In this document: piece after piece, positions 1 through 64,000 of the stretch
Numbering within the stretch: the stretch's first letter is position 1
Layout: the number at the start of each line of letters is the position of its first letter
Assembly (NCBI GenBank): GCA_018806915.1
Contig: JAGKQI010000028.1
Coordinates: 1 to 64,000, forward strand
DNA length: 64,000 nucleotides
From: Phytophthora colocasiae
Lineage: Eukaryota > Oomycota > Peronosporomycetes > Peronosporales > Peronosporaceae
Direction: 5' to 3'
Notes under the pieces: generated by a model
Databases searched by the model: none
What the model saw: the letters and a program-made list of their open reading frames with translations, nothing else
Told to the model about the DNA's origin: nothing
Translations under genes and position numbers: made by a program

Positions 1-599
1 AAGCGGGAGCGTTCTGAGGAACAGACCCGGAAAGTGGGAGGAGCTGTCGGAACGTCTGGAAGTCCGGATTTGCTGTCGGTGATGCCGTGTGGTTATACAT
101 CCCCAAGGTACAAATGGGGTTGAGTCGGAAACTCGCACACAGGGGGCCGGGTCCTTTCCGGATTGAGGACTTGTTGGATGATTTACGTGTGAAACTGAAG
201 GTCGAGGACACCTGGTATCGGGTGAACCCTTGGGCTCCATATAAGTCGCCTGAAAACCGAGAGCCTTGTTTCCCAGAAGACCGACCGTGGAACTCGATGT
301 CCATGAGGATGATGACTTCGATGCAGCGCTGTTACCAGAAGACAGCTGTGGGAGCCCGACACCGAGAATGACGAATACGGGCGGGAAAAGATACTAGACA
401 CTCAGGAGCAAGCGCAGCCCAGAACCTCCGGCAGACTTCGCGAATATCTGGTCAAGTGGAAGGGGTACGACGAGACAGAGTGGCTACCCTTGTCAAAGCT
501 GAACTGTGGCGCTTTGCTATATGAGTTCAATCAGAGCGCATGAGCGGTTTCTCCGTTTCCATAGCAACGCAAGCTGGGGACGATCACCCCAGAGTTTAA
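1..599 (+). pseudogene. Pol C-terminus remnant of A' (integrase tail and chromodomain)
   Basis: This encodes the last part of a Gypsy Pol: the region after the integrase core with a GPF-type motif (WLYIPKVQ, LSRKLAH, then GPFRIE), followed by the chromodomain (LVKWKGYDETEWLPL). It matches the end of the intact Pol at 37814-43477 and stops at the equivalent TAA (597-599). Frames change several times, for example near positions 60, 230, 350 and 410, through one- or two-base indels. It cannot make a functional protein. Confidence 0.85.
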
Positions 600-989
600 A
601 TTCTGAAACCTATTCTGAAAAACTCCGGCGAACAGTGATGTTCACCAGACGATGTATTTGTAGAGATGAGGTTTCTAGAGAGACATGTCTTTCGGAAATG
701 TGGATTTCGGGGATACGTGACTCCCGGAGATGGTGATTGTTATGTGAATTTTGTATGGAGATGATTTTGTGGTTGTGTGCGTATGATGGAATTTTACGAA
801 GTGGATTATGATGATGTTATGGGAGGAGGATTACTGAACGACATGTGAGGATGTACATGGAGAAAGGTCGTCGGGGAACCAGTATTTGGAATTGTTAATA
901 CGCTACGATATGCAGACGACTAAGTTGTTCTGGAAGAAGAAGTGTAGTTCCTCGGAGATGTCGTGAAGGGTACACCTGGCTTCATGTAC
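600..989. other. Convergent spacer of A' between pol and the antisense ORF
   Basis: There is no coding signal. The segment corresponds to 37428-37813 in the intact element. It retains a decayed form of the hairpin made from inverted copies of the family word (GCGAACA, then GTGA, then TGTTCACCAGA near 630-655), shortly after the pol stop. Confidence 0.6.
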
Positions 990-3900
990 TTACTTCAGAG
1001 AGATGAGATTTTCGGCGCGTCTAGCGGGCGTCAGAGCTTGTTACCGGGAGATCGGATGGCACGAATTCCATCCAGTCCTTGTCGGAAGACGCTGTGGCTC
1101 ACTGCGTGCGCGCCATTCCGCTGAGTCGATAGCTTCGAGTTGCTTGCGCAGTGCTCAGGCACTTGGGACCTCCGATGTCACGTGCACGTGAGTCCCGCCA
1201 GATCCATGGGCAATACTTGTCCGGGACCTTCCAGATGCCAGGCTCGAACATGGAGCGGTTCCGGGAAACCCCAGCTTCAGGGAATCTTGGATACTGGTCC
1301 TCGATATTATGCGCAGTAAAGATGCACGTGCCGGTCACGTTCCTTGCGCTGTTCACCGGACAGCAGGTCCTCGTCGGGATCCATGATCACCCAGTGAGTG
1401 CGTTCCCACAGCGCTTGGGCGTGCTTTGCGCATGAGAGACGCGAGTTCTTCTGATGTCCGCTCGAACCAAGGGATGAGGTCTTCACGCCGGTGAAAATAT
1501 AACTCGGTCCGGCGGTTCTGGTACATGATTCTCAGGAGCTGGCACTTCGTCCAGCAAAGCTTGGTACTTCTTGGAGTTCCAGCGTTTCTTGAGGCGTGCC
1601 AGACTGTGTCTGTGGGGCCTGAAGTCTGGGAACCCTGGAGTCTGCCCGATGGGGACGCCTTGGTGCCACGGTCGGCTGGACCGGAATGCCGTAGTACAGC
1701 CACGAAGAACAATGTGTGTCCGGGGCCTCGATTGTCAGCAGCTCCTTCGGTGTCAGCGACTTGTACGACTCTTGGACACCAGACGGACTTCCGGAGTTTA
1801 CCAGAAGGTCGCTTGCCCGAAGAACTCTTAGGCGACTTGGAGTCTTGAGGCTTCTTGTCCTCTGGAATTTGACTTGGGCGAACCACCTGGACTTCTTGCT
1901 CTTGGGACTTGACGTGGAGGTGCCACCGGGCTTCTGACTGCCTGACTTGGATCGAGATGCTCTCGTGTACACTACCCCGCTTGGATTTCTTCGTGGGGAT
2001 TATCGGACCCGAGTCATCTGGAATCGCTGGACTCGTAGTCCCGTGGACGCTTGTTACCGGTATGCGAATGACCGTCAGACCGGCCGTCGTCAGAGTCATC
2101 GCTGTTGCCGCTCGACTTTTCGTCGTCAGACGCGCTTGTCGCTGGATACAGATTCTTGTTCACCAGAATCCTTGAAGTCCGGGTCCTTCTGAGGGTCATC
2201 CTCTGTGGACTCAGGCTCACCGGATGGGATATGGGACGTGAGCATCCAGTGCCTCCCAGACCGGTGGTTCCACGCCATTCTTCTGAAGACGGCGCAGTTC
2301 CTCCTCAGCCATCTTGTAGTACGTCTCTGGGACGTACGAGGTCCACGGGGTCTGATTCAACTTGCGCCAGTACATCATGCTCACCAGCATTTGTACCACA
2401 AGCGCCCCGTGAACAGGCTGTGGGCAGGCTTGCTCGTGCGAAGCCACTTCATCGCAGTCTCATAAGCGATGCCAGCGAGCAGAGCCAAGCGCAAGTCCGG
2501 ACTAACTTCCTCCCAGATGACTCCAGGTGGTAACGTGGTGTGGACTGCGTCCTTGGACACCGGAGACTTGGAGAACGCTGGACGCACCGAATCGATGCCA
2601 GGCGTGTAATTCTTTGGGCGATCCTGAGGAACACGAACCTGATGTTTCCCAGGCGGCCGGTTAGGCTTGGAGTGGTGGAGAACCGGAAGATTTAGGTGGA
2701 CCTGGTGGGCGACCCAGACTTGTTCACCGGGCGAGTGCCTGACTCTCTCGGAGCTGTCAGCATGCTCACCGGAGACCGTCACAGCACTACCAGCACCTGT
2801 TAGATCCAGCACTTTGGCCGATTTCTTGGCTTCCGCAGCTTGATTGAAGCGAACTTTCGCCAGACGCTTGGAGAAGTCTAGAATTTCCGCCTTGCGCCGA
2901 TCCATCGCGGTCATCACGTTGATAATGGTGTCCCAGTCTCCTGGAGGTGCCTTTTGCCTTCTTGGAAGTTTGCCAGAAGCTCTCGTGTAGACGTACCCAG
3001 CTGCCGTTCAACTCCCTGTGTTCAAACAGGTACTCCAGAAAACCCCAGGAGCTCTGTGGCTATGGTCGTGGGGCGAGCATTCAGCAACCGGACCTCCGCT
3101 TGAGAGTCCTCTAGGCGTTCTTCCAAGGCCGATTTCTCGGATTCCAGGGCGTCTATCTGATCCTGATAGTGCGACGCGAGACTCTTGACCTGCAGTCACA
3201 CGATCCTCGACCTCATTGGCAGTACGCCGGGCGTCCAGCACTTCATGACGCTAATACTGGCAGTTGAAGACCCACTGACGCTTGAGGTCTTCAGACCCGT
3301 TCTGTATGGTAGCCATGTCCACCAGAGAGGTGTTGCCCTGGGACTCAACTTGAAGCCGAAGCCGACGGTGAGCGCCGGCCATCTGCTTTCAGATACCCAG
3401 ACGTCTTGTACACCCGCTCGGCAATACGCTGATGAGGGAGGTGCAGTAGAATTGAAGCCAACTCCCGATGGACATCGACAGACCCCCATGTGCGCTTCAA
3501 GGTTCTGGCGGTCACGGTTATCCACGTGAGTGAACGAGCATCTGACTTCCAGTGAAGTCAGGGATAACACGCTCTGCCCGAGATGTCGGCCGACGTGAAG
3601 CCCTGCTGGCCCACCAGAACACCGGGCCCACCATATATGTTCGCGATGTGGTTGCCCACACGGAAGTCCTCAAGAGCGCCGGAATCATCACCGCAGTGTA
3701 AATGGCGTTCCTTCAGGCGTCATTGGGGTCCGCCCAGCTGGAAGGGGTGTCAGCAGTCATGTCGCCCAGCAGTTGCCGCCCAGGCGCAAACAGACTGTCC
3801 ACCTCGGTGGCAGAGAGGAATATGTGGCCCTCTGGGTAACGAAACTGCGACGCCAGAAGGAGGATTCGCAGAGACAGAAGTCGCAGACGTAACCGGGTAT

Positions 3901-4300
3901 GTTCACGTGACCATCGCCGTCAGCAGCATCAACGCCCTGCTTTCGAAAGCGGAGGACGCGCTCGACTCAGGGGCTAGCGCTTAAGCTGCCACCAGGTGAT
4001 GCGGGAGCACTGTCACCACCCACCTCGCGATGCTACGTGATGCCGAAGCAGGCCCAGTGCCCGAGGCGTCGTCAGTAGTAGGAGCCGATGGAGAACCCAT
4101 GGTTGCTGGATCTTCTTCCGACTTGTGTGTCAGAAAGGAAATCGGGATGTGGCCGGTTGTGGGATACGACAGTTGGTTATTTCTGAGTCTGATGGAATCA
4201 GACTGGAGCGACAGGACACCAGAGACTCTGGAAATCCCGGAAGTTTTGAGAGCGTCACAGCCACATCATGTTCACAACCTCTGATCAACTGTCCTGAATG
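990..4300 (-). pseudogene. Antisense ORF of A' (decayed)
   Basis: This is the decayed counterpart of the intact 1095-aa antisense ORF at 34140-37427. Recognisable pieces in order on the minus strand are the N-terminal SKLPGF region (about 4250), the Ala/Ser-rich segment (about 4000), the coiled-coil region (about 3200), the folded middle region (about 2450), the acidic Ser/Asp cluster and KRPRDYESSDS (about 2050), and the C-terminal HRRED block (about 1480). Indels break it into at least ten frames. The position equivalent to the ATG of the intact copy is altered, and the stop is TTA on the plus strand at 990-992. Confidence 0.8.
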
Positions 4301-4357
4301 AGGCTCAGCAGCTTGGAGTAAGTTCCGCACTGGATGAATTATGACCAGGAGGGGCGG

Positions 4358-6341
4358 TCATTACGTTGCTAATTACGATTTTTCGAGTGGATGGCGGGAT
4401 GTTAAGGCTGCGATGTGATTGGATGTATACTGGGTTGTGGGAGAAAGGGAGATGTGGGACGAGGTTATGTCCTGTATGACAATATAGATGGATCTGTGGA
4501 AGAAAACTGCTGTATATATATTAACCTTCACCTTGTACTGCAAAGGGGCCCAAGAGATCAGAAGTGTTCCTCGGAAAAGTGCACAAACTCCGAGAGACAA
4601 TAACACTCAGTCTGATCACCTGACCTTCCCCGACGATGAGTGCCTAAAGGTTATAGAAAGTCTCTCAGAAGAATGTATCTCTGAGAGACCTCATCCATGC
4701 CGTCCCGTGTGACGATGATGTGGTTCAATGAATACAGTTATACCCACAAGATACCAAGCATCGCGCACCGTGACGTAGCGCACACCCGCGCATATCCCAA
4801 TTGGACTTCGTGCGTTAGCAGCATTACGTGCTCCGCACCCTGAAAAACACACATGGATTTCTGATATCACGCATGGAAACTCTGGATATCAATCCATGAA
4901 GTCTGACGCACATGATGTCCGACGTACATGAAGTCCGGGACGTACATGAAGTCCGACGGCTGGCATGAGTCTGACGAACATGACCTGGTGAACAAGTCTG
5001 ATGCGTCCGGCTTATATGGCCAAGCCAATATTCCAGACATCACCAGTTTCCGATGAACAGACTCCGACGTACAAGACTCCGATGATCAGACCTAAGTGTC
5101 ACGACTCTGGTATTACTACTTGATTCCGTAGTTCATGGTTCCGATGAACATGTCTCCGACGCAAATGATTCCAGACCCTGATGAACAGGATACCAGACTC
5201 TGACACTCTGAAGTCCACCCCATTACTGGAACCAAGTGTACCCAACACGACCTCACGCAATCAAGTGAAACGCAACCCAAGCTCATCCCTGTAATGACAT
5301 CATTAAGTGTCGACTCCGACAAGATCCTGCAGCATCGACTACCATAGTGAGCCCCAAGTGAAGTTCCTGAGTTAAGTACTGAGACCAGAGTGTATATGAG
5401 AATATGGAAATATTACAGAAGAGAGAGAGATACAGAGATAGATAGCCAGAGTTCAATTTGCATCGTGATAACGAGTTCCAATTTTACCTTATCATACCGA
5501 CTGCTATCTGCCTGCTTAGCTTCTTGTAAGTATTAGGCCACGATAAAGCTTTGAATCGTGTGATCTCTCACCTATCAAGCCCCCTTTAGGTGGAGAGATT
5601 TCAGCGTAACGTAGAGAGGCCTGAGAGGACCCACTCTATTCCATTTACTAGTTGGGTCGTTTGTCTTGTCTCTAGCGGTAGCCCATTTTCATATTGTACG
5701 TTTGGACAGGTTTTGGGAGCTGGCAGACAGTCGCTCTCCTGGCAAGACGGCCTTCTGGTAGACTGTTATATAACTGATAGTGTATTGGTTTATTTTCCCT
5801 CTATATATTAGGAGGGTGGTGCGCGAAAGTTACGGGAATACCAGACAGACCAGGTGTGTCTGGCGAATAGCATTTCCTTAGTTGACCTGGGAGAATCTAG
5901 CCCACCTGCTCAAGGGCCAGGTGAAAGAAATAAGAGCAAAGCTACATATTTGTATATCGGAACTCTATATTGCGGTTATCTCGGGAAGTCTATTTTACTG
6001 GACTTCCCTTTGTATTAATGTTCTCTTTTGTTTTCAGAAATCTCTGGTGTACACAAGTGTTCACCGGGGAAAACGTTCGACTCTCAAAGCTGCTCCTGTG
6101 AGGACCAGAAGGACATCCGACGGTCTACGCAAGGAACTCCTCGTACTCTCAGCAACACTCTCACGACCCCGGCGAGGGTCTCATTACCAAGACAACGAAC
6201 CTACGAGGACAGCACAAGGTAACACACGCCCACCTTGCTGTGCGACTCTGGTATCATTTCACCGGGTAGCCTCCCACACTTCCAGGTTCCCACTCGGGTA
6301 CGCCCCTGCACCGCGGGTAAAGTTGCACCGACTTCAAGCGA
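4358..6341 (+). repeat. 3' LTR of A'
   Basis: This is homologous to the LTRs at 22590-24460 (same orientation) and, inverted, at 32223-34084 and 47849-49710. It follows a purine-rich tract (AGGAGGGGCGG). The tandem array of 15-base words (TGTACATCGGA-like) lies about 4900-5220 and a TATA-containing stretch about 5770-5810. The 3' end is eroded: the terminal CGCGACA of other copies is changed here, so the boundary is uncertain by several bases. Confidence 0.85.
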
Positions 6342-7045
6342 TAGTCAGCTGCTGAAGGCGCAGGGACCGGCACGCTGCTCGCCTTGAGGAGCAGGTGGAG
6401 AGTGAAGTTCGAAGAAGGAGACCCGGTGTGGGTCTACCAATACTTCGAGCTCGCAGAGGCGAGCGTACCACCAAGAAGTTAGCATTCTCCTGGCACGGTC
6501 CCTACCGAGTTAGTGGTGGAACGGTGGGCGAGAACGCGTACCGCGTAGCAATTCCTTCGCACCCGGAACCGGGTGGTGACCATCAACGTGAACCGTTTGG
6601 AAGCTTTTTCGAGGACGCTGGAGTCGACCATTACCCGACGGAGGTGCCTGAGGGCGTGACGTCCCGTCCTGGTGTTGATGATGAAGGACCTCTTGAGGAG
6701 GCCGGACCTACCTTCGGAAACCAGCTACGTGGAACGGTTGGTAATCGGTGGTGAAAAGAGACGGCTGTCTCTGGGACGAGCAACCCGGTTGTCGACATTT
6801 TGGCTCGACGGGAAGGAGAGAACGGTGTCACGCAGTACTTAGTACTGTTGGCTACCTGACGAAGTGAGCTGGAGGCCTGCTGCTACGCTTTTTCCTAACT
6901 ATCGAACGGCTTCTGTAGGCGTTCGATACAACGCTCTTCCGGCATGAAAGGAGAAGGAGTCTATTTGGAACTGCGTCGCAGTGCACGGTTGGCTGAGGCC
7001 AACGTCGCTGTCGACGAAGATGACTATGCCTCTTCTAGAAGAGAA
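6342..7045 (+). pseudogene. Pol C-terminus of family E
   Basis: A Gypsy Pol tail is readable in shifting frames. It has a GDPVWVYQY stretch and then KLAFSWHGPYRV, which is the GPY/F motif after the integrase core. Next come NPVV.ILA.RE....TQYLVL, resembling a divergent chromo-like region, and a C-terminal RRSARLAEANVAVDEDD. I recall this ending from Phytophthora Gypsy Pol proteins. At least five frame changes and stops are present. No integrase core is present, because the 5' side is cut by the A' LTR. Confidence 0.65.
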
Positions 7046-7534
7046 GAGGGAGCTGATTGCCCGTGTGGTGACTATTACGGGCAATGCGAGGCTTCAGCAA
7101 GAACGAGGGCAAGAAGAAGGCTCTCGTGTGGTGACTTTATATTTGATTATATTTTGGAGGAACGCTTGGTCAAGGAACCGTGCCTCACCTTCTGGAGATC
7201 GCTCGGTCGGGGACCAAATGCGTGCCTATTCTTGTCGAATAACGCACACTGTCGAGGCTGTACATGTACCTGGGGAGGCCGCGTCTGCGGTAGGGGACCG
7301 TAATGCTATCAAAGAACGCTCGATGTGAAACGGTATGCGTGTTGGAGAACGCAAAAGGGGGCCCGTGTGTTTATATTTTGGGGAAGGGAGCTGCAGAAAA
7401 ACAAATGAAGACGACTAACGCAGTAGAGGAAAAGAGAAAAGGTTATTACCATAGAAGGCCGTTAAGCTTAGGAACGCTAAGCTACCGTTCCTAGATGCTC
7501 GGGACACTACGAAGTGCTGTTACCTCCCGACTAA
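7046..7534. other. Convergent spacer of family E
   Basis: There is no convincing coding region between the end of pol (plus strand) and the end of the antisense ORF (minus strand). It contains several copies of the GAACG word, for example near 7161, 7310, 7349 and 7470. Confidence 0.45.
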
Positions 7535-10500
7535 TCGAGGATCTTCTGCTTCTTGGCTGAGGCTTCTGGGGGCCTCGTCCTCGTCTTCGTAGGGATCGTC
7601 GTCGGACTGAGTGCTCATCGTCGTTCCCCTCGCTTCGCTTCTGGACTCAGGCTCTCGTCACTACTTGCTGCCCAGGGGAAGTCGTCTGATCGTCTCTCTT
7701 CTTGACTTGGGTAGTTTCTCCGGCCTCCAGGTCACGGTTGGATGCTTCGGGTGGGGGAACTTGGCCTCTTCGGGGATTCGACCTTGGCCGGCGAAGGACT
7801 GATCATGAGACTTGGACCTCCGGGCGACGTGGGGCGCTTTCTGCCTTAGGTGACGATGGGGAAGCGGGCTTGGACTGGAGTCAGCGAGGTCTGTCTCCTG
7901 AAGCAGCCGGAGAAGCGTTCTTGGGGCTGGTCTTGGGCGTCACGGCAGGAGAAGCGTTGCAGCAGGAGATTTCGGCGGAGTCGCTACCTTGGGGACCGGA
8001 GGGGACGCTTTCGTGGAAGCATCCGGAGCCACTGAGAAGTCAGCTAGAACGCGCTCCTTTAGCGAGGGCCCGGACTTAGACTTGGACTTCTTTTGAAGTG
8101 GGGAACGAGAAGCTTGGGATCCAGGCGCCCAGTACCGTGAGAGCTGTCGGACCGCCCTTGCGTCGGAAACAGATCATAGCCGCCACGACCACTTCGGAGT
8201 GACTCTAGCGCTGACACGGTCGTGTGGAGACCTTGTATGAACCGTTCTGGAGCTGCTTCACCATGCTTCTTAGCCAACGCGATGATGCGAGAACTCTTGC
8301 GGAAGATGAGAGCCAGGTGCCTTGGTGAGTGTCGACGGCCCACCCCTTTGCGAGGGCGTAAAGCGATCGGACTGGATGTCGATCAGGCATCGGCCAACGC
8401 TCTTCGTCGGAGAGACGATTCTCCACCTTGATGTTGTCCGGGTCAAGCCTCCGTCCAGTAGAGAAGATCGAGGAACGTTTCGGAGAAGGAGTCGCGGTTC
8501 AGGAAGAACGGTTCCAGGAAGGGCGTGCTTCATCTTCTTTTCGTACTCGGCCTTGTCCCTGCGGCGAAGAGAAACGAGACTGCCGATGATCGGGCCGTGG
8601 TAACCCGGAGCAGCTCGCGACTGGTTCCGTCCCGGTTGACCACCCCACCACATCAGCAGCTTGGAGTCGGGGCAGGCCTCTGAGGAGCTGGAGGAAGTTG
8701 TAAGTATCCCCACGTCTCAATGCAGAGACTCTAGAACCTCATGCGCCCGGCAACCGCTACCATCTTTGCCTTGCGACGACGAGTCTGTGCGACTGAAGAC
8801 TTGAGAGGCGCATGAAGCTGCCATCCCCAGGAAGACGGGCGATCGTGGTTCCACCAGCGCCAGTGAGCTCGGTAAATCTTCGGGGTACGCTTCAGGATCG
8901 TACCAGAGACTCGCGCCTTCACACGGATACGCCAACTGGAACGGTGTCTTCCCTTCTCCGCGGCGTCGCTGTGAGAGCTCTTCGCAAGGTCGTCTCGAAT
9001 CTGCTTGGGGCGTGGTAAATCCGCCAGCTCAACCGTGAAGAACGACTTCTTGCGCTCCGGAGAAGACGAAGGCGAAGAGTTTCGAGACCGTTCCTTGCGT
9101 TTCTTGGACGAAGATGACTTGGGAGTGGACGTAGTTCTTGGAAGAGCCCCCGGGATGAAGCGTTCTTGGGCGAAGGGACCTGTGAAGCGAGGATGCAGCT
9201 TGGCTCCCTCTTGCTGAAACGCTGACGCGAGAGGCTTGGGCAGCACGAGAACGGGGCCCCCGAACGCGTCCGCGAAGCGTAACCTGTCTGGTCGATGACA
9301 GCTTCAGCGATGTCGTCCAGGATGTCGGAGCCCGGTGGAGCCTTCTGTTGACGCTCAACACCTCCCTCATCTCGGACCACAGAAGGCGACCTGAGCCTGC
9401 GTGGGCGTTATGTCTTCCCTCCTCCCTCTCTTCTCTCATCATCCTCCGCGGCGTAGCGTCTTTTCGACGAGACGCTTGAACAACCCGTCGTATTCCTCCC
9501 TCCGAGCCTGGACTCTGCCCCATGACGACGTTGTTGCAAGCGCCGGTGGTGTTCTCGAAGTGGGAAGGAACTGTAATATGGGAAAGAGCCCCTTTCTCAA
9601 GTTGGGACTTTATGCGAGGCGGCCTTATCCGAGAGAAGTGAAGCGTGTGACCCAAAATTGGACTGGGATTTTGACTACTAACTACGGTTGGTGGAGGGAT
9701 TTAGACTATCGAGTCTCGGAGTTGGAAAGGAAATAACCTTCGATGATGCCAGTGTGACTGGTTTTGGTACTGCAGCGTGCGATAGCTCTGGAGAACAGAC
9801 CGAACGCTCGAGTTTCAGGAAGTTGCCGAAGTGGCCATTTCCGTTTTGGTCTCACCTACTCGCAAGAAGGACTGATGGACGAGTGGGCAAGAACTCTTTG
9901 TGCTCGGGGAGTACGCTCCTGCTGGGAGCTATTGCCGGTTTACTTGGGAACGGTTCTCCTGAGTCTGGATTCGTGACCACGCCCCTGGAGGAACGTGTTC
10001 TGGACGTTTGGTGCTGAAGCGTGGAGAGTGACTCGTTTGAACGGTGGTATGTGGCTTGAGAAAGCTTCACGGCGCGATACCAGGGAAGTGATGCGGAACC
10101 CTGCTTTGCGCCAGCTGAACGGTTTAGCCTACGGTTTTGCTCTGGTGGAGCGCTCTCGTTGCTGTCCCTGTTCAAGTGTTGGGAGCAGAACGCTCTCGAG
10201 TACGGTCGCTATGGACAAATGCACCGAAGTTGGTGGGTTGCGAGACAGCAGATCACGTTCGGAGAGTACGCGGGCCCGACCTTTTGCTGGAAACTACTGA
10301 GTCAGCTAGACGCTATTACCAAGCCTGGAGGGAGGGAAGCGTGAACGCTTTGGAGACGCGTGTACGCTGGCGTGCAAGGACTGTGCTGGATAACGCTTCT
10401 AATGCTTTCGATGGCTATACATCTGCCAATGATGCCTCTACGATCTACTGGAGTTGTGTGCTGTGTGGAAGCACAGGTGTGGTCGTGGTGTTGGCTGGGT

Positions 10501-10882
10501 CCTGAATGTGCTGGAACTACGGTGAGAGATGGACTTCTTGGGGTATAATATCACCGGAGTCGTAGCCGTTGTCAAGTCTAGTAACGCATGGAGTGGGACC
10601 GTGGAGGTCGCCTGCGCAAGATTGCTCCCGAGGAATCATTGAAGAAGCTTTGGACAAGCGTGCAGAGGAACGCTGACGAGCGTTACCGTGGCGGAGGAAG
10701 CTAGCCTGCAACGTCTGCGTGGGCCGGAAGTGATGCCCAAGCGAAGAGGCGTCTAGTGAGGAGAGTGATCGCGAAGGAAATAGAAGAGTCAGCTCCTCGT
10801 CAGAGGACGAGCCTGAAGAAGGACCTTCACCTGCCGCTATAGCATTCCTGCTCGTCGCGCTTCGATGCCCGGAACACTTCAC
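7535..10882 (-). pseudogene. Antisense ORF of family E (degenerate, about 3.3 kb)
   Basis: A long stretch of coding character lies on the strand opposite pol and is broken by frameshifts. From its N-terminus it shows a Ser-rich start near 10882 with GPSSGSSSDEEL, segments with alternating frames through 10500-9650, and SGRLLWSEMRE near 9380. It then has ILDDIAEAVIDQTGYASRTRSGAPF (9330-9240), a Lys/Arg/Ser-rich tract (PKSSSSKKRKERSRNSS, 9150-9080), and KAEYEKKMKHALPGTVLPEP (8560-8500). The C-terminus is acidic (DDPYEDEDEAP, about 7600). Position, length and the basic and acidic low-complexity tracts match the antisense ORFs of A and B. KMKH..LP.T.LPEP may match KILKHKDFPETLMFEP of A, but this is weak. 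Confidence 0.55.
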
Positions 10883-10976
10883 GACGGCCGACGCCTACAT
10901 GGTCGAATCGCTACGGGGCTATGGCTGACGAGGTTCCAACGCCGTGTTCTGCCGGAGGACGGCGAACGTCTGAGTC

Positions 10977-10984
10977 GGGGGAAA
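10977..10984 (+). other. Polypurine tract of family E
   Basis: GGGGGAAA lies directly before an LTR start TGTCCCG, which is the expected position for the plus-strand primer of an LTR retrotransposon. Confidence 0.65.
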
Positions 10985-11460
10985 TGTCCCGTACCCGGGA
11001 TTGCAGGACCCATTCCAGCGGTGGTGGACTCGGGAGCCAAGCTGTTGTGGATGAGGACCCAATCTAGGACCCGCAGTGGATGGCTACACCACCCAGAGGC
11101 TACACTCACGGTACCTGTTCCTGCAATGGTACCGTATCACCAGGGTGATGTGCCCCTTGGAAAGATGGCGCTAGACGCTCGTGATCCGGAAGCGTGGAGG
11201 TCCGCAGAGCTACTTGGACCAATGGACGCCCCCAGAAGGTGGGGAAGATGCTACTCTCGTTGGGCGACAGGTGACTACTGCAAGGACGGGATGGCAGGTC
11301 ATCATAGGCCCCGGTGTGTGAAGGTGGACGAGGCGTCCCTAGGGCGTTGTGCTATCGCTCTCCCCGCATTTCTTTTGAAGGTTGCGAATTTCCCTGGTCG
11401 AGAGAAGACAAGAACAAATTTACGTATTTTTTATATTACTAAAAGCGTTCCTACTAGACT
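10985..11460 (+). repeat. LTR of family E (visible part)
   Basis: This is closely similar to 63545-64000 over its whole compared length, and both begin with TGTCCCGTACCCGGG. A TATTTTTTATATTACTAAAAG stretch near 11420-11440 is a candidate core promoter. The right end cannot be fixed because the other copy runs off the window; the LTR probably extends into 11461-12180. Confidence 0.7.
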
Positions 11461-12180
11461 CTACTTCGACGAGCTCCGAGGCCCCACTCCAGGACCGTAC
11501 TCACCCAAACAGCCACAGGTACCGACCCAGCCGGGGGAGGTGCGCGACAAAGTCGAACCCTTCATGCAAGTCAATTTTGCTGCAGCGCTACCTCGAAACC
11601 AACGTCTTGCTCGGACCGGCTATTTGATGGATAATCGCAGGGTACTGCAAACCACTCGATCTAGCACGTACACCTCCATCACCACTCACTACGTCAGATC
11701 TTTTCATGATCCGGGATGATGTTTCGCTAATGAAATCGTCGCATAACATGGCGCTTTTCTTCCGATAGTTCATTCCGAGAAGAAGTGATAATCCGAAAAG
11801 TTTTTCTCGTCCCCTCCATAATACTAGTTTTATCAATAATTTGTTATATTTCAGCACATTAGGTCCTTGCATTTACATGAGTAGCTGCCGACTAGCGATT
11901 TCCAGACAATACCTCCGAGTGATTGTTTTCTTTCTCCTGAGCGTACTTAACCGAAGCTCCAAATCTCCTCTCAGCTTTAGCCGCATACTCTTCTTATGAT
12001 GTAGCAAACAAATCGTCAAGTAAAAATGGAAAATATACAGAGTGAGCTCCATACAGTTTCGGAGCCCGGAATGAGACGTTGTGATAAGGTTCACGCTTTG
12101 GTAACTTGATCCGCTGCGACTCCGCTAGGATTTTCTGGTATTGGTACTCAATGACCCCCTTGGAAATACTCCTCCTCCTC
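11461..12180. other. Unassigned segment between E LTR and A'' gag
   Basis: This stretch has no recognisable gene. 11461-11640 is open on the plus strand, with a Pro-rich peptide (DELRGPTPGPYSPK...), which could be LTR or leader. 11720-12170 is more AT-rich and carries only short broken minus-strand frames. I see no matching sequence elsewhere in the window. It may be the rest of the E LTR plus a fragment of another repeat. Confidence 0.4.
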
Positions 12181-13146
12181 TCATAGTTTTGAAGAGTTCC
12201 GAGACTCCTGTTGGACTTCTTCTATCGCCTGGAACTCGGCCGCCGGAAAAGCTGAGGTGGACTTCGTGAGAAAATCTTCCAGACGCCTGGAGAAACACGT
12301 TCTGGAGGGTATATCACCAAGCTGAATGGGGATTTGAGATAGTCTGAAGATCGCGTTACAAGGGGCGTCCGGAAGTTCAGGAGTATCTCGGACTTGGAAT
12401 ATGCTCTGGCAACAGGACGAAGATGTGTCTGGCGAACTGCTGATCAGGATACTACGACCACCAGACATCGGGACTTCCGAGCGGACAACCTCCCACGCGG
12501 ACAGTTTAAGCCAAAGCGTATGGGGGAAGACTTACGTCGCCCGGAGAAGCAGACCCGGATGCCTCTGACTTGATGCTCGATGCGGATACCAGAACTCAAG
12601 AGAAGGTGATGCCAGAGCTTCGTCGTCAGAATACGATCGCGAGGTAAGTCTGGTGTTTGAGGCAATCTTCGTCTGGTGTACAAGCTGCCTCTCAGGCGCC
12701 TGGTGGTGCTGATTGGACTCGGTGACTCTGACAAACGAAGTTTATCGGGTCATGGATAACATGGGATGGCGACCGCCGCCCCCAGTCTCCCCGGAGGATC
12801 ATCAGGGTCAAGCCTTCCAGCAGACACGGCGCGATAAACCCTGACTACTGGAACAAGTTCTGGCGGAGAAGTGTCGCCGCTCGGCCGTCATTCAGAAGAG
12901 AACTGCTGGAGAGACATTGTCTGCGACAGATGTCAGGAGAAAGGTCACCCGAGCAGGATGTGCCGAGTACCGCCGTGTGAGGTTTGCGGAAAGGTGCACT
13001 TCGGGAGACCATGCGAAGACATCAAGACCCTGGAATCCCTCAAGAAACTAGCCCGTCAAGGTATTAACTGAAGGACTCTGCCGGATCACCTACTGGAGAG
13101 ACTCCACTGGGTGACGGAGGCTGACTCTGGGAAACAGTTAAACTAG
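12181..13146 (+). pseudogene. Gag C-terminal remnant of A''
   Basis: This corresponds to the last third of the intact Gag at 43543-47757. It begins at SETPLDFFYRLNS in the retrotransposon-gag domain, passes through the Lys/Arg linker, and ends with the zinc knuckles (CDRCQEKGHPSRMC and CEVCGKVHFGRPC). The stop TAG at 13144-13146 is the same as in the intact gene. Several frameshifts precede the knuckles. Confidence 0.85.
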
Positions 13147-13212
13147 CTTAAGCCCGTCGGATGAGGATCCGAAACGCGCCAGGCAAGGCACCCCCCAGAG
13201 TTATGTGCGTTC

Positions 13213-16200
13213 TAGTGTACGCGTAGGACCGGAGCTGGAAAACGACCCTACCTAAAAATCAACATTGCATGACCGCTTTAGCTCAAGAATCCAGCCACTG
13301 TCTTCAGAAATTCCAAGCGTCTGAGAGACAGTTCATCGGACTTTCCAGAGGGACTGTTCTTCACCGGACTTTCCGAGAGACAATGAACCGCCTCCAGGAC
13401 GACACAACTCCAGTTTCGTCTGAAAGACGGGGAATGTTATGGCTGGTGGAGGATCACTACCCTGACCCGGCAAAGCGTGATGTGGTTATGGTGCATGGCG
13501 CTGTCAATGATCATCGGACCAAGATTCTCCTGGACACCGGTGCGACTATCAACATCCTGAGTTACGACTTTGCGCGTAAGCTCGGACTCAGGCTCAAGTC
13601 ACACAAACAAACAAGAGTGTCTGGGATGGGAGGAGTTCCGACGTACATTGGCGCCAGTGCTGAGATCAAGCTGACTCTCGGACCGAGAGTGGTTTACATT
13701 GTTGATGTCTTGGTTGCGAATATCGGCGAAGGTATAAACGTGCTATTGGGAATGGGATTTATGTTCGCGGCTGGTCTGAGGATCAGCGTTCGTGAGGGAC
13801 TGGTATCTATGCCAGACGAAGTTGTGGTGATGATGTGCAGCTGGGAGCCTGGTGATCATATCGGCAGGAACAGGTCCATCAGACCAAGTGAAGCTGTACT
13901 CCTGAGGCGGGTGAAGAATTTGTTGTTCGCATTGATTATGGTCCGACGAACCCACAACGAGAGGTCGTGTGGGCGGGACGTGGAGACCGTTGGGTGACTC
14001 AACTGATTTATGCAGCCCGGTCATGGCCTGTGGCGGTGCGCGTGGTGAACAGCTCCGACAAGAATACTTGGGTGAGTGAATTTTCTGACGTTGCAAGGAT
14101 TGTGGAGTATGGATTTTTTCCACGACATGGTCGCTTTGTACGGCCAGGCTCTGCAGCCTATCGTGACTGGGAAGTTTTGATCCTGGAGAACACTCCGTCA
14201 CCAGAGACGAAGAGACGCCTGAAGGCCGAAGCTGACTTGGAGGATCTAATACCTCAACCTCCGTGTGTGGATCACCCGGTATACCCGTGGCCCACTAAGA
14301 TCTTACAGCGCCCAAGGCTGGACAATGCTCGAGTACAGTTTGTGAGGCCCACTTCGGTCCCACAGACAAAACGAGTTCGTTTCGCTTTGGATGTGGCTAC
14401 GCAGACAGATGACTGGGTGGGTGCCGGAGAAGAGGAGACCCGAGACACCGCTGTGTACACCGGGGATCTGGAATCGTCATCAGGGAAAACGACTCAAGGC
14501 TCCGGAACCACGTCTGGAATTTCGAGTAACGCTATCGAGGATGAAGTCACCCTGAGTGTTTCCGGTGAACTGTCCATGGGAGATGAGGATCCGACAGACT
14601 GTTCATGGGACATCCCAATCCAGAGTATGCCAGGCACCCCTGTGGAAAAGCTCCGAGCCGAGTACGAGCGGTGCATGCGAGTCACGAATGAGGAATTGGA
14701 TCTGGAACCCGGTGTCTACATACGGGAAGGAACAGAGCTACTCTCTCAATTACGTGACCAACTGGTTATGCTATCTGAATTGGAAGATCTGACTGCCGAA
14801 TGCGATATCGACAAGGCTGACGTCGGAGTACCCGGGAAAACAACGCCGGAAATGGAGCAGAAACTCAGGATATCTTAAAAGTATCACCGGAAAATCTTTC
14901 TGGGAGACGGCAACGCCGCACCTGCCCCGGCAAGGGGCGTGGTCTGTGATTTGGACGTGGAGACGCTAAACCTGTTGCCCAACGTCCGAGGTCCGTTGCC
15001 CCTCACCTGATGATCAAGGTGTACGAACTTCTGAAGAAGCTCCTGGAGACCGGACTCATCGAGTACTCGACTTCGCCTTGGGCATCACCAATTGTGATTG
15101 TCCTCAAGAAGAATGGTGTGGACATACGCATGTTTATTGATTATCGAGTGGTGAATGGTTTTATCCAGTTGTCGCGTTATCCGTTGCCCCTGATAGACGA
15201 TCTGTTGATTGGTTTTGAGGCGGCATTGTGGTTTTTGAGTCTGGATATGGCAAGTGGTTTTTGGGCCATCCGAATGACGGAGCGTGCAAGGCTGATCTCA
15301 GCGTTCATCTGCCCATTTGGACACTTCCAGTGGGTAAGAATGCCCTTCGGTCTGAAGAACGCGCCTCTGGTATACCAGGCGATGTTGGATAACTGTTTGT
15401 GGGGATTTGTGCGATTGTCACCTGAAGAGGAAGCTGAGGTCGACTCCGACGTTCTGGAATTGCTGAAGTTGGAGCCTCAGAACTCTGATGAATATGGTCT
15501 GATGTCTGGTGAACAACTTCAGAACTCTGATGAACATATGTCAGAGGTTCCGGTGCTCACCGACCAAATGACTGTCTTTCAGAGGAACATCCCAGTCCCG
15601 TCCTTCATGGGACCGGTACTCGGTCGAAGTTCCTACATTGACGACATTGCTCATGGGGCGCCCACCTGGGATCAACTCTGTGAAGACCTAAACTCCTTAC
15701 TTTTCAGACTCAGATATTGGAACATTTCTGTGAGCTTGCCCAAGAGCGAGTTCGGGAAGCTGACGATTCCTTTATCTGTCACTTGAGATCAGTGCTGAAG
15801 GACTGAGAGCCACGCCGAAGATCGTCAAGGGAGTGGAAGAATTGCCGTTCCCGTCGACACTCAAGGGAGTACAGAGTTTCATGGGAAGTCTGAATTACTA
15901 CAACAAGTTTATCGAAGATTTACCGGTGATCGCTGCTGTGCTCTACGAGTTGTCCGATGAACAGATTCGCGCTGGTCGAGATTTGGCTCGAGCGAAAGAA
16001 GCCTTTGAGATCCTGAAGCGCAAGATTGTCTCGACACCGCTCCTCAGACACCCAGATCGCACCAGACCTTTCGTTATTATACCTCATGCGAACCCGTAGG
16101 CTGCTTCAGCCGTCTTGGGACAGGAGTACGATGGTGTGATACACTCCAGTACGGTTCACTGGACGTGTGCTGAATGAGGCAGAACTCCGGTATCACATCG

Positions 16201-18888
16201 CAGAGAAGGAGGTCATCGCGATCCTCAGGGTTCTGGAGAACTTTCGGGCTCTGGTAAACACGAGTCCCGTGATCACGGTGTACACCAGACATTCGGTGTT
16301 GAAATGGCTCCTGACATCCAGTTCGGCGGATGGTCGGAACGTGAAGTGGGGACTGAAGCTGTCACATTGGAACTTGGAGATTCGCAGGATCCAGCGAGAT
16401 GAAGACGGTCTCCCAGCTATTCTTGGAGCGGGCATCACACCCCGTGAACACCTCGATGAGGTCTCTGAAAACCTCATCCCCGTCAGGCGAGTCAAACCTC
16501 CAGCGCCCATTAGCGTGGAGATGCTAGAGGCTGACTACCGAGGTTGTGTTCTGAGTTTTGATGGTGCCGCCAAGACATCCACTCGCCTGGGAAGCTGCGG
16601 ATGTGTGCTCTGGGAGCTACCAGGTTGGAACATCCTGGAAGCCCAAGGGTTCTCTCTGAAAGACGTCACGGTGAATGACTCAGAATACTGTGGCTTGATC
16701 AATGGATTGAAGTTGGCTTTGGAACGTGGTATCCGAGACTTGGTGGTTGTCGGAGACTCCCGTATCGCTATCCAGCAGGCTCAAGGTCTGATTAATTGTA
16801 ATCAGCCGAACCTGCAGCGAAATTGGCCGAGTTTGAGTCTCTGAAGATCAAGTTCCAGTCTCTGAAGCAGTAGTGCACGTGAAGCGTGAGTTCAATCAAG
16901 CGGCGGACTATTTGACGTCCAAGACTCTTGTTAATGGTAGAGTCCTGGCAAGTTCAGGACCCTGACGAACTGACTCATCTGAAATTGGTGTCCAAGATCC
17001 CAGAGAAGCTGATGAGGCCTCCTGAAGTGATGTCTTCTGAAGCTCCGGACGATGTTCACCAGACCTCTGGTGAACACGATTGTACACCGGAGATCGATGT
17101 CCCAGGGCCAGAGTCTGCACCCCTGCCTCATGCTGCCAAGGTGCTTGCTGCCATCACTGTGCACGCAATCATGAAGAAGCAAACCCACCAGATGACGTGG
17201 AGGCTCGTGAACCCATGGGGCCCACTGGAGTTCCAGGAAGAACGTTGGCGGAGGATCAAAGTTCACCAGACTCAAGATGTTCACCTGGCAGAACTCATCA
17301 AGTTCCTTAAGGGTGACTTGGGAGATTTACCACGACCCCGAGTAAGGCAAAGCTTGCCAGGATTGCCGATGATTTCATCTTGGATTCCAGAGACGTTTTG
17401 TACCGCCTCAGCCGTGCCACCAGAGAACGTCCGAGGGACATGGTTGATGAACTCAGACTTGTGGTTCCCAGAGACGTGCATGCCGATATGCTGCACTATG
17501 CTCATGGGGATTACCAGGGTGCTCACCAGGGAATCAAACGTACGTTCGAGAAGCTGAGCTCCGAGTTCCACTGGATTGGTATGTACGCTGATGTGGAAAG
17601 GTTCGTCAAGGAGTGTATGGATTGTGCTAGTGGCAAGGGGCGTCCCCCGAATCGACCGTCGCCCGGCAAACATCGAGCCCAGTCGACCTTTTGAAGTGGT
17701 GTCCATGGATTTCGTGACGCACATGCCAAAAGTGTCTGCCAGAGGCAACACGTTCCTGTTGTTGTTCCAAGACATGTTCTCAGGCTATGTGATGTGCAAG
17801 CCTATGAGTATAACTACGGCTCAAGATGTCGCTGAGGCCTACGAGGAACGTGTCTTTCGGAACTTCGGAGCTAGTTCCCTGATACGCCATGATCAAGATC
17901 CTCGGTTAATGAGTGAAGTGTTTAGGTGTTTCCGGGACCTCCTGGGAAGCAGACAGCGAGCGACTCTGGCGTACCGTCCCCAGGCGAACGGCCAGCAAGA
18001 GCGGTCTGTTCAGACAGTCGTGCGCGCCATCAAGGCCTACATTGCCGAAGCTGATCAGAGCGATTGGGACGACCACGCCGAACGCCTGATGTTCGCATTG
18101 AACACTTCCTTTGACGCGACCCGTTTGGAAACACCTTTCTTTCTGGTGCACGGATGGGATGCTCATGGGACTGTGTCCGCGATGCTTGGTCCAAAGCCTT
18201 CTGGTGTACAAGAGCACACTGCTTATGAGTGGCGTCGGAAGATGCAACGAGATTACAGCTACGCTCAAGCATGCGCTGAAGAACTTCAGAAGGAAGCCAA
18301 GCGGGAGGGTTCTGAGGAACAGACCCGAAAGTGGGAGGAGCTGTCGGAACGTCTGAAGTCCGGATTTGCTGTCGGTGATGCCGTGTGGTTATACATCCCC
18401 AAGGTACAAACGGGGTTGAGTCGGAAACTCGCACACATGTGGCATGGTCCTTTCCGGATTGAGGAGATGTTGGATGATTTTCGTGTGAAACTGAAGGTCG
18501 AGGACACCAGGTATCGGGTGAACCCTTGGGTTCATATAAGTCGCCTGGAAACCGAGAGCCTTGTTTCCCAGAAGACCGACCGTGGAACTCGATGTCCATG
18601 AGGATGATGACTTCGATGCAGCGCTGTTACCAGAAGACAGTTGGGAGCCCGACACCGAGAATGACGAATACGAAGTGGAAAGATACTAGACACTCGGTGG
18701 AGCAAGCGTACCAGAACCTCCAAGAGACTTCGCGAATATCTGGTCAAGTGGAAGGGGTACGACGAGACAGAGTGGCTACCCTTGTCGAAGCTGCACTGTG
18801 GCGCTTTGCTATATGAGGTTCAATCAGAGCGCACGAGCGCGAGCTCGTTTCAAGCAATGCAAGCTGAGACGATCACCCCAGAGTTTAA
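13213..18888 (+). pseudogene. Pol of A'' (protease, RT, RNase H, second RNase H, integrase, chromodomain; broken)
   Basis: Each domain of the intact A Pol is present in order. The aspartic protease has ILLDTGATINILS (13526-13564). The RT has WASPIVIVLKKNG and SYIDDIA (about 15075 and 15630). RNase H has YTRHSVLKWLL, and the second RNase H has SFDGAAK and NDSEY (about 16555-16690). Integrase shows the HHCC region (17490-17630) and a core with MDFVTHMP, RHDQDP and GQQERS. The tail has the GPFRIEE motif and a chromodomain (WKGYDETEWLPL, about 18750). Frames change at about 13910, 14870, 15780, 16100, 16840, 17340, 17660 and 18580. One substitution turns the RT CIDYR into FIDYR. It is not functional. 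Confidence 0.88.
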
Positions 18889-19270
18889 ACTCTAAAACCT
18901 ATTCTGAAAACTCCGGTGAACAGTGATGTTCACCAGACGATGTATTTCAGAGATGAGGTTTCTGAGAGACATGTCTTTCGGAAATGTGATTTCGGGGATA
19001 CGTGACTCCCGGAGATGGTGATTGTTATGAATTTGTATGGAGATGATTTTGCCGTTGTGTGTGTATGATGGAATTTTACGAGTGGATTATGATGATGCTA
19101 TGAGAAGAAGATTACTGAACGACATATGAGGATGTTGAAGGAGAAAGTCGCCGGGGAACTATATTGGGAATTGTTACTACGCTACGATATGCAGACTACT
19201 AAGTTATTCTGGAAGAAGAAGTGTAGTTCCCCGGAGATGTCGCGAAGAGTACACCGGACTTCTGGCGTAC
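18889..19270. other. Convergent spacer of A''
   Basis: This 382-base spacer lies between the pol stop and the antisense-ORF stop. It keeps the perfect hairpin of inverted family words (TCCGGTGAACA, GTGA, TGTTCACCAGA) near 18914-18939. No coding signal. Confidence 0.65.
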
Positions 19271-22200
19271 TTACTTCAAAGAGACAGGATTTTCGGCGCG
19301 TTCAGCGGGCGTCAGAGCTTGTTTCCGGAGATCGGATGGCACGAATTCCATCCAGTCCTTGTCGGAAGCCGCTGTGGCCACTGCGTGCGCGCCGGTTCCG
19401 CTGAGTCGATAGCTTCGAGTTGCTTGCGCAAGCTCAGGCACTTGGGACCTCCGATGTCACGTGCACGTGGGTCCTGCCAGATCCATGGGCAATACTTGTC
19501 CGGGACCTTCCAGATGCCAGGCTCGAACATGAGCGTCTCCGGTAAATCCTTGTGCTTCAGAATCTTGGATACTGTCCCTCGATATTGGCGCAGTAAAGAT
19601 GCACGTCGGAGCCCACGTTCCTTGTGCTGTTCACCGGACAGCAGGTCCTCATCGGGATCCATTATCACCCAGTGAGTGCGTTCCCACAGCGCTTGGGCGT
19701 GCTTGTTCATGAGAGACGCGAGCTCTTCGATGTCCGCCTGAACCAAGGGACAGAGGTCTTCCCGCCGGTGAAATACAGCTCAGTCCGGCGGTTCTGGTAC
19801 ATGACCTCCCAGGGAGCTGGCACTTCGTCCAGCAGAAGCTTGGTATTTCTTGGAATTCCAGCGTCTCTTCAAACGTGCCAGACTGTGTCTGTGGGGCTCG
19901 AAGTCTGGGAACCCGGGAGTCTGCCCGATGGCCGTCTTGGTGTCACTGGTCGGCTGGACCGGGATACCATAATACAGCCACGACGAACAATGTGTGTCCG
20001 GAGCCTCGATCGTTAACAACTCCTTTGGTGTCAACGACTTGTACGACTTGGACACCAGACTCGACTTCCGGAGTTTACCAGAAGGTCGCTTGCCCGAAGA
20101 ACTCTTAGGCGACTTGAGTCTTGAGACTTCTTGTCCTTGGAGCTCGACGGGCGAACTACCGGGCTTCTTGCTCTTGGGACTTGACGTGGAAGTGCCACCG
20201 GACTTCTGACTGCCTGACTTGGATCAGGATGTCTCGTGTACACTACCCCGCTTGGATTTCTTGGTAGGGATTATCGGACCCGAGTCGTCTGAATCGCTGG
20301 ACTCGTAGTCTCGCGGACGCTTGTTACCGGCATGCGAATGACCGTCAGACTCGTCGTCGTCAGAGTCATCGCTGTTGCCACTTGACTTTTCGTCGTCAGA
20401 CTCACTGTCGCTGGATGCAGATTCTTGTTCACCAGACTCCTTGGTCATCCTCTGTGGACTCCAGGCTCACTGATGGGATACGGGACGTGAGCATCCAGTG
20501 CCTCCCAGACCGGTGGCTCCACATCGTTCTTCTGAAGACGGCGCAGTTCCTCCTCAGCCATCTTGTAATATGTCTCCGGGACGTACGAGGTCCACGGGGT
20601 CTGATTTAGCTTGCGCCAGTACATCATGCTCACCAGCATTTGTACCAAGGGGCGCCCCGTGAACAGGCTGTGGGCGGGCTTGTCCGTGCGAAGCCACTTC
20701 ATCGCAGTCTCATAAGCGATGCCAGCGAGCAGAGCCAAGCGTAAGTCCGGACGAACTTCTTCCCAGACGACTCCAGGTGGTAACGTAGTATGAACTGCGT
20801 CCTTGGACACCGGAGACTTGGCGTTCGCCGGACGCACCGAATCGATACCAGGCGTGTAGTTCTTGGGGCGGTCCTGAGGAACACGAACCCGATGTTTCCC
20901 AGAAGGTCTGGTAGGCTTGGGTGGCGGAGAACCGGAAGATTTGGTTGACCTGGTGGGCGACCCAGACTTGTTCACCGGGCGAGTGCCTGACTTCTCGGAG
21001 CTGCCAGCATGCTCATCGGAGACCGTCACACCACTGCCAGCACCCGTTAGATCCAGCACTTTGGCCGATTTCTTGGCCTCCGCAGCTTGATTGAAGCGAA
21101 CTTTCGCCAGACGCTTGGAGAAGTCAGGAATTTCCGCCTTGCGCTGATCCATCGCGGTCACGTTGATAATGGTGTCCCAGTCTCCTGGAGGTGCCTTGCC
21201 TTCTTGGAAGTTTGCCAGAAGCTCTCGTAGACGTACCCAGCTGCCGTTCAACTCCCCGTGTTCAAACAGGTACTCCAGAAAACCCCAGGAGTCTGTGGCT
21301 ATGGTCGTGGGGCGAGCATTCAGCAACCGGACCTCCGCTTGAGAGTCCTCTAGGCGTTCTTCCAAGGCCGATTTCTCGGATTCCAGGGCGTCTATCTGAT
21401 CCTGATAGTGCGACGCGAGACTCTTGGACTCCGCAGTCACACGATCCTCGACCTCATTGGCAGTACGCCGGGCGTCCAGCACTTCATGACGCCAATACTG
21501 GCAGTTGAAGACCCACTGACGCTTGAGGTCTTCAGACTCGTTCTGTATGGTAGCCATGTCCACCAGAGATGTGTTGCCCTGGGACTCAACTTGAAGCCGA
21601 AGCCGACGGTGAGCGCCGGCCATCTGCTTCAGATACCCAGACGTCTTGTACACCCGCTCGGCAAGACGCTGATGAGGGAGGTGCAGTAGAATTGAAGCCA
21701 ACTCCCGATGGACATCGACAGACCCCATGTGCGCTTCAAGGTTCTGGCGGTCACGGCTATCCACGTGAGGAACGAGCATCTGACTTCCAGTGAAGTCAGG
21801 ATAACACGCTCAAGTTCCGAGATGTCGGCCGACGTGAAGCCCTCAAGGCCCACCAGAACACCGGGCCCACCATATATGTTCGCGATGTGGTTGCCCACAC
21901 GGAAGTCCTCGGCGAGCGCCGGAACGCCTACCAAGAATGGCTGCCCTTCAGGCGTCGGCTTGGGGTCCGCCCAGTTGGAAGGGGCGTCAGCAGTCATGTC
22001 GCCCAGCAGTTGCTGCCCAGGCGCAAACAGACTGTCCACCTCGGTGGTAGAGAGAATATGTGGCCCTCTGGGGAACGAAACTGCGACGCCAGAAGGAGGA
22101 TTCGCAGAGACAGAAGTCGCAGACGTGTCCGGCATGTTCACGTGACCATCGCCGTCAGCAGCATCAACGCCCTGCTTCGGAGCGGAGGACGCGCTCGACT

Positions 22201-22534
22201 GTGAGGCTGGGGCGCTTAAGCTGCCACCAGGTGATGCGGGAGCACCGTCACCACCACCTCGCGATGCTACGGATGCCGAAGCAGGCCCAGTGCCCGAGGC
22301 GTCGTCAGTAGTAGGAGCCGATGGAGAACCCATGGTTGCTGGATCTTCTTCCGACTTGTGTGTCAGAAAGGAAATCGGGATGTGGCCGGTTGTGGGATAC
22401 GACAGTTGGCTATTTCTGAGTCTGATGGAATCAGACTGAGCGACAGGACACCAGAGACTCTGAAATCCCGGAAGTTTTGAGAGCGTCACAGCTACACTAT
22501 GTTCACGGGACCTCTGACGTACTGTCCTGGCCAT
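19271..22534 (-). pseudogene. Antisense ORF of A'' (frameshifted)
   Basis: This is collinear with the intact antisense ORF at 34140-37427 and keeps its start codon (MARTVRQRSREHS at 22534) and stop. Long open pieces remain: 301 codons from 22534, 444 codons from 21779 (coiled coil, middle domain) and 144 codons from 19746 (C-terminal block with QALWERTHWVIMD). Frames are interrupted near 21750, 20445, 20200 and 19780. The open pieces are long and alignable between copies, which supports real past coding on this strand. Confidence 0.85.
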
Positions 22535-22574
22535 GATGCTCAGTTTGGAGAAAGTTCCGCACTGACGAATTATG

Positions 22575-22589
22575 ACCAGGAGGGGCGGT
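22575..22589 (+). other. Polypurine tract of A''
   Basis: The purine-rich GACCAGGAGGGGCGGT directly precedes the LTR start TGACACG. The same tract is found in A' (4343-4357) and, inverted, in A (34085-34100). Confidence 0.7.
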
Positions 22590-24460
22590 TGACACGTTGC
22601 TAATTACGATTTTTCGAGTGGATATGGACGTTACGCTGTGATGTGATTGGACGTACACTGAGTTGTGGGAGAAAGGGAGATGTGGGACGAGGTTATGTCC
22701 CGTGCGACAATAATGGATCTGTGGAAGAAAACCGCTATATATATTAACCTTCACCTGTACTGCAAAGGGGCCCAAGAGATCAGAAGTGTTCCTCGGAAAA
22801 GTGCACAAACTCCGAGAGACAACAACACTCAGTCTGATCACCGGACTTTCCCCGACGATGAGTGCCTAAAGGTTGGCAGAAAGTCTCCCAGAAGAATGTA
22901 TCTCTGAGAGACCTCATCCCGTTGCCGTCCTGTGTGACGATGATGGTTCAAGGAATACAGTTATACCCACAAGATACCAAGTATCTCGCACCGGACGTAG
23001 CGCACCCCGCGCATATCCCAATTGGACTTCGTGCGTTGTAGCATACGTGCTCCGCACCCTGAAAACACACATGGATTTCTGATATCACGCATGGAAACTC
23101 TGATATCAATCCATGAAGTCTGACGTACATGATGTCCGACGTACATGAAGTCCGACGTACATGAAGTCCGACGTACATGAGTCTGACGAACATGATTCTG
23201 GTGAACAAGTCTGATGTGTCCGGCTTATATACAAGCAATATTCCAGACATCACCAGTTTCCGATGAACAGACTCCGACGTACAAGACTCCGATGATCAGA
23301 CCCAAGTGTCACGACTCTGGTATTACGACTCTGATGTACATGATTCCGGAGTACATGGTTCCGATGAACATGTCTCCGACGCACATGATTCCAGACCCTG
23401 ATGAACAGGATACCAGACTCTGACACTCTGAAGTCCATCCCATACTGAAACCAAGTGTACCAAACACGACCTCACGCAATCAAGTGAAACGCAACCTGCT
23501 CATCCCTGTAATGACATCATTAAGTGTCGACTCGACAAGATCTGCAGCATCGACTACCATAGTGAGCCCAAGTGAAGATTCCTGAGTTATACTGAGATCA
23601 AGTGTATATGAGAATATGGAAGATAGAAGACAGAGAGATACGAGATAGATAACCAGAGTTCAAATTGCGTTATAACCCCAAGGTCGATTCTTCGGTTCTT
23701 TGGAAAGTGTAAGGCCGCGACAAAGCTTTGAGTCGTGTGATCTCTCACCTATCAAGCCCCTTTAGGTGGAGATCAGCGTAACGTAGAGACCTGAGAGGAC
23801 CCACCTATTCCATTTACTAGTTGGGTCGTTTGTCTTGTCTCTAGCGGTAGCCCATTTCATATTGTACGTTTGGACAGGTTTTGGGAGCTAGACAGTCGCT
23901 CTCAAGACGCTCGGTAGACTGTTATATAACTGATAGTGTATTGGTTTATTTTCCCTCTATATATTAGAGGGTGGTGCGCGAAAGTTACGGGAAGACCAGA
24001 CAGACCAGGTGTCTGGCGAACATTTCCTTAGTTGACCTGGAGAACTAGCCCACTGCTCAAGGGCCAGGAAAGAATAAGAGCAGCTACATATTTGTATATC
24101 GGAACTCTATATTGCGGTTATCTCGGAAGTCTATTTACTGGACTTCCCTTTGTATTAATTTCTCTTTTGTTTTCAGAAATCTCTGGTGTACACAAGTGTT
24201 CACCGGAAAACGTTCGACTAACAAGCGCTCCTGTGAGGACCAGAAGGACATCCGACGGTATACGCAAGGAACCCTCACTCTCAGCAACACTCTCACGACC
24301 CCGGCGAGGGTCTCATTACCAAGACAACGACCTACGAGGACAACACAAGGTAACACACGCCCACCTTGCTGTGCGACTCTGGTATCACTACAGGTAGTCA
24401 CACTTCCAGGTTCACTATACGCCCCTGCACCGCGGTAAAAGTTGCACCAACTTCGCGACA
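22590..24460 (+). repeat. 3' LTR of A''
   Basis: The LTR has TG...CA ends and is about 1871 bases long. It holds the 15-base word array (about 23100-23420), a TATA element inside the inverted repeat CCCTCTA-TATAT-TAGAGGG (23953-23971), and a pyrimidine tract ending TTTTCAG near 24175. Short ORFs across the array arise because the repeat period is a multiple of three; I do not consider them genes. Confidence 0.88.
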
Positions 24461-25675
24461 AGACCCAGCCCGACTCCGTCTGGCCTTGCGAGCGACGTAA
24501 TACCGCTGCAGTTCGATATCCGCATCTTGCATGGCAGAGGTAATCTCGAGGTTATGGGTGGATTCCCAGAACGCCTGGCGTTGCCGTTCCTCCAGGACGC
24601 GATAGGTGGCAGCCACGGCCGCGAGGGGTGTTCCCTCCCTCGCATGCAAATCGAGGTCGAACGTGAGTGGACCCGGGTTCGCGAAGTCGTTCCACGGCTC
24701 CAGAGCCAACAGATCAAGCACGTTCACACCCGTGATCAACCCGTTGAGGTATTCGGTGCCTGGGGTCGGTGCAGGCCCGGCCTGTATTCGAGAAGGGAAC
24801 AGCCAACCCGAAGGGATCAACAACCGTTTGCCCAAAGAATTGGCAATCAGACCCACGATCGAATACTGCCCGATCACCTGCGGATCCCACGGTTCAATGT
24901 CCGCGGCCGCGAAGGTACGCTGTCGATCGTACCCCGGAATGAAGGATGCGACCGGGAACAGAGGTGGTCGGAGCCCGAGAGGCGGAGAACCGCCGAGAGG
25001 AGGTGACGGCGGTGACGGAGAACCCGGAGGTGATCCCGGAGACGGTGGGCCTGATCCATCCGGAGATGGGCTTGAGCCATCTGGAGACCTGATCCACGAG
25101 CGCCAGAAGATCCGCTTCTCGGAACCTGACCGGACTCGCGTCGGTACGACGAGATAGATCGTTGGCGACCCATGTGTAGAACATCGCCCTCCTCGGAGTC
25201 CTCCGCCTCGTTGGAACGTTCCGATTCAGCCTCAGAACTAGTTCCATTGCTGGGTTCTGGACTCTCGTCCTCTTCGGACGGCGATGAGAATGGGTGCTGG
25301 GGATCGTAGTCGGAGTCTTCCTCTTCCTCGTCCCGCGAATCACCATCGTCGGGGAGCGATCCGGGCTGATCCGTCGATCAGGGCTCGAGTGTCGGTTTCC
25401 TCCCCTCCGGCCTGGCCAGAAGCGTCGATCAGGGGCTCGAGTGTCGGTTTCCTCCCCTCCGGCCTGGCCAGAAGCTTGATCCGCCAACAGATCCAGCGGG
25501 CTCGCCCATGATCCTGCCGAGGTCGGAACCACCGTTGGTGTGACAGGCTGGGTTGATGCGGGAGCTTCGGTAGCCGCAGGTTTTAGATCACGGGGGGCTG
25601 AGGAGCTCCTAGCTGGACGCTTGCGTGAGGAAGGAGGAACGGCCGGGGAAGCGGAGGCGCTTCGAGATCTTTTGG
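24461..25675 (-). pseudogene. Antisense ORF fragment of a second family-B copy (B')
   Basis: This is homologous to 56077-57256 of the B antisense ORF. It contains, on the minus strand, the Lys/Arg/Pro N-terminal part, an acidic tract, the Gly/Pro/Ser-rich tract, IGQYSIVGLIANSLGKRLL and the C-terminal block with LHAREGTPLAAVAA, RQAFWESTHNLEITSAMQDADIELQRYY. From 24877 to 24462 it stays open through a point where the B copy is frameshifted, which helps define the true frame. The left end is cut by the A'' LTR. The right end stops at 25675, where similarity to B ends and the hairpin array begins. It includes a short direct duplication (about 25425-25475 repeats 25380-25415). Confidence 0.8.
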
Positions 25676-26390
25676 TGGTGGTACTTGGTGACAGAGAGCT
25701 TCTCTGTCGGACCGCTGGAAGCAGCAGTGCTAGTGAGCACTGCTGAGGTCGTTGTTCCTGCTGCAGAGGCAGCAGGTGAGGCTTGCGCGTCCGCAGTAGC
25801 GGACGGAGACGTGGGCGTTGGCGAGTCCATTGCGAAATGAACTCGGATTTCTCTCGGGAACTTGACGGTCTTGTTAAGATCTGTTGATTGACGTATCGAG
25901 ACCGATACGTCGAATCTTAACGGGGGGATGGTGTAACGGGGTTACACGTACAAGTGGTTGTACCACTTGTAACTCTAACAGTTAGGATAACTGTTAGAGG
26001 TTGGAAATGGGCCTCAGACCTTGGTGTGCTGTACACACCAAAGGATACATGGGCGAACCACATTATTGGGTGGTTCGTGTGCATTTGTGCATATTATTGA
26101 TAGAAAGTAACGGATTTCTACCAATCACTGAGCAGAGTTTCTGCCAACCACACGTTGGCAGACCCTTTTGAAATAGATAACAAACAGTTTTAGGAGGTCC
26201 ATAATTGGCTTATGCCAAATTCAATAACAGTTCTCATTTTTACGGTATTTGCAGTATTAATTTAGTTATATTTGATTTAATTATACTTATTTAAATAAGT
26301 ATACTTAAATTAAGTCTATTCTAATTGCACGCTTCCTCATACACGTAAGCGCACGTGTACGCCATCTAATAGGTCTAGGTAGACCCATTA
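25676..26390. repeat. Array of about 16 unrelated short hairpins
   Basis: About 715 bases are occupied almost end to end by short inverted repeats whose arms differ from one another. Perfect examples (arm length, loop): 25690-25708 (8, 3), 25722-25745 (10, 4), 25757-25776 (8, 4), 25788-25805 (7, 4), 25890-25911 (9, 4) nested in arms at 25873-25880 and 25914-25921, 25931-25947 (7, 3), 25949-25971 (10, 3), 25973-25999 (11, 5), 26054-26077 (8, 8), 26140-26162 (9, 5) and 26340-26359 (7, 6). Others have one mismatch or bulge (25822-25845, 26019-26044, 26098-26124, 26367-26390). It starts exactly where B' similarity ends and stops at the end of the C pol, so it may be the 3' LTR or 3' end of element C. 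Confidence 0.75.
26282..26303. repeat. 22-base perfect palindrome
   Basis: The half-site is TATACTTATTT and the second half is its exact complement, with no loop. It lies within an AT-rich part of the hairpin array. Confidence 0.85.
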
Positions 26391-28686
26391 CAGCACGTAC
26401 TGCGTGACCAGAACAGGGACGTCGTGGTAGATAGATGCGAACGGCTCCCATGAGTTCTCCTCGTCTTCAAGGCCCCGCCAGGCCACATGCAGTTGCCATT
26501 CATTGGCAGCGTTGTCAAAACGGTGGGCCACAATAGCCCGCACCCCCAAAATGATACCTTGGGTAGCGACATGCTCGCGGATCTCCGTGGTAGCCCCCAG
26601 CTCAGCATCACAGTAATGCTTGAGGCGCGAGCCATGGACCTCAAACTCATCTCCCGTGAGGAGATGACTCACGACGAACGAGTGTGAAAGCGCCTGGGCC
26701 ACACGGAAGGGTCCAACCCAGCGAACCAGCAGTTTATGCCCGCGCATGCGCGTATCCACGCGAGACCACAGCACGAAGTCTCCGACTTCAAAAAATGCAA
26801 ATCTGTCCCTTCGAGCGGGCCAGCTCATATGCCCGGCGCCGCTCCTTGCGGTCGGTCACCTCCAAATGCATGGCAGCGAGGTGCTCCCTGAGGGCATCGA
26901 GGTGCCGCGCAACAGCCGCAGAGTCGAAAGTCACCAAGCGGGTATCCCCATCAACCGGCACAGCCACCACATCCAGCATAGACGGGGCTGGTAGCCCCGT
27001 GAAAAGCTCCACCGGGGCGTGTCCTCCCAGAGAAGCCACAGCAGAATGGTTGAGGTTAGCCTGGACGAGCGGTAGGAGGTAGGGCCAGTTACGTGTATCC
27101 AAGTTCAGCTCCATTAGCATGACTCGTAGGACTTGGAGGATGTCACGGTTGACACGTTCAACCGTGCCATTTATCCAGGGTGTGTAGACCGGCACGAACT
27201 TGTGCACGGCTTTCAGACGCTCAGCTAGCTCAGCCATGACAGCAGCCTTGAAATGGCTACCGTTGTCCGACACCCACGTGGCTGGGAGCCCAAAGCGCTT
27301 GAACCAATCAAGAATGGCTTCAACAGCCGTAGCACTCGTCGCCGAGTCGGCAGCGACCAACTCACAGTAGGAGTGAGCTCGTCCTTGAGGACGAGCACAT
27401 ACCGAGCAGAGCCGTAGGATTCTCCAAGTACCAGGTAGTCCTTATGTAGACATTCATTTCGAGCACTAGCTGTCGACGTCGGGCCCCACTGTCTCTGAAC
27501 CAATTTGCCACCTTTCACGTGCTTGCAGAGTAAGCAGCCACGCAAAAACCGTGAAACGCAAGCCCTGAGGTTGCTCACAGCAAACCGCGCTTCCAGCGCA
27601 GCTGCCATCACGTCTCCACCACGGTGGCCCTGGATGCCACAGTGAGCAATGACAAATAGTCGCTGCATCATCTCACGAGCTTCACTGGGTATCCACAGCT
27701 TTCCCTCCACTCGCACTAGTCCATCAGTATCTTCTTCGGCTGGAGCTACTGCACGATAGCTGCGTTGCACGCTGCGAATAGAGTCATCTGTAGGCCACAC
27801 AAAGCCGTCGTGCTGTAGAGGACGGAGAACTGACACGTTCCTGTTGCTGCGTGTAGTGACACGCTTCGCGCATGCGGTGGTGTCAGAGACATCAGTGCCA
27901 AGTGGCACCTGAATGTATGCCGCCGATAAGTCATGCGCACGAATGCGGAAATCTTTCACTCGGAAGTCCACGTCTGTCCACCACTCATCGGAATCCCTAG
28001 CGCCGCGCTCTCCACATGCCTCCGCTTCCGAGTCTTGTACATCATCGCACAGGAGAAACACGCGCTTTGCTACACTTGCCGATCGGCTAGAAGCAAGGGT
28101 CCGCTGTCCCCAACGGGAGATCAGGTCCGCCCATACGTTCTCCTCACCGCTGATGTGCTCAATGACATACCTGACACCGACGAGTTGCAACGCCCACCGC
28201 TGTAACTTCCCTTGCAGGTGGGGCTTTACAGTCTTGTCAGGAGAGAAGATGAACACCAGATTCGCGTGGTCGCAGTATATATGGATACCTTTCTCCCGCT
28301 CCAGTAAGTAGGCAAGATCGGCGCATGCCCTGACCACGGGGTACGCCTCTTTTTCGACGATCGACCAGTTCAATTGTGCTCCCGTGAACTGTCCTCCGCG
28401 ACACACTAACAGTTGATGTGCTTGTTCCGTCACTGACACAGATTCATCCCAGTGCAACACTTGAGAGACCGACTATGGACCACCCCGTGTTTGAAGCGTC
28501 CGTGAACAGGCAAACATTGGCCTCCTGGTCCATAAAGTGCTGCTTGTTGGACGTGGCAATCAGATCCACCGCTGCTCGGAAAGCCGCAGCATCATCATTC
28601 GGCCACTCGAGATCGACACCCGTTAGCTGGCTCTTGCGCCGACCACGGCGCGCCATCACCAGCTCGAGTTTGGCCTGCAAAGGCTG
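26388..28686 (-). mobile_element. Family C retrotransposon, 3' half (left of the B insertion)
   Basis: This is the downstream half of a Gypsy-type element on the minus strand; the upstream half is at 59987-62390. Removing B (28687-59986) and one GCTG copy rejoins the reading frame exactly (R-T-I-Q then P-L-Q-A-K), which proves the two halves were one element. No LTR pair could be found for C: the sequence after pol is the hairpin array and the sequence before gag is unlike it. Confidence 0.88.
26388..28686 (-). pseudogene. Pol of family C, C-terminal half (RNase H, integrase, chromodomain)
   Basis: On the minus strand the order is: end of RT/connection (PLQAKLELVMA), RNase H (VCLFTDASNTGWS; NWSIVEKEAYPV; IHIYCDHANL), integrase zinc-binding region (AHCGIQGHRGG ... 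CLLCKH), integrase core with WVSDNGSHFKAAV (second Asp) and NGTVERVNRDIL (Glu), and the tail WVGPFRVAQ. It ends with a chromodomain (WQLHVAWRGLEDEENSWEP) and QYVL. Frameshifts lie near 28450, 27360 (between the first and second integrase Asp regions) and 26800. It has a single RNase H, unlike A and B. It is not functional. Confidence 0.88.
28683..28686. repeat. Target-site duplication of element B, left (GCTG)
   Basis: GCTG precedes the 5' LTR of B and is repeated directly after its 3' LTR at 59987-59990. Confidence 0.85.
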
Positions 28687-30010
28687 TGTGGTGAAGCGAA
28701 CGAGAATCTTTCCCGGAGAGGCGATATCAGCCACGAACCCGAATAGAGTCGGAACGGGCGACAGGGGGGACCTGTGATCCCCAGATCTGAGTCGAATCAG
28801 ACGAAGGTACGATGGGTTCCGCCGGGGAATAGGCAACAGAGACACCGGCGGAGGAGCAAGTGGAGCGGTGTTCGTGGGTGATCCGAGTCCTACAAAAACG
28901 GAGGAAGAATGGGGAGATCCAGGACGTTCTTGCGCGATCAGCGATGACGGGGTTCCAAGTGAGCACGATCGGCTCACCCCGGCGTCCCGAAGCCTTCTAA
29001 CAGCATGATCCTACCTCCCCGGGCGACGACGAAGCGGGATCACGCAGTGATCCTCTCCCGTCTAAGTACGAGATCAGCTCCGTATCAAGCTCAGCCCAGG
29101 CGCGAAGCAGACTCTTCTGGTGGCCCGATCTGGATTCGCCGAAGGATTACCAAGCGGGATCAGGCAGCGATCAAGCCCCGATTAAGTGCGAGATCAAGTC
29201 CCGATTAAGTGCGAGATCAAGTCCCGGTTAAGTGCGAGATCAAGCTTCGGTTAAGTACGAGATCAAGCTTCGGTTAAGTGCGGAATCGGCTCACGATCAG
29301 GGTTAGGGGAACCAAGCTAGGGATCAGCTGTGTAGCCAGTGTCATGTGATCGTAGGATGGATTAGTAGGCATAGGAATAACCATAAACAGACTCGAATTT
29401 GCCCTGAACCACTCAAGTGCTTTCGCTACGCCTGGAACCGGGAACTACATTGACCCTACAAGCGTCAGGAAGGTAAGGATACGTGACCTAGTATAGCGGT
29501 TAAGTCTGGATAATATATTGGCCAGCTTTGCCCTATCTAGTGAACTGTCCTTTAAGTGCATACCTCGGATCGGAAGGAGTTGGTTGTTTAGCCTGACGAT
29601 CCCGTCGAATCTCGCCCCCTCAAGACCCCCGCTAAAGGAAGCGGCAAGCAACGGAAAGGGAGGGACCAGATCCCGAGTATTGGACTATTGGAAGACCTGG
29701 ATCAAGGACCAGGCACCCGGATCAAGGCTCGAGGACTCGCCTACGACCGGGATCAAGTACCCCGAGGTGGAGTGAAGAACTTCCACGCCACCTCAAACCC
29801 CTGCGTCACGCAAGACCTTCTTCTAACCTTCAAGACATCTTCAGAAGTCACCTGGAAGAGCGTAACCCGCCTACCGACGGGTACACAAGGTGAAACTACA
29901 CACAGCTAGATCACGGATCATCGGGGGACCCCCTCCGTTAGTCGGTGTCTGGGCGCAAGTGGTAATCGGAACCTGCCTTAACGAGATTTTGGCAGATCCG
30001 CTCCACCACA
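28687..30010 (+). repeat. 5' LTR of B
   Basis: It is 1324 bases, starting TGTGGTGAAGC and ending CCACCACA. It differs from the 3' LTR by about six substitutions that I noticed, a run of five extra A's near 28890, and one fewer 23-base repeat unit (1324 against 1342 bases fully accounts for these). The internal tandem repeat is at 29169-29283. Candidate promoter sequence: GGATAATATATTGG near 29509. Confidence 0.93.
29169..29283 (+). repeat. 23-base minisatellite in the B 5' LTR (5 units)
   Basis: There are five tandem units of 23 bases beginning GATCAAG and ending TTAAGTGCGA or a variant. The 3' LTR has six units (59122-59259). Every unit begins with GATC, the word enriched across B. Confidence 0.9.
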
Positions 30011-30011
30011 A

Positions 30012-30030
30012 TGGTGCGCGTGCCCGGATC
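30012..30030 (+). other. Primer-binding site of B
   Basis: TGGTGCGCGTGCCCGGATC begins two bases after the LTR and starts with TGG, complementary to a tRNA CCA end. The implied tRNA 3' region has C61 and C62 in the T-stem position and A73 before CCA, as expected. The same 19 bases serve element A. It is not the initiator-Met type PBS common in other chromodomain Gypsy elements. It overlaps the gag start codon. Confidence 0.85.
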
Positions 30031-32218
30031 TTCTGGTGACTTCGGATATCACCGTGAGTCCCAAGAAGATGTCAAGGTAAAACAAGAACAAGGGGAAGAA
30101 GTGCCTACGAATGTTGGATCGACGGAGGCACCGATGAAAACAGAAAGATCCACGGATCAGCAGAGTTCTGGGAGGATCTCTACTGACAGGCACGAGGCAG
30201 ACCTGGATCGCAATCCAGATCTGGAAGAAAAACCTCGAACTCCTCCCAAGGCCCCTTCGAGGGCCACCGCGGATCTCGATGAGAATCGGGATCCGCACAT
30301 GAGCGATAAGGAATCAGCAAAGCTGAAACCTAATCTGCTCACCAAGTCCGCCGTTGCCCCAAGATCGACCAAGAAAAAGAAGATCAAGAGCACCCGGACG
30401 AAATTGAAAGCTCCAGACTCAGAGCCAGAAGATGTGATCAACCCAGGATCGACGATCACCAAGGACGCGATCGAGCAGGCCTATCACAGGAAGAGGCTAA
30501 GCGAGACCTTGCTTAACGATCCCGTTCTCACGATCATACAAGTCCGCCAGATCGGTAACCTCACCGGCCCAGTGTCGAAGCCCCGGACTAGCTCTGACCG
30601 CCTGAACGCGGTGAAGATCCTACTTGATCTGCTCCAAGAAGCTGGTTTGGTGGCTGGAGAGTTCGACCCAAACTCTCTATTTGACTTGGAACTGCAAGCG
30701 ATTCAATCTGCGACCCATGATCTATTCGATTCCCTCAAGATCTTGGTCGGCGAGCGCCCACTGACGCCCGATCCAGGCTATCAGACTGGATCGTCATGCT
30801 ACGCGTCAGCGACCTCGGAACCAGACTCCGATAGCCCGAGAAGGCTGCAACGCATGTCGTTAGGGCCCTCCGGCGCCAAGTTCCTGAAATCGCGTATGAA
30901 GAAACAGGATACGCGATCGGTGGCTGCGAAACTGGAGGTCAAGACGCCAGATCAGCAAGAAAATCGCCGGATCCGGACGGACCAGACCGCGCCGACGACT
31001 AATTCCACTGGATCGAGCAACAAGTTGGACGACTACTTCCAAATGGCGATGGATCGTTTCTTAAAAGAACGGAATCTCGCGACACCCCGATCGCCGATCA
31101 AAGGGGAGTTGGATGTTGAAATGGAGTCCGTCACGGCCTCGGATCCGGATGCATGGGAATACGATCCGGACGATATGGGCATACCAAGTTCCGGTGGACA
31201 GATGTCGAGCCGAGCAGCGATCGCATCCGCGGCGATCGGTCAAGGAGGATCGTCGATGATCCAGCGGGTCCGGATCTCAGCGATCTAAGATCTGAAAGAT
31301 TTTGCGGGTAAAGATCTGGACGAAGATCGCGCTCGGGCCTGGATCAGTAAGGTCAAGTCAGCGTTCCAGCGTGATCAGGCTACGGAAGAGGAAAAATGCC
31401 TCACGTTTGCAGATCTGATGGTAGGACCGGCAAAGAACTGGTACAGGCAGCTCAGTCGAACGACGAAAACCAAGTGGGCGGATCTGCTGGACAGTTTCCA
31501 GACCCAGTATTGTGGGTTGGGTATGTCGGTCGCGTGGCAATACTATCACGCTCGCAAGCGATCAGAAGAGACTCCTCTCGATTATCTCTACCGGCTCAAC
31601 GTGGCGGCTTTACGGGCTAGGCTGAAGATCAAGGATGGGAGCCCTAAGGCCCGCCGGGAACATGTAGACCACTACATCGAGACATTGGGAGATCCGGAGT
31701 TAGCTGATCGGCTGACTCTACTCCGGCTAAGTGACGTCGATGAACTGGAGGAGGTACTTTGTGCCCGGGAACGGGCGAAAAGCAGACAACGTAAGTCTGC
31801 GTTCGGATCGAAGTATCGACAAAAGGCACCAGCCAGCGCCCCGGCAGCACCCACCCGAGCGGTGGTACGAGTGATCCAAACCCAAGATCCGAGCTCGGAA
31901 TCGGAAGAAATATCCGGATCGGACGGATCCGATTCTGAAAGCGATCTCCGGAGGATATATCTTGCCGCGTCAGAAGACAAGCCGATCGGCACTGGGGGCG
32001 CTCCCCACCAACAGGATCAGTCGCGATCACACACGAATGCGCAAGATCGAGGCCGGATCACGGATCGCGGGGGATCAGATCGCGATCGAGGTCGCTGTTC
32101 GCACTGCGGATCGCGGAAGCACACGGATCTGGATTGCTGGAGACGTCTAACCTGTGATAAGTGCGGGAAGAGGGGCCACCCAACGGATCGCTGTCTGTAC
32201 ACATGCCGTGGTTGTGGG

Positions 32219-32222
32219 GAGA
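32219..32222. repeat. Target-site duplication of element A, left (GAGA)
   Basis: GAGA directly before the A LTR is repeated at 49711-49714 after the other LTR. Removing A plus one copy restores the B gag frame (CRGCGE then IHEAGEC). Confidence 0.92.
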
Positions 32223-32714
32223 TGTCGCGAAGTCGGTGCAACTTTTACCGCGGTGCAGGGGCGTACAGTGAACCTGGAAGTGTGACTACCGGTAGTTGTA
32301 CCAGAGTCGCACAGCAAGGTGGGCGTGTGTTACCTTGTGCTGTCCTCGTAGGTTCGTTGTCTTGGTAATGAGACCCTCGCCGGGGTCTTGAGAGTGTTGA
32401 TGTGAGAGTGAGGGTTCCTTGCGTAGACCGTCGGATGTCCTTCTGATCCTCACAGGAGCGCTTGAGAGTCGAACGTTTTCCGGTGAACACTTGTGTACAC
32501 CAGAGATTTCTGAAAACAAAAGAGAAAATTAATACAATGGAAGTCCTATCACTAAACTTCCGAGATAACCGCAATATAGAGTTCCGATATACAAATATGT
32601 AGCTGCTCTTATTCTTTCCTGGCCCTTGAGCAGTGGGCTAGTTCTCCAGGTCAACTAGGGAAATGTTCACCAGACACCTGGTCTGTCTGGTATTCCCGTA
32701 ACTTTCGCGCACCA

Positions 32715-32733
32715 CCCTCTAATATATAGAGGG
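32715..32733 (-). promoter_or_regulatory. TATA element inside an inverted repeat (A LTR, sense direction)
   Basis: Arms CCCTCTA and TAGAGGG enclose ATATA, giving a TATA-like core in a perfect 7-bp inverted repeat. It is conserved in the other A LTRs (48340-48358 and 23953-23971). Its position in the LTR suits the genomic-RNA promoter; use is inferred. Confidence 0.5.
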
Positions 32734-33249
32734 AAAATAAACCAATACACTATCAGTTATATAACAGTCTACCGAGCGTCTTGAGAGCGACTGTCTAGCT
32801 CCCAAAACCTGTCCAAACGTACAATATGAAATGGGCTACCGCTAGAGACAAGACAAACGACCCAACTAGTAAATGGAATAGGTGGGTCCTCTCAGGTCTC
32901 TACGTTACGCTTATCTCCACCTAAAGGGGCTTGATAGGTGAGAGATCACACAACTCAAAGCTTTGTTGTGGCCTAATACTTACAGGAAGCAGCAGGCAGA
33001 TAGACTTGTTTGTGACAAGGTAAATTGAACTCTGGTTATCTATCTCGTATCTCTCTGTCTTCTATCTTCCATATTCTCATATACACTTGGTCTCAGTATA
33101 ACTCAGGAATCTTCACTTGGGCTCACTATGGTAGTCGATGCTGCAGATCTTGTCGAGTCGACACTTAATGATGTCATTACAGGGATGAGCGGGTTGCGTT
33201 TCACTTGATTGCGTGAGGTTGTGTTGGGTACACTTGATTTCAGTATGGG

Positions 33250-33565
33250 GTGGACTTCAGAGTGTCAGAGTCTGGTATCCTGTTCATCAGGGTCTGGAAT
33301 CATGTGCGTCGGAGACATGTTCATCGGAACCATGTACTCCGGAATCATGTACATCAGAGTCATAAATACCAGAGCCGTGACACTTGGGTCTGTTCATCGG
33401 AGTCTTGTACGTCGGAGTCTGTTCATCGGAAACTGGTAAATGTCTGGAATATTGCTTGTATAAGCCGGACACATCAGACTTGTTCACCAGAATCATGTTC
33501 ATCAGACTCATGTACATCGGACTTCATGTACGTCGGACTCATGTACGTCAGACTTCATGGTGTGA
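33250..33565. repeat. 15-base degenerate word array in the A LTR
   Basis: Roughly 15-base units of the type TGTACATCGGAGTCA or TGTTCATCGGAACCA repeat across about 300 bases, with one exact TGTTCACCAGA at 33481. The same array is in the other LTR (48876-49191) and in A' and A''. Because 15 is divisible by three, several frames stay open across it and yield spurious ORFs on both strands. Confidence 0.85.
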
Positions 33566-33928
33566 TATCAGAGTTTCCATACGTGATACCAGAAATCCAT
33601 GAATGTTTTTAAGGTGCGGAGCACGTATGCTACAACGCACGAAGTCCAATTTGGGATATGCGCGGGGTGCGCTACGTCCGGTGCGCGATACTTGGTATCT
33701 TGTGGGTATAACTGTATTCCTTGAACCATCATCGTCACACAGGACGGCAACGGGATGAGGTCTCTCAGAGATACATTCTTCTGAGAGACTTTCTGCCAAC
33801 CTTTAGGCACTCATCGTCGGGGAAAGTCCGGTGATCAGACTGAGTGTTGTTGTCTCTCGGAGTTTGTGCACTTTTCCGAGGAACACTTCTGATCTCTTGG
33901 GCCCCTTTGCAGTACAGGTGAAGGTTAA

Positions 33929-33965
33929 TATATAAAGCAGTTTTCTTCCACAGACCCATCATATT
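33929..33965 (+). promoter_or_regulatory. Candidate core promoter of the antisense ORF
   Basis: TATATAAAG at 33929-33937 is followed about 30 bases later by TCATATT (33959-33965), which resembles an initiator. The pair lies in the LTR about 175 bases upstream of the antisense-ORF ATG and points toward it. The identical copy in the 5' LTR (49555-49591) would fire outward into B pol. Confidence 0.45.
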
Positions 33966-34084
33966 GTCACACGGGACATAACCTCGTCCCACATCTCCCT
34001 TTCTCCCACAATCCAGTATATGTCCAATCACATCACAGCGAAACTTCCATATCCACTCGAAAAATCGTAATTAGCAACGTGTCA

Positions 34085-34100
34085 ACCGCCCCTCCTGGTC
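34085..34100 (-). other. Polypurine tract of A
   Basis: On the minus strand GACCAGGAGGGGCGGT abuts the 3' LTR start TGACACG. The same tract is seen in A' and A''. Confidence 0.75.
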
Positions 34101-34139
34101 ATAATTCGTCAGTGCGGAACTTTCTCCAAACTGAGCATC

Positions 34140-37100
34140 ATGGCCAGGACAGTACGTCAGAGGTCCCGTGAACATAGTGTAGCTGTGACGCTCTCAAAAC
34201 TTCCGGGATTTCAAAGTCTCTGGTGTCCTGTCGCTCAGTCTGATTCCATCAGACTCAGAAATAGCCAACTGTCGTATCCCACAAACGGCCACATCCCGAT
34301 TTCCTTTCTGACACACAAGTCAGAAGAAGATCCTGCAGCCATGAGTTCCCCATCGGCTTCTACCATTGGCGACGCCTCGGGCACTGGGCCCGCTTCGGCA
34401 TCTGTAGCATCGCGAGGTGGTGGTGACGGTACTTCCGCATCACCTGGTGGCAGCTCAAGCACCCCAGCCTCACAGTCGAGCGCGTCCGCCGCTCCGAAGC
34501 AGGGCGTTGATGCTGCTGACGGCGATGGTCACGTGAACGCGCCTGATGCGTCTACGGCTTCTGCCTCCACGAATCCTTCTTCCGGCGTCTCAACTCCATT
34601 CCCTAGAGGGCCGCACATCCTTTCCACCACTGAGGTGGATAGCCTGTTTGCGCCTGGGCAACAACTATTGGGCGACATGACTGCTGACGCCCCTTCCAAC
34701 TGGGTGGACCCCGAGCCAACGCCTGAAGGACAGCCATTCCTGGTTGGTGTTCCGGCGCTCGCCGAGGACTTCCGTGTGGGCAACCACATCGCGAACATCT
34801 ATGGCGGACCTGGTGTTCTGGTGGGCCTTGAAGAGTTCACGTCGGCGGACATCTCGGAGCTTGAGCGTGTTATCCCTGACTTCACTGAAAGTCAGATGCT
34901 CGTTCCTCACGTGGATAGCCGTGACCGCCAGAACCTCGAAGCGCACATGGGGTCCGTCGATGTCCATCGGGAGTTGGCGTCAATCCTCCTACACCTCCCT
35001 CATCAGCGTCTCGCTGAGCGGGTGTACAAGACATCCGGCTATCTGAAGCAGATGGCCGGCGCTCACCGTCGGCTTCGACTTCAAGTTGAGTCCCAGGGCA
35101 ACACATCTCTGGTGGACACGGCCGCTATCCAGAACGAGTCCGAAGATCTCAAGCGTCAGTGGGTTTTCAACTGCCAGTATTGGCGCCATGAAGTGCTGGA
35201 CGCCCGACGTACTGCTGGTGAGGTCGAAGATCGTCTGAATGCAGAGTCCAAGAGTCTCGCGGCCCATTATCAGGACCAGATAGATGCTCTGGAGTCCGAG
35301 AAAGCGGCCTTAGAGGAACGCCTGGCGGACTCTCAAACGGAAGTCCGGTTGCTGAAGGCTCGCCCCACGACCACGGCCACAGACTCCTGGGGTTTTCTGG
35401 AGTACCTGTTTGAACACGGGGAGTTGAACGGCAATTGGGTGCGTCTTCGGGAGCTTCTGGTGAACTTCCAAGAGGGCAAGGCGCCGCCTGGAGACTGGGA
35501 CACCATCATCAATGTGACGGCAATGGATCAGCGTAAGGCGGAAATTCCTGACTTCTCCAAGCGTCTGGCGAGAATTCGCTTCGATCAAGCTGCGGAGGCC
35601 AAGAAATCGACCAAAGTGTTGGATCTGACGGGTGCTGGCAGTGGTGTGAAGGTCTCCGGTGAACATGCGGGTGGCCCCGAGAAATCAGGCACTCGCCCGG
35701 TGAACAAGTCTGGGTCGCCCACCAGGTCGCCCAAATCTTCCGGATCTCCACCACTCAAGCCCAACCGGCCGTCTGGGAAACATCGGGTTCGTGTTCCTCA
35801 GGATCGCCCCAAGAATTACACGCCTGGTATCGATTCGGTGCGTCCGGCGAACGCCAAGTCTCCGGTGTCCAAGGACGCGGTTCACACCACATTACCACCT
35901 GGAGTCGTCTGGGAAGAAGTTCGTCCGGACTTGCGCTTGGCTCTGCTCGCCGGCATTTCTTACGAGACAGCGATGAAGTGGCTGCGCACGGACAAGCCCG
36001 CCCACAGTCTGTTCACGGGGCGCCCCTTGGTAAAAATGCTAGTGAGCATGATGTACTGGCGCAAGCTGAATCAGACCCCGTGGACTTCGTACGTCCCAGA
36101 GACGTATTACAAGATGGCTGAGGAGGAACTGCGCCGGCTTCGGAAGAATGATGTGGAGCCACCGGTCTGGGAGGCACTGGACGCTCACGTCCCGTATCCC
36201 ATCAGCGAACCTGAGTCCACAGAGGATGACCCTCAGAAGGACCCGGACTTCAAGGAGTCTGGTGAACAAGAATCGGCGTCTAGCGACAGCGAGTCTGACG
36301 ACGAAAAGTCGAGCGGCAACAGCGATGACTCTGACGACGATGAGTCTGATGATCATTCGCACGCCGGCAACAAGCGTCCACGGGACTACGAGTCCAGTGA
36401 TTCAGACGACTCGGGTCCGATAATCCCTACCAAGAAGTCCAAGCGGGATAGTGTACACGAGGCATCCAGGTCCAAGTCAAGCGGTCAGAAGTCCGGTGGC
36501 ACCTCCACGTCAAGTCCCAAGAGCAAGAAGTCCAGTGGTTCGCCCAAGTCGAGTTCCAAGGACAAGAAGTCTCAAGACTCCAAGTCGACTAAGAGTTCTT
36601 CGGGCAAGCGACCTTCTGGTAAACTCCGGAAGTCAAGTCTGGTGTCCAAGTCATACAAGTCGCTAACGCCAAAGGAATTACTGACGATCGAGGCCCCGGA
36701 CACACATTGTTCTTCGTGGCTGTATTACGGCATTCCGGTTCAGCCGACAAGTGACACCAAGACGTCCATCGGGCAAACCCCAGGGTTCCCAGACTTCGAG
36801 CCCCACAGACACAGTCTGGCACGCCTGAAGAAACGTTGGAACTCTAAGAAGTATCAAGCCCTGCTGGACGAAGTGCCAGCGCCCTGGGACGTCATGTACC
36901 AGAACCGTCGGACCGAGCTGTACTTTCACCGACGTGAAGACCTCTGTCCCTTGGTTCAGGCGGACATCGAAGAGCTCGCGTCTCTCATGCGCAAACACGC
37001 CCAAGCACTGTGGGAACGCACTCACTGGGTGATAATGGATCCCGACGAGGACCTGCTGTCCGGTGAACAGCACAAGGAACGTGGGCTCCGACGTGCATCT

Positions 37101-37427
37101 TTACTGCGCCAGTATCGAGGGGCAGTTTCCAAGATTCTGAAGCACAAGGACTTCCCGGAGACGCTCATGTTCGAGCCTGGTATCTGGAAGGTCCCGGACA
37201 AATATTGCCCATGGATCTGGCAGGACCCACGTGCACGTGACATCGGAGGTCCCAAGTGCCTGAGCTTGCGCAAGCAACTCGAAGCTATCGACTCAGCGGA
37301 ACCGGCGCGCACGCAGTGGGCCACAGCGTCTTCCGACAAGGACTGGATGGAATTCGTGCCATCCGATCTCCGGAAACAAGCTCTAACGCCCGCTGAACGC
37401 GCCGAAAATCCTGTCTCTTTGAAGTAA
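34140..37427 (+). CDS. Long antisense ORF of A (1095 aa, unknown function)
   Basis: The gene is read opposite to gag and pol and starts 55 bases inside the 3' LTR. I do not recognise the family. Residues 1-60 resemble nothing known; 60-150 are Ala/Ser/Pro-rich; 150-300 look globular; about 330-407 form a charged coiled coil (DALESEKAALEERLADSQ). Residues 585-690 are a Trp- and Leu-containing globular region, 695-740 are Asp/Ser/Glu-rich, and 743-770 carry NLS-like NKRPRD and KKSKR. Residues 775-840 are Ser/Lys-rich. About 900-1060 is a conserved C-terminal domain (HRREDLCPL, HAQALWERTH, DIGGPKC). No signal peptide or membrane segment is visible, so an Env role is unlikely; a nuclear role fits. 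The C-terminal block recurs in B's antisense ORF. The frame is open here and alignable in A' and A''. Start choice: the first ATG, kept in A''. Confidence 0.85.
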   Translation: MARTVRQRSREHSVAVTLSKLPGFQSLWCPVAQSDSIRLRNSQLSYPTNGHIPISFLTHKSEEDPAAMSSPSASTIGDASGTGPASASVASRGGGDGTSASPGGSSSTPASQSSASAAPKQGVDAADGDGHVNAPDASTASASTNPSSGVSTPFPRGPHILSTTEVDSLFAPGQQLLGDMTADAPSNWVDPEPTPEGQPFLVGVPALAEDFRVGNHIANIYGGPGVLVGLEEFTSADISELERVIPDFTESQMLVPHVDSRDRQNLEAHMGSVDVHRELASILLHLPHQRLAERVYKTSGYLKQMAGAHRRLRLQVESQGNTSLVDTAAIQNESEDLKRQWVFNCQYWRHEVLDARRTAGEVEDRLNAESKSLAAHYQDQIDALESEKAALEERLADSQTEVRLLKARPTTTATDSWGFLEYLFEHGELNGNWVRLRELLVNFQEGKAPPGDWDTIINVTAMDQRKAEIPDFSKRLARIRFDQAAEAKKSTKVLDLTGAGSGVKVSGEHAGGPEKSGTRPVNKSGSPTRSPKSSGSPPLKPNRPSGKHRVRVPQDRPKNYTPGIDSVRPANAKSPVSKDAVHTTLPPGVVWEEVRPDLRLALLAGISYETAMKWLRTDKPAHSLFTGRPLVKMLVSMMYWRKLNQTPWTSYVPETYYKMAEEELRRLRKNDVEPPVWEALDAHVPYPISEPESTEDDPQKDPDFKESGEQESASSDSESDDEKSSGNSDDSDDDESDDHSHAGNKRPRDYESSDSDDSGPIIPTKKSKRDSVHEASRSKSSGQKSGGTSTSSPKSKKSSGSPKSSSKDKKSQDSKSTKSSSGKRPSGKLRKSSLVSKSYKSLTPKELLTIEAPDTHCSSWLYYGIPVQPTSDTKTSIGQTPGFPDFEPHRHSLARLKKRWNSKKYQALLDEVPAPWDVMYQNRRTELYFHRREDLCPLVQADIEELASLMRKHAQALWERTHWVIMDPDEDLLSGEQHKERGLRRASLLRQYRGAVSKILKHKDFPETLMFEPGIWKVPDKYCPWIWQDPRARDIGGPKCLSLRKQLEAIDSAEPARTQWATASSDKDWMEFVPSDLRKQALTPAERAENPVSLK

Positions 37428-37813
37428 GTACGCCAGAAGTCCGGTGCACTCTTCGCGACATCTCCGGGGAACTACACTTCTTCTTCCAGAACAACTTTGT
37501 CGTCTGCATATCGTAGCGTAGTAACAATTCCAAATATAGTTCCCCGACGACCTTCTCCTTTAACATCCTCATATGTCGTTCAGTAATCCTCTTCTCATAG
37601 CATCATCATAATCCACTTCGTAAAATTCCACCATACACACACAACCACAAAATCATCTCCATACAAATTCACATAACAATCACCATCTCTGGGAGTCACG
37701 TATCCCCGAAATCATTTTTTCCGAAAGACATGTCTCTCAGACACCTCATCTCTGAAATACATCGTCTGGTGAACAGTGATGTTCACCAGAGTTCTCAGAA
37801 TAAGTTTCAGAGT
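37428..37813. other. Convergent spacer of A
   Basis: This 386-base gap lies between the stops of pol and the antisense ORF. No coding signal is seen. It contains a perfect 11-bp hairpin (37765-37790, loop GTGA) made of two inverted copies of the family word, and a 16-base palindrome (37808-37823) that spans the pol stop codon. It probably serves as the 3' processing region for the antisense transcript; the genomic RNA must read through it to the LTR. Confidence 0.6.
37765..37790. repeat. Perfect hairpin formed by two family words
   Basis: TCTGGTGAACA, loop GTGA, TGTTCACCAGA. It is conserved perfectly as a stem in A'' (18914-18939) with one compensated arm variant, and decayed in A'. Confidence 0.85.
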
Positions 37814-40800
37814 TTAAACTCTGGGGTGATCGTCTCCAGCTTGCATTGCTTGGAAACGAGCTCGCGCTCGTGCGCTCTGATTGAATTCATACAACAAAGC
37901 GCCACAGTTCAGCTTTGACAAGGGTAGCCACTCTGTCTCGTCGTACCCCTTCCACTTGACCAGGTATTCGCGAAGTCTCTTGGAGGTCCTAGTACGCTTA
38001 CTCCACCGAGTGTCTAGTATCTTTTCCACCTCGTATTCATCGTTCTCGGTGTCGGGCTCCCAACTGTCTTCTGGTAACAGTGCTGCATCAAAGTCATCAT
38101 CCTCAGGGACATCAAGTTCCACAGTCGGTCTTCTGGGAAACAAGGCTCTCGGCTTCAGGCGACTTATATGAACCCAAGGGTTCACCCGATATCCGGTGTC
38201 CTCGACCTTCAGTTTCACACGAAAATCATCCAACATCTCCTCAATCCGGAAAGGACCATGCCACATGTGTGCGAGTTTCCGACTCAACCCCGTTTGTACC
38301 TTGGGGATGTATAACCACACAGCATCACCGACGGCAAATCCGGACTTCAGGCGTTCTGACAACTCCTTCCACTTTCGGGTCTGTTCTTCAGAACGCTCCC
38401 GCTTGGCTTTCTTCTGGAGTTCTTCAGCACAGGCTTGAGCGTAGCTGTAATCTCGCTGCATCTTCCGACGCCACTCATAAGCAGTGCGCTCTTGTACACC
38501 AGAAGGCTTTGGACCAAGCATCGCGGACACAGTCCCATGAGCATCCCATCCGTGCACCAGAAAGAAAGGTGTTTCCAGACGGGTCGCATCAAAGGAAGTA
38601 TTCAATGCGAACATCAGACGCTCGGCGTGGTCGTCCCAGTCACTCTGATCAGCTTCGGCGATGTAAGCCTTGATGGCGCGCACGACCGTCTGAACAGACC
38701 GTTCTTGTTGGCCGTTCGCCTGGGGACGGTACGCCAGAGTCGCTCGCTGTCTGCTTCCCAGGAGGTCCCGGAAACACCTGAACACTTCACTCATGAACCG
38801 AGGGTCTTGATCATGGCGTATCAGGGAACTAGCTCCGAAGTTCCGGAAGACACGTTCCTCGTAGGCCTCAGCGACATCTTGAGCCGTAGTAATACTCATA
38901 GGCTTGCACATCACATATCCTGAGAACATGTCTTGGAACAACAACAGGAACGTGTTGCCTCTGGCAGACTTTGGCATGTGCGTCACGAAATCCATGGACA
39001 CCACTTCAAAAGGTCGACTGGGTTCGATGTTGCCGGGCGACGGTCCAGGATTCGGGGGACGCCCCTTGCCACTTGCACAGTCCATACACTCCTTGACGAA
39101 CCTCTCCACATCAGCATACATACCAATCCAGTAGAACTCGGAGCTCAGCTTCTCGAACGTACGTTTGATTCCCTGGTGAGCACCCTGGTAGTCCCCATGA
39201 GCATAGTGCAGCATATCAGCATGCAAGTCTCTGGGAACCACAAGTCTGAGTTCATCAACCATGTCTCTCGGACGTTCTCTGGTAGCACGGCTGAGGCGGT
39301 ACAAAACGTCTCTGGAATCCAAGATGAAATCATCGGCAATCCTGGCAAGCTTCCTTACTCGGGGTCGTGGTAGATCTCCCACGTCACCCTTAAGGAACTT
39401 GATGAGTTCTGCCAGATGAACATCTTGAGTCTGGTGAACTTTGATCCGCCGCCAGCGTTCTTCCTGAAACTCCAATGGGCCCATGGGTTCACGGGCCTCC
39501 GCGTCATCTGGTAGGTTTGCTTCTTCCTGATCGCGTGCACGAGTGATGGCAACAAGCACCTTGGCAGCATGAGGCAGGGGCGCAGACTCTGGCCCTGGGT
39601 CATCCATCTCTAGTGTACAATGATGTTCACCAGAGGTCTGGTGAACATCGTCCGGAGTTTCAGAAGACACTCCTTCGGGAGGCTTCATCAACTTCTCTGG
39701 GATCTTGGACACCAGCTTCAGATGAGTCAGTTCGTCAGGGTCTTGGACCTGCCAGGACTCGCCAAGAACAAGAGTCTTGGACGTCAAATAGTCCGCTGCT
39801 TGGTTGAACTCACGCTTCACGTGCACTAGCTTCAGAGACTGGAACTTGATCTTCAGAGACTCAAACTCGGCCAATTTCCGCTGCAGGTTCGGCTGATTAC
39901 AATTGATCAGACCTTGGGCTTGCTGGATAGCAATACGGGAGTCTCCGACAACTACCAAGTCTCGGATGCCACGTTCCAAAGCCAACTTCAATCCATTGAT
40001 CAAACCACAGTATTCTGAGTCATTCACAGTGACATCTTTCAGAGCGAACCCTTGGGCTTCCAGGATGTTCCACCCCGGGAGCTCCCAGAGCACACATCCG
40101 CAGCTTCCCAGGCGAGTGGATGTCTTGGCGGCACCATCAAAACTTAGAACACAACCTCGGTAATCAGCCTCTAGCATCTCCACGCTAATGGGTGCTGGAG
40201 GTTTGACTCGCCCCTTGACGGGGATGAGGTTTTCAGAGACCTCATCGAGGTGTTCACGGGGTGTGATGCCCGCTCCAAGAATAGCCGGGAGACCATCTTC
40301 ATCTCGCTGGATTCTGCGAATCTCCAAGTTCCAATGTGACAACTTCAATCCCCACTTCACGTTCCGACCATCAGCCGAGCTGGATGACAGGAGCCATTTC
40401 AACACCGAATGTCTGGTATACACCGTGATCACGGGACTCGTGTTTACCAGAGCCCGAAAGTTCTCCAGAACCCTGAGAATCGCGATGACCTCCTTCTCTG
40501 CAATGTGATACCGGAGTTCTGCCTCATTCAGCACACGTCCAGTGAACCGTACGGGGTGTATCACTCCATCGTATTCCTGCCCCAAGACGGCTGAAGCAGC
40601 CCACGGGTTCGCATGAGGTATAATAACGAAAGGCCTGGTGCGATCTGGGTGTCTGAGGAGCGGTGTCGAGACAATCTTGCGCTTCAGAATCTCAAAGGCT
40701 TCCTTAGCTCGAGCCAAATCTCGACCAGCACGAATCTGTTCATCAGACAACTCGTAGAGCACAGCAGCGATCACCGGTAAGTCCTCGATAAACTTGTTGT

Positions 40801-43477
40801 AGTAATTCAGACTTCCCATGAAACTCTGTACTCCCTTGAGTGTCGACGGGAACGGCAATTCCTCCACTCCCTTGACGATCTTCGGTGTAGCTCTCAGTCC
40901 TTCAGCACTGATCTCATGCGACAGATAAGGAATCGTCAGCTTCCCGAACTCGCTCTTGGGCAAGCTCACAGAAATGTTCCAGTATCTGAGTCTGAAGAGC
41001 AAGGCGTTCAGGTCTTCACAAAGTTGATCCCAGGTGGGCGCCCCATGAGCAATGTCGTCAATGTAGGAACTTCGACCGAGTACCGGTCCCATGAATGACG
41101 GGACTGGGATGTTCCTCTGAAAGACAGTCATTTGGTCGGTGAGCACCGGAACCTCTGGCATGTGTTCATCAGAGTTCTGAAGTTGTTCACCAGACATCAG
41201 ACCATGTACGTCAGAGTTCTGGGGTTCAAACTTCAGGAATTCCAGCACATCGGAGTCAACCTCAGCTTCTTCTTCAGGTGACAATCGTACGAACCCCCAC
41301 AGGCAGTTATCCAGCATAGCCTGGTACACCAGAGGGGCGTTCTTCAGACCGAAGGGCATTCTTACCCACTGGAAATGTCCAAATGGGCAGATGAACGCTG
41401 AGATCAGCCTCGCACGCTCCGTCATTCGAATAGCCCAAAAACCACTCGCCATATCCAGACTCATAAACCACAGTGCTGCCTCAAAACCAATCAACAGATC
41501 GTCTATCAGGGGCAACGGATAACGCGACAACTGGATAAAACCATTCACCACTCGATAATCAATACACATGCGTATGTCCACACCATTCTTCTTGAGGACA
41601 ATCACAATTGGTGATGCCCAAGGCGAAGTCGAGTACTCGATGAGTCCGGTCTCCAGGAGTTTCTTCAGAAGTTCGTACACCTTGATCATCAGGTGAGGGG
41701 CAACGGACCTCGGACGTTGGGCAACAGGTTTAGCGTCTCCCACGTCCAAGTCACAGACCACGCCCCTTGCCGGGGCAGGTGCGGCGTTGCCGTCTCCCAG
41801 AAAGATTTTCCGATGATACTTCAAAATGTCCCTGAGTTTCTTCTCCATCTCCGGCGTTGTTTTCCCGGGTACTCCGACGTCAGCCTTGTCGATGTCGCAT
41901 TCGGGAGTCAAATCTTCCAGTTCAGGTAGCATAACCAGCTGATCGCGTAATTGAGAGAGCAGCTCTGTTCCTTCCCGTATGTAGACACCGGGTTCCAGAT
42001 CCAATTCCTCATTCGTGACTCGCATGCACCGCTCGTACTCGGCTCGGAGCTTTTCCACAGGGGTGCCTGGCATACACTGGATTGGGATGTCCCATGAACA
42101 GTCTGTCGGACCCTCATCTCCCATGAACAGTTCACCAGAAACACTCAAGGTGACTTCATCCTCGACAATGTTACTCGAAATTTCAGACGTGTTTCCGGAG
42201 CCTTTCGGAGTCTTTTGCTCTGATGACAATCCCAGTTCTCCGGTGTTCACAGCGGTATCTCGGGTCTCCTCTTTTCCGGCATCCACCCAGTCATCTGTCT
42301 GCGTAGCCACATTCAAAGCGAAACGAACTTGTTTTGCTCGTGGGACCGAAGTAGGCCTCACAAACTGTACTTGAGCATTATCCAGCCTTGGGCGTTGTAA
42401 GATCTTAGTTGGCCACGGGTATACCGGGTGATCTACACACGGAGGTTGAGGCATCAGATCCTCCAAGTCAGCTTCGGCCTTCAGGCGTCTCTTCGTTTCT
42501 GGTGACGGAGTGTTCTCCAGAATCAAAACTTCCCAGTCGCGGTAGGCTGCAGAGCCTGGCCGTACAAAGCGACCATGTCGTGGGAAAAATCCATACTCCA
42601 CAATCCTTGCAACGTCAGAAAATTCATTCACCCACGTATTCTTGTCAGAAATGTTCACTACGCGCACCGCCACAGGCCATGACCGGGCTGCATAAATCAG
42701 CTGAGTCACCCAACGGTCTCCACGTCCCGCCCACACGACTTCTCGTTGTGGGTTCGTCGGACCATAGTCAATGCGAACAACGAATTCTTCACCAGGCCTC
42801 AGGAGTACAGCTTCACTTGGTCTGATGGACCTGTTCCTGCCGATATGATCACCAGGCTCCCAGCTGCACATCATCACCACGACTTCATCTGGCATAGATA
42901 CCAGTCCCTCACGAACGCTGATCCTCAGACCAGCGGCGAACATGAATCCCATTCCCAATAGCACGTTTATACCTTCGCCGATATTCGCAACCCAGACATC
43001 AACAATGTAAACCACTCTCGGTCCGAGAGTCAGCTTGATCTCAGCACTGGCACCAATGTACGTCGGAACTCCTCCCATCCCAGACACTCTTGTTTGTTTG
43101 TGTGACTTGAGCCTGAGTCCGAGCTTACGCGCAAAGTCGTAACTCAGGATGTTGATAGTCGCACCGGTGTCCAGGAGAATCTTGGTCCGATGATCATTGA
43201 CAGCGCCATGCACCATAACCACATCACGCTTTGCAGGATCAGGGTAGTGATCCTCCCACCAGCCATAACATTCCCCGTCTTTCAGACGAAACTGGATTGT
43301 GTCGTCCGGAGGCGGTTCATTGTCTCTCGGAAAGTCCGGTGAACAGTCTCTCGGAAAGTCCGATGAACTGTCTCTCAGACGCGGAATTTCTGAAGACATG
43401 GCTGATTCTTGAGCTAAAGCGGTCATGCAATGTTGATTTTTAGGTTGGGTTGTTTTCAGCTCCGGTCCTACGTACAC
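37814..43477 (-). CDS. pol: Pol of A (protease, RT, RNase H, additional RNase H, integrase, chromodomain)
   Basis: This is an intact 1887-aa polyprotein. The aspartic protease has LLDTGAT (Asp about 103). RT has WASPIVIVLKKNG, CIDYR, LDMASGFW, MPFGLKNAP and catalytic YIDD (about 805). RNase H has AEKEVIAIL and YTRHS. A second, cellular/archaeal-type RNase H lies at about 1105-1240 with SFDGAAK, NDSEYCGL, VVGDSRIAI and HVKREFNQAAD. Integrase has the HHCC module (HYAHGDYQGAHQG ... CMDC, about 1420-1465) and D-D-E residues in MDFVTHMP, RHDQDP and GQQERS. A GPF motif (about 1739) and chromodomain (about 1805-1850) follow. It makes and integrates the cDNA; the chromodomain may direct it to marked chromatin. 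Gag and pol are separate frames 65 bases apart (gag stop at 43543, Pol Met at 43477), so the mode of Pol expression is unclear. Confidence 0.95.
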   Translation of the reverse strand: MYVGPELKTTQPKNQHCMTALAQESAMSSEIPRLRDSSSDFPRDCSPDFPRDNEPPPDDTIQFRLKDGECYGWWEDHYPDPAKRDVVMVHGAVNDHRTKILLDTGATINILSYDFARKLGLRLKSHKQTRVSGMGGVPTYIGASAEIKLTLGPRVVYIVDVWVANIGEGINVLLGMGFMFAAGLRISVREGLVSMPDEVVVMMCSWEPGDHIGRNRSIRPSEAVLLRPGEEFVVRIDYGPTNPQREVVWAGRGDRWVTQLIYAARSWPVAVRVVNISDKNTWVNEFSDVARIVEYGFFPRHGRFVRPGSAAYRDWEVLILENTPSPETKRRLKAEADLEDLMPQPPCVDHPVYPWPTKILQRPRLDNAQVQFVRPTSVPRAKQVRFALNVATQTDDWVDAGKEETRDTAVNTGELGLSSEQKTPKGSGNTSEISSNIVEDEVTLSVSGELFMGDEGPTDCSWDIPIQCMPGTPVEKLRAEYERCMRVTNEELDLEPGVYIREGTELLSQLRDQLVMLPELEDLTPECDIDKADVGVPGKTTPEMEKKLRDILKYHRKIFLGDGNAAPAPARGVVCDLDVGDAKPVAQRPRSVAPHLMIKVYELLKKLLETGLIEYSTSPWASPIVIVLKKNGVDIRMCIDYRVVNGFIQLSRYPLPLIDDLLIGFEAALWFMSLDMASGFWAIRMTERARLISAFICPFGHFQWVRMPFGLKNAPLVYQAMLDNCLWGFVRLSPEEEAEVDSDVLEFLKFEPQNSDVHGLMSGEQLQNSDEHMPEVPVLTDQMTVFQRNIPVPSFMGPVLGRSSYIDDIAHGAPTWDQLCEDLNALLFRLRYWNISVSLPKSEFGKLTIPYLSHEISAEGLRATPKIVKGVEELPFPSTLKGVQSFMGSLNYYNKFIEDLPVIAAVLYELSDEQIRAGRDLARAKEAFEILKRKIVSTPLLRHPDRTRPFVIIPHANPWAASAVLGQEYDGVIHPVRFTGRVLNEAELRYHIAEKEVIAILRVLENFRALVNTSPVITVYTRHSVLKWLLSSSSADGRNVKWGLKLSHWNLEIRRIQRDEDGLPAILGAGITPREHLDEVSENLIPVKGRVKPPAPISVEMLEADYRGCVLSFDGAAKTSTRLGSCGCVLWELPGWNILEAQGFALKDVTVNDSEYCGLINGLKLALERGIRDLVVVGDSRIAIQQAQGLINCNQPNLQRKLAEFESLKIKFQSLKLVHVKREFNQAADYLTSKTLVLGESWQVQDPDELTHLKLVSKIPEKLMKPPEGVSSETPDDVHQTSGEHHCTLEMDDPGPESAPLPHAAKVLVAITRARDQEEANLPDDAEAREPMGPLEFQEERWRRIKVHQTQDVHLAELIKFLKGDVGDLPRPRVRKLARIADDFILDSRDVLYRLSRATRERPRDMVDELRLVVPRDLHADMLHYAHGDYQGAHQGIKRTFEKLSSEFYWIGMYADVERFVKECMDCASGKGRPPNPGPSPGNIEPSRPFEVVSMDFVTHMPKSARGNTFLLLFQDMFSGYVMCKPMSITTAQDVAEAYEERVFRNFGASSLIRHDQDPRFMSEVFRCFRDLLGSRQRATLAYRPQANGQQERSVQTVVRAIKAYIAEADQSDWDDHAERLMFALNTSFDATRLETPFFLVHGWDAHGTVSAMLGPKPSGVQERTAYEWRRKMQRDYSYAQACAEELQKKAKRERSEEQTRKWKELSERLKSGFAVGDAVWLYIPKVQTGLSRKLAHMWHGPFRIEEMLDDFRVKLKVEDTGYRVNPWVHISRLKPRALFPRRPTVELDVPEDDDFDAALLPEDSWEPDTENDEYEVEKILDTRWSKRTRTSKRLREYLVKWKGYDETEWLPLSKLNCGALLYEFNQSARARARFQAMQAGDDHPRV
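39624..39647. repeat. Inverted pair of family words inside pol
   Basis: TGTTCACCAGA and TCTGGTGAACA lie two bases apart within the coding sequence after the second RNase H (encoding DVHQTSGEH). The A'' copy at about 17053-17076 keeps both arms perfectly. Confidence 0.85.
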
Positions 43478-43542
43478 TAGAACACATAACTCTGGGGGTG
43501 TGCCTTGCCCGGCGCGTTTCGGATCCCCATCCGACGGGCTTG

Positions 43543-46500
43543 CTAGTTTAACTGTTTCCCAGAGTCAGCCTCGTCACCCAGGAGTCTCTCCAGTAGGTGA
43601 TCCGGCAGGTCCTTCAGTGTACCTTGACGGGCTAGTTTCTTGAGGGATTCCAGAGTCTTGATGTCTTCGCATGGTCTCCCAGAGTGCACCTTCCCGCAAA
43701 CCTCACACGGCGGTACTCGGCACATCCTGCTCGGGTGACCTTTCCCCTGACACCTGTCGCAGACAATGTCCCTCCAGCAGTTTTCTTCTGAATGGCCTGA
43801 GCGACGACACTTCTCGCAGAACTTGTTCCAATAGTCAGGGTTATCGCGCCGTGTCTGCTGGAAATCTTGACCTGACGCTCCTCGGGGAGACTGGGGCGGC
43901 GGTCGCCATCCCATGTTGTCCATGACCCGATAAACTTCGTTTGTCAGAGTCTGAGTCCAATCAGCACCGCCAGGCGCCTGAGAGGCAGATTGTACACCAG
44001 ACGAAGATTGTACGCCAGGCATCTCGCGATCGTGCTCTGACGACGAAGCTCTGGCATCCTTCTCTTGAGTTCTGGTATCCGCATCGACATCGTCAGAGGC
44101 ATCCGGGTCTGCTTCTCGGGCGACGTAAGTCTTCCCCATGCGCTTCGGCTTAAACTGTCCGCGTGGGAGATTGTCCGCTCGGAAATCCCGATGTCTGGTG
44201 GTTGTAGTGTCTTGATCAGCAGTTCGCCAGACATCTTCGTCCTGTTGCAGAGCATATTCCAAGTCCGAGATACTCCTGAACTTCCGGCCTTGTAACGCGA
44301 TCTTCAGACGCTCGTCCTTCAGCTTGGTGATGTACCTCAGGACATGTTTCTCCAGGCGTCTGGAGGATTTTCTGAAGTCCACCTCAGCTTTTCCGGCGGC
44401 CGAGTTCAGGCGATAGAAGAAGTCCAACGGAGTCTCGGAATTCTTCATTTCCATCGTGAAATATCTCTCGGAGTATGATGACCGGGCCTTGCAATAACGC
44501 CTGCGAAACTCCGACGATAATTCCTTCCAGTCACGGGAAACGCTCTTCGGAAGCTGGTTGAACCAGTCTCTGGCAGACACTGGGAGCTTCAGCTTGAGCT
44601 CTTGTATGCGGGTCTTGTTCGTCCATGCTCCCTGAGATGCCATGTTCACGAAGCGCTCCCACCAGTGAACACGCTCCCGTAATGTCGCTCGGGGATCAAA
44701 TTCTCCGATGATACTTGAGTTTATGAAGGGCCTCATAGTCAGCAGAGTCGCTCCAGCTTGTCCATGGGACGCAGAAGTCAGGTTGACCACCTCCGGAGGA
44801 TCCAAGTCATCAGAAGACGAATCACTTGAGTCCGAGCTTGAATCACTGGAGCTTCCACCCGGGTCTGGGTCATTCCTGCGTCTTCCAGGCCTTCGAGGAG
44901 CGTCCCGGCCATCTTCAGAGCGTCTTTCGCTTGGTTTCCGGTGTCCTTCGCGCCTGGGAGTCGCTGGGCGCCTTCCTTCAGTCTTGATCTCGGTCAGGGG
45001 AGCCGCTTGAGCCGTCTGGGTCGTCGTAGCGGCCGCGGTGGCCGCGCCATGCCTTCCAGCCTTCGCGCGCTTGGTGTCGGTCGATCTCCGTAAGGGAAGA
45101 GGCGCATGGAAGGCCTCCGTCGTTTTAATGGGTGTAACCCTACCCCTGCTGGCGACTCCTTCTGATCCCCTAACCCCAGGTGTGCAATCTCCCGTATCCC
45201 GACTGTTCACCAGAAGTCCGGTTGCCGGTTTAGGGTCATGTTCACCGGAGATCCGACTTGAAGTTGCTACTTCAGGGTGGGCGACCCCTTGAACTTGGGA
45301 CAATGTTGCACGAAGGTTCCTCAATTCTGCGGCCTGGAAACGCTGCATGTTCTGGGAACTTTCCCGCTCCCTGTCGCGCTCCGACTCCACGTCGTGCACC
45401 CGCTGTCGTAAGGTCTCCATTTGCGAAATCCAGTCACGTTTCAGCTCGTCTGCCCAACGCGCACGTTCGGCTTCGGCCTCGGCTTCCCGTTGTTTCCAGC
45501 GATCTGCAAACTCGGTCTCCAGACGCTGTACATCGGAAAACCGTTCACCAGAAACTTGTTCATCGGACACCTGTCTCTCAGACGATTTCGAATGGTACTT
45601 GAGCTTGGACTCTGACGCTTGACTCCGACGTTCTTCCAAGTCATCCGCGCGTCTCTGGGCTTCCAGTCTGGCGCTCTCAGACTCAAGTAGTCGGTCGGTA
45701 AGTGTCTGGATCTGCTGGCGCGTATCAAGTTCCCGTTGTTCACGTCGACGTTCACGCTCCATGGATTCCAGACGTTCTCTGGCCAGAAATTCCTTCTGCT
45801 CCTGTTCCATTCGACGCTGCCATTCCTGTTGCTGCCGCATAGCGTTCAGTTCGATCTGCGCTGGGCCTGATCTCTGGGAACCTCGTGTGTGGCTTGACGC
45901 AACGGAACTCAGGCGTCTGGAAGACACTTTCTGGTGATCCTCGCTCTTCAAACTCTGGTGCCTGCTCTGGTGGCTTCTCCCACGACTCGAGACGGCCGAT
46001 GCTGGAGCTTCCGGCGTCCGGTGAACAGAATCTCCGGTAGACAACTGTCTCTCGGACTTCACTTCAGGAAACTCCGGCTTCTCTTCCAACATCTCGAAGT
46101 CATCGGGCTCCGACTTCACCGGCATCAGTGTTCGTGTCACGTGGATTCCCATAGACTCTCCGGCGAGCATCCCTCCGGCTTCAGCACCTTGGGCGATCAT
46201 CGCCAGACCTCCGACAGACAACGGCATATGTGCAGACGCCCCTCGACTCATGGACATCAGCGACGAGTCTGTGGAACTTCCACGAGAGGTCTGGAGTCCC
46301 GACGAGTGGTCATCCGACGTACGCGAGGTCCCGATGACACTTGGCACAGGCGCATCAGTCGTCAGAGAGCTGCCTCGATCTTCAGACATTGGTACACCAG
46401 ACTCCAAGCGAGTGCTATCAGAGTGACTCTCGTATACCGGCAGTGAACTCAGCGACGGCGTCGACAGTGCAGATGGTGTCGACGAGACTTGTGGGCGCGG

Positions 46501-47757
46501 CGGACCATGCTGTAGGCGCTTGGACTGCGGCGGTTCTCCACTGCTGGACCCATCAGAACTATGTGTGACTCTGAGTCCGGTCACCCGGAGTCTCAAGATC
46601 AACTGTCGTCCTTGCAGATCAGCATTCTCATCGCGTAATATACCATCAGCTTCGCCTTGACGTGCTTCGTTGCCTGCCTTTGTGTATTCTGGGAGTCGAT
46701 TGGCCTGTGACCTGGCGGTCACCGTGGCCCACTCAACCAGTTCTTCAGCAAGTCGGCTCTGAAGTTCCGTCGCCACACTGCGTACTTGAGGTTCGAAGAT
46801 AGCAGACGCTTGGGTCTGAGACCACCTCGGTAGCAGGTTCTGGAACTCAAATCCTGCTTCATACAGCATCGTCTGAAGGACGGCGACGCACTCGGGTGCC
46901 GTCAGAGTATTCATCGAGATCTCGACGTATGACAAGTCTTGGATTCGGCCAAAACTATGGCGCCTCAAGCAGAACTCCGATATCCACATGTCTTCCGGAA
47001 ATACTGAAGAACACCGCCACTTGATATAATCGCCCGTTGCTGCCGCAGCCTTCTGAAAGACATTTGCGTCAGGCTTCGCTGTTCGCCAGGCGTATTCGAC
47101 GTTCGGCGGAACAATTCTTCCAGCGTCCATGTCCCTCCAGCGGCGGAACTCACGGCGCACGTACTTCAGGGCACGTTCTCCATCCAGCGAATCAGCCCTC
47201 CCAGACTCATCAGACGGTGTCTTCAGAGAATCTTCGGACTTCATCGGCATGTCGTCAGACATCGGAGTGTCTTCGGACTTTGGAGTCTTCGAGACACGAT
47301 CATCAACCAGTCCGGGTTCTGTCTTCACTTCCCCCACGGACTTCCCAGAAGCCGTCGACTCAGAACACAAGTCAATGACCTCCGGGGACTCAACCACGTC
47401 GGCGCCTCCCTCAGACGCCTCATCACCACCCTCACGGGCAGTGGCCACTTCGTCACCAGAAGCTTCAGCTTCGGACGGACCTTCCTCAGAACCTTGTTCG
47501 CCAGACACATCGGGTGTCCCTTGGGCTTCAGGCTCCGCAGCAGGCTGGTCTTCGACCGCCGGTTCCGGGACGTTCACCTCCTCGACTGCTTCCTTTTCAC
47601 GTGCAGCCTTCCTCTTCTCGCGTGCCGCCTTCTGAACAGCATCCAAATCGAGTTGTTCGTCAGGCGGAAGACCTTGAAGACGCTTCGACTGACGTGTCGC
47701 CATACTGCGACCACCGCGTCCCCGACGTCCTCCTCTCGTAGTTCCATGTGAAGCCAT
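43543..47757 (-). CDS. gag: Gag of A (1404 aa, coiled coil and three zinc knuckles)
   Basis: This intact, unusually long Gag has an Arg/Gly-rich start (GGRRGRGGRS), an acidic disordered N-third, and a long charged coiled coil at about 640-850 (EWQRRMEQEQKEFLARERLESM...). A basic/Ser-Asp linker follows. The retrotransposon-gag domain is at about 1060-1230 (WWERFVNMAS, SARDWFNQLP, FYRLNSAAG). Near the C-terminus are zinc knuckles CEKCRRSGHSEENC, CDRCQGKGHPSRMC and the variant CEVCGKVHSGRPC. It would form the particle and bind RNA. A 91-base leader separates the LTR from the ATG at 47757. Family words are embedded in its coding sequence (45204, 45239, 46017). Confidence 0.95.
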   Translation of the reverse strand: MASHGTTRGGRRGRGGRSMATRQSKRLQGLPPDEQLDLDAVQKAAREKRKAAREKEAVEEVNVPEPAVEDQPAAEPEAQGTPDVSGEQGSEEGPSEAEASGDEVATAREGGDEASEGGADVVESPEVIDLCSESTASGKSVGEVKTEPGLVDDRVSKTPKSEDTPMSDDMPMKSEDSLKTPSDESGRADSLDGERALKYVRREFRRWRDMDAGRIVPPNVEYAWRTAKPDANVFQKAAAATGDYIKWRCSSVFPEDMWISEFCLRRHSFGRIQDLSYVEISMNTLTAPECVAVLQTMLYEAGFEFQNLLPRWSQTQASAIFEPQVRSVATELQSRLAEELVEWATVTARSQANRLPEYTKAGNEARQGEADGILRDENADLQGRQLILRLRVTGLRVTHSSDGSSSGEPPQSKRLQHGPPRPQVSSTPSALSTPSLSSLPVYESHSDSTRLESGVPMSEDRGSSLTTDAPVPSVIGTSRTSDDHSSGLQTSRGSSTDSSLMSMSRGASAHMPLSVGGLAMIAQGAEAGGMLAGESMGIHVTRTLMPVKSEPDDFEMLEEKPEFPEVKSERQLSTGDSVHRTPEAPASAVSSRGRSHQSRHQSLKSEDHQKVSSRRLSSVASSHTRGSQRSGPAQIELNAMRQQQEWQRRMEQEQKEFLARERLESMERERRREQRELDTRQQIQTLTDRLLESESARLEAQRRADDLEERRSQASESKLKYHSKSSERQVSDEQVSGERFSDVQRLETEFADRWKQREAEAEAERARWADELKRDWISQMETLRQRVHDVESERDRERESSQNMQRFQAAELRNLRATLSQVQGVAHPEVATSSRISGEHDPKPATGLLVNSRDTGDCTPGVRGSEGVASRGRVTPIKTTEAFHAPLPLRRSTDTKRAKAGRHGAATAAATTTQTAQAAPLTEIKTEGRRPATPRREGHRKPSERRSEDGRDAPRRPGRRRNDPDPGGSSSDSSSDSSDSSSDDLDPPEVVNLTSASHGQAGATLLTMRPFINSSIIGEFDPRATLRERVHWWERFVNMASQGAWTNKTRIQELKLKLPVSARDWFNQLPKSVSRDWKELSSEFRRRYCKARSSYSERYFTMEMKNSETPLDFFYRLNSAAGKAEVDFRKSSRRLEKHVLRYITKLKDERLKIALQGRKFRSISDLEYALQQDEDVWRTADQDTTTTRHRDFRADNLPRGQFKPKRMGKTYVAREADPDASDDVDADTRTQEKDARASSSEHDREMPGVQSSSGVQSASQAPGGADWTQTLTNEVYRVMDNMGWRPPPQSPRGASGQDFQQTRRDNPDYWNKFCEKCRRSGHSEENCWRDIVCDRCQGKGHPSRMCRVPPCEVCGKVHSGRPCEDIKTLESLKKLARQGTLKDLPDHLLERLLGDEADSGKQLN

Positions 47758-47827
47758 CTTGAATATAGACGCTTGACAGAAACCCTCTTCTCAAACTCTC
47801 TTAGATCCGGTGATATCACGATACCAA

Positions 47828-47846
47828 GATCCGGGCACGCGCACCA
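47828..47846 (-). other. Primer-binding site of A
   Basis: The minus-strand TGGTGCGCGTGCCCGGATC begins two bases after the 5' LTR. It is identical to the PBS of B, so both families use the same tRNA, which I cannot name from memory. Confidence 0.85.
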
Positions 47847-47848
47847 GT

Positions 47849-49710
47849 TGTCGCGAAGTCGGTGCAACTTTTACCGCGGTGCAGGGGCGTACAGTGAACC
47901 TGGAAGTGTGACTACCGGTAGTTGTACCAGAGTCGCACAGCAAGGTGGGCGTGTGTTACCTTGTGCTGTCCTCGTAGGTTCGTTGTCTTGGTAATGAGAC
48001 CCTCGCCGGGGTCTTGAGAGTGTTGATGTGAGAGTGAGGGTTCCTTGCGTAGACCGTCGGATGTCCTTCTGATCCTCACAGGAGCGCTTGAGAGTCGAAC
48101 GTTTTCCGGTGAACACTTGTGTACACCAGAGATTTCTGAAAACAAAAGAGAAAATTAATACAATGGAAGTCCTATCACTAAACTTCCGAGATAACCGCAA
48201 TATAGAGTTCCGATGTACAAATATGTAGCTGCTCTTATTCTTTCCTGGCCCCTGAGCAGTGGGCTGGTTCTCCAGGTCAACTAGGGAATGTTCACCAGAC
48301 ACCTGGTCTGTCTGGTATTCCCGTAACTTTCGCGCACCACCCTCTAATATATAGAGGGAAAAATAAACCAATACACTATCAGTTATATAACAGTCTACCG
48401 AGCGTCTTGAGAGCGACTGTCTAGCTCCCAAAACCTGTCCAAACGTACAATATGAAATGGGCTACCGCTAGAGACAAGACAAACGACCCAACTAGTAAAT
48501 GGAATAGGTGGGTCCTCTCAGGTCTCTACGTTACGCTGATCTCCACCTAAAGGGGCTTGATAGGTGAGAGATCACACAACTCAAAGCTTTGTTGTGGCCT
48601 AATACTTACAGGAAGCAGCAGGCAGATAGACTTGTTTGTGACAAGGTAAATTGAACTCTGGTTATCTATCTCGTATCTCTCTGTCTTCTATCTTCCATAT
48701 TCTCATATACACTTGGTCTCAGTATAACTCAGGAATCTTCACTTGGGCTCACTATGGTAGTCGATGCTGCAGATCTTGTCGAGTCGACACTTAATGATGT
48801 CATTACAGGGATGAGCGGGTTGCGTTTCACTTGATTGCGTGAGGTTGTGTTGGGTACACTTGATTTCAGTATGGGGTGGACTTCAGAGTGTCAGAGTCTG
48901 GTATCCTGTTCATCAGGGTCTGGAATCATGTGCGTCGGAGACATGTTCATCGGAACCATGTACTCCGGAATCATGTACATCAGAGTCATAAATACCAGAG
49001 CCGTGACACTTGGGTCTGTTCATCGGAGTCTTGTACGTCGGAGTCTGTTCATCGGAAACTGGTAAATGTCTGGAATATTGCTTGTATAAGCCGGACACAT
49101 CAGACTTGTTCACCAGAATCATGTTCATCAGACTCATGTACATCGGACTTCATGTACGTCGGACTCATGTACGTCAGACTTCATGGTGTGATATCAGAGT
49201 TTCCATACGTGATACCAGAAATCCATGAATGTTTTTAAGGTGCGGAGCACGTATGCTACAACGCACGAAGTCCAATTTGGGATATGCGCGGGGTGCGCTA
49301 CGTCCGGTGCGCGATACTTGGTATCTTGTGGGTATAACTGTATTCCTTGAACCATCATCGTCACACAGGACGGCAACGGGATGAGGTCTCTCAGAGATAC
49401 ATTCTTCTGAGAGACTTTCTGCCAACCTTTAGGCACTCATCGTCGGGGAAAGTCCGGTGATCAGACTGAGTGTTGTTGTCTCTCGGAGTTTGTGCACTTT
49501 TCCGAGGAACACTTCTGATCTCTTGGGCCCCTTTGCAGTACAGGTGAAGGTTAATATATAAAGCAGTTTTCTTCCACAGACCCATCATATTGTCACACGG
49601 GACATAACCTCGTCCCACATCTCCCTTTCTCCCACAATCCAGTATATGTCCAATCACATCACAGCGAAACTTCCATATCCACTCGAAAAATCGTAATTAG
49701 CAACGTGTCA
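47849..49710 (-). repeat. 5' LTR of A
   Basis: This is the near-identical partner of 32223-34084. The sense promoter candidate (TATA in an inverted repeat) is at 48340-48358, and the word array is at 48876-49191. It is followed at 49711 by GAGA and the rest of B gag. Confidence 0.95.
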
Positions 49711-49714
49711 GAGA

Positions 49715-49830
49715 TCCATGAAGCTGGAGAATGCCCCATGGAGGAATTCTACAACCAGATCCGCAAGTGGTACGATCCGACCCGACATGCCGGATTGTTC
49801 CCCGATAAGGTGGAAAAGATGTTAAACTAG
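49715..49830 (+). pseudogene. Gag of B, C-terminal 39 residues
   Basis: This continues B gag after the A insertion. It completes a third knuckle, CRGCG-E-I-H-EAGEC (CX2CX3HX4C), the same variant seen in A Gag. It ends with LFPDKVEKMLN and TAG at 49828-49830. The total Gag would be 775 residues. Confidence 0.9.
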
Positions 49831-49892
49831 GACGCTCGCCGGTGTGGAAACCGGTACGAGCCGAGCGTTCTTAGTATTGCATCTATGCATAT

Positions 49893-52800
49893 GTGAACAA
49901 GAAATCGGGAGATCAAGATAGGGAGAATTCGGATCTGCGCGGTAATACATGTAAGTTGCATTCGTATACTGCTAAGATCGCGAGTCTTCCCCGGATCGAT
50001 GAGTTCTCGCGATCGGGTGCGGAAGTGGCTTTGGATCTCAAGGAAGGAGAATTCAGGGGGTATTGGAAATACCACGCACCAGGGAAATGGTTCCGCCAAG
50101 CCAAGATCTCAGGCAAGATCAATCATGAAAGAGCGATCTTGCTCCTGGACACTGGTGCCGAGGTATCCATCTTGGATACCGCCTTTGCTCGTAAGGTTGG
50201 GTGCCACTTTGACACTAGTCAGAGACAGGAATGTGTTGGGATCGGTGATAATGTGTACACCACCGAGGGAAGAACGAGGGTCAAGGTCACGCTCGCGGGA
50301 TACTTGGTCTACTTTTTCGACATCTGGATCGGGGATCTATCCGGACAAGATGCGATCCTGGGTATGGATTTCATGATTCCGGCTGGGGTCCGGATGGACC
50401 TAGCGAAGGGATCGATGTGCTTACCTAATGAAGTGGGGATCCCACTTAGTGGTCGCAAGAGATTATACGGGGAGAAGGTAAGATCGGTAAAATTGGAGGA
50501 AGATCTACATATCCCAGTTGGGGCATCCGAAGAGACCGCGTCGAGAGTGAAATTATCGGCTACGGAGAAATTGTGGGTGACCCGAGGCGACCGATGGGTA
50601 CCTACTGTGGTAGATGGACCCGGTCGAACTCGGTACTTAGTGATCACGAATTTGAGTGAGAAGATTTTACGATTGGATCACAGATTGCATGTCGGAATGG
50701 TACTTGATCAAGAAAAAGTGCCCCGATCACCCGGGTTTGTGTCGGTCGGATCCCGGCGCTACATGGAGTGGCAGAATCTGACTGTGGACGCAAGACTGGA
50801 ACCTCAAGAATCCGTGGAGATCCCCTCGCCGTCGGTCGAACGGCCGACCTACGTTACGCCGCGATCTATACTCTGTCGAGGCAGGACGGCCAAGACCGAT
50901 CTTGATCCTGCACCGATATCGACATTGGAATCTCGATCACCATCAACCGACGCAGCCGAAGTCAAGGTCACTTTCCTCGAACCCAAACAGGATTCCATGG
51001 ACACCCCAACGATTACGATCAGTTCCGACAAGACCCCGAGTGGCGAAGCTGGGGGCGGTGAGACTGAGACGAATGAGAGCTTGCCAGATCGGGCCCCAGA
51101 TCGAACAGATCGGACATGCGAAGAAGGGATCGAGGTAAAAACAGAAAAACCAGATTTTCAAATCGAGATCAAACATGTATCCGACGCTGACGCCGGCCCC
51201 ACGGTTGAGGACGCCCCGATCCTGACGGCCAAGGACGATAGACTTCGTGATCAATCAACGGATGAACCGGATCCGACATCTCTTGAAGGGATCGAGAACG
51301 CCGATCAGACCCACTTACACGAAAGTGGCGATTTTTCGGCCGAAGGTCTAGCCGATAATCTCGCAGTAGTACCAGAGATCCAGATCTCCACTACTGAAGA
51401 AGTCAGGATTGAAGATCTACAAGTAGGAAATCCGGGATCGGCTACCCCGGAGGAGATCGAGAAACTTCGGCAGATTATTTGGAAGAAGCGACATCTCCTG
51501 ATCGGGAAAGGAAACGCACTTCCTCCGGCGGCTAAGGGCGATATTTGTGATATCGACGTGGGGGATGCAAAGCCGATTGCACAACGGGTCCGAAAGGTGG
51601 CGCCACAGTTCCGCGAGAAAGTATCGGATCTCATCAAAGGACTCCTAGCTGCCAAGATCATTCGGCCATCGACCTCGCCATGGGCATCTCCGATCGTGGT
51701 GATCATCAAGAAGAACGGTGTAGACATCCGACTATGTATCGATTATCGGCTGGTGAACGGTCTCACGAGGCTGATGATCTACCCGATGCCTCTGATCAAT
51801 GACCTGTTAGAAGATCTTGACAAGGTTCTGTGGTATTGTTCATTAGACATGGCGAGTGGATTCTGGGTCGTATCAATGACCGATCGAGCTCGCGCGATCT
51901 CAGCTTTCATCACTCCATTTGGCCTTTTCGAGTGGAATCGTATGCCGTTCGGGCTGAAGAACGCCCCTCAGATCTATCAACGCCTTGTGGACAACGCTCT
52001 ATATGGATTTTTGAAGATCTCCCAGTCAGGGAACACGGAGGACTCTGCAGATGTGTTTGAGTCAGGAACTCCGGAGGATCCTGGTCGCCCGTCGGTGCTA
52101 GGGCGGAGATCATACATCGACGACATCTTGATCACGGCGGGATCATGGGATCAAATGTGTGATCGGGTGGAGGACCTATTGGAGGCCTGTGATAAGTGGA
52201 ATCTCTCGATCAGTGTGGCAAAGAGCTTCTGGGGCATGGATAAGGTGGAATATCTCGGACACAAAGGGGTTGGAGGCAAACCCGAAGGACTTGAAATCTC
52301 TGACGGATCTACCATTCCCTGGATCACTCCGATCTATGCAATCGTTCCTAGGAAGTTTGAACTACTATAGTCGGTTCATCGAGGATTACGCGATCTATGC
52401 ATCGGTCCTGTATGAACTACGTGAAGTGGAGTTCGCGGAACTGAAGAAGCGACCAGACCTACGGAAGATCATGGACAGAATGGCCCCGATCACTCGAGAT
52501 CCCGTCGCGCTTAAGTCGAATCAGGATGGATCACTAGATGTCTCAGCTCAACGAAGCGATAGTACGCCAGATCCTGACTTGGGGGCGATTCCCCCCTCCT
52601 GTTCAAGCAAGATCGAAGTTAATCTGGGCCTAAAACCTGGCGACGAGAGGTGGGGTAGAGCGTACAGAGCGTTTACCGCCTTGAAAGCCAAGATCGCGGC
52701 GACTCCAATCCTCCGTCACTTCGACATGACGAAACTGCCGGTGGTGATCGTGTATGCTAGTAACTGGGCGATTTCCGCCGCACTAATGCAGGAACACGAC

Positions 52801-55363
52801 CAGATCTACCACCCGGTCGCGTTTGCCAGCTGAACCTTGAAGACAAACGAGCTGAATTATAATGTCGCCGAAAAGGAGGTGTTGGCGCTACTTCGGATCT
52901 TGGATCTACATTACACCTTGTTAGTGGGACGCCGGATCAAGGTCCTAACCCGACACTCCACGCTTGCCTGGCTGTTCAAGTCTGCCGGCCTCCAAGGACG
53001 TCTAAAACAATGGTCTGCACTTCTATCCCCATGGACGCTCGAGATCACGAAGTGTACGAAGGGAGAGGAGGAAATACTGGGGGCGATCGCAGCTAACTTA
53101 ACGCCCAGATCGGAGATCGATGAAGCCCTGATTCCGATCGCACCTCGAAAGGAACCAAAACGTCGGATCCAGATGCCGATCCCCACCGTAGACCCAGGTG
53201 AGGAGCTATGGGTAGTGAGTTTCGACGGATCGGCACGCGTGAAACGAGGAGGAGGCGCTTTCAGTGCGATCGTGTGGAGTTTGCCAGAGTGGAAAGTGAT
53301 CAAGGCTAGATCAGACTATGCGGAGAGCCTCACTGTCAATGAAGCGGAATACCGTGGACTCTTGCTGGGTCTCAGTATGATCGCACAGTCGGAACGCCGC
53401 CGACTGGTAATTTGCGGCGATTCGAACCTGGTGATCCGACAAGTCCGAGGCGAGATCGACTGTAAGGCGCAAGGATTGACGTTACTGAAACAGAAGGTGC
53501 TAGATCACTTGCGGAATTGGGGAGATCATGAGCTGGTCCATGTGAAGAGAGACTGGAATGGGAGTGCAGATAGCTTGGCGAGCGCCGCGCTGCAACGAGG
53601 AAGCGGGATCGAAGTCCACGATGAGGCAGATCGATGCGATCTGATCACCCTGAATCGACTTAATGAGGTGTTGATCCCTCGAGTTGAAGATCGAACTGTG
53701 CAAGTGTCGACCGTAGCCACGCGTGCAGCCCGAGCGCGACCTGGTGCCGCTGTCCTGCGAGAGGAACTGATCCGGGAGATGCGGGTTGATCGGATCAGGC
53801 GAGCCCAGGACGAGGAGGTCTGGATCGCAGGACTAAAGAAGTACCTGGCTGGGCAGATCGCGGATCTTACTCGAGCCGAATCTGGATCCTACGCCAAGAT
53901 CGCCTCCGAGTACGAGGTAGACGAACAAGATCTGCTATTTTACTGCCCACCAGGGCCGAGATCAAGTGGTGATCGCGATCGCCTGATGAGGCTTGTGGTC
54001 CCAGAAACGCTACAGCAGGATGTCCTCCACCACTACCATACGACTGTGGAAGGGGGACATCAGGGGATCGGACGCACTTATCAGCGGATCCGAGATCATT
54101 TCCACTGGAGGGGATTATATCGGAGCGTGCAGCGATACGTAGGCGAGTGTGTAGACTGTGAGACTGGAACACCGGGGAATCTACAAGCGACATACCCATT
54201 CCAGATCATAGCGATGGATCACATACCCTCTCTACCCAGATCCAACAAAGGCAACACCGAACTACTGATCTGGGTAGATCTGTTCACGGGATATGTGATC
54301 GCGAAGGCCAGTTCCTCCCGATCAGCCCAGACCGTCGCAGAATCCTATGAAGAATGCGTGTTCCGCAGATTTGGTGCTAGCGAGATGATCAGGCACGATC
54401 GAGAACCGGGTTTCATGTCCGACTTCTTCAGATCGTTCAATAAGATCCTGGGGCAGCGACAACGAGCGACGATGGCAGGCCAATGGGACTGCGGAACGGA
54501 TGGTGCAGACGGCGACTAGGGCGATCAAGATGTATGTTCAAGATCTCGATCAGAAGGACTGGGATGAATACGCGGAGAGACTGACGTTCGCTATTAACAC
54601 GGCTTACGATCGGGTTCGGGGAGATACCCCTCACTATTTGGTACACGGATGGGATCCGAGATCGACGTTGGAAGCAACGATCCCGATCGGGTCGACCAGA
54701 CGCCACGATCGCGATCCAAGACGGTGGAGATATCGGGTTCAGAGATACTACCAGCAGTCGAGGGAACAGGTCAACGCTAGGCTGCGAGAGGCGATTGCAG
54801 ACCGAGCCGATCGGCACAATGAGGATGTCGATCCGCACCAGATCGAAGCTGGGTCACGAGTTTGGCTGTATCTAGATCGTGTGAAGGAAGGATATGCACG
54901 TAAACTCGCTCACCTTTGGCATGGCCCGTTCCGTGTTGCGGAGAAGCTCAATGAATTCACGGTCAAGCTGGAGATCGCGGGATCTGGTTACCATATCTTC
55001 CCAGTGGTCCATGTTTCTAAGCTAAAGCTGGTACGGGATTTTCCGGATCGACCGCGGATCGAGTTGACGGTAGATGAAGCAGATCGGCTCGATTTCGATG
55101 AGCTCCTCCTTCCAGAGGACAGTTGGGTCCCAGATCTGGAAGCCGGTGAGTACGAGGTCGAACGGATCTCGGACATGCGAAGTGGGAAACGAACTCGCTA
55201 CGGCCGGATCTATCGTGAATTCCTGGTGCACTGGGTTGGGTATGATGAGCCGACTTGGGTCGACGAAGCTGATCTTAACTGTGGAGCCATATTGAGCGCG
55301 TTCCTACGTGACCATGCTAACCGGAATCGGTTTGGCGTGATGCAGTCGCACGAAGAAGTGTAA
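49893..55363 (+). pseudogene. Pol of B (same domain order as A; broken)
   Basis: Domains in order: protease (ILLLDTGAEVSIL, about 50145), RT (WASPIVVIIKKNG; LCIDYR; SYIDDIL at about 52110), RNase H (AEKEVLALL, LTRHSTLAWL), and additional RNase H (VVSFDGSAR, NEAEYRGL, ICGDSNLVI, HVKRDWNGSAD, 53210-53580). Integrase follows (HHCC about 54030-54165; MDHIPS, RHDREPG, TAERMVQ), then GPFRVAE and chromodomain (FLVHWVGYDEPTWV). Defects: a frameshift near 52262, a TGA at 52831-52833 and a short deletion near 54478 just before the integrase catalytic Glu. A variable acidic insert follows the protease (about 50880-51400). Confidence 0.92.
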
Positions 55364-55741
55364 GGGAGGCTAGGCGAGGTGACAGGGTTGCCTCGCCGTG
55401 ATCAAGGGAGCTGATGTGGAGGAGAATCCAGATCAGAGCGAGAATTTTATATTTGTGTATATGCATGTGTGCAGGGAATTTGACGTTGGAGAAATGGTGA
55501 TCTGGAATGTCGAGATGGGGATGAAAGGGGATCACGTTTGCAAAATGATGGAGTACGATGGGAACGACTGTGGGAATGGAGATTACGAGAGTCACGAATG
55601 GAGATTACGAGAGTCACGAATGGACATTATGAAAGTTACGAATGGAGATGGGAGAACGCAGAACGGCCCTAGATGGGGCTCCGAATCCGAGCTCAGGGAA
55701 AAGCCCCTAGCCTTGCTGCAGGTGATCGAAGTTAGCACGAC
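55364..55741. other. Convergent spacer of B
   Basis: This 378-base spacer lies between the stops of pol and the antisense ORF, almost the same length as in A (386). It carries three tandem 22-base units at 55574-55639 (GAATGGAGATTACGAG...). A plus-strand ORF across it is not supported by homology. Confidence 0.65.
55574..55639 (+). repeat. 22-base tandem repeat (3 units)
   Basis: Units start GAATGGA and end GTCAC or GTTAC. The first two are identical and the third has five changes. Confidence 0.85.
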
Positions 55742-58541
55742 TTACGGAGAAACGGCCCCAGCAGGAGGAGGATTGAACTTGCCGATGAGGCGGGGGATCC
55801 TGGTAGCGGGGTGGTTGGTCGGGTCTTGCCGATACTGGTTACGCCACGGATCCGCCTCGTCACACTCCTCCAGAGCCTCGATCAGGTTCGCCGGCTCCGG
55901 TACGTTCGCGTTGGGATCCGCCCGGTTGGTACGCCGAGAGACCACGCCGGGATACCAACGAACCGCATCCACTGTCGGAATGGGGAGGTGAAGGAAGAAC
56001 GGATCCAACAGGATGTCGAGATCGAACCACTGGTTGCGCATCATGGCGGGGAAGGAGGCGAGGAATTGACGCCAAGCAGACCCAGCCCGACTCCGCCTGG
56101 CCTTACGAGCGACGTAATACCGCTGCAGTTCGAGATCCGCATCTTGCATGGCAGAAGTGATCTCGAGGTTATGGGTGGCCTCCCAAAACGCCTGACGGTG
56201 CCGTTCCTCCAGGACGCGATAGGCGGCGGCCACGGCCGCGAGGGGTGTTCCCTCCCTCTCATGCAGAGCAAGGTCGAACGTGAGGGACCCGGGTTCGTGA
56301 AGTCGTTCCACGGCTCCAGGGCCAGCAGATCGAGTACGTTCACGCCCGTGATCAACTCGTTGAGATAGCCGGTGCCGGGGGTCGGTGCAGGCCCGGCCTG
56401 TATCCGAGAGGGGAACAGCCAACCCGAAGGGATCAACAACCGTTTGCCCAAAGAGTTGGCAATCAGACCCACGATCGAATACTGCCCGATCACCTGCGGA
56501 TCCCACGGTTCGATGTCCGCAGCCGCGAAGGTACGCTGTCGATCGTACCCCGGAATGAAAGAGGCGACCGGGAACAGAGGTGGTCGGAGCCCGAGAGGCG
56601 GAGAACCGCCGAGAGGAGGTGACGGCGGTGACGGAGAACCCGGAGGTGATCCTGGAGACGGTGGGCCTGATCCATCCGGAGATGGGCTTGAGCCGTCCGG
56701 AGACCCCGATCCACGAGCGCCAGAAGATCCGCTTCTCGGAACCTGACCGGACTCGCGCCGGTACGACGAGATAGATCGTTGGCGACCCATGTAGAGCATC
56801 GTCCTCCTCGGAGTCCTCCGCCTCGTTGGAACGTTCCGATTCAGCCTCAGAACTAGTTCCATTGCTGGGTTCTGGACTCTCGTCCTCTTCGGACGGCGAT
56901 GAGAATGGGTGCGCGGGATCGTAGTCGGAGTCTTCCTCTTCCTCGTCCTGCGAATCACCATCGGCGGGGAGCGATCCGGGCTGATCCGTCGGTGCCGGGG
57001 TCGGATCAGGGGCAGGAGTGTCGGTTTCCTCCCCTCCGGCCTGCCCAGAAGCTTGATCCGCCAACAGATCCAGCGGGCTCGCCGTTGACCCCGCCGAGGT
57101 CGGAACCACCGTTGGTGGGACAGGCTGGGCTGATCCGGAGGCTTCGGTAGCCGCAGGTCTTAGATCACGGGGGGCTGAGGAACTCCGAGCTGGACGCTTG
57201 CGTGAGGAAGGAGGGACGGCCGGGGAGGCGGAGGCGCTTCGAGATCTTTTGGTGGCACGAGCCGCCCGTCGATCCGCGATCCACGAGGACAACCGAGCTG
57301 AGGAATCCTCGGCGTGATGCAGCTGTTGTTCGGCTTCGGCATAATCGGCGTCCAGCTCCTGATGAGCCTGTCGAAGCTCTACGTTCTGTCGCTGGAGTTG
57401 GTCGAGTTCCTGTGCCGCCGCATCCCGGGGGAACGGGCCACGTCAAGGTCCGCGAGGGCCGACAAACGATCTTGAGTAGCGTCGTCCAGGTCGACCTGGA
57501 TTCGATCACGATCCGCCGTGACTCGATCGAGATCTTGCATCGGCTGATCCCGGTCGAGGCTGGCCTGATCCAGGTCAGCGACAGCCTGATCTCGCTCGAC
57601 AATTGCGGCACGGTGCTGGACGGAGAGCTGGTCCCGGTCGTGCTGGATTATTTCCAGATTTCCCAAAGCATCCGCCAGATCTTGCTCCAAACTGGAGAGG
57701 GCGGCGTCGTCGGCAGTTGCGCCTGAGGAAGGAGCACGAGAATCCGGTGCAGGCACATCCTCCAGGGCGAGGTGTGCCCGGGCCAGCTCTGCCTGGTGGC
57801 CCTCGGCCTCGCGTTCCCGATACGCGACCTCGGCCCGAGCGGTGAGCAATTCCGCTTGAGCTCGCGTCAACTCCAACCTCAACCGAGCTTCCTCTGCTGA
57901 AGGACGAGCCAGATCAGCCGACGTGGCCATGGCCGCTGGCAGGCCTTGGAAGGAATCGTGCCTCTGCCAGCGATCAAGGCTACGCTGAGTGAGAGTCAGG
58001 TCGTGGCGCACGGCGGCGAGCTCCCGCTCACGATCCTGAAGCTCATCCCGGAGTTCGATCTCTGTCTCCCCTGCTACGCGAAGTTCGGCCAACCGGAAGT
58101 CGAGATCCTCGAGCGCAGAGTCTAGCCGTGCCTGGATCCGGGCCAGTCGCTGCTCAGACTCCCGCCGTTCGGCGTCGTGCTGAGCTCGCTGATCCTGCAA
58201 GGCGGTGATCGCGTCCCCACCGATAACACCTCCGGTTTCCGACCGTAGACGAGCGATTTCGGCGTTCAGCCGCAAGATCTCCTCCGCCTGGTCGTCCCGG
58301 AAGTGCCCCATATCCCCATGTCGGATCGCAACCGGCGAACGGTGTCGTCCAGGTGGTCCCGATCACGACTCAAGGTTTCGCGCATCCGTTGGCTATGGGC
58401 CAGTCTCGCTTGCAGGGTGACCGGCTCGGGGCTTACCCCAGGGGTCGAGAAGCGTGAGGTGGTGGATCGAGCGGACCGGATCGAGTGCTCACTCGAAGGC
58501 GTTCTCGGCGTCAAAGGGGGCGAGGGAGGCGGATCAGACAT
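55742..58541 (-). pseudogene. Antisense ORF of B (about 930 codons, frameshifted)
   Basis: This is read opposite to pol and starts at ATG 58541, about 100 bases inside the 3' LTR. Order: Ser/Pro-rich N-terminus (MSDPPPSPPLTP), long charged coiled coil (58300-57300, e.g. RLNAEIARLRSE, QDRERELAAV, DRDQ repeats), basic tract (KRSRSASAS, RKRPARSSS), and acidic tract (SQDEEEEDSDYD). A globular region with IGQYSIVGLIANSLGKRLL follows, then a C-terminal domain with LHEREGTPL and RQAFWEATHNLEI. The order and the C-terminal block parallel the A antisense ORF. Frame changes at about 58312, 57430, 56750 and 56290 break it; the B' copy is open across the last of these. Function unknown. Confidence 0.8.
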
Positions 58542-58635
58542 CGTGAAGGAGGGGTGGTGCTTGTACGACTTGTGTCCCAGGTGACGAATGTGGAAATAAG
58601 CCCGAAGTGAGCTGCGGTAGCCCAACTTACGTGCT

Positions 58636-58644
58636 GGGGGCGGA
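58636..58644 (+). other. Polypurine tract of B
   Basis: GGGGGCGGA directly precedes the 3' LTR start TGTGGTG. It resembles the GGGGCGG core of the A tract. Confidence 0.7.
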
Positions 58645-59986
58645 TGTGGTGAAGCGAACGAGAATCTTTCCCGGAGAGGCGATATCAGCCACGAACCCGA
58701 ATAGAGTCGGAACGGGCGACAGGGGGGACCTGTGATCCCCAGATCTGAGTCGAATCAGACGAAGGTACGATGGGTTCCGCCGGGGAATAGGCAACAGAGA
58801 CACCGGCGGAGGAGCAAGTGGAGCGGTGTTCGTGGGTGATCCGAGTCCTACCGGAGGAAGAATGGGGAGATCCAGGATGTTCTTGCGCGATCAGCGATGA
58901 CGGGGTTCCAAGTGAGCACGATCGGCTCACCCCGGCGTCCCGAAGCCTTCAAACAGCATGATCCTACCTCCCCGGACGACGACGAAGCGGGATCACGCAG
59001 TGATCCTCTCCCGTCTAAGTACGAGATCAGCTCCGTATCAAGCTCAGCCCAGGCGCGAAGCAGACTCTTCTGGTGGCCCGATCTGGATTCGCCGAAGGAT
59101 TACCAAGCGGGATCAGGCAGCGATCAAGCCCCGATTAAGTGCGAGATCAAGTCCCGATTAAGTGCGAGATCAAGTCCCGGTTAAGTGCGAGATCAAGCTT
59201 CGGTTAAGTACGAGATCAAGCTTCGGTTAAGTACGAGATCAAGCTTCGGTTAAGTGCGGAATCGGCTCACGATCAGGGTTAGGGGAACAAAGCTAGGGAT
59301 CAGCTGTGTAGCCAGTGTCATGTGATCGTAGGATGGATTAGTAGGCATAGGAATAACCATAAACAGACTCGAATTTGCCCTGAACCACTCAAGTGCTTTC
59401 GCTACGCCTGGAACCGGGAACTACATTGACCCTACAAGCGTCAGGAAGGTAAGGATACGTGACCTAGTATAGCGGTTAAGTCTGGATAATATATTGGCCA
59501 GCTTTGCCCTATCTAGTGAACTGTCCTTTAAGTGCATACCTCGGATCGGAAGGAGTTGGTTGTTTAGCCTGACGATCCCGTCGAATCTCGCCCCCTCAAG
59601 ACCCCCGCTAAAGGAAGCGGCAAGCAACGGAAACGAAGGGACCAGATCCCGAGTATTGGACTATTGGAAGACCTGGATCAAGGACCAGGCACCCGGATCA
59701 AGGCTCGAGGACTCGCCTACGACCGGGATCAAGTACCCCGAGGTGGAGTGAAGAACTTCCACGCCACCTCAAACCCCTGCGTCACGCAAGACCTTCTTCT
59801 AACCTTCAAGACATCTTCAGAAGTCACCTGGAAGAGCGTAACCCGCCTACCGACGGGTACACAAGGTGAAACTACACACAGCTAGATCACGGATCATCGG
59901 GGGACCCCCTCCGTTAGTCGGTGTCTGGGCGCAAGTGGTAATCGGAACCTGCCTTAACGAGATTTTGGCAGATCCGCTCCACCACA
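58645..59986 (+). repeat. 3' LTR of B
   Basis: It is 1342 bases and the partner of 28687-30010. It carries six 23-base units at 59122-59259. GCTG follows at 59987. Confidence 0.93.
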
Positions 59987-61507
59987 GCTGGATGGTCCGA
60001 GCGTAGTCCACAAGAGAGTCCCTGAGCCAATTGGCTGCACAGAGGAACTGCTGCAGAGCCGCAGCTGTCGGCGGTAGTTGTAGACCGCGAGGCGCTCCGG
60101 GGAGTGCTGAATTCCTTCTCCATCCACAACCTTGCTACACCACGTCACCTTCGTGGCAAACAGCACGCACTTCTTTGCGTTCAGCTTCAACCTACGCGTG
60201 CGAAGCACCTGAAAAAATTGCTCCAACTTGGCGAGGTAGTCCTCAGCCGATCGCGCGAACAGTAAAATGTCGTCTATCCAGATGAGGACGCTCACATACA
60301 GCATGCTCCGAAAACAATCCTGCATTTGCAACTGAAAATGCATAGCGGAATCACTTGCACCTTGAGGAACTCGCGTGGGTGTGAAGACACCATCTTCCGT
60401 AACAAAGCTGAACAGTTTTTGGCTTGCCACGTCCAACGGAAGCTGCCAGAAACCCTTGAAGAGGTCGAATAGACCAAAGCCGTAAGCACCCTTGACACTC
60501 TGAATCACCGACAACAAGTTGGGCGTGGCACGAGCCAGAGCAACGGTAACTCTGTTCACGGGTCGATAGTCGATAGTACAACGAAAGTCCTCGCTGTGAG
60601 GTTTCACCACTGGAAGTGCAGGGCACGTCCACCTACTGTTGTTGTTGCGGCGCACAAGGCCATTGCGCTCCAGCTCTTGGACGAACTCACGCAGGAACTT
60701 CCGCTTAGGCTCAGGATACTTGCGGGTTCCGCTCCTGTAAGGTTGAGCATTAGGCTGGAGCCTCACCTTGAGCGGCTCGACATCGGCGGGCGGATCAGCC
60801 CCGATATGAACGCGCCAGACATCAGCGTACTTATAGACTAACGTCCTCAGCTTGCCAAGTAAAGCAGGAGCAAAGCCAGCACGCTTAGCATCATCTAACA
60901 TCCGGTCTAAGTGCGCGTGGATTTCCACCATATCCACCTGAAATTCCAGCTCAACATAACTGCTTGTAACATCGTCTCCTTCGCCTTCGCTAACGCGTCC
61001 TCCATCAGCCAACTGTTCAAAGAGCCGATCAATGTCAATCCCGATATCCTGCATGGTCTTGCGGCCCAGCAAGAACTCGTCTTCGTTCCCATCGAGCACG
61101 AGGCACGAGACTCCCCGCAGATTCACCGGACCGGCAGCAGTGTTGATCCGCACGTCCACCACCACCGAAGAACGACAGAGCATCTGCGCACCACCCGCTA
61201 CTTGAACCTTCACTGGTGGCGTCAATGCACGGACTTCAACCCGATCCGAGAGCTCGACCAGCTCATCCACAATTGCCCTCGAGACAATGTTGCTGTCCGC
61301 TCCAGTATCTGGGCAAAACGGGACGTCCGGTACCCCGTTGATACACATGCGTCGTCCGTGCTTGGACGAACCGGAGTACTTCACAGCCTTAGCACGTTCA
61401 ACCCCATCCTTTCGTTTGTTGTCATGAAAGGCTTGAAGAGCAGCCTTCTTCTGCTCCTCCGTCGCTGTGGGGCAGTCCCTCATCCAGTGACTCCCCTTGC
61501 ACACCAA
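59987..61507 (-). pseudogene. Pol of family C, N-terminal half (knuckle, protease, RT)
   Basis: On the minus strand a zinc knuckle (VCKGSHWMRDC) is followed by an aspartic protease (FCPDTGADSNIV). RT follows with SRWTCPALPVVKP, CTIDYRPVNR, LFDLFKGFWQLPLD and catalytic WIDD in VLIWIDDIL (where most Gypsy elements have YxDD). The frame shifts near 60090 just before the B insertion (YNYRRQ, then the frame with LRDSLVDYARTIQ) and then continues into 28686. Gag lies upstream in another frame. This RT is of a different Gypsy lineage from A and B. Confidence 0.88.
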
Positions 61508-61583
61508 ACAGCCCGCAGTCGGCGGTACAACTGGTTTTTTAGGCTGATCGGGTTTGGTGGGGGAAGCAGCAAACCAGCGGCTG

Positions 61584-62390
61584 CTACGCCCACGGAGACT
61601 CGCAAGAAGTTTTGGGCTTCTCCGGAGCAGCCTTCTTCACCTCCTGTTGCATCTGATGATAGTGCTGTTGCAACGGCGCTCTAGTCACAATCAGTTCGTA
61701 GAGAGCGACATCGTCTTGCTTAACATGGCGGTGTGTCACTTCAGCGAGCCGCTGAATGTCCACACGCAGCATTGACGGGGCGAGGTTTGCCATCAGAAGT
61801 TTGCAGCGTGTCTTCATTCGCTGCTGGCCAGCGGCATCCGTTACCTCGGCCCGACCGACCCAGGATGTCAGTCCGTTGTCGTCAACCAGCTTGTCGAAGC
61901 TGATGAAGTAGCTCGCGACGCGAGCGTGGACGTCCCTTTCCGACGTGTCCATCCTCAGCCTCTCAACAAACAACTTCTCCACGTCTGGGACGTGATTGTT
62001 CATGAGGCTGCCAGCCTTCCTCTCGATCTCCTCACGAAGGCTCTCCTCGGACAGCGCGAACACCTCGGTCTTGAATATATATCGCGCGAGATGCTCTAGA
62101 ATTTGCGGCTCGATGGAGCTCTTGATGCTGACCAGCACGTTATCGTGCGCTTCGCCGGTGGCCAGGCATCGCTCCCAAATCTTGCCTTCGTACTGGCGGT
62201 GATCGCGCAGGAACGCCACCAAGCTGGGCTGGCTCCACTTGGTCAACCTCGGCGCCTTGATGAACTCGAACACCGGTGGAACCGCAGCCATTTCAATGTC
62301 GCCATCAGCATCACGTCTGCCGTCGTGCGCCATTGCTTGTAGGTTGCTAAAGAATTCTTTATAGCACTTGAGCTCTCTAGAGTAAAACAC
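61584..62390 (-). CDS. Gag of family C (268 codons open)
   Basis: An open minus-strand frame has the character of a compact Gypsy Gag: KWSQPSLVAFLRDHRQYEGKIWERC, then DVEKLFVERLRMDTSERDVHARVASYFISFDKLVDDNG, and RQ-RMKTRCKLLMANLAPSMLR. A Met at about codon 20 (MAHDGRRD, 62333) is the more likely start. The frame ends at 61584 and pol follows in a different frame after 76 bases, through a frameshift that may be natural or due to decay. Confidence 0.7.
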   Translation of the reverse strand: MFYSRELKCYKEFFSNLQAMAHDGRRDADGDIEMAAVPPVFEFIKAPRLTKWSQPSLVAFLRDHRQYEGKIWERCLATGEAHDNVLVSIKSSIEPQILEHLARYIFKTEVFALSEESLREEIERKAGSLMNNHVPDVEKLFVERLRMDTSERDVHARVASYFISFDKLVDDNGLTSWVGRAEVTDAAGQQRMKTRCKLLMANLAPSMLRVDIQRLAEVTHRHVKQDDVALYELIVTRAPLQQHYHQMQQEVKKAAPEKPKTSCESPWA

Positions 62391-63079
62391 GAAGTGTCAT
62401 TTAGCAAGTTAGACCTCGAACCGCACTGCCCTACAAGTCCTCGCGTCCAGCGCCCTTCATCCGATCGCCGTCGCCCTCCTCCGACGTGGCAGCGTGTGCC
62501 ATCGTCCACTGCTGCTGCGTACGCGCGTGCCATCGTTCACTGCTGCCTTGCCCGCGCGTGCCGTTACGCCACTGCCGTTGAGCTGCTTGGCCTCGTGGAT
62601 CGCCGGCATGCGCGCTGCACAGGACTCGTTCGAGACTCGCGTTCCTTCCCGCCGTGGATTCGCAACTGGGATTGTGCTCGCCGGGATGGATGCCGTCAAC
62701 GGACGGGGTGACTGGAAAAAAGGCGCATCTTGCCCACGGCCGCGGTGTCGTCTGGAATCAAGGTGCCCCGCGCACTACAGTGACTTCGGAACCAGTGAAA
62801 CTGGGTACGATGAAACTGTCAGGATTTTTGATAGAGCAGGTTGATAGAGCAGGCTGCCAGATATCACTGGCGGCCGTACATGTTCCCTCTCTTGCTGCCA
62901 TCAGCAAGAGGATTTCACTAAGAACTACAGCCAGTGTTGATTGTCTAGAGCGCTCACTTTACAATTTGCTAGCTGCTGCGCTCCACAAAACAGTACGTAC
63001 ATACTGATTCCTCTTGGTTATCCTTTGATTGATGGAATCCACTAATAGAACGCTTTCCCTTTCCGTTTCTTTTCTAGGG
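62391..63079. other. Region upstream of C gag, no LTR recognised
   Basis: No convincing gene. It does not resemble the sequence after C pol, so the expected 5' LTR of C is not visible. There is a degenerate direct repeat around 62485-62580 (GCGTGTGCCATCGTCCACTG, GCGCGTGCCATCGTTCACTG, GCGCGTGCCGTTACG). Small inverted repeats occur at 62350 (AAAGAATTCTTT) and 62890 (CTTGCTG/CAGCAAG). A pyrimidine-rich stretch ending TTTTCTAG at 63077 could be a splice acceptor, with a possible GTACGT donor at 62993, but no upstream exon frame fits. Confidence 0.45.
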
Positions 63080-63544
63080 ATGGTTCGCGAAAGGAAACCG
63101 CCAGTGAGATACGAGCCAGAAGATTGGCGAGCGATGGATTTGTCATCGGTGGTACCCTATGCGGACGTTGCCTCTCAGGTACTGCACGTTGTGTAGTGTA
63201 ATGAAACCCAAGGAATGCCTCACATGATCACTTGTTTGGATATGAATGTAGTTGGAGGAAACGCTCTCGCATGTCAAGATTACAGAATATGATCCGGCCG
63301 TCATCCTGGATTGGAATCTTGATGCGTTGCAAGAGTTCGTAGCGAGGGCGATCGTTATTGATGGTGCTCCGAACCCACCGGCGAGACCAGGGTGGCTGAG
63401 GACATTTCCTCCAACAGCAGCGTCGCTTGCTGATGATATTGTGACGCATCTTGCACAAGTGGCGGGTGGTCGATTCGGGGTTGTTGTGCCGAACGATATG
63501 ACTCAATACGGCAACATCAGGGAGCGGATCAGAGATCTCGAAGT
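63080..63544 (+). pseudogene. Two-exon gene fragment cut by an LTR (unknown function)
   Basis: Exon 1 (63080-63178) reads ATG...MVRERKPPVRYEPEDW and ends in phase 0. A 73-base intron (63179-63251, GTACTG...ATGTAG) follows. Exon 2 continues in phase with LEETLSHVKITEYDPAVILDW and stays open (WLRTFPPTAASLADDI, GGRFGVVVPND) until a family-E LTR begins at 63545. The in-phase join of two open stretches and the typical oomycete intron length support a real gene. I do not recognise the family; it could be host or a captured or DNA-transposon gene. The reading frame runs into the LTR and stops at 63608. Confidence 0.6.
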
Positions 63545-64000
63545 TGTCCCGTACCCGGGATTGCAGGACCCATTCCAGCGGTGGTGGACTCGAGCCAAGC
63601 TAGGATGAGGACCCAATCTAGGACCCGCAGGATGGCTACACCACCCAGAGGCTACACTCACGGTACCGTTCCTGTGGTACCGTATCACTAGGGTGATGTG
63701 CCCCTTGGAAAGATGGCGCTAGACGCTCGTGATCCGGAAGCGTGGAGGTCCGCAGAGCTACTCGGACCAATGGACGCCCCCGAAGGTGGGAAGATGCTAC
63801 TCTCGTTGGGCGACAGGTGACTACTGCAAGGACGGATGGCAGGTCATAGGCCCCGGTGTGTGAAGTGGACGAGGTGTCGTCCCTAGGGGCGTTGTGCTAT
63901 CGCTCTCCCTATTTCTTTTAGTTGCGAATTTCCCTGGTCGAGAGAAGACAAGAACAAATTTACGTATTTTTTTATATTACTGAAAGCGTTCTACTAGACT
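63545..64000 (+). repeat. Family E LTR, 5' portion (runs off the window)
   Basis: It begins TGTCCCGTACCCGGG exactly where the upstream gene breaks off and is closely similar to 10985-11460 with scattered substitutions and small deletions. Whether it is a solo LTR or starts a full element cannot be seen. Confidence 0.75.

Follow-up and report, generated by a model that had tools for sequence, protein, structure and literature searches.

The question raised by this locus is why a retrotransposon of 17.5 kb should carry one short word dispersed through its LTRs and all of its open reading frames. The window, a stretch of 64,000 nucleotides, contains three copies of this element, family A, with the following features:

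32223..49710, minus strand: element A (copy A2), a Chronos-type Ty3/gypsy LTR retrotransposon, sitting inside element B
32223..34084, minus strand: 3' LTR of A, with 18 TCYGRNRNACA words
34140..37427, plus strand: antisense ORF (aORF) of A, 1095 aa, 7 words; putative word reader
37428..37813, no strand: spacer between aORF and pol, 5 words, the inverted pair 37765/37780 among them
37817..43477, minus strand: pol ORF of A, 1887 aa, 19 words
43546..47757, minus strand: gag-like ORF of A, named by position, 1404 aa, 16 words
47849..49710, minus strand: 5' LTR of A
12190..24461, plus strand: second A copy, partial, 93% identity, words kept at 47 of 51 aligned sites
1..6335, plus strand: third A fragment, 88% identity, words kept at 24 of 32 aligned sites

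The insertion of A is flanked by a 4-bp target duplication (GAGA), and its two LTRs are 99.6% identical. A Pfam scan of the gag-like ORF gave no match, and pol carries protease, RT, RNase H, a second RNase H, integrase and chromodomain. RT_RNaseH lies at 945-1048 and RVT_3, which we take to be the mark of an archaeal-type RNase H, at 1113-1233, so that an additional RNase H is present; the chromodomain (PF00385, 1815-1867) is C-terminal to the integrase. By this domain content, namely the second RNase H and the chromodomain, A is classed as a Chronos-type Ty3/gypsy element.

A preliminary description had listed 18 positions of an exact 11-base word in A, and all 18 match exactly; three of these sites are present once per LTR, leaving 15 independent sites. 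Across the whole window the exact word has 30 matches where shuffles predict 0.05, and the 12 beyond the listed 18 lie in the two other A copies (about 1-6335 and 12190-24461). The related forms noted at the time, TGTTCATCGGA, TGTACGTCGGA and TGTCTCTCGGA, all fit a single degenerate word, TCYGRNRNACA, which occurs at 65 sites in the 15.6-kb non-redundant portion of A (32220-47845, the 3' LTR plus the internal part), whereas 60 resampled sequences averaged 1.7. The words lie on both strands (25 and 40) and, within coding regions, in several frames, bearing out the original account of copies in LTR, spacer, gag, pol and antisense ORF. They are densest in an LTR array (33303-33552 in the 3' LTR), yet 42 of the 65 lie within ORFs. 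The array, spaced mostly at 15 bp and in one orientation, looks locally amplified.

Neither an equal density elsewhere nor counts within a codon-preserving shuffle, both named in the preliminary description as speaking against the word, were found. Shuffling synonymous codons (500 times for each ORF) gave mean counts of TCYGRNRNACA of 1.7 in gag, 2.2 in pol and 1.0 in the aORF, with maxima of 6, 6 and 5, all exceeded by the observed 16, 19 and 7. The exact 11-base word also exceeds its shuffle maxima in gag (3 vs 2) and pol (4 vs 3), while its 3 occurrences in the aORF merely equal the maximum. Outside A, its reported lack from families B and C was confirmed (0 in 27.9 kb). The A word was likewise missing from 20 random 2-kb stretches (40 kb) of the same genome, and genome-wide it has 19109 matches against 4051 for the backwards-read pattern. 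A scan for words found none above the cut-off in 60000-64000 and no more than weak excesses in 6336-12189.

The form of the word is that of a degenerate site. Among the 65 sites, every base occurs at positions 6 and 8, whereas position 3 is always a pyrimidine and positions 5 and 7 are always purines; ten alternative patterns with a disallowed base at position 2, 5, 7 or 10 gave 4 matches in total. This degenerate logo suggests a site for a protein. Among 29 other A copies, the fixed letters are changed in 0.4% of cells (17/4281) compared with 5.3% in the flanks, and none of 5000 phase-kept shifts gave a change as low. Taken region by region (LTR, aORF, spacer, pol), the rate of change for fixed letters is 0.2-0.7%, compared with 3.1-6.9% where no word lies; a third codon position is altered in 1 of 400 cells within words (0.25%) and in 5147 of 41049 elsewhere (12.5%). 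Changes at Y are C<>T in 23/23 cases, and at R7 A<>G in 28/29.

Could the words have spread by templated insertion, slippage or conversion, without selection? Many LTR words do lie 15 bp apart in the same orientation, as such copying would leave them. However, copying would not be expected to free positions 6 and 8 while holding the fixed letters across 65 sites, to leave so little information in the flanking sequence, or to place coding-region words in several frames. Because the fixed letters are nearly frozen, synonymous positions included, we attribute the pattern to selection at the DNA level and consider copying very improbable. The earlier proposal of selection or copying acting on DNA independently of protein thus stands in its first half, by the low change of fixed letters, and finds no support in its second as a general cause, by the free positions. 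Within A, variation at the free positions themselves amounts to 6.5% in the LTR and a lower 2.2% in pol, but they are near-invariant in the aORF (2/406) and spacer (1/277), which counts against the explanation we favour below.

Element B, into which A has inserted, and a further family, D, have words of their own. The relevant features of B are:

28687..32222, plus strand: left part of element B, with 5' LTR and gag region; GATC 27.4 per kb
49711..59986, plus strand: right part of element B, with pol, antisense ORF region and 3' LTR; GATC 23.5 per kb
55742..58311, minus strand: antisense ORF region of B, two ORFs of 516 and 310 aa

In B pol, RT_RNaseH and RVT_3 are both in ORF 52837-54516, and the chromodomain (PF00385) occupies residues 218-268 of ORF 54500-55360. 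D is the sister of A, assigned to Chronos through 85% identity to A pol. Its word, CTCTGRNRWC, is related to that of A; it occurs 16, 40 and 0 times in A, D and B, respectively, and TCYGRNRNACA 65, 8 and 1 times. The preliminary description was right that B lacks the exact A word and overlooked B's own word, GATC, which saturates B at about 24 per kb against 3-4 per kb outside. GATC counts in A, D and B (its non-redundant 12.5 kb) are 72, 75 and 307, compared with 89, 89 and 124 after resampling. The GATC sites of B outlast their surroundings even against a relative at 65-68% identity, and DNA-level constraint on them is seen in most comparisons. Within D, TCTG and W change at 1-5%, R7 and C9 at 13.8%, and positions outside words at 8.8%, with 63 of 80 word sites kept within the family; this constraint is mixed, and we count it against our preferred explanation.

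The 307 GATC sites raise the idea that the words are adenine methylation marks, GATC being a 6mA substrate used or exploited for regulation. Two Phytophthora species are reported in PMC6211444 to have 6mA and no detectable 5mC, and five of six recombinant DAMT enzymes rendered lambda DNA cleavable by DpnI, in keeping with this idea. The words of A and D, however, are not GATC, and neither family has a GATC excess, making methylation an unlikely common cause. Alternatively, the words could act in RNA, as packaging or splicing signals, small-RNA targets or hairpins. Some lie in close inverted pairs (37765/37780 and 39624/39637), and the A strand counts are unequal; nevertheless, words occupy both element strands, also in D (18 and 22), and B's GATC is self-complementary, such that a role in RNA has little probability. 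On this evidence, the copying and RNA-level readings were rejected.

If the words bind a protein, which protein would read them? A and D are 85% identical in pol, 67-74% in gag and 53% in the antisense protein, a rate contrast that is a single comparison. Of 36 mapped A words, 3 survive in D, and identity across the mapped sites is 6.4 of 11, below the 7.9 of matched windows and lower than in any of 5000 simulations; A words have been lost at corresponding places in the sister family. The reverse does not hold: in A, the 28 D-word sites that were mapped have diverged no further than the sequence around them (65-83% vs 58-76% identity overall), 5 of them still fit the D word, and D-type words number 16 in A where 2.8 would be expected. 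The turnover is therefore one-sided and is counted against the preferred explanation. Word positions in A and D (gag, pol and aORF; nine tests) overlap mostly near chance; the two results under 0.05 came from pol at a tolerance of 3 nt (p 0.01) and from gag at 15 nt (p 0.04).

The words might be read by Gag, by the protein that carries integrase and chromodomain, or by a factor of the host, and would then help to cover or condense the long cDNA, to direct integration, or to bring in transcription or chromatin factors from the host. Words spanning the whole element, coding regions and both strands included, are what a cDNA coat would call for, and the D words are only modestly unlike those of A. 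A pol-encoded or host reader is nonetheless hard to reconcile with words that differ between sisters with 85% identical pol, and a silencing host factor would disfavour the words rather than favour them. We hold a reader of this kind possible but doubtful.

The aORF of A is conserved and fast-evolving, stop-free in 22 of 42 genome matches, and its named relatives are in other Phytophthora; scans of viral contigs with the aORF and pol gave no relatives. Its protein is predicted to form a long coiled coil with basic, NLS-like patches. A Pfam scan found nothing convincing and no DNA-binding domain, which favours another reader, and AlphaFold models are poor (pLDDT 41.7 for the whole aORF, 49.7 for the C-terminus). 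In a number of other B copies the antisense region is a single open frame of about 1000 aa; the B antisense ORF matches that of A weakly (E 8e-5, hhalign probability 61%), and a database search with the B type gave no relative, both of which weigh against the explanation we favour.

Taken together, we put at roughly 55% the probability that the word of each Chronos family is a binding site of that family's own antisense-ORF protein, marking or regulating the family's DNA. Here we infer that the words are protein-bound, with the aORF product as their binder, and that the effect is to hold chromatin open or otherwise to control the element's own transcription. We envision that the aORF protein would enter the nucleus and occupy many sites simultaneously on copies of its own family, while skipping the remainder of the genome with its few chance words; binding would then keep element chromatin open, as sequence-specific anti-silencing, or otherwise control the element's own transcription. 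The wider proposition, about evenly balanced in our judgement, is that each LTR retrotransposon family has a private code for recognising itself, in which an antisense-encoded reader and a word saturating the element, genes included, control only the family's own copies, and reader and word switch together when a family splits.

Should this hold, recognition of a transposon's own DNA by a self-encoded, word-based system would extend to retrotransposons, and to a group of organisms in which the two species tested have no detectable 5-methylcytosine, and would thus be peculiar neither to Arabidopsis MULEs nor to cytosine methylation. A, D and B would offer natural family-matched protein-word pairs in which to follow the evolution of DNA specificity, large gypsy elements would have a function for their antisense ORFs, and the words would be a case of an overlapping DNA code shaping protein-coding sequence.

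Dispersed words are known elsewhere. The DNA uptake signal sequences of Haemophilus and Neisseria are self-recognition words in coding and non-coding DNA on both strands, although they serve bacterial chromosomes and transformation, whereas the words here belong to transposons; grass retrotransposons may have a recurrent CCGGTG-type word. A literature search of titles and abstract openings, with most subscription journals outside its coverage, returned nothing describing the present family words. Chronos Ty3/gypsy elements of oomycetes resemble A in adding an archaeal-type RNase H to the original one and in having a chromodomain that follows the integrase (PMC5348765); unlike here, dispersed words are not mentioned in the available part of that description, and the term 'antisense' is absent from its main text. 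Plant Retand elements likewise have a long region between pol and the 3' LTR holding an antisense ORF, predicted to bind DNA and suggested by the author to be regulatory (PMC11963269). Retand is, however, a non-chromovirus plant lineage whose antisense ORF has TRP28 (PF04195), absent among the A aORF's Pfam matches at E<=5, and the available part of that account describes tandem repeats rather than a dispersed word. VANDALs are DNA transposons (MULE), whereas A, B and D are LTR retrotransposons of an oomycete-type genome; VANDAL words lie mainly in non-coding tandem repeats, whereas here coding regions and both strands are filled too; and their word-binding protein is known, whereas here it is a candidate encoded on the antisense strand. 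What the present families share with VANC/VANDAL anti-silencing in Arabidopsis is a short word private to each family, abundant in the element and scarce outside it; the VANDAL words are degenerate, YAGTATTAY for VANC21 and a different one for VANC6, and each is bound by a family-encoded protein, with word density mattering and protein and word co-evolving between related families (PMC5735166, PMC10398659).

The preliminary description listed 18 copies of TCYGGTGAACA or its complement TGTTCACCRGA in an LTR retrotransposon, here element A, together with one-mismatch and related forms. All 18 positions are exact matches, the whole window holds 30 (0.05 expected), and the related forms reduce to a single degenerate word, TCYGRNRNACA. 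The elements compared are as follows.

32223–49710, minus strand: element A, a Chronos-type Ty3/gypsy LTR retrotransposon; target duplication GAGA; LTRs of ~1.86 kb, 99.6% identical
between pol and the 3′ LTR of A, strand opposite to pol: antisense ORF (aORF) of 1095 aa
28687–32222 and 49711–59986: element B, of a GATC-rich Chronos family, hosting A; target duplication GCTG; LTRs 97.5% identical
C50:622941–640096, elsewhere in the same genome: element D, of a sister family of A; LTRs 99.3% identical; related word CTCTGRNRWC

The degenerate word occurs 65 times in the non-redundant part of A (32220–47845), where 60 resampled sequences averaged 1.7. Of these copies, 16 are in gag, 19 in pol, 7 in the aORF, 5 in the spacer and 18 in the LTR, 40 on the minus and 25 on the plus strand. 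Ten altered patterns with a disallowed base at position 2, 5, 7 or 10 gave 4 matches in total in A. Positions 6 and 8 take any of the four bases across sites (C is rare at 8), and some change is tolerated at positions 1 (C), 3 (A), 4, 9 and 11, where variant counts exceed expectation. Codon-preserving shuffles reached at most 6 words in gag, 6 in pol and 5 in the aORF, fewer than observed, and the density is not matched elsewhere: 2 words lie in the 27.9 kb of the window outside A, and none in 20 stretches of 2 kb drawn at random from the genome. Over the entire genome there are 19109 copies of the word, compared with 4051 of its reversed-read pattern. Within the LTR, an array at 33303–33552 has words mostly at 15 bp spacing in a single orientation. 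Non-A sequence at 6336–12189 has a weak excess of words of the GAAC–GTTC or ACCGTTC type.

The proposal that selection acts here on DNA, independently of protein, is supported by comparison of 31 words in the best 29 of 41 other aORF places (aORF plus 1.5 kb on each side). Fixed letters changed in 17 of 4281 cells (0.4%) versus 5.3% outside words; by region, the LTR, aORF, spacer and pol gave 0.4, 0.3, 0.7 and 0.2% versus 3.1, 6.9, 3.8 and 3.7%. At third codon positions, 1 of 400 word cells changed versus 5147 of 41049 outside, and in-phase sliding of the word sites gave as low a value in 0 of 5000. Cells are not independent, as the copies share ancestry; counted by position, unchanged were 13/14 third-codon positions in words versus 717/1425 others (Fisher p 0.001), 51/55 versus 3111/4268 over all codon positions (p 0.0002) and 90/100 versus 1331/1622 non-coding positions (p 0.02). 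All 23 substitutions at Y exchanged C and T, and 28 of 29 at R7 exchanged A and G. Of the free letters, position 6 is as variable as the flanks (5.7%) but position 8 changes at 1.3%; the two combined change at 6.5% in the LTR, 2.2% in pol, 2/406 in the aORF and 1/277 in the spacer. Because position 8 is low and the aORF and spacer are almost unchanged, the freedom of these letters shows mainly between sites and less between copies. In the window, the two partial A copies keep 47/51 and 24/32 words. We read this pattern as the mark left by a protein that recognises DNA.

The pol of A encodes protease, RT, RNase H, a second RNase H (RVT_3), integrase and a C-terminal chromodomain, a set described for oomycete Chronos elements in the available text of PMC5348765, whose arrangement of second RNase H and C-terminal chromodomain A shares; B also has both. 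Just inside the 5′ LTR, TGGTGCGCGTGCCCGGATCTT is common to A (47826–47846, minus) and B (30012–30032, plus), and is likely the same primer-binding site. A Pfam search of the A aORF returned no convincing domain; its low-confidence AlphaFold model has a long helix at 324–406, and basic patches resemble nuclear localisation signals by eye. The aORF has relatives in P. capsici, P. palmivora and P. sojae (30–46% identity) and also in P. citrophthora, P. ramorum and P. cinnamomi, which makes a Phytophthora-type oomycete the likely host. The search of its own genome (92.5 Mb assembly; best 42 of 1764 first-look candidates scored) gave at least 42 matching places, among them the one in the window and some incomplete ones; of the 42 matches listed, 22 are free of internal stops.

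The full D element holds 40 CTCTGRNRWC (2.3 expected) and 8 A words (1.5 expected), and the aORF region of each of four other D copies holds 18–21 of the wider form TCTGRNRWC and no A word. The D word is less sharply defined than the A word: within D, TCTG and W are constrained (1–5% change versus 8.8% outside) but R7 and C9 are not (13.8%), and 63 of 80 sites are kept. A and D share 85% of residues in pol, 67–74% in gag and 53% in the aORF. Only 3 of 36 A-word sites mapping gap-free to D are still A words, and identity there is 6.4 of 11 bases versus 7.9 in phase-matched windows (as low in 0 of 5000 simulations). A-word sites differ between A and D more than the surrounding sequence does, yet are near-frozen within A. 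The reverse test on 28 mapped D-word sites found no extra divergence (65–83% identical in A versus 58–76% overall); 5 of the 28 are still D words in A, where D-type words number 16 versus 2.8 expected. On a simple account, a D-like word would be the older, and the A lineage would have gained new words after a change of reader, the protein recognising the family word. The two words have the core TCYGRNR in common and different flanks, which would fit a reader of shifted specificity.

The word of B is GATC, which fills the LTR, gag and pol as well as the antisense ORF region, at 27.4/kb in 28687–32222 and 23.5/kb in 49711–59986. Its density is 2.7–4.0/kb in three stretches of the window that belong to neither A nor B, and 17.8/kb in a B-like fragment (24462–25700). 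There are 241 GATC in 49711–60000 versus 38 expected from base composition, and 307 in the non-redundant part of B versus 124 with dinucleotide composition kept. Observed counts in B ORFs exceed the maximum of 300 codon shuffles (65, 51, 23 and 31 versus means of 34, 25, 15 and 22), except in the second antisense ORF (18 versus a mean of 14). Eighteen of 20 random 2-kb stretches average 4.3/kb; L047 and L050, at 22–27/kb, are B relatives. L047 (G000:C9:2200001–2202000), drawn as background, is a diverged one with 45 GATC in 2 kb. GATC sites in B are kept better than their surroundings, short or small comparisons being mixed: 97.8 versus 86.6% for the left part against L050 (reciprocally 96.4 versus 87.9%), 93.4 versus 86.8% against L061, another B copy, and 79–86 versus 65–68% against the strongly diverged L047; the right part against L050 gave 100 versus 93.5% (9 sites) and, in the other direction, 91.7 versus 94.3% (12 sites), and the B-like fragment against B gave 94.6 versus 93.3% and 97.7 versus 94.0%. 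Between the two LTRs of B, 0/116 GATC bases changed versus 11/1208 others. The antisense frame of the window copy is broken into two ORFs (55742–58311), the first without a match to most other copies at residues ~171–332; many other copies have a single longer frame open, several of ~1000 aa. The intact 992-aa ORF of L061 matches the A aORF profile in its C-terminal part alone (E 8e-5, probability 61%). Judged by sequence, the B aORF is far more distant from A's, and its word is unrelated to A's.

We consider the family words to be binding sites, with a probability of about 0.9, and they appear to turn over with the antisense protein. We lean slightly towards the aORF product as reader, such that the protein of each family would recognise its own word on element DNA. 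More tentatively, and with some doubt, this recognition would serve anti-silencing or self-regulation. PMC6211444 reports 6mA but no detectable 5mC for P. infestans and P. sojae, so the silencing mark countered would probably not be cytosine methylation. The basis is three families, two of them sisters, in one genome, and D is represented by a single complete element plus aORF pieces of four other copies. Genome searches score the best candidates only, and among these, searches with three antisense proteins (relatives' or own) beyond A's returned A, D and B types only.

Our literature search (titles and abstract starts, most subscription journals lying outside it) turned up nothing that describes words of this kind in LTR retrotransposons or oomycetes. 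The nearest known system, from the available text of PMC5735166, is VANC of the Arabidopsis VANDAL transposons, where an element-encoded protein goes with a short degenerate family word, a related family has a different word, and the element is hypomethylated; the LTR array of A resembles the tandem repeats of VANC targets. In plant Retand elements, an antisense ORF predicted to bind DNA sits where the A aORF sits (PMC11963269, available text).
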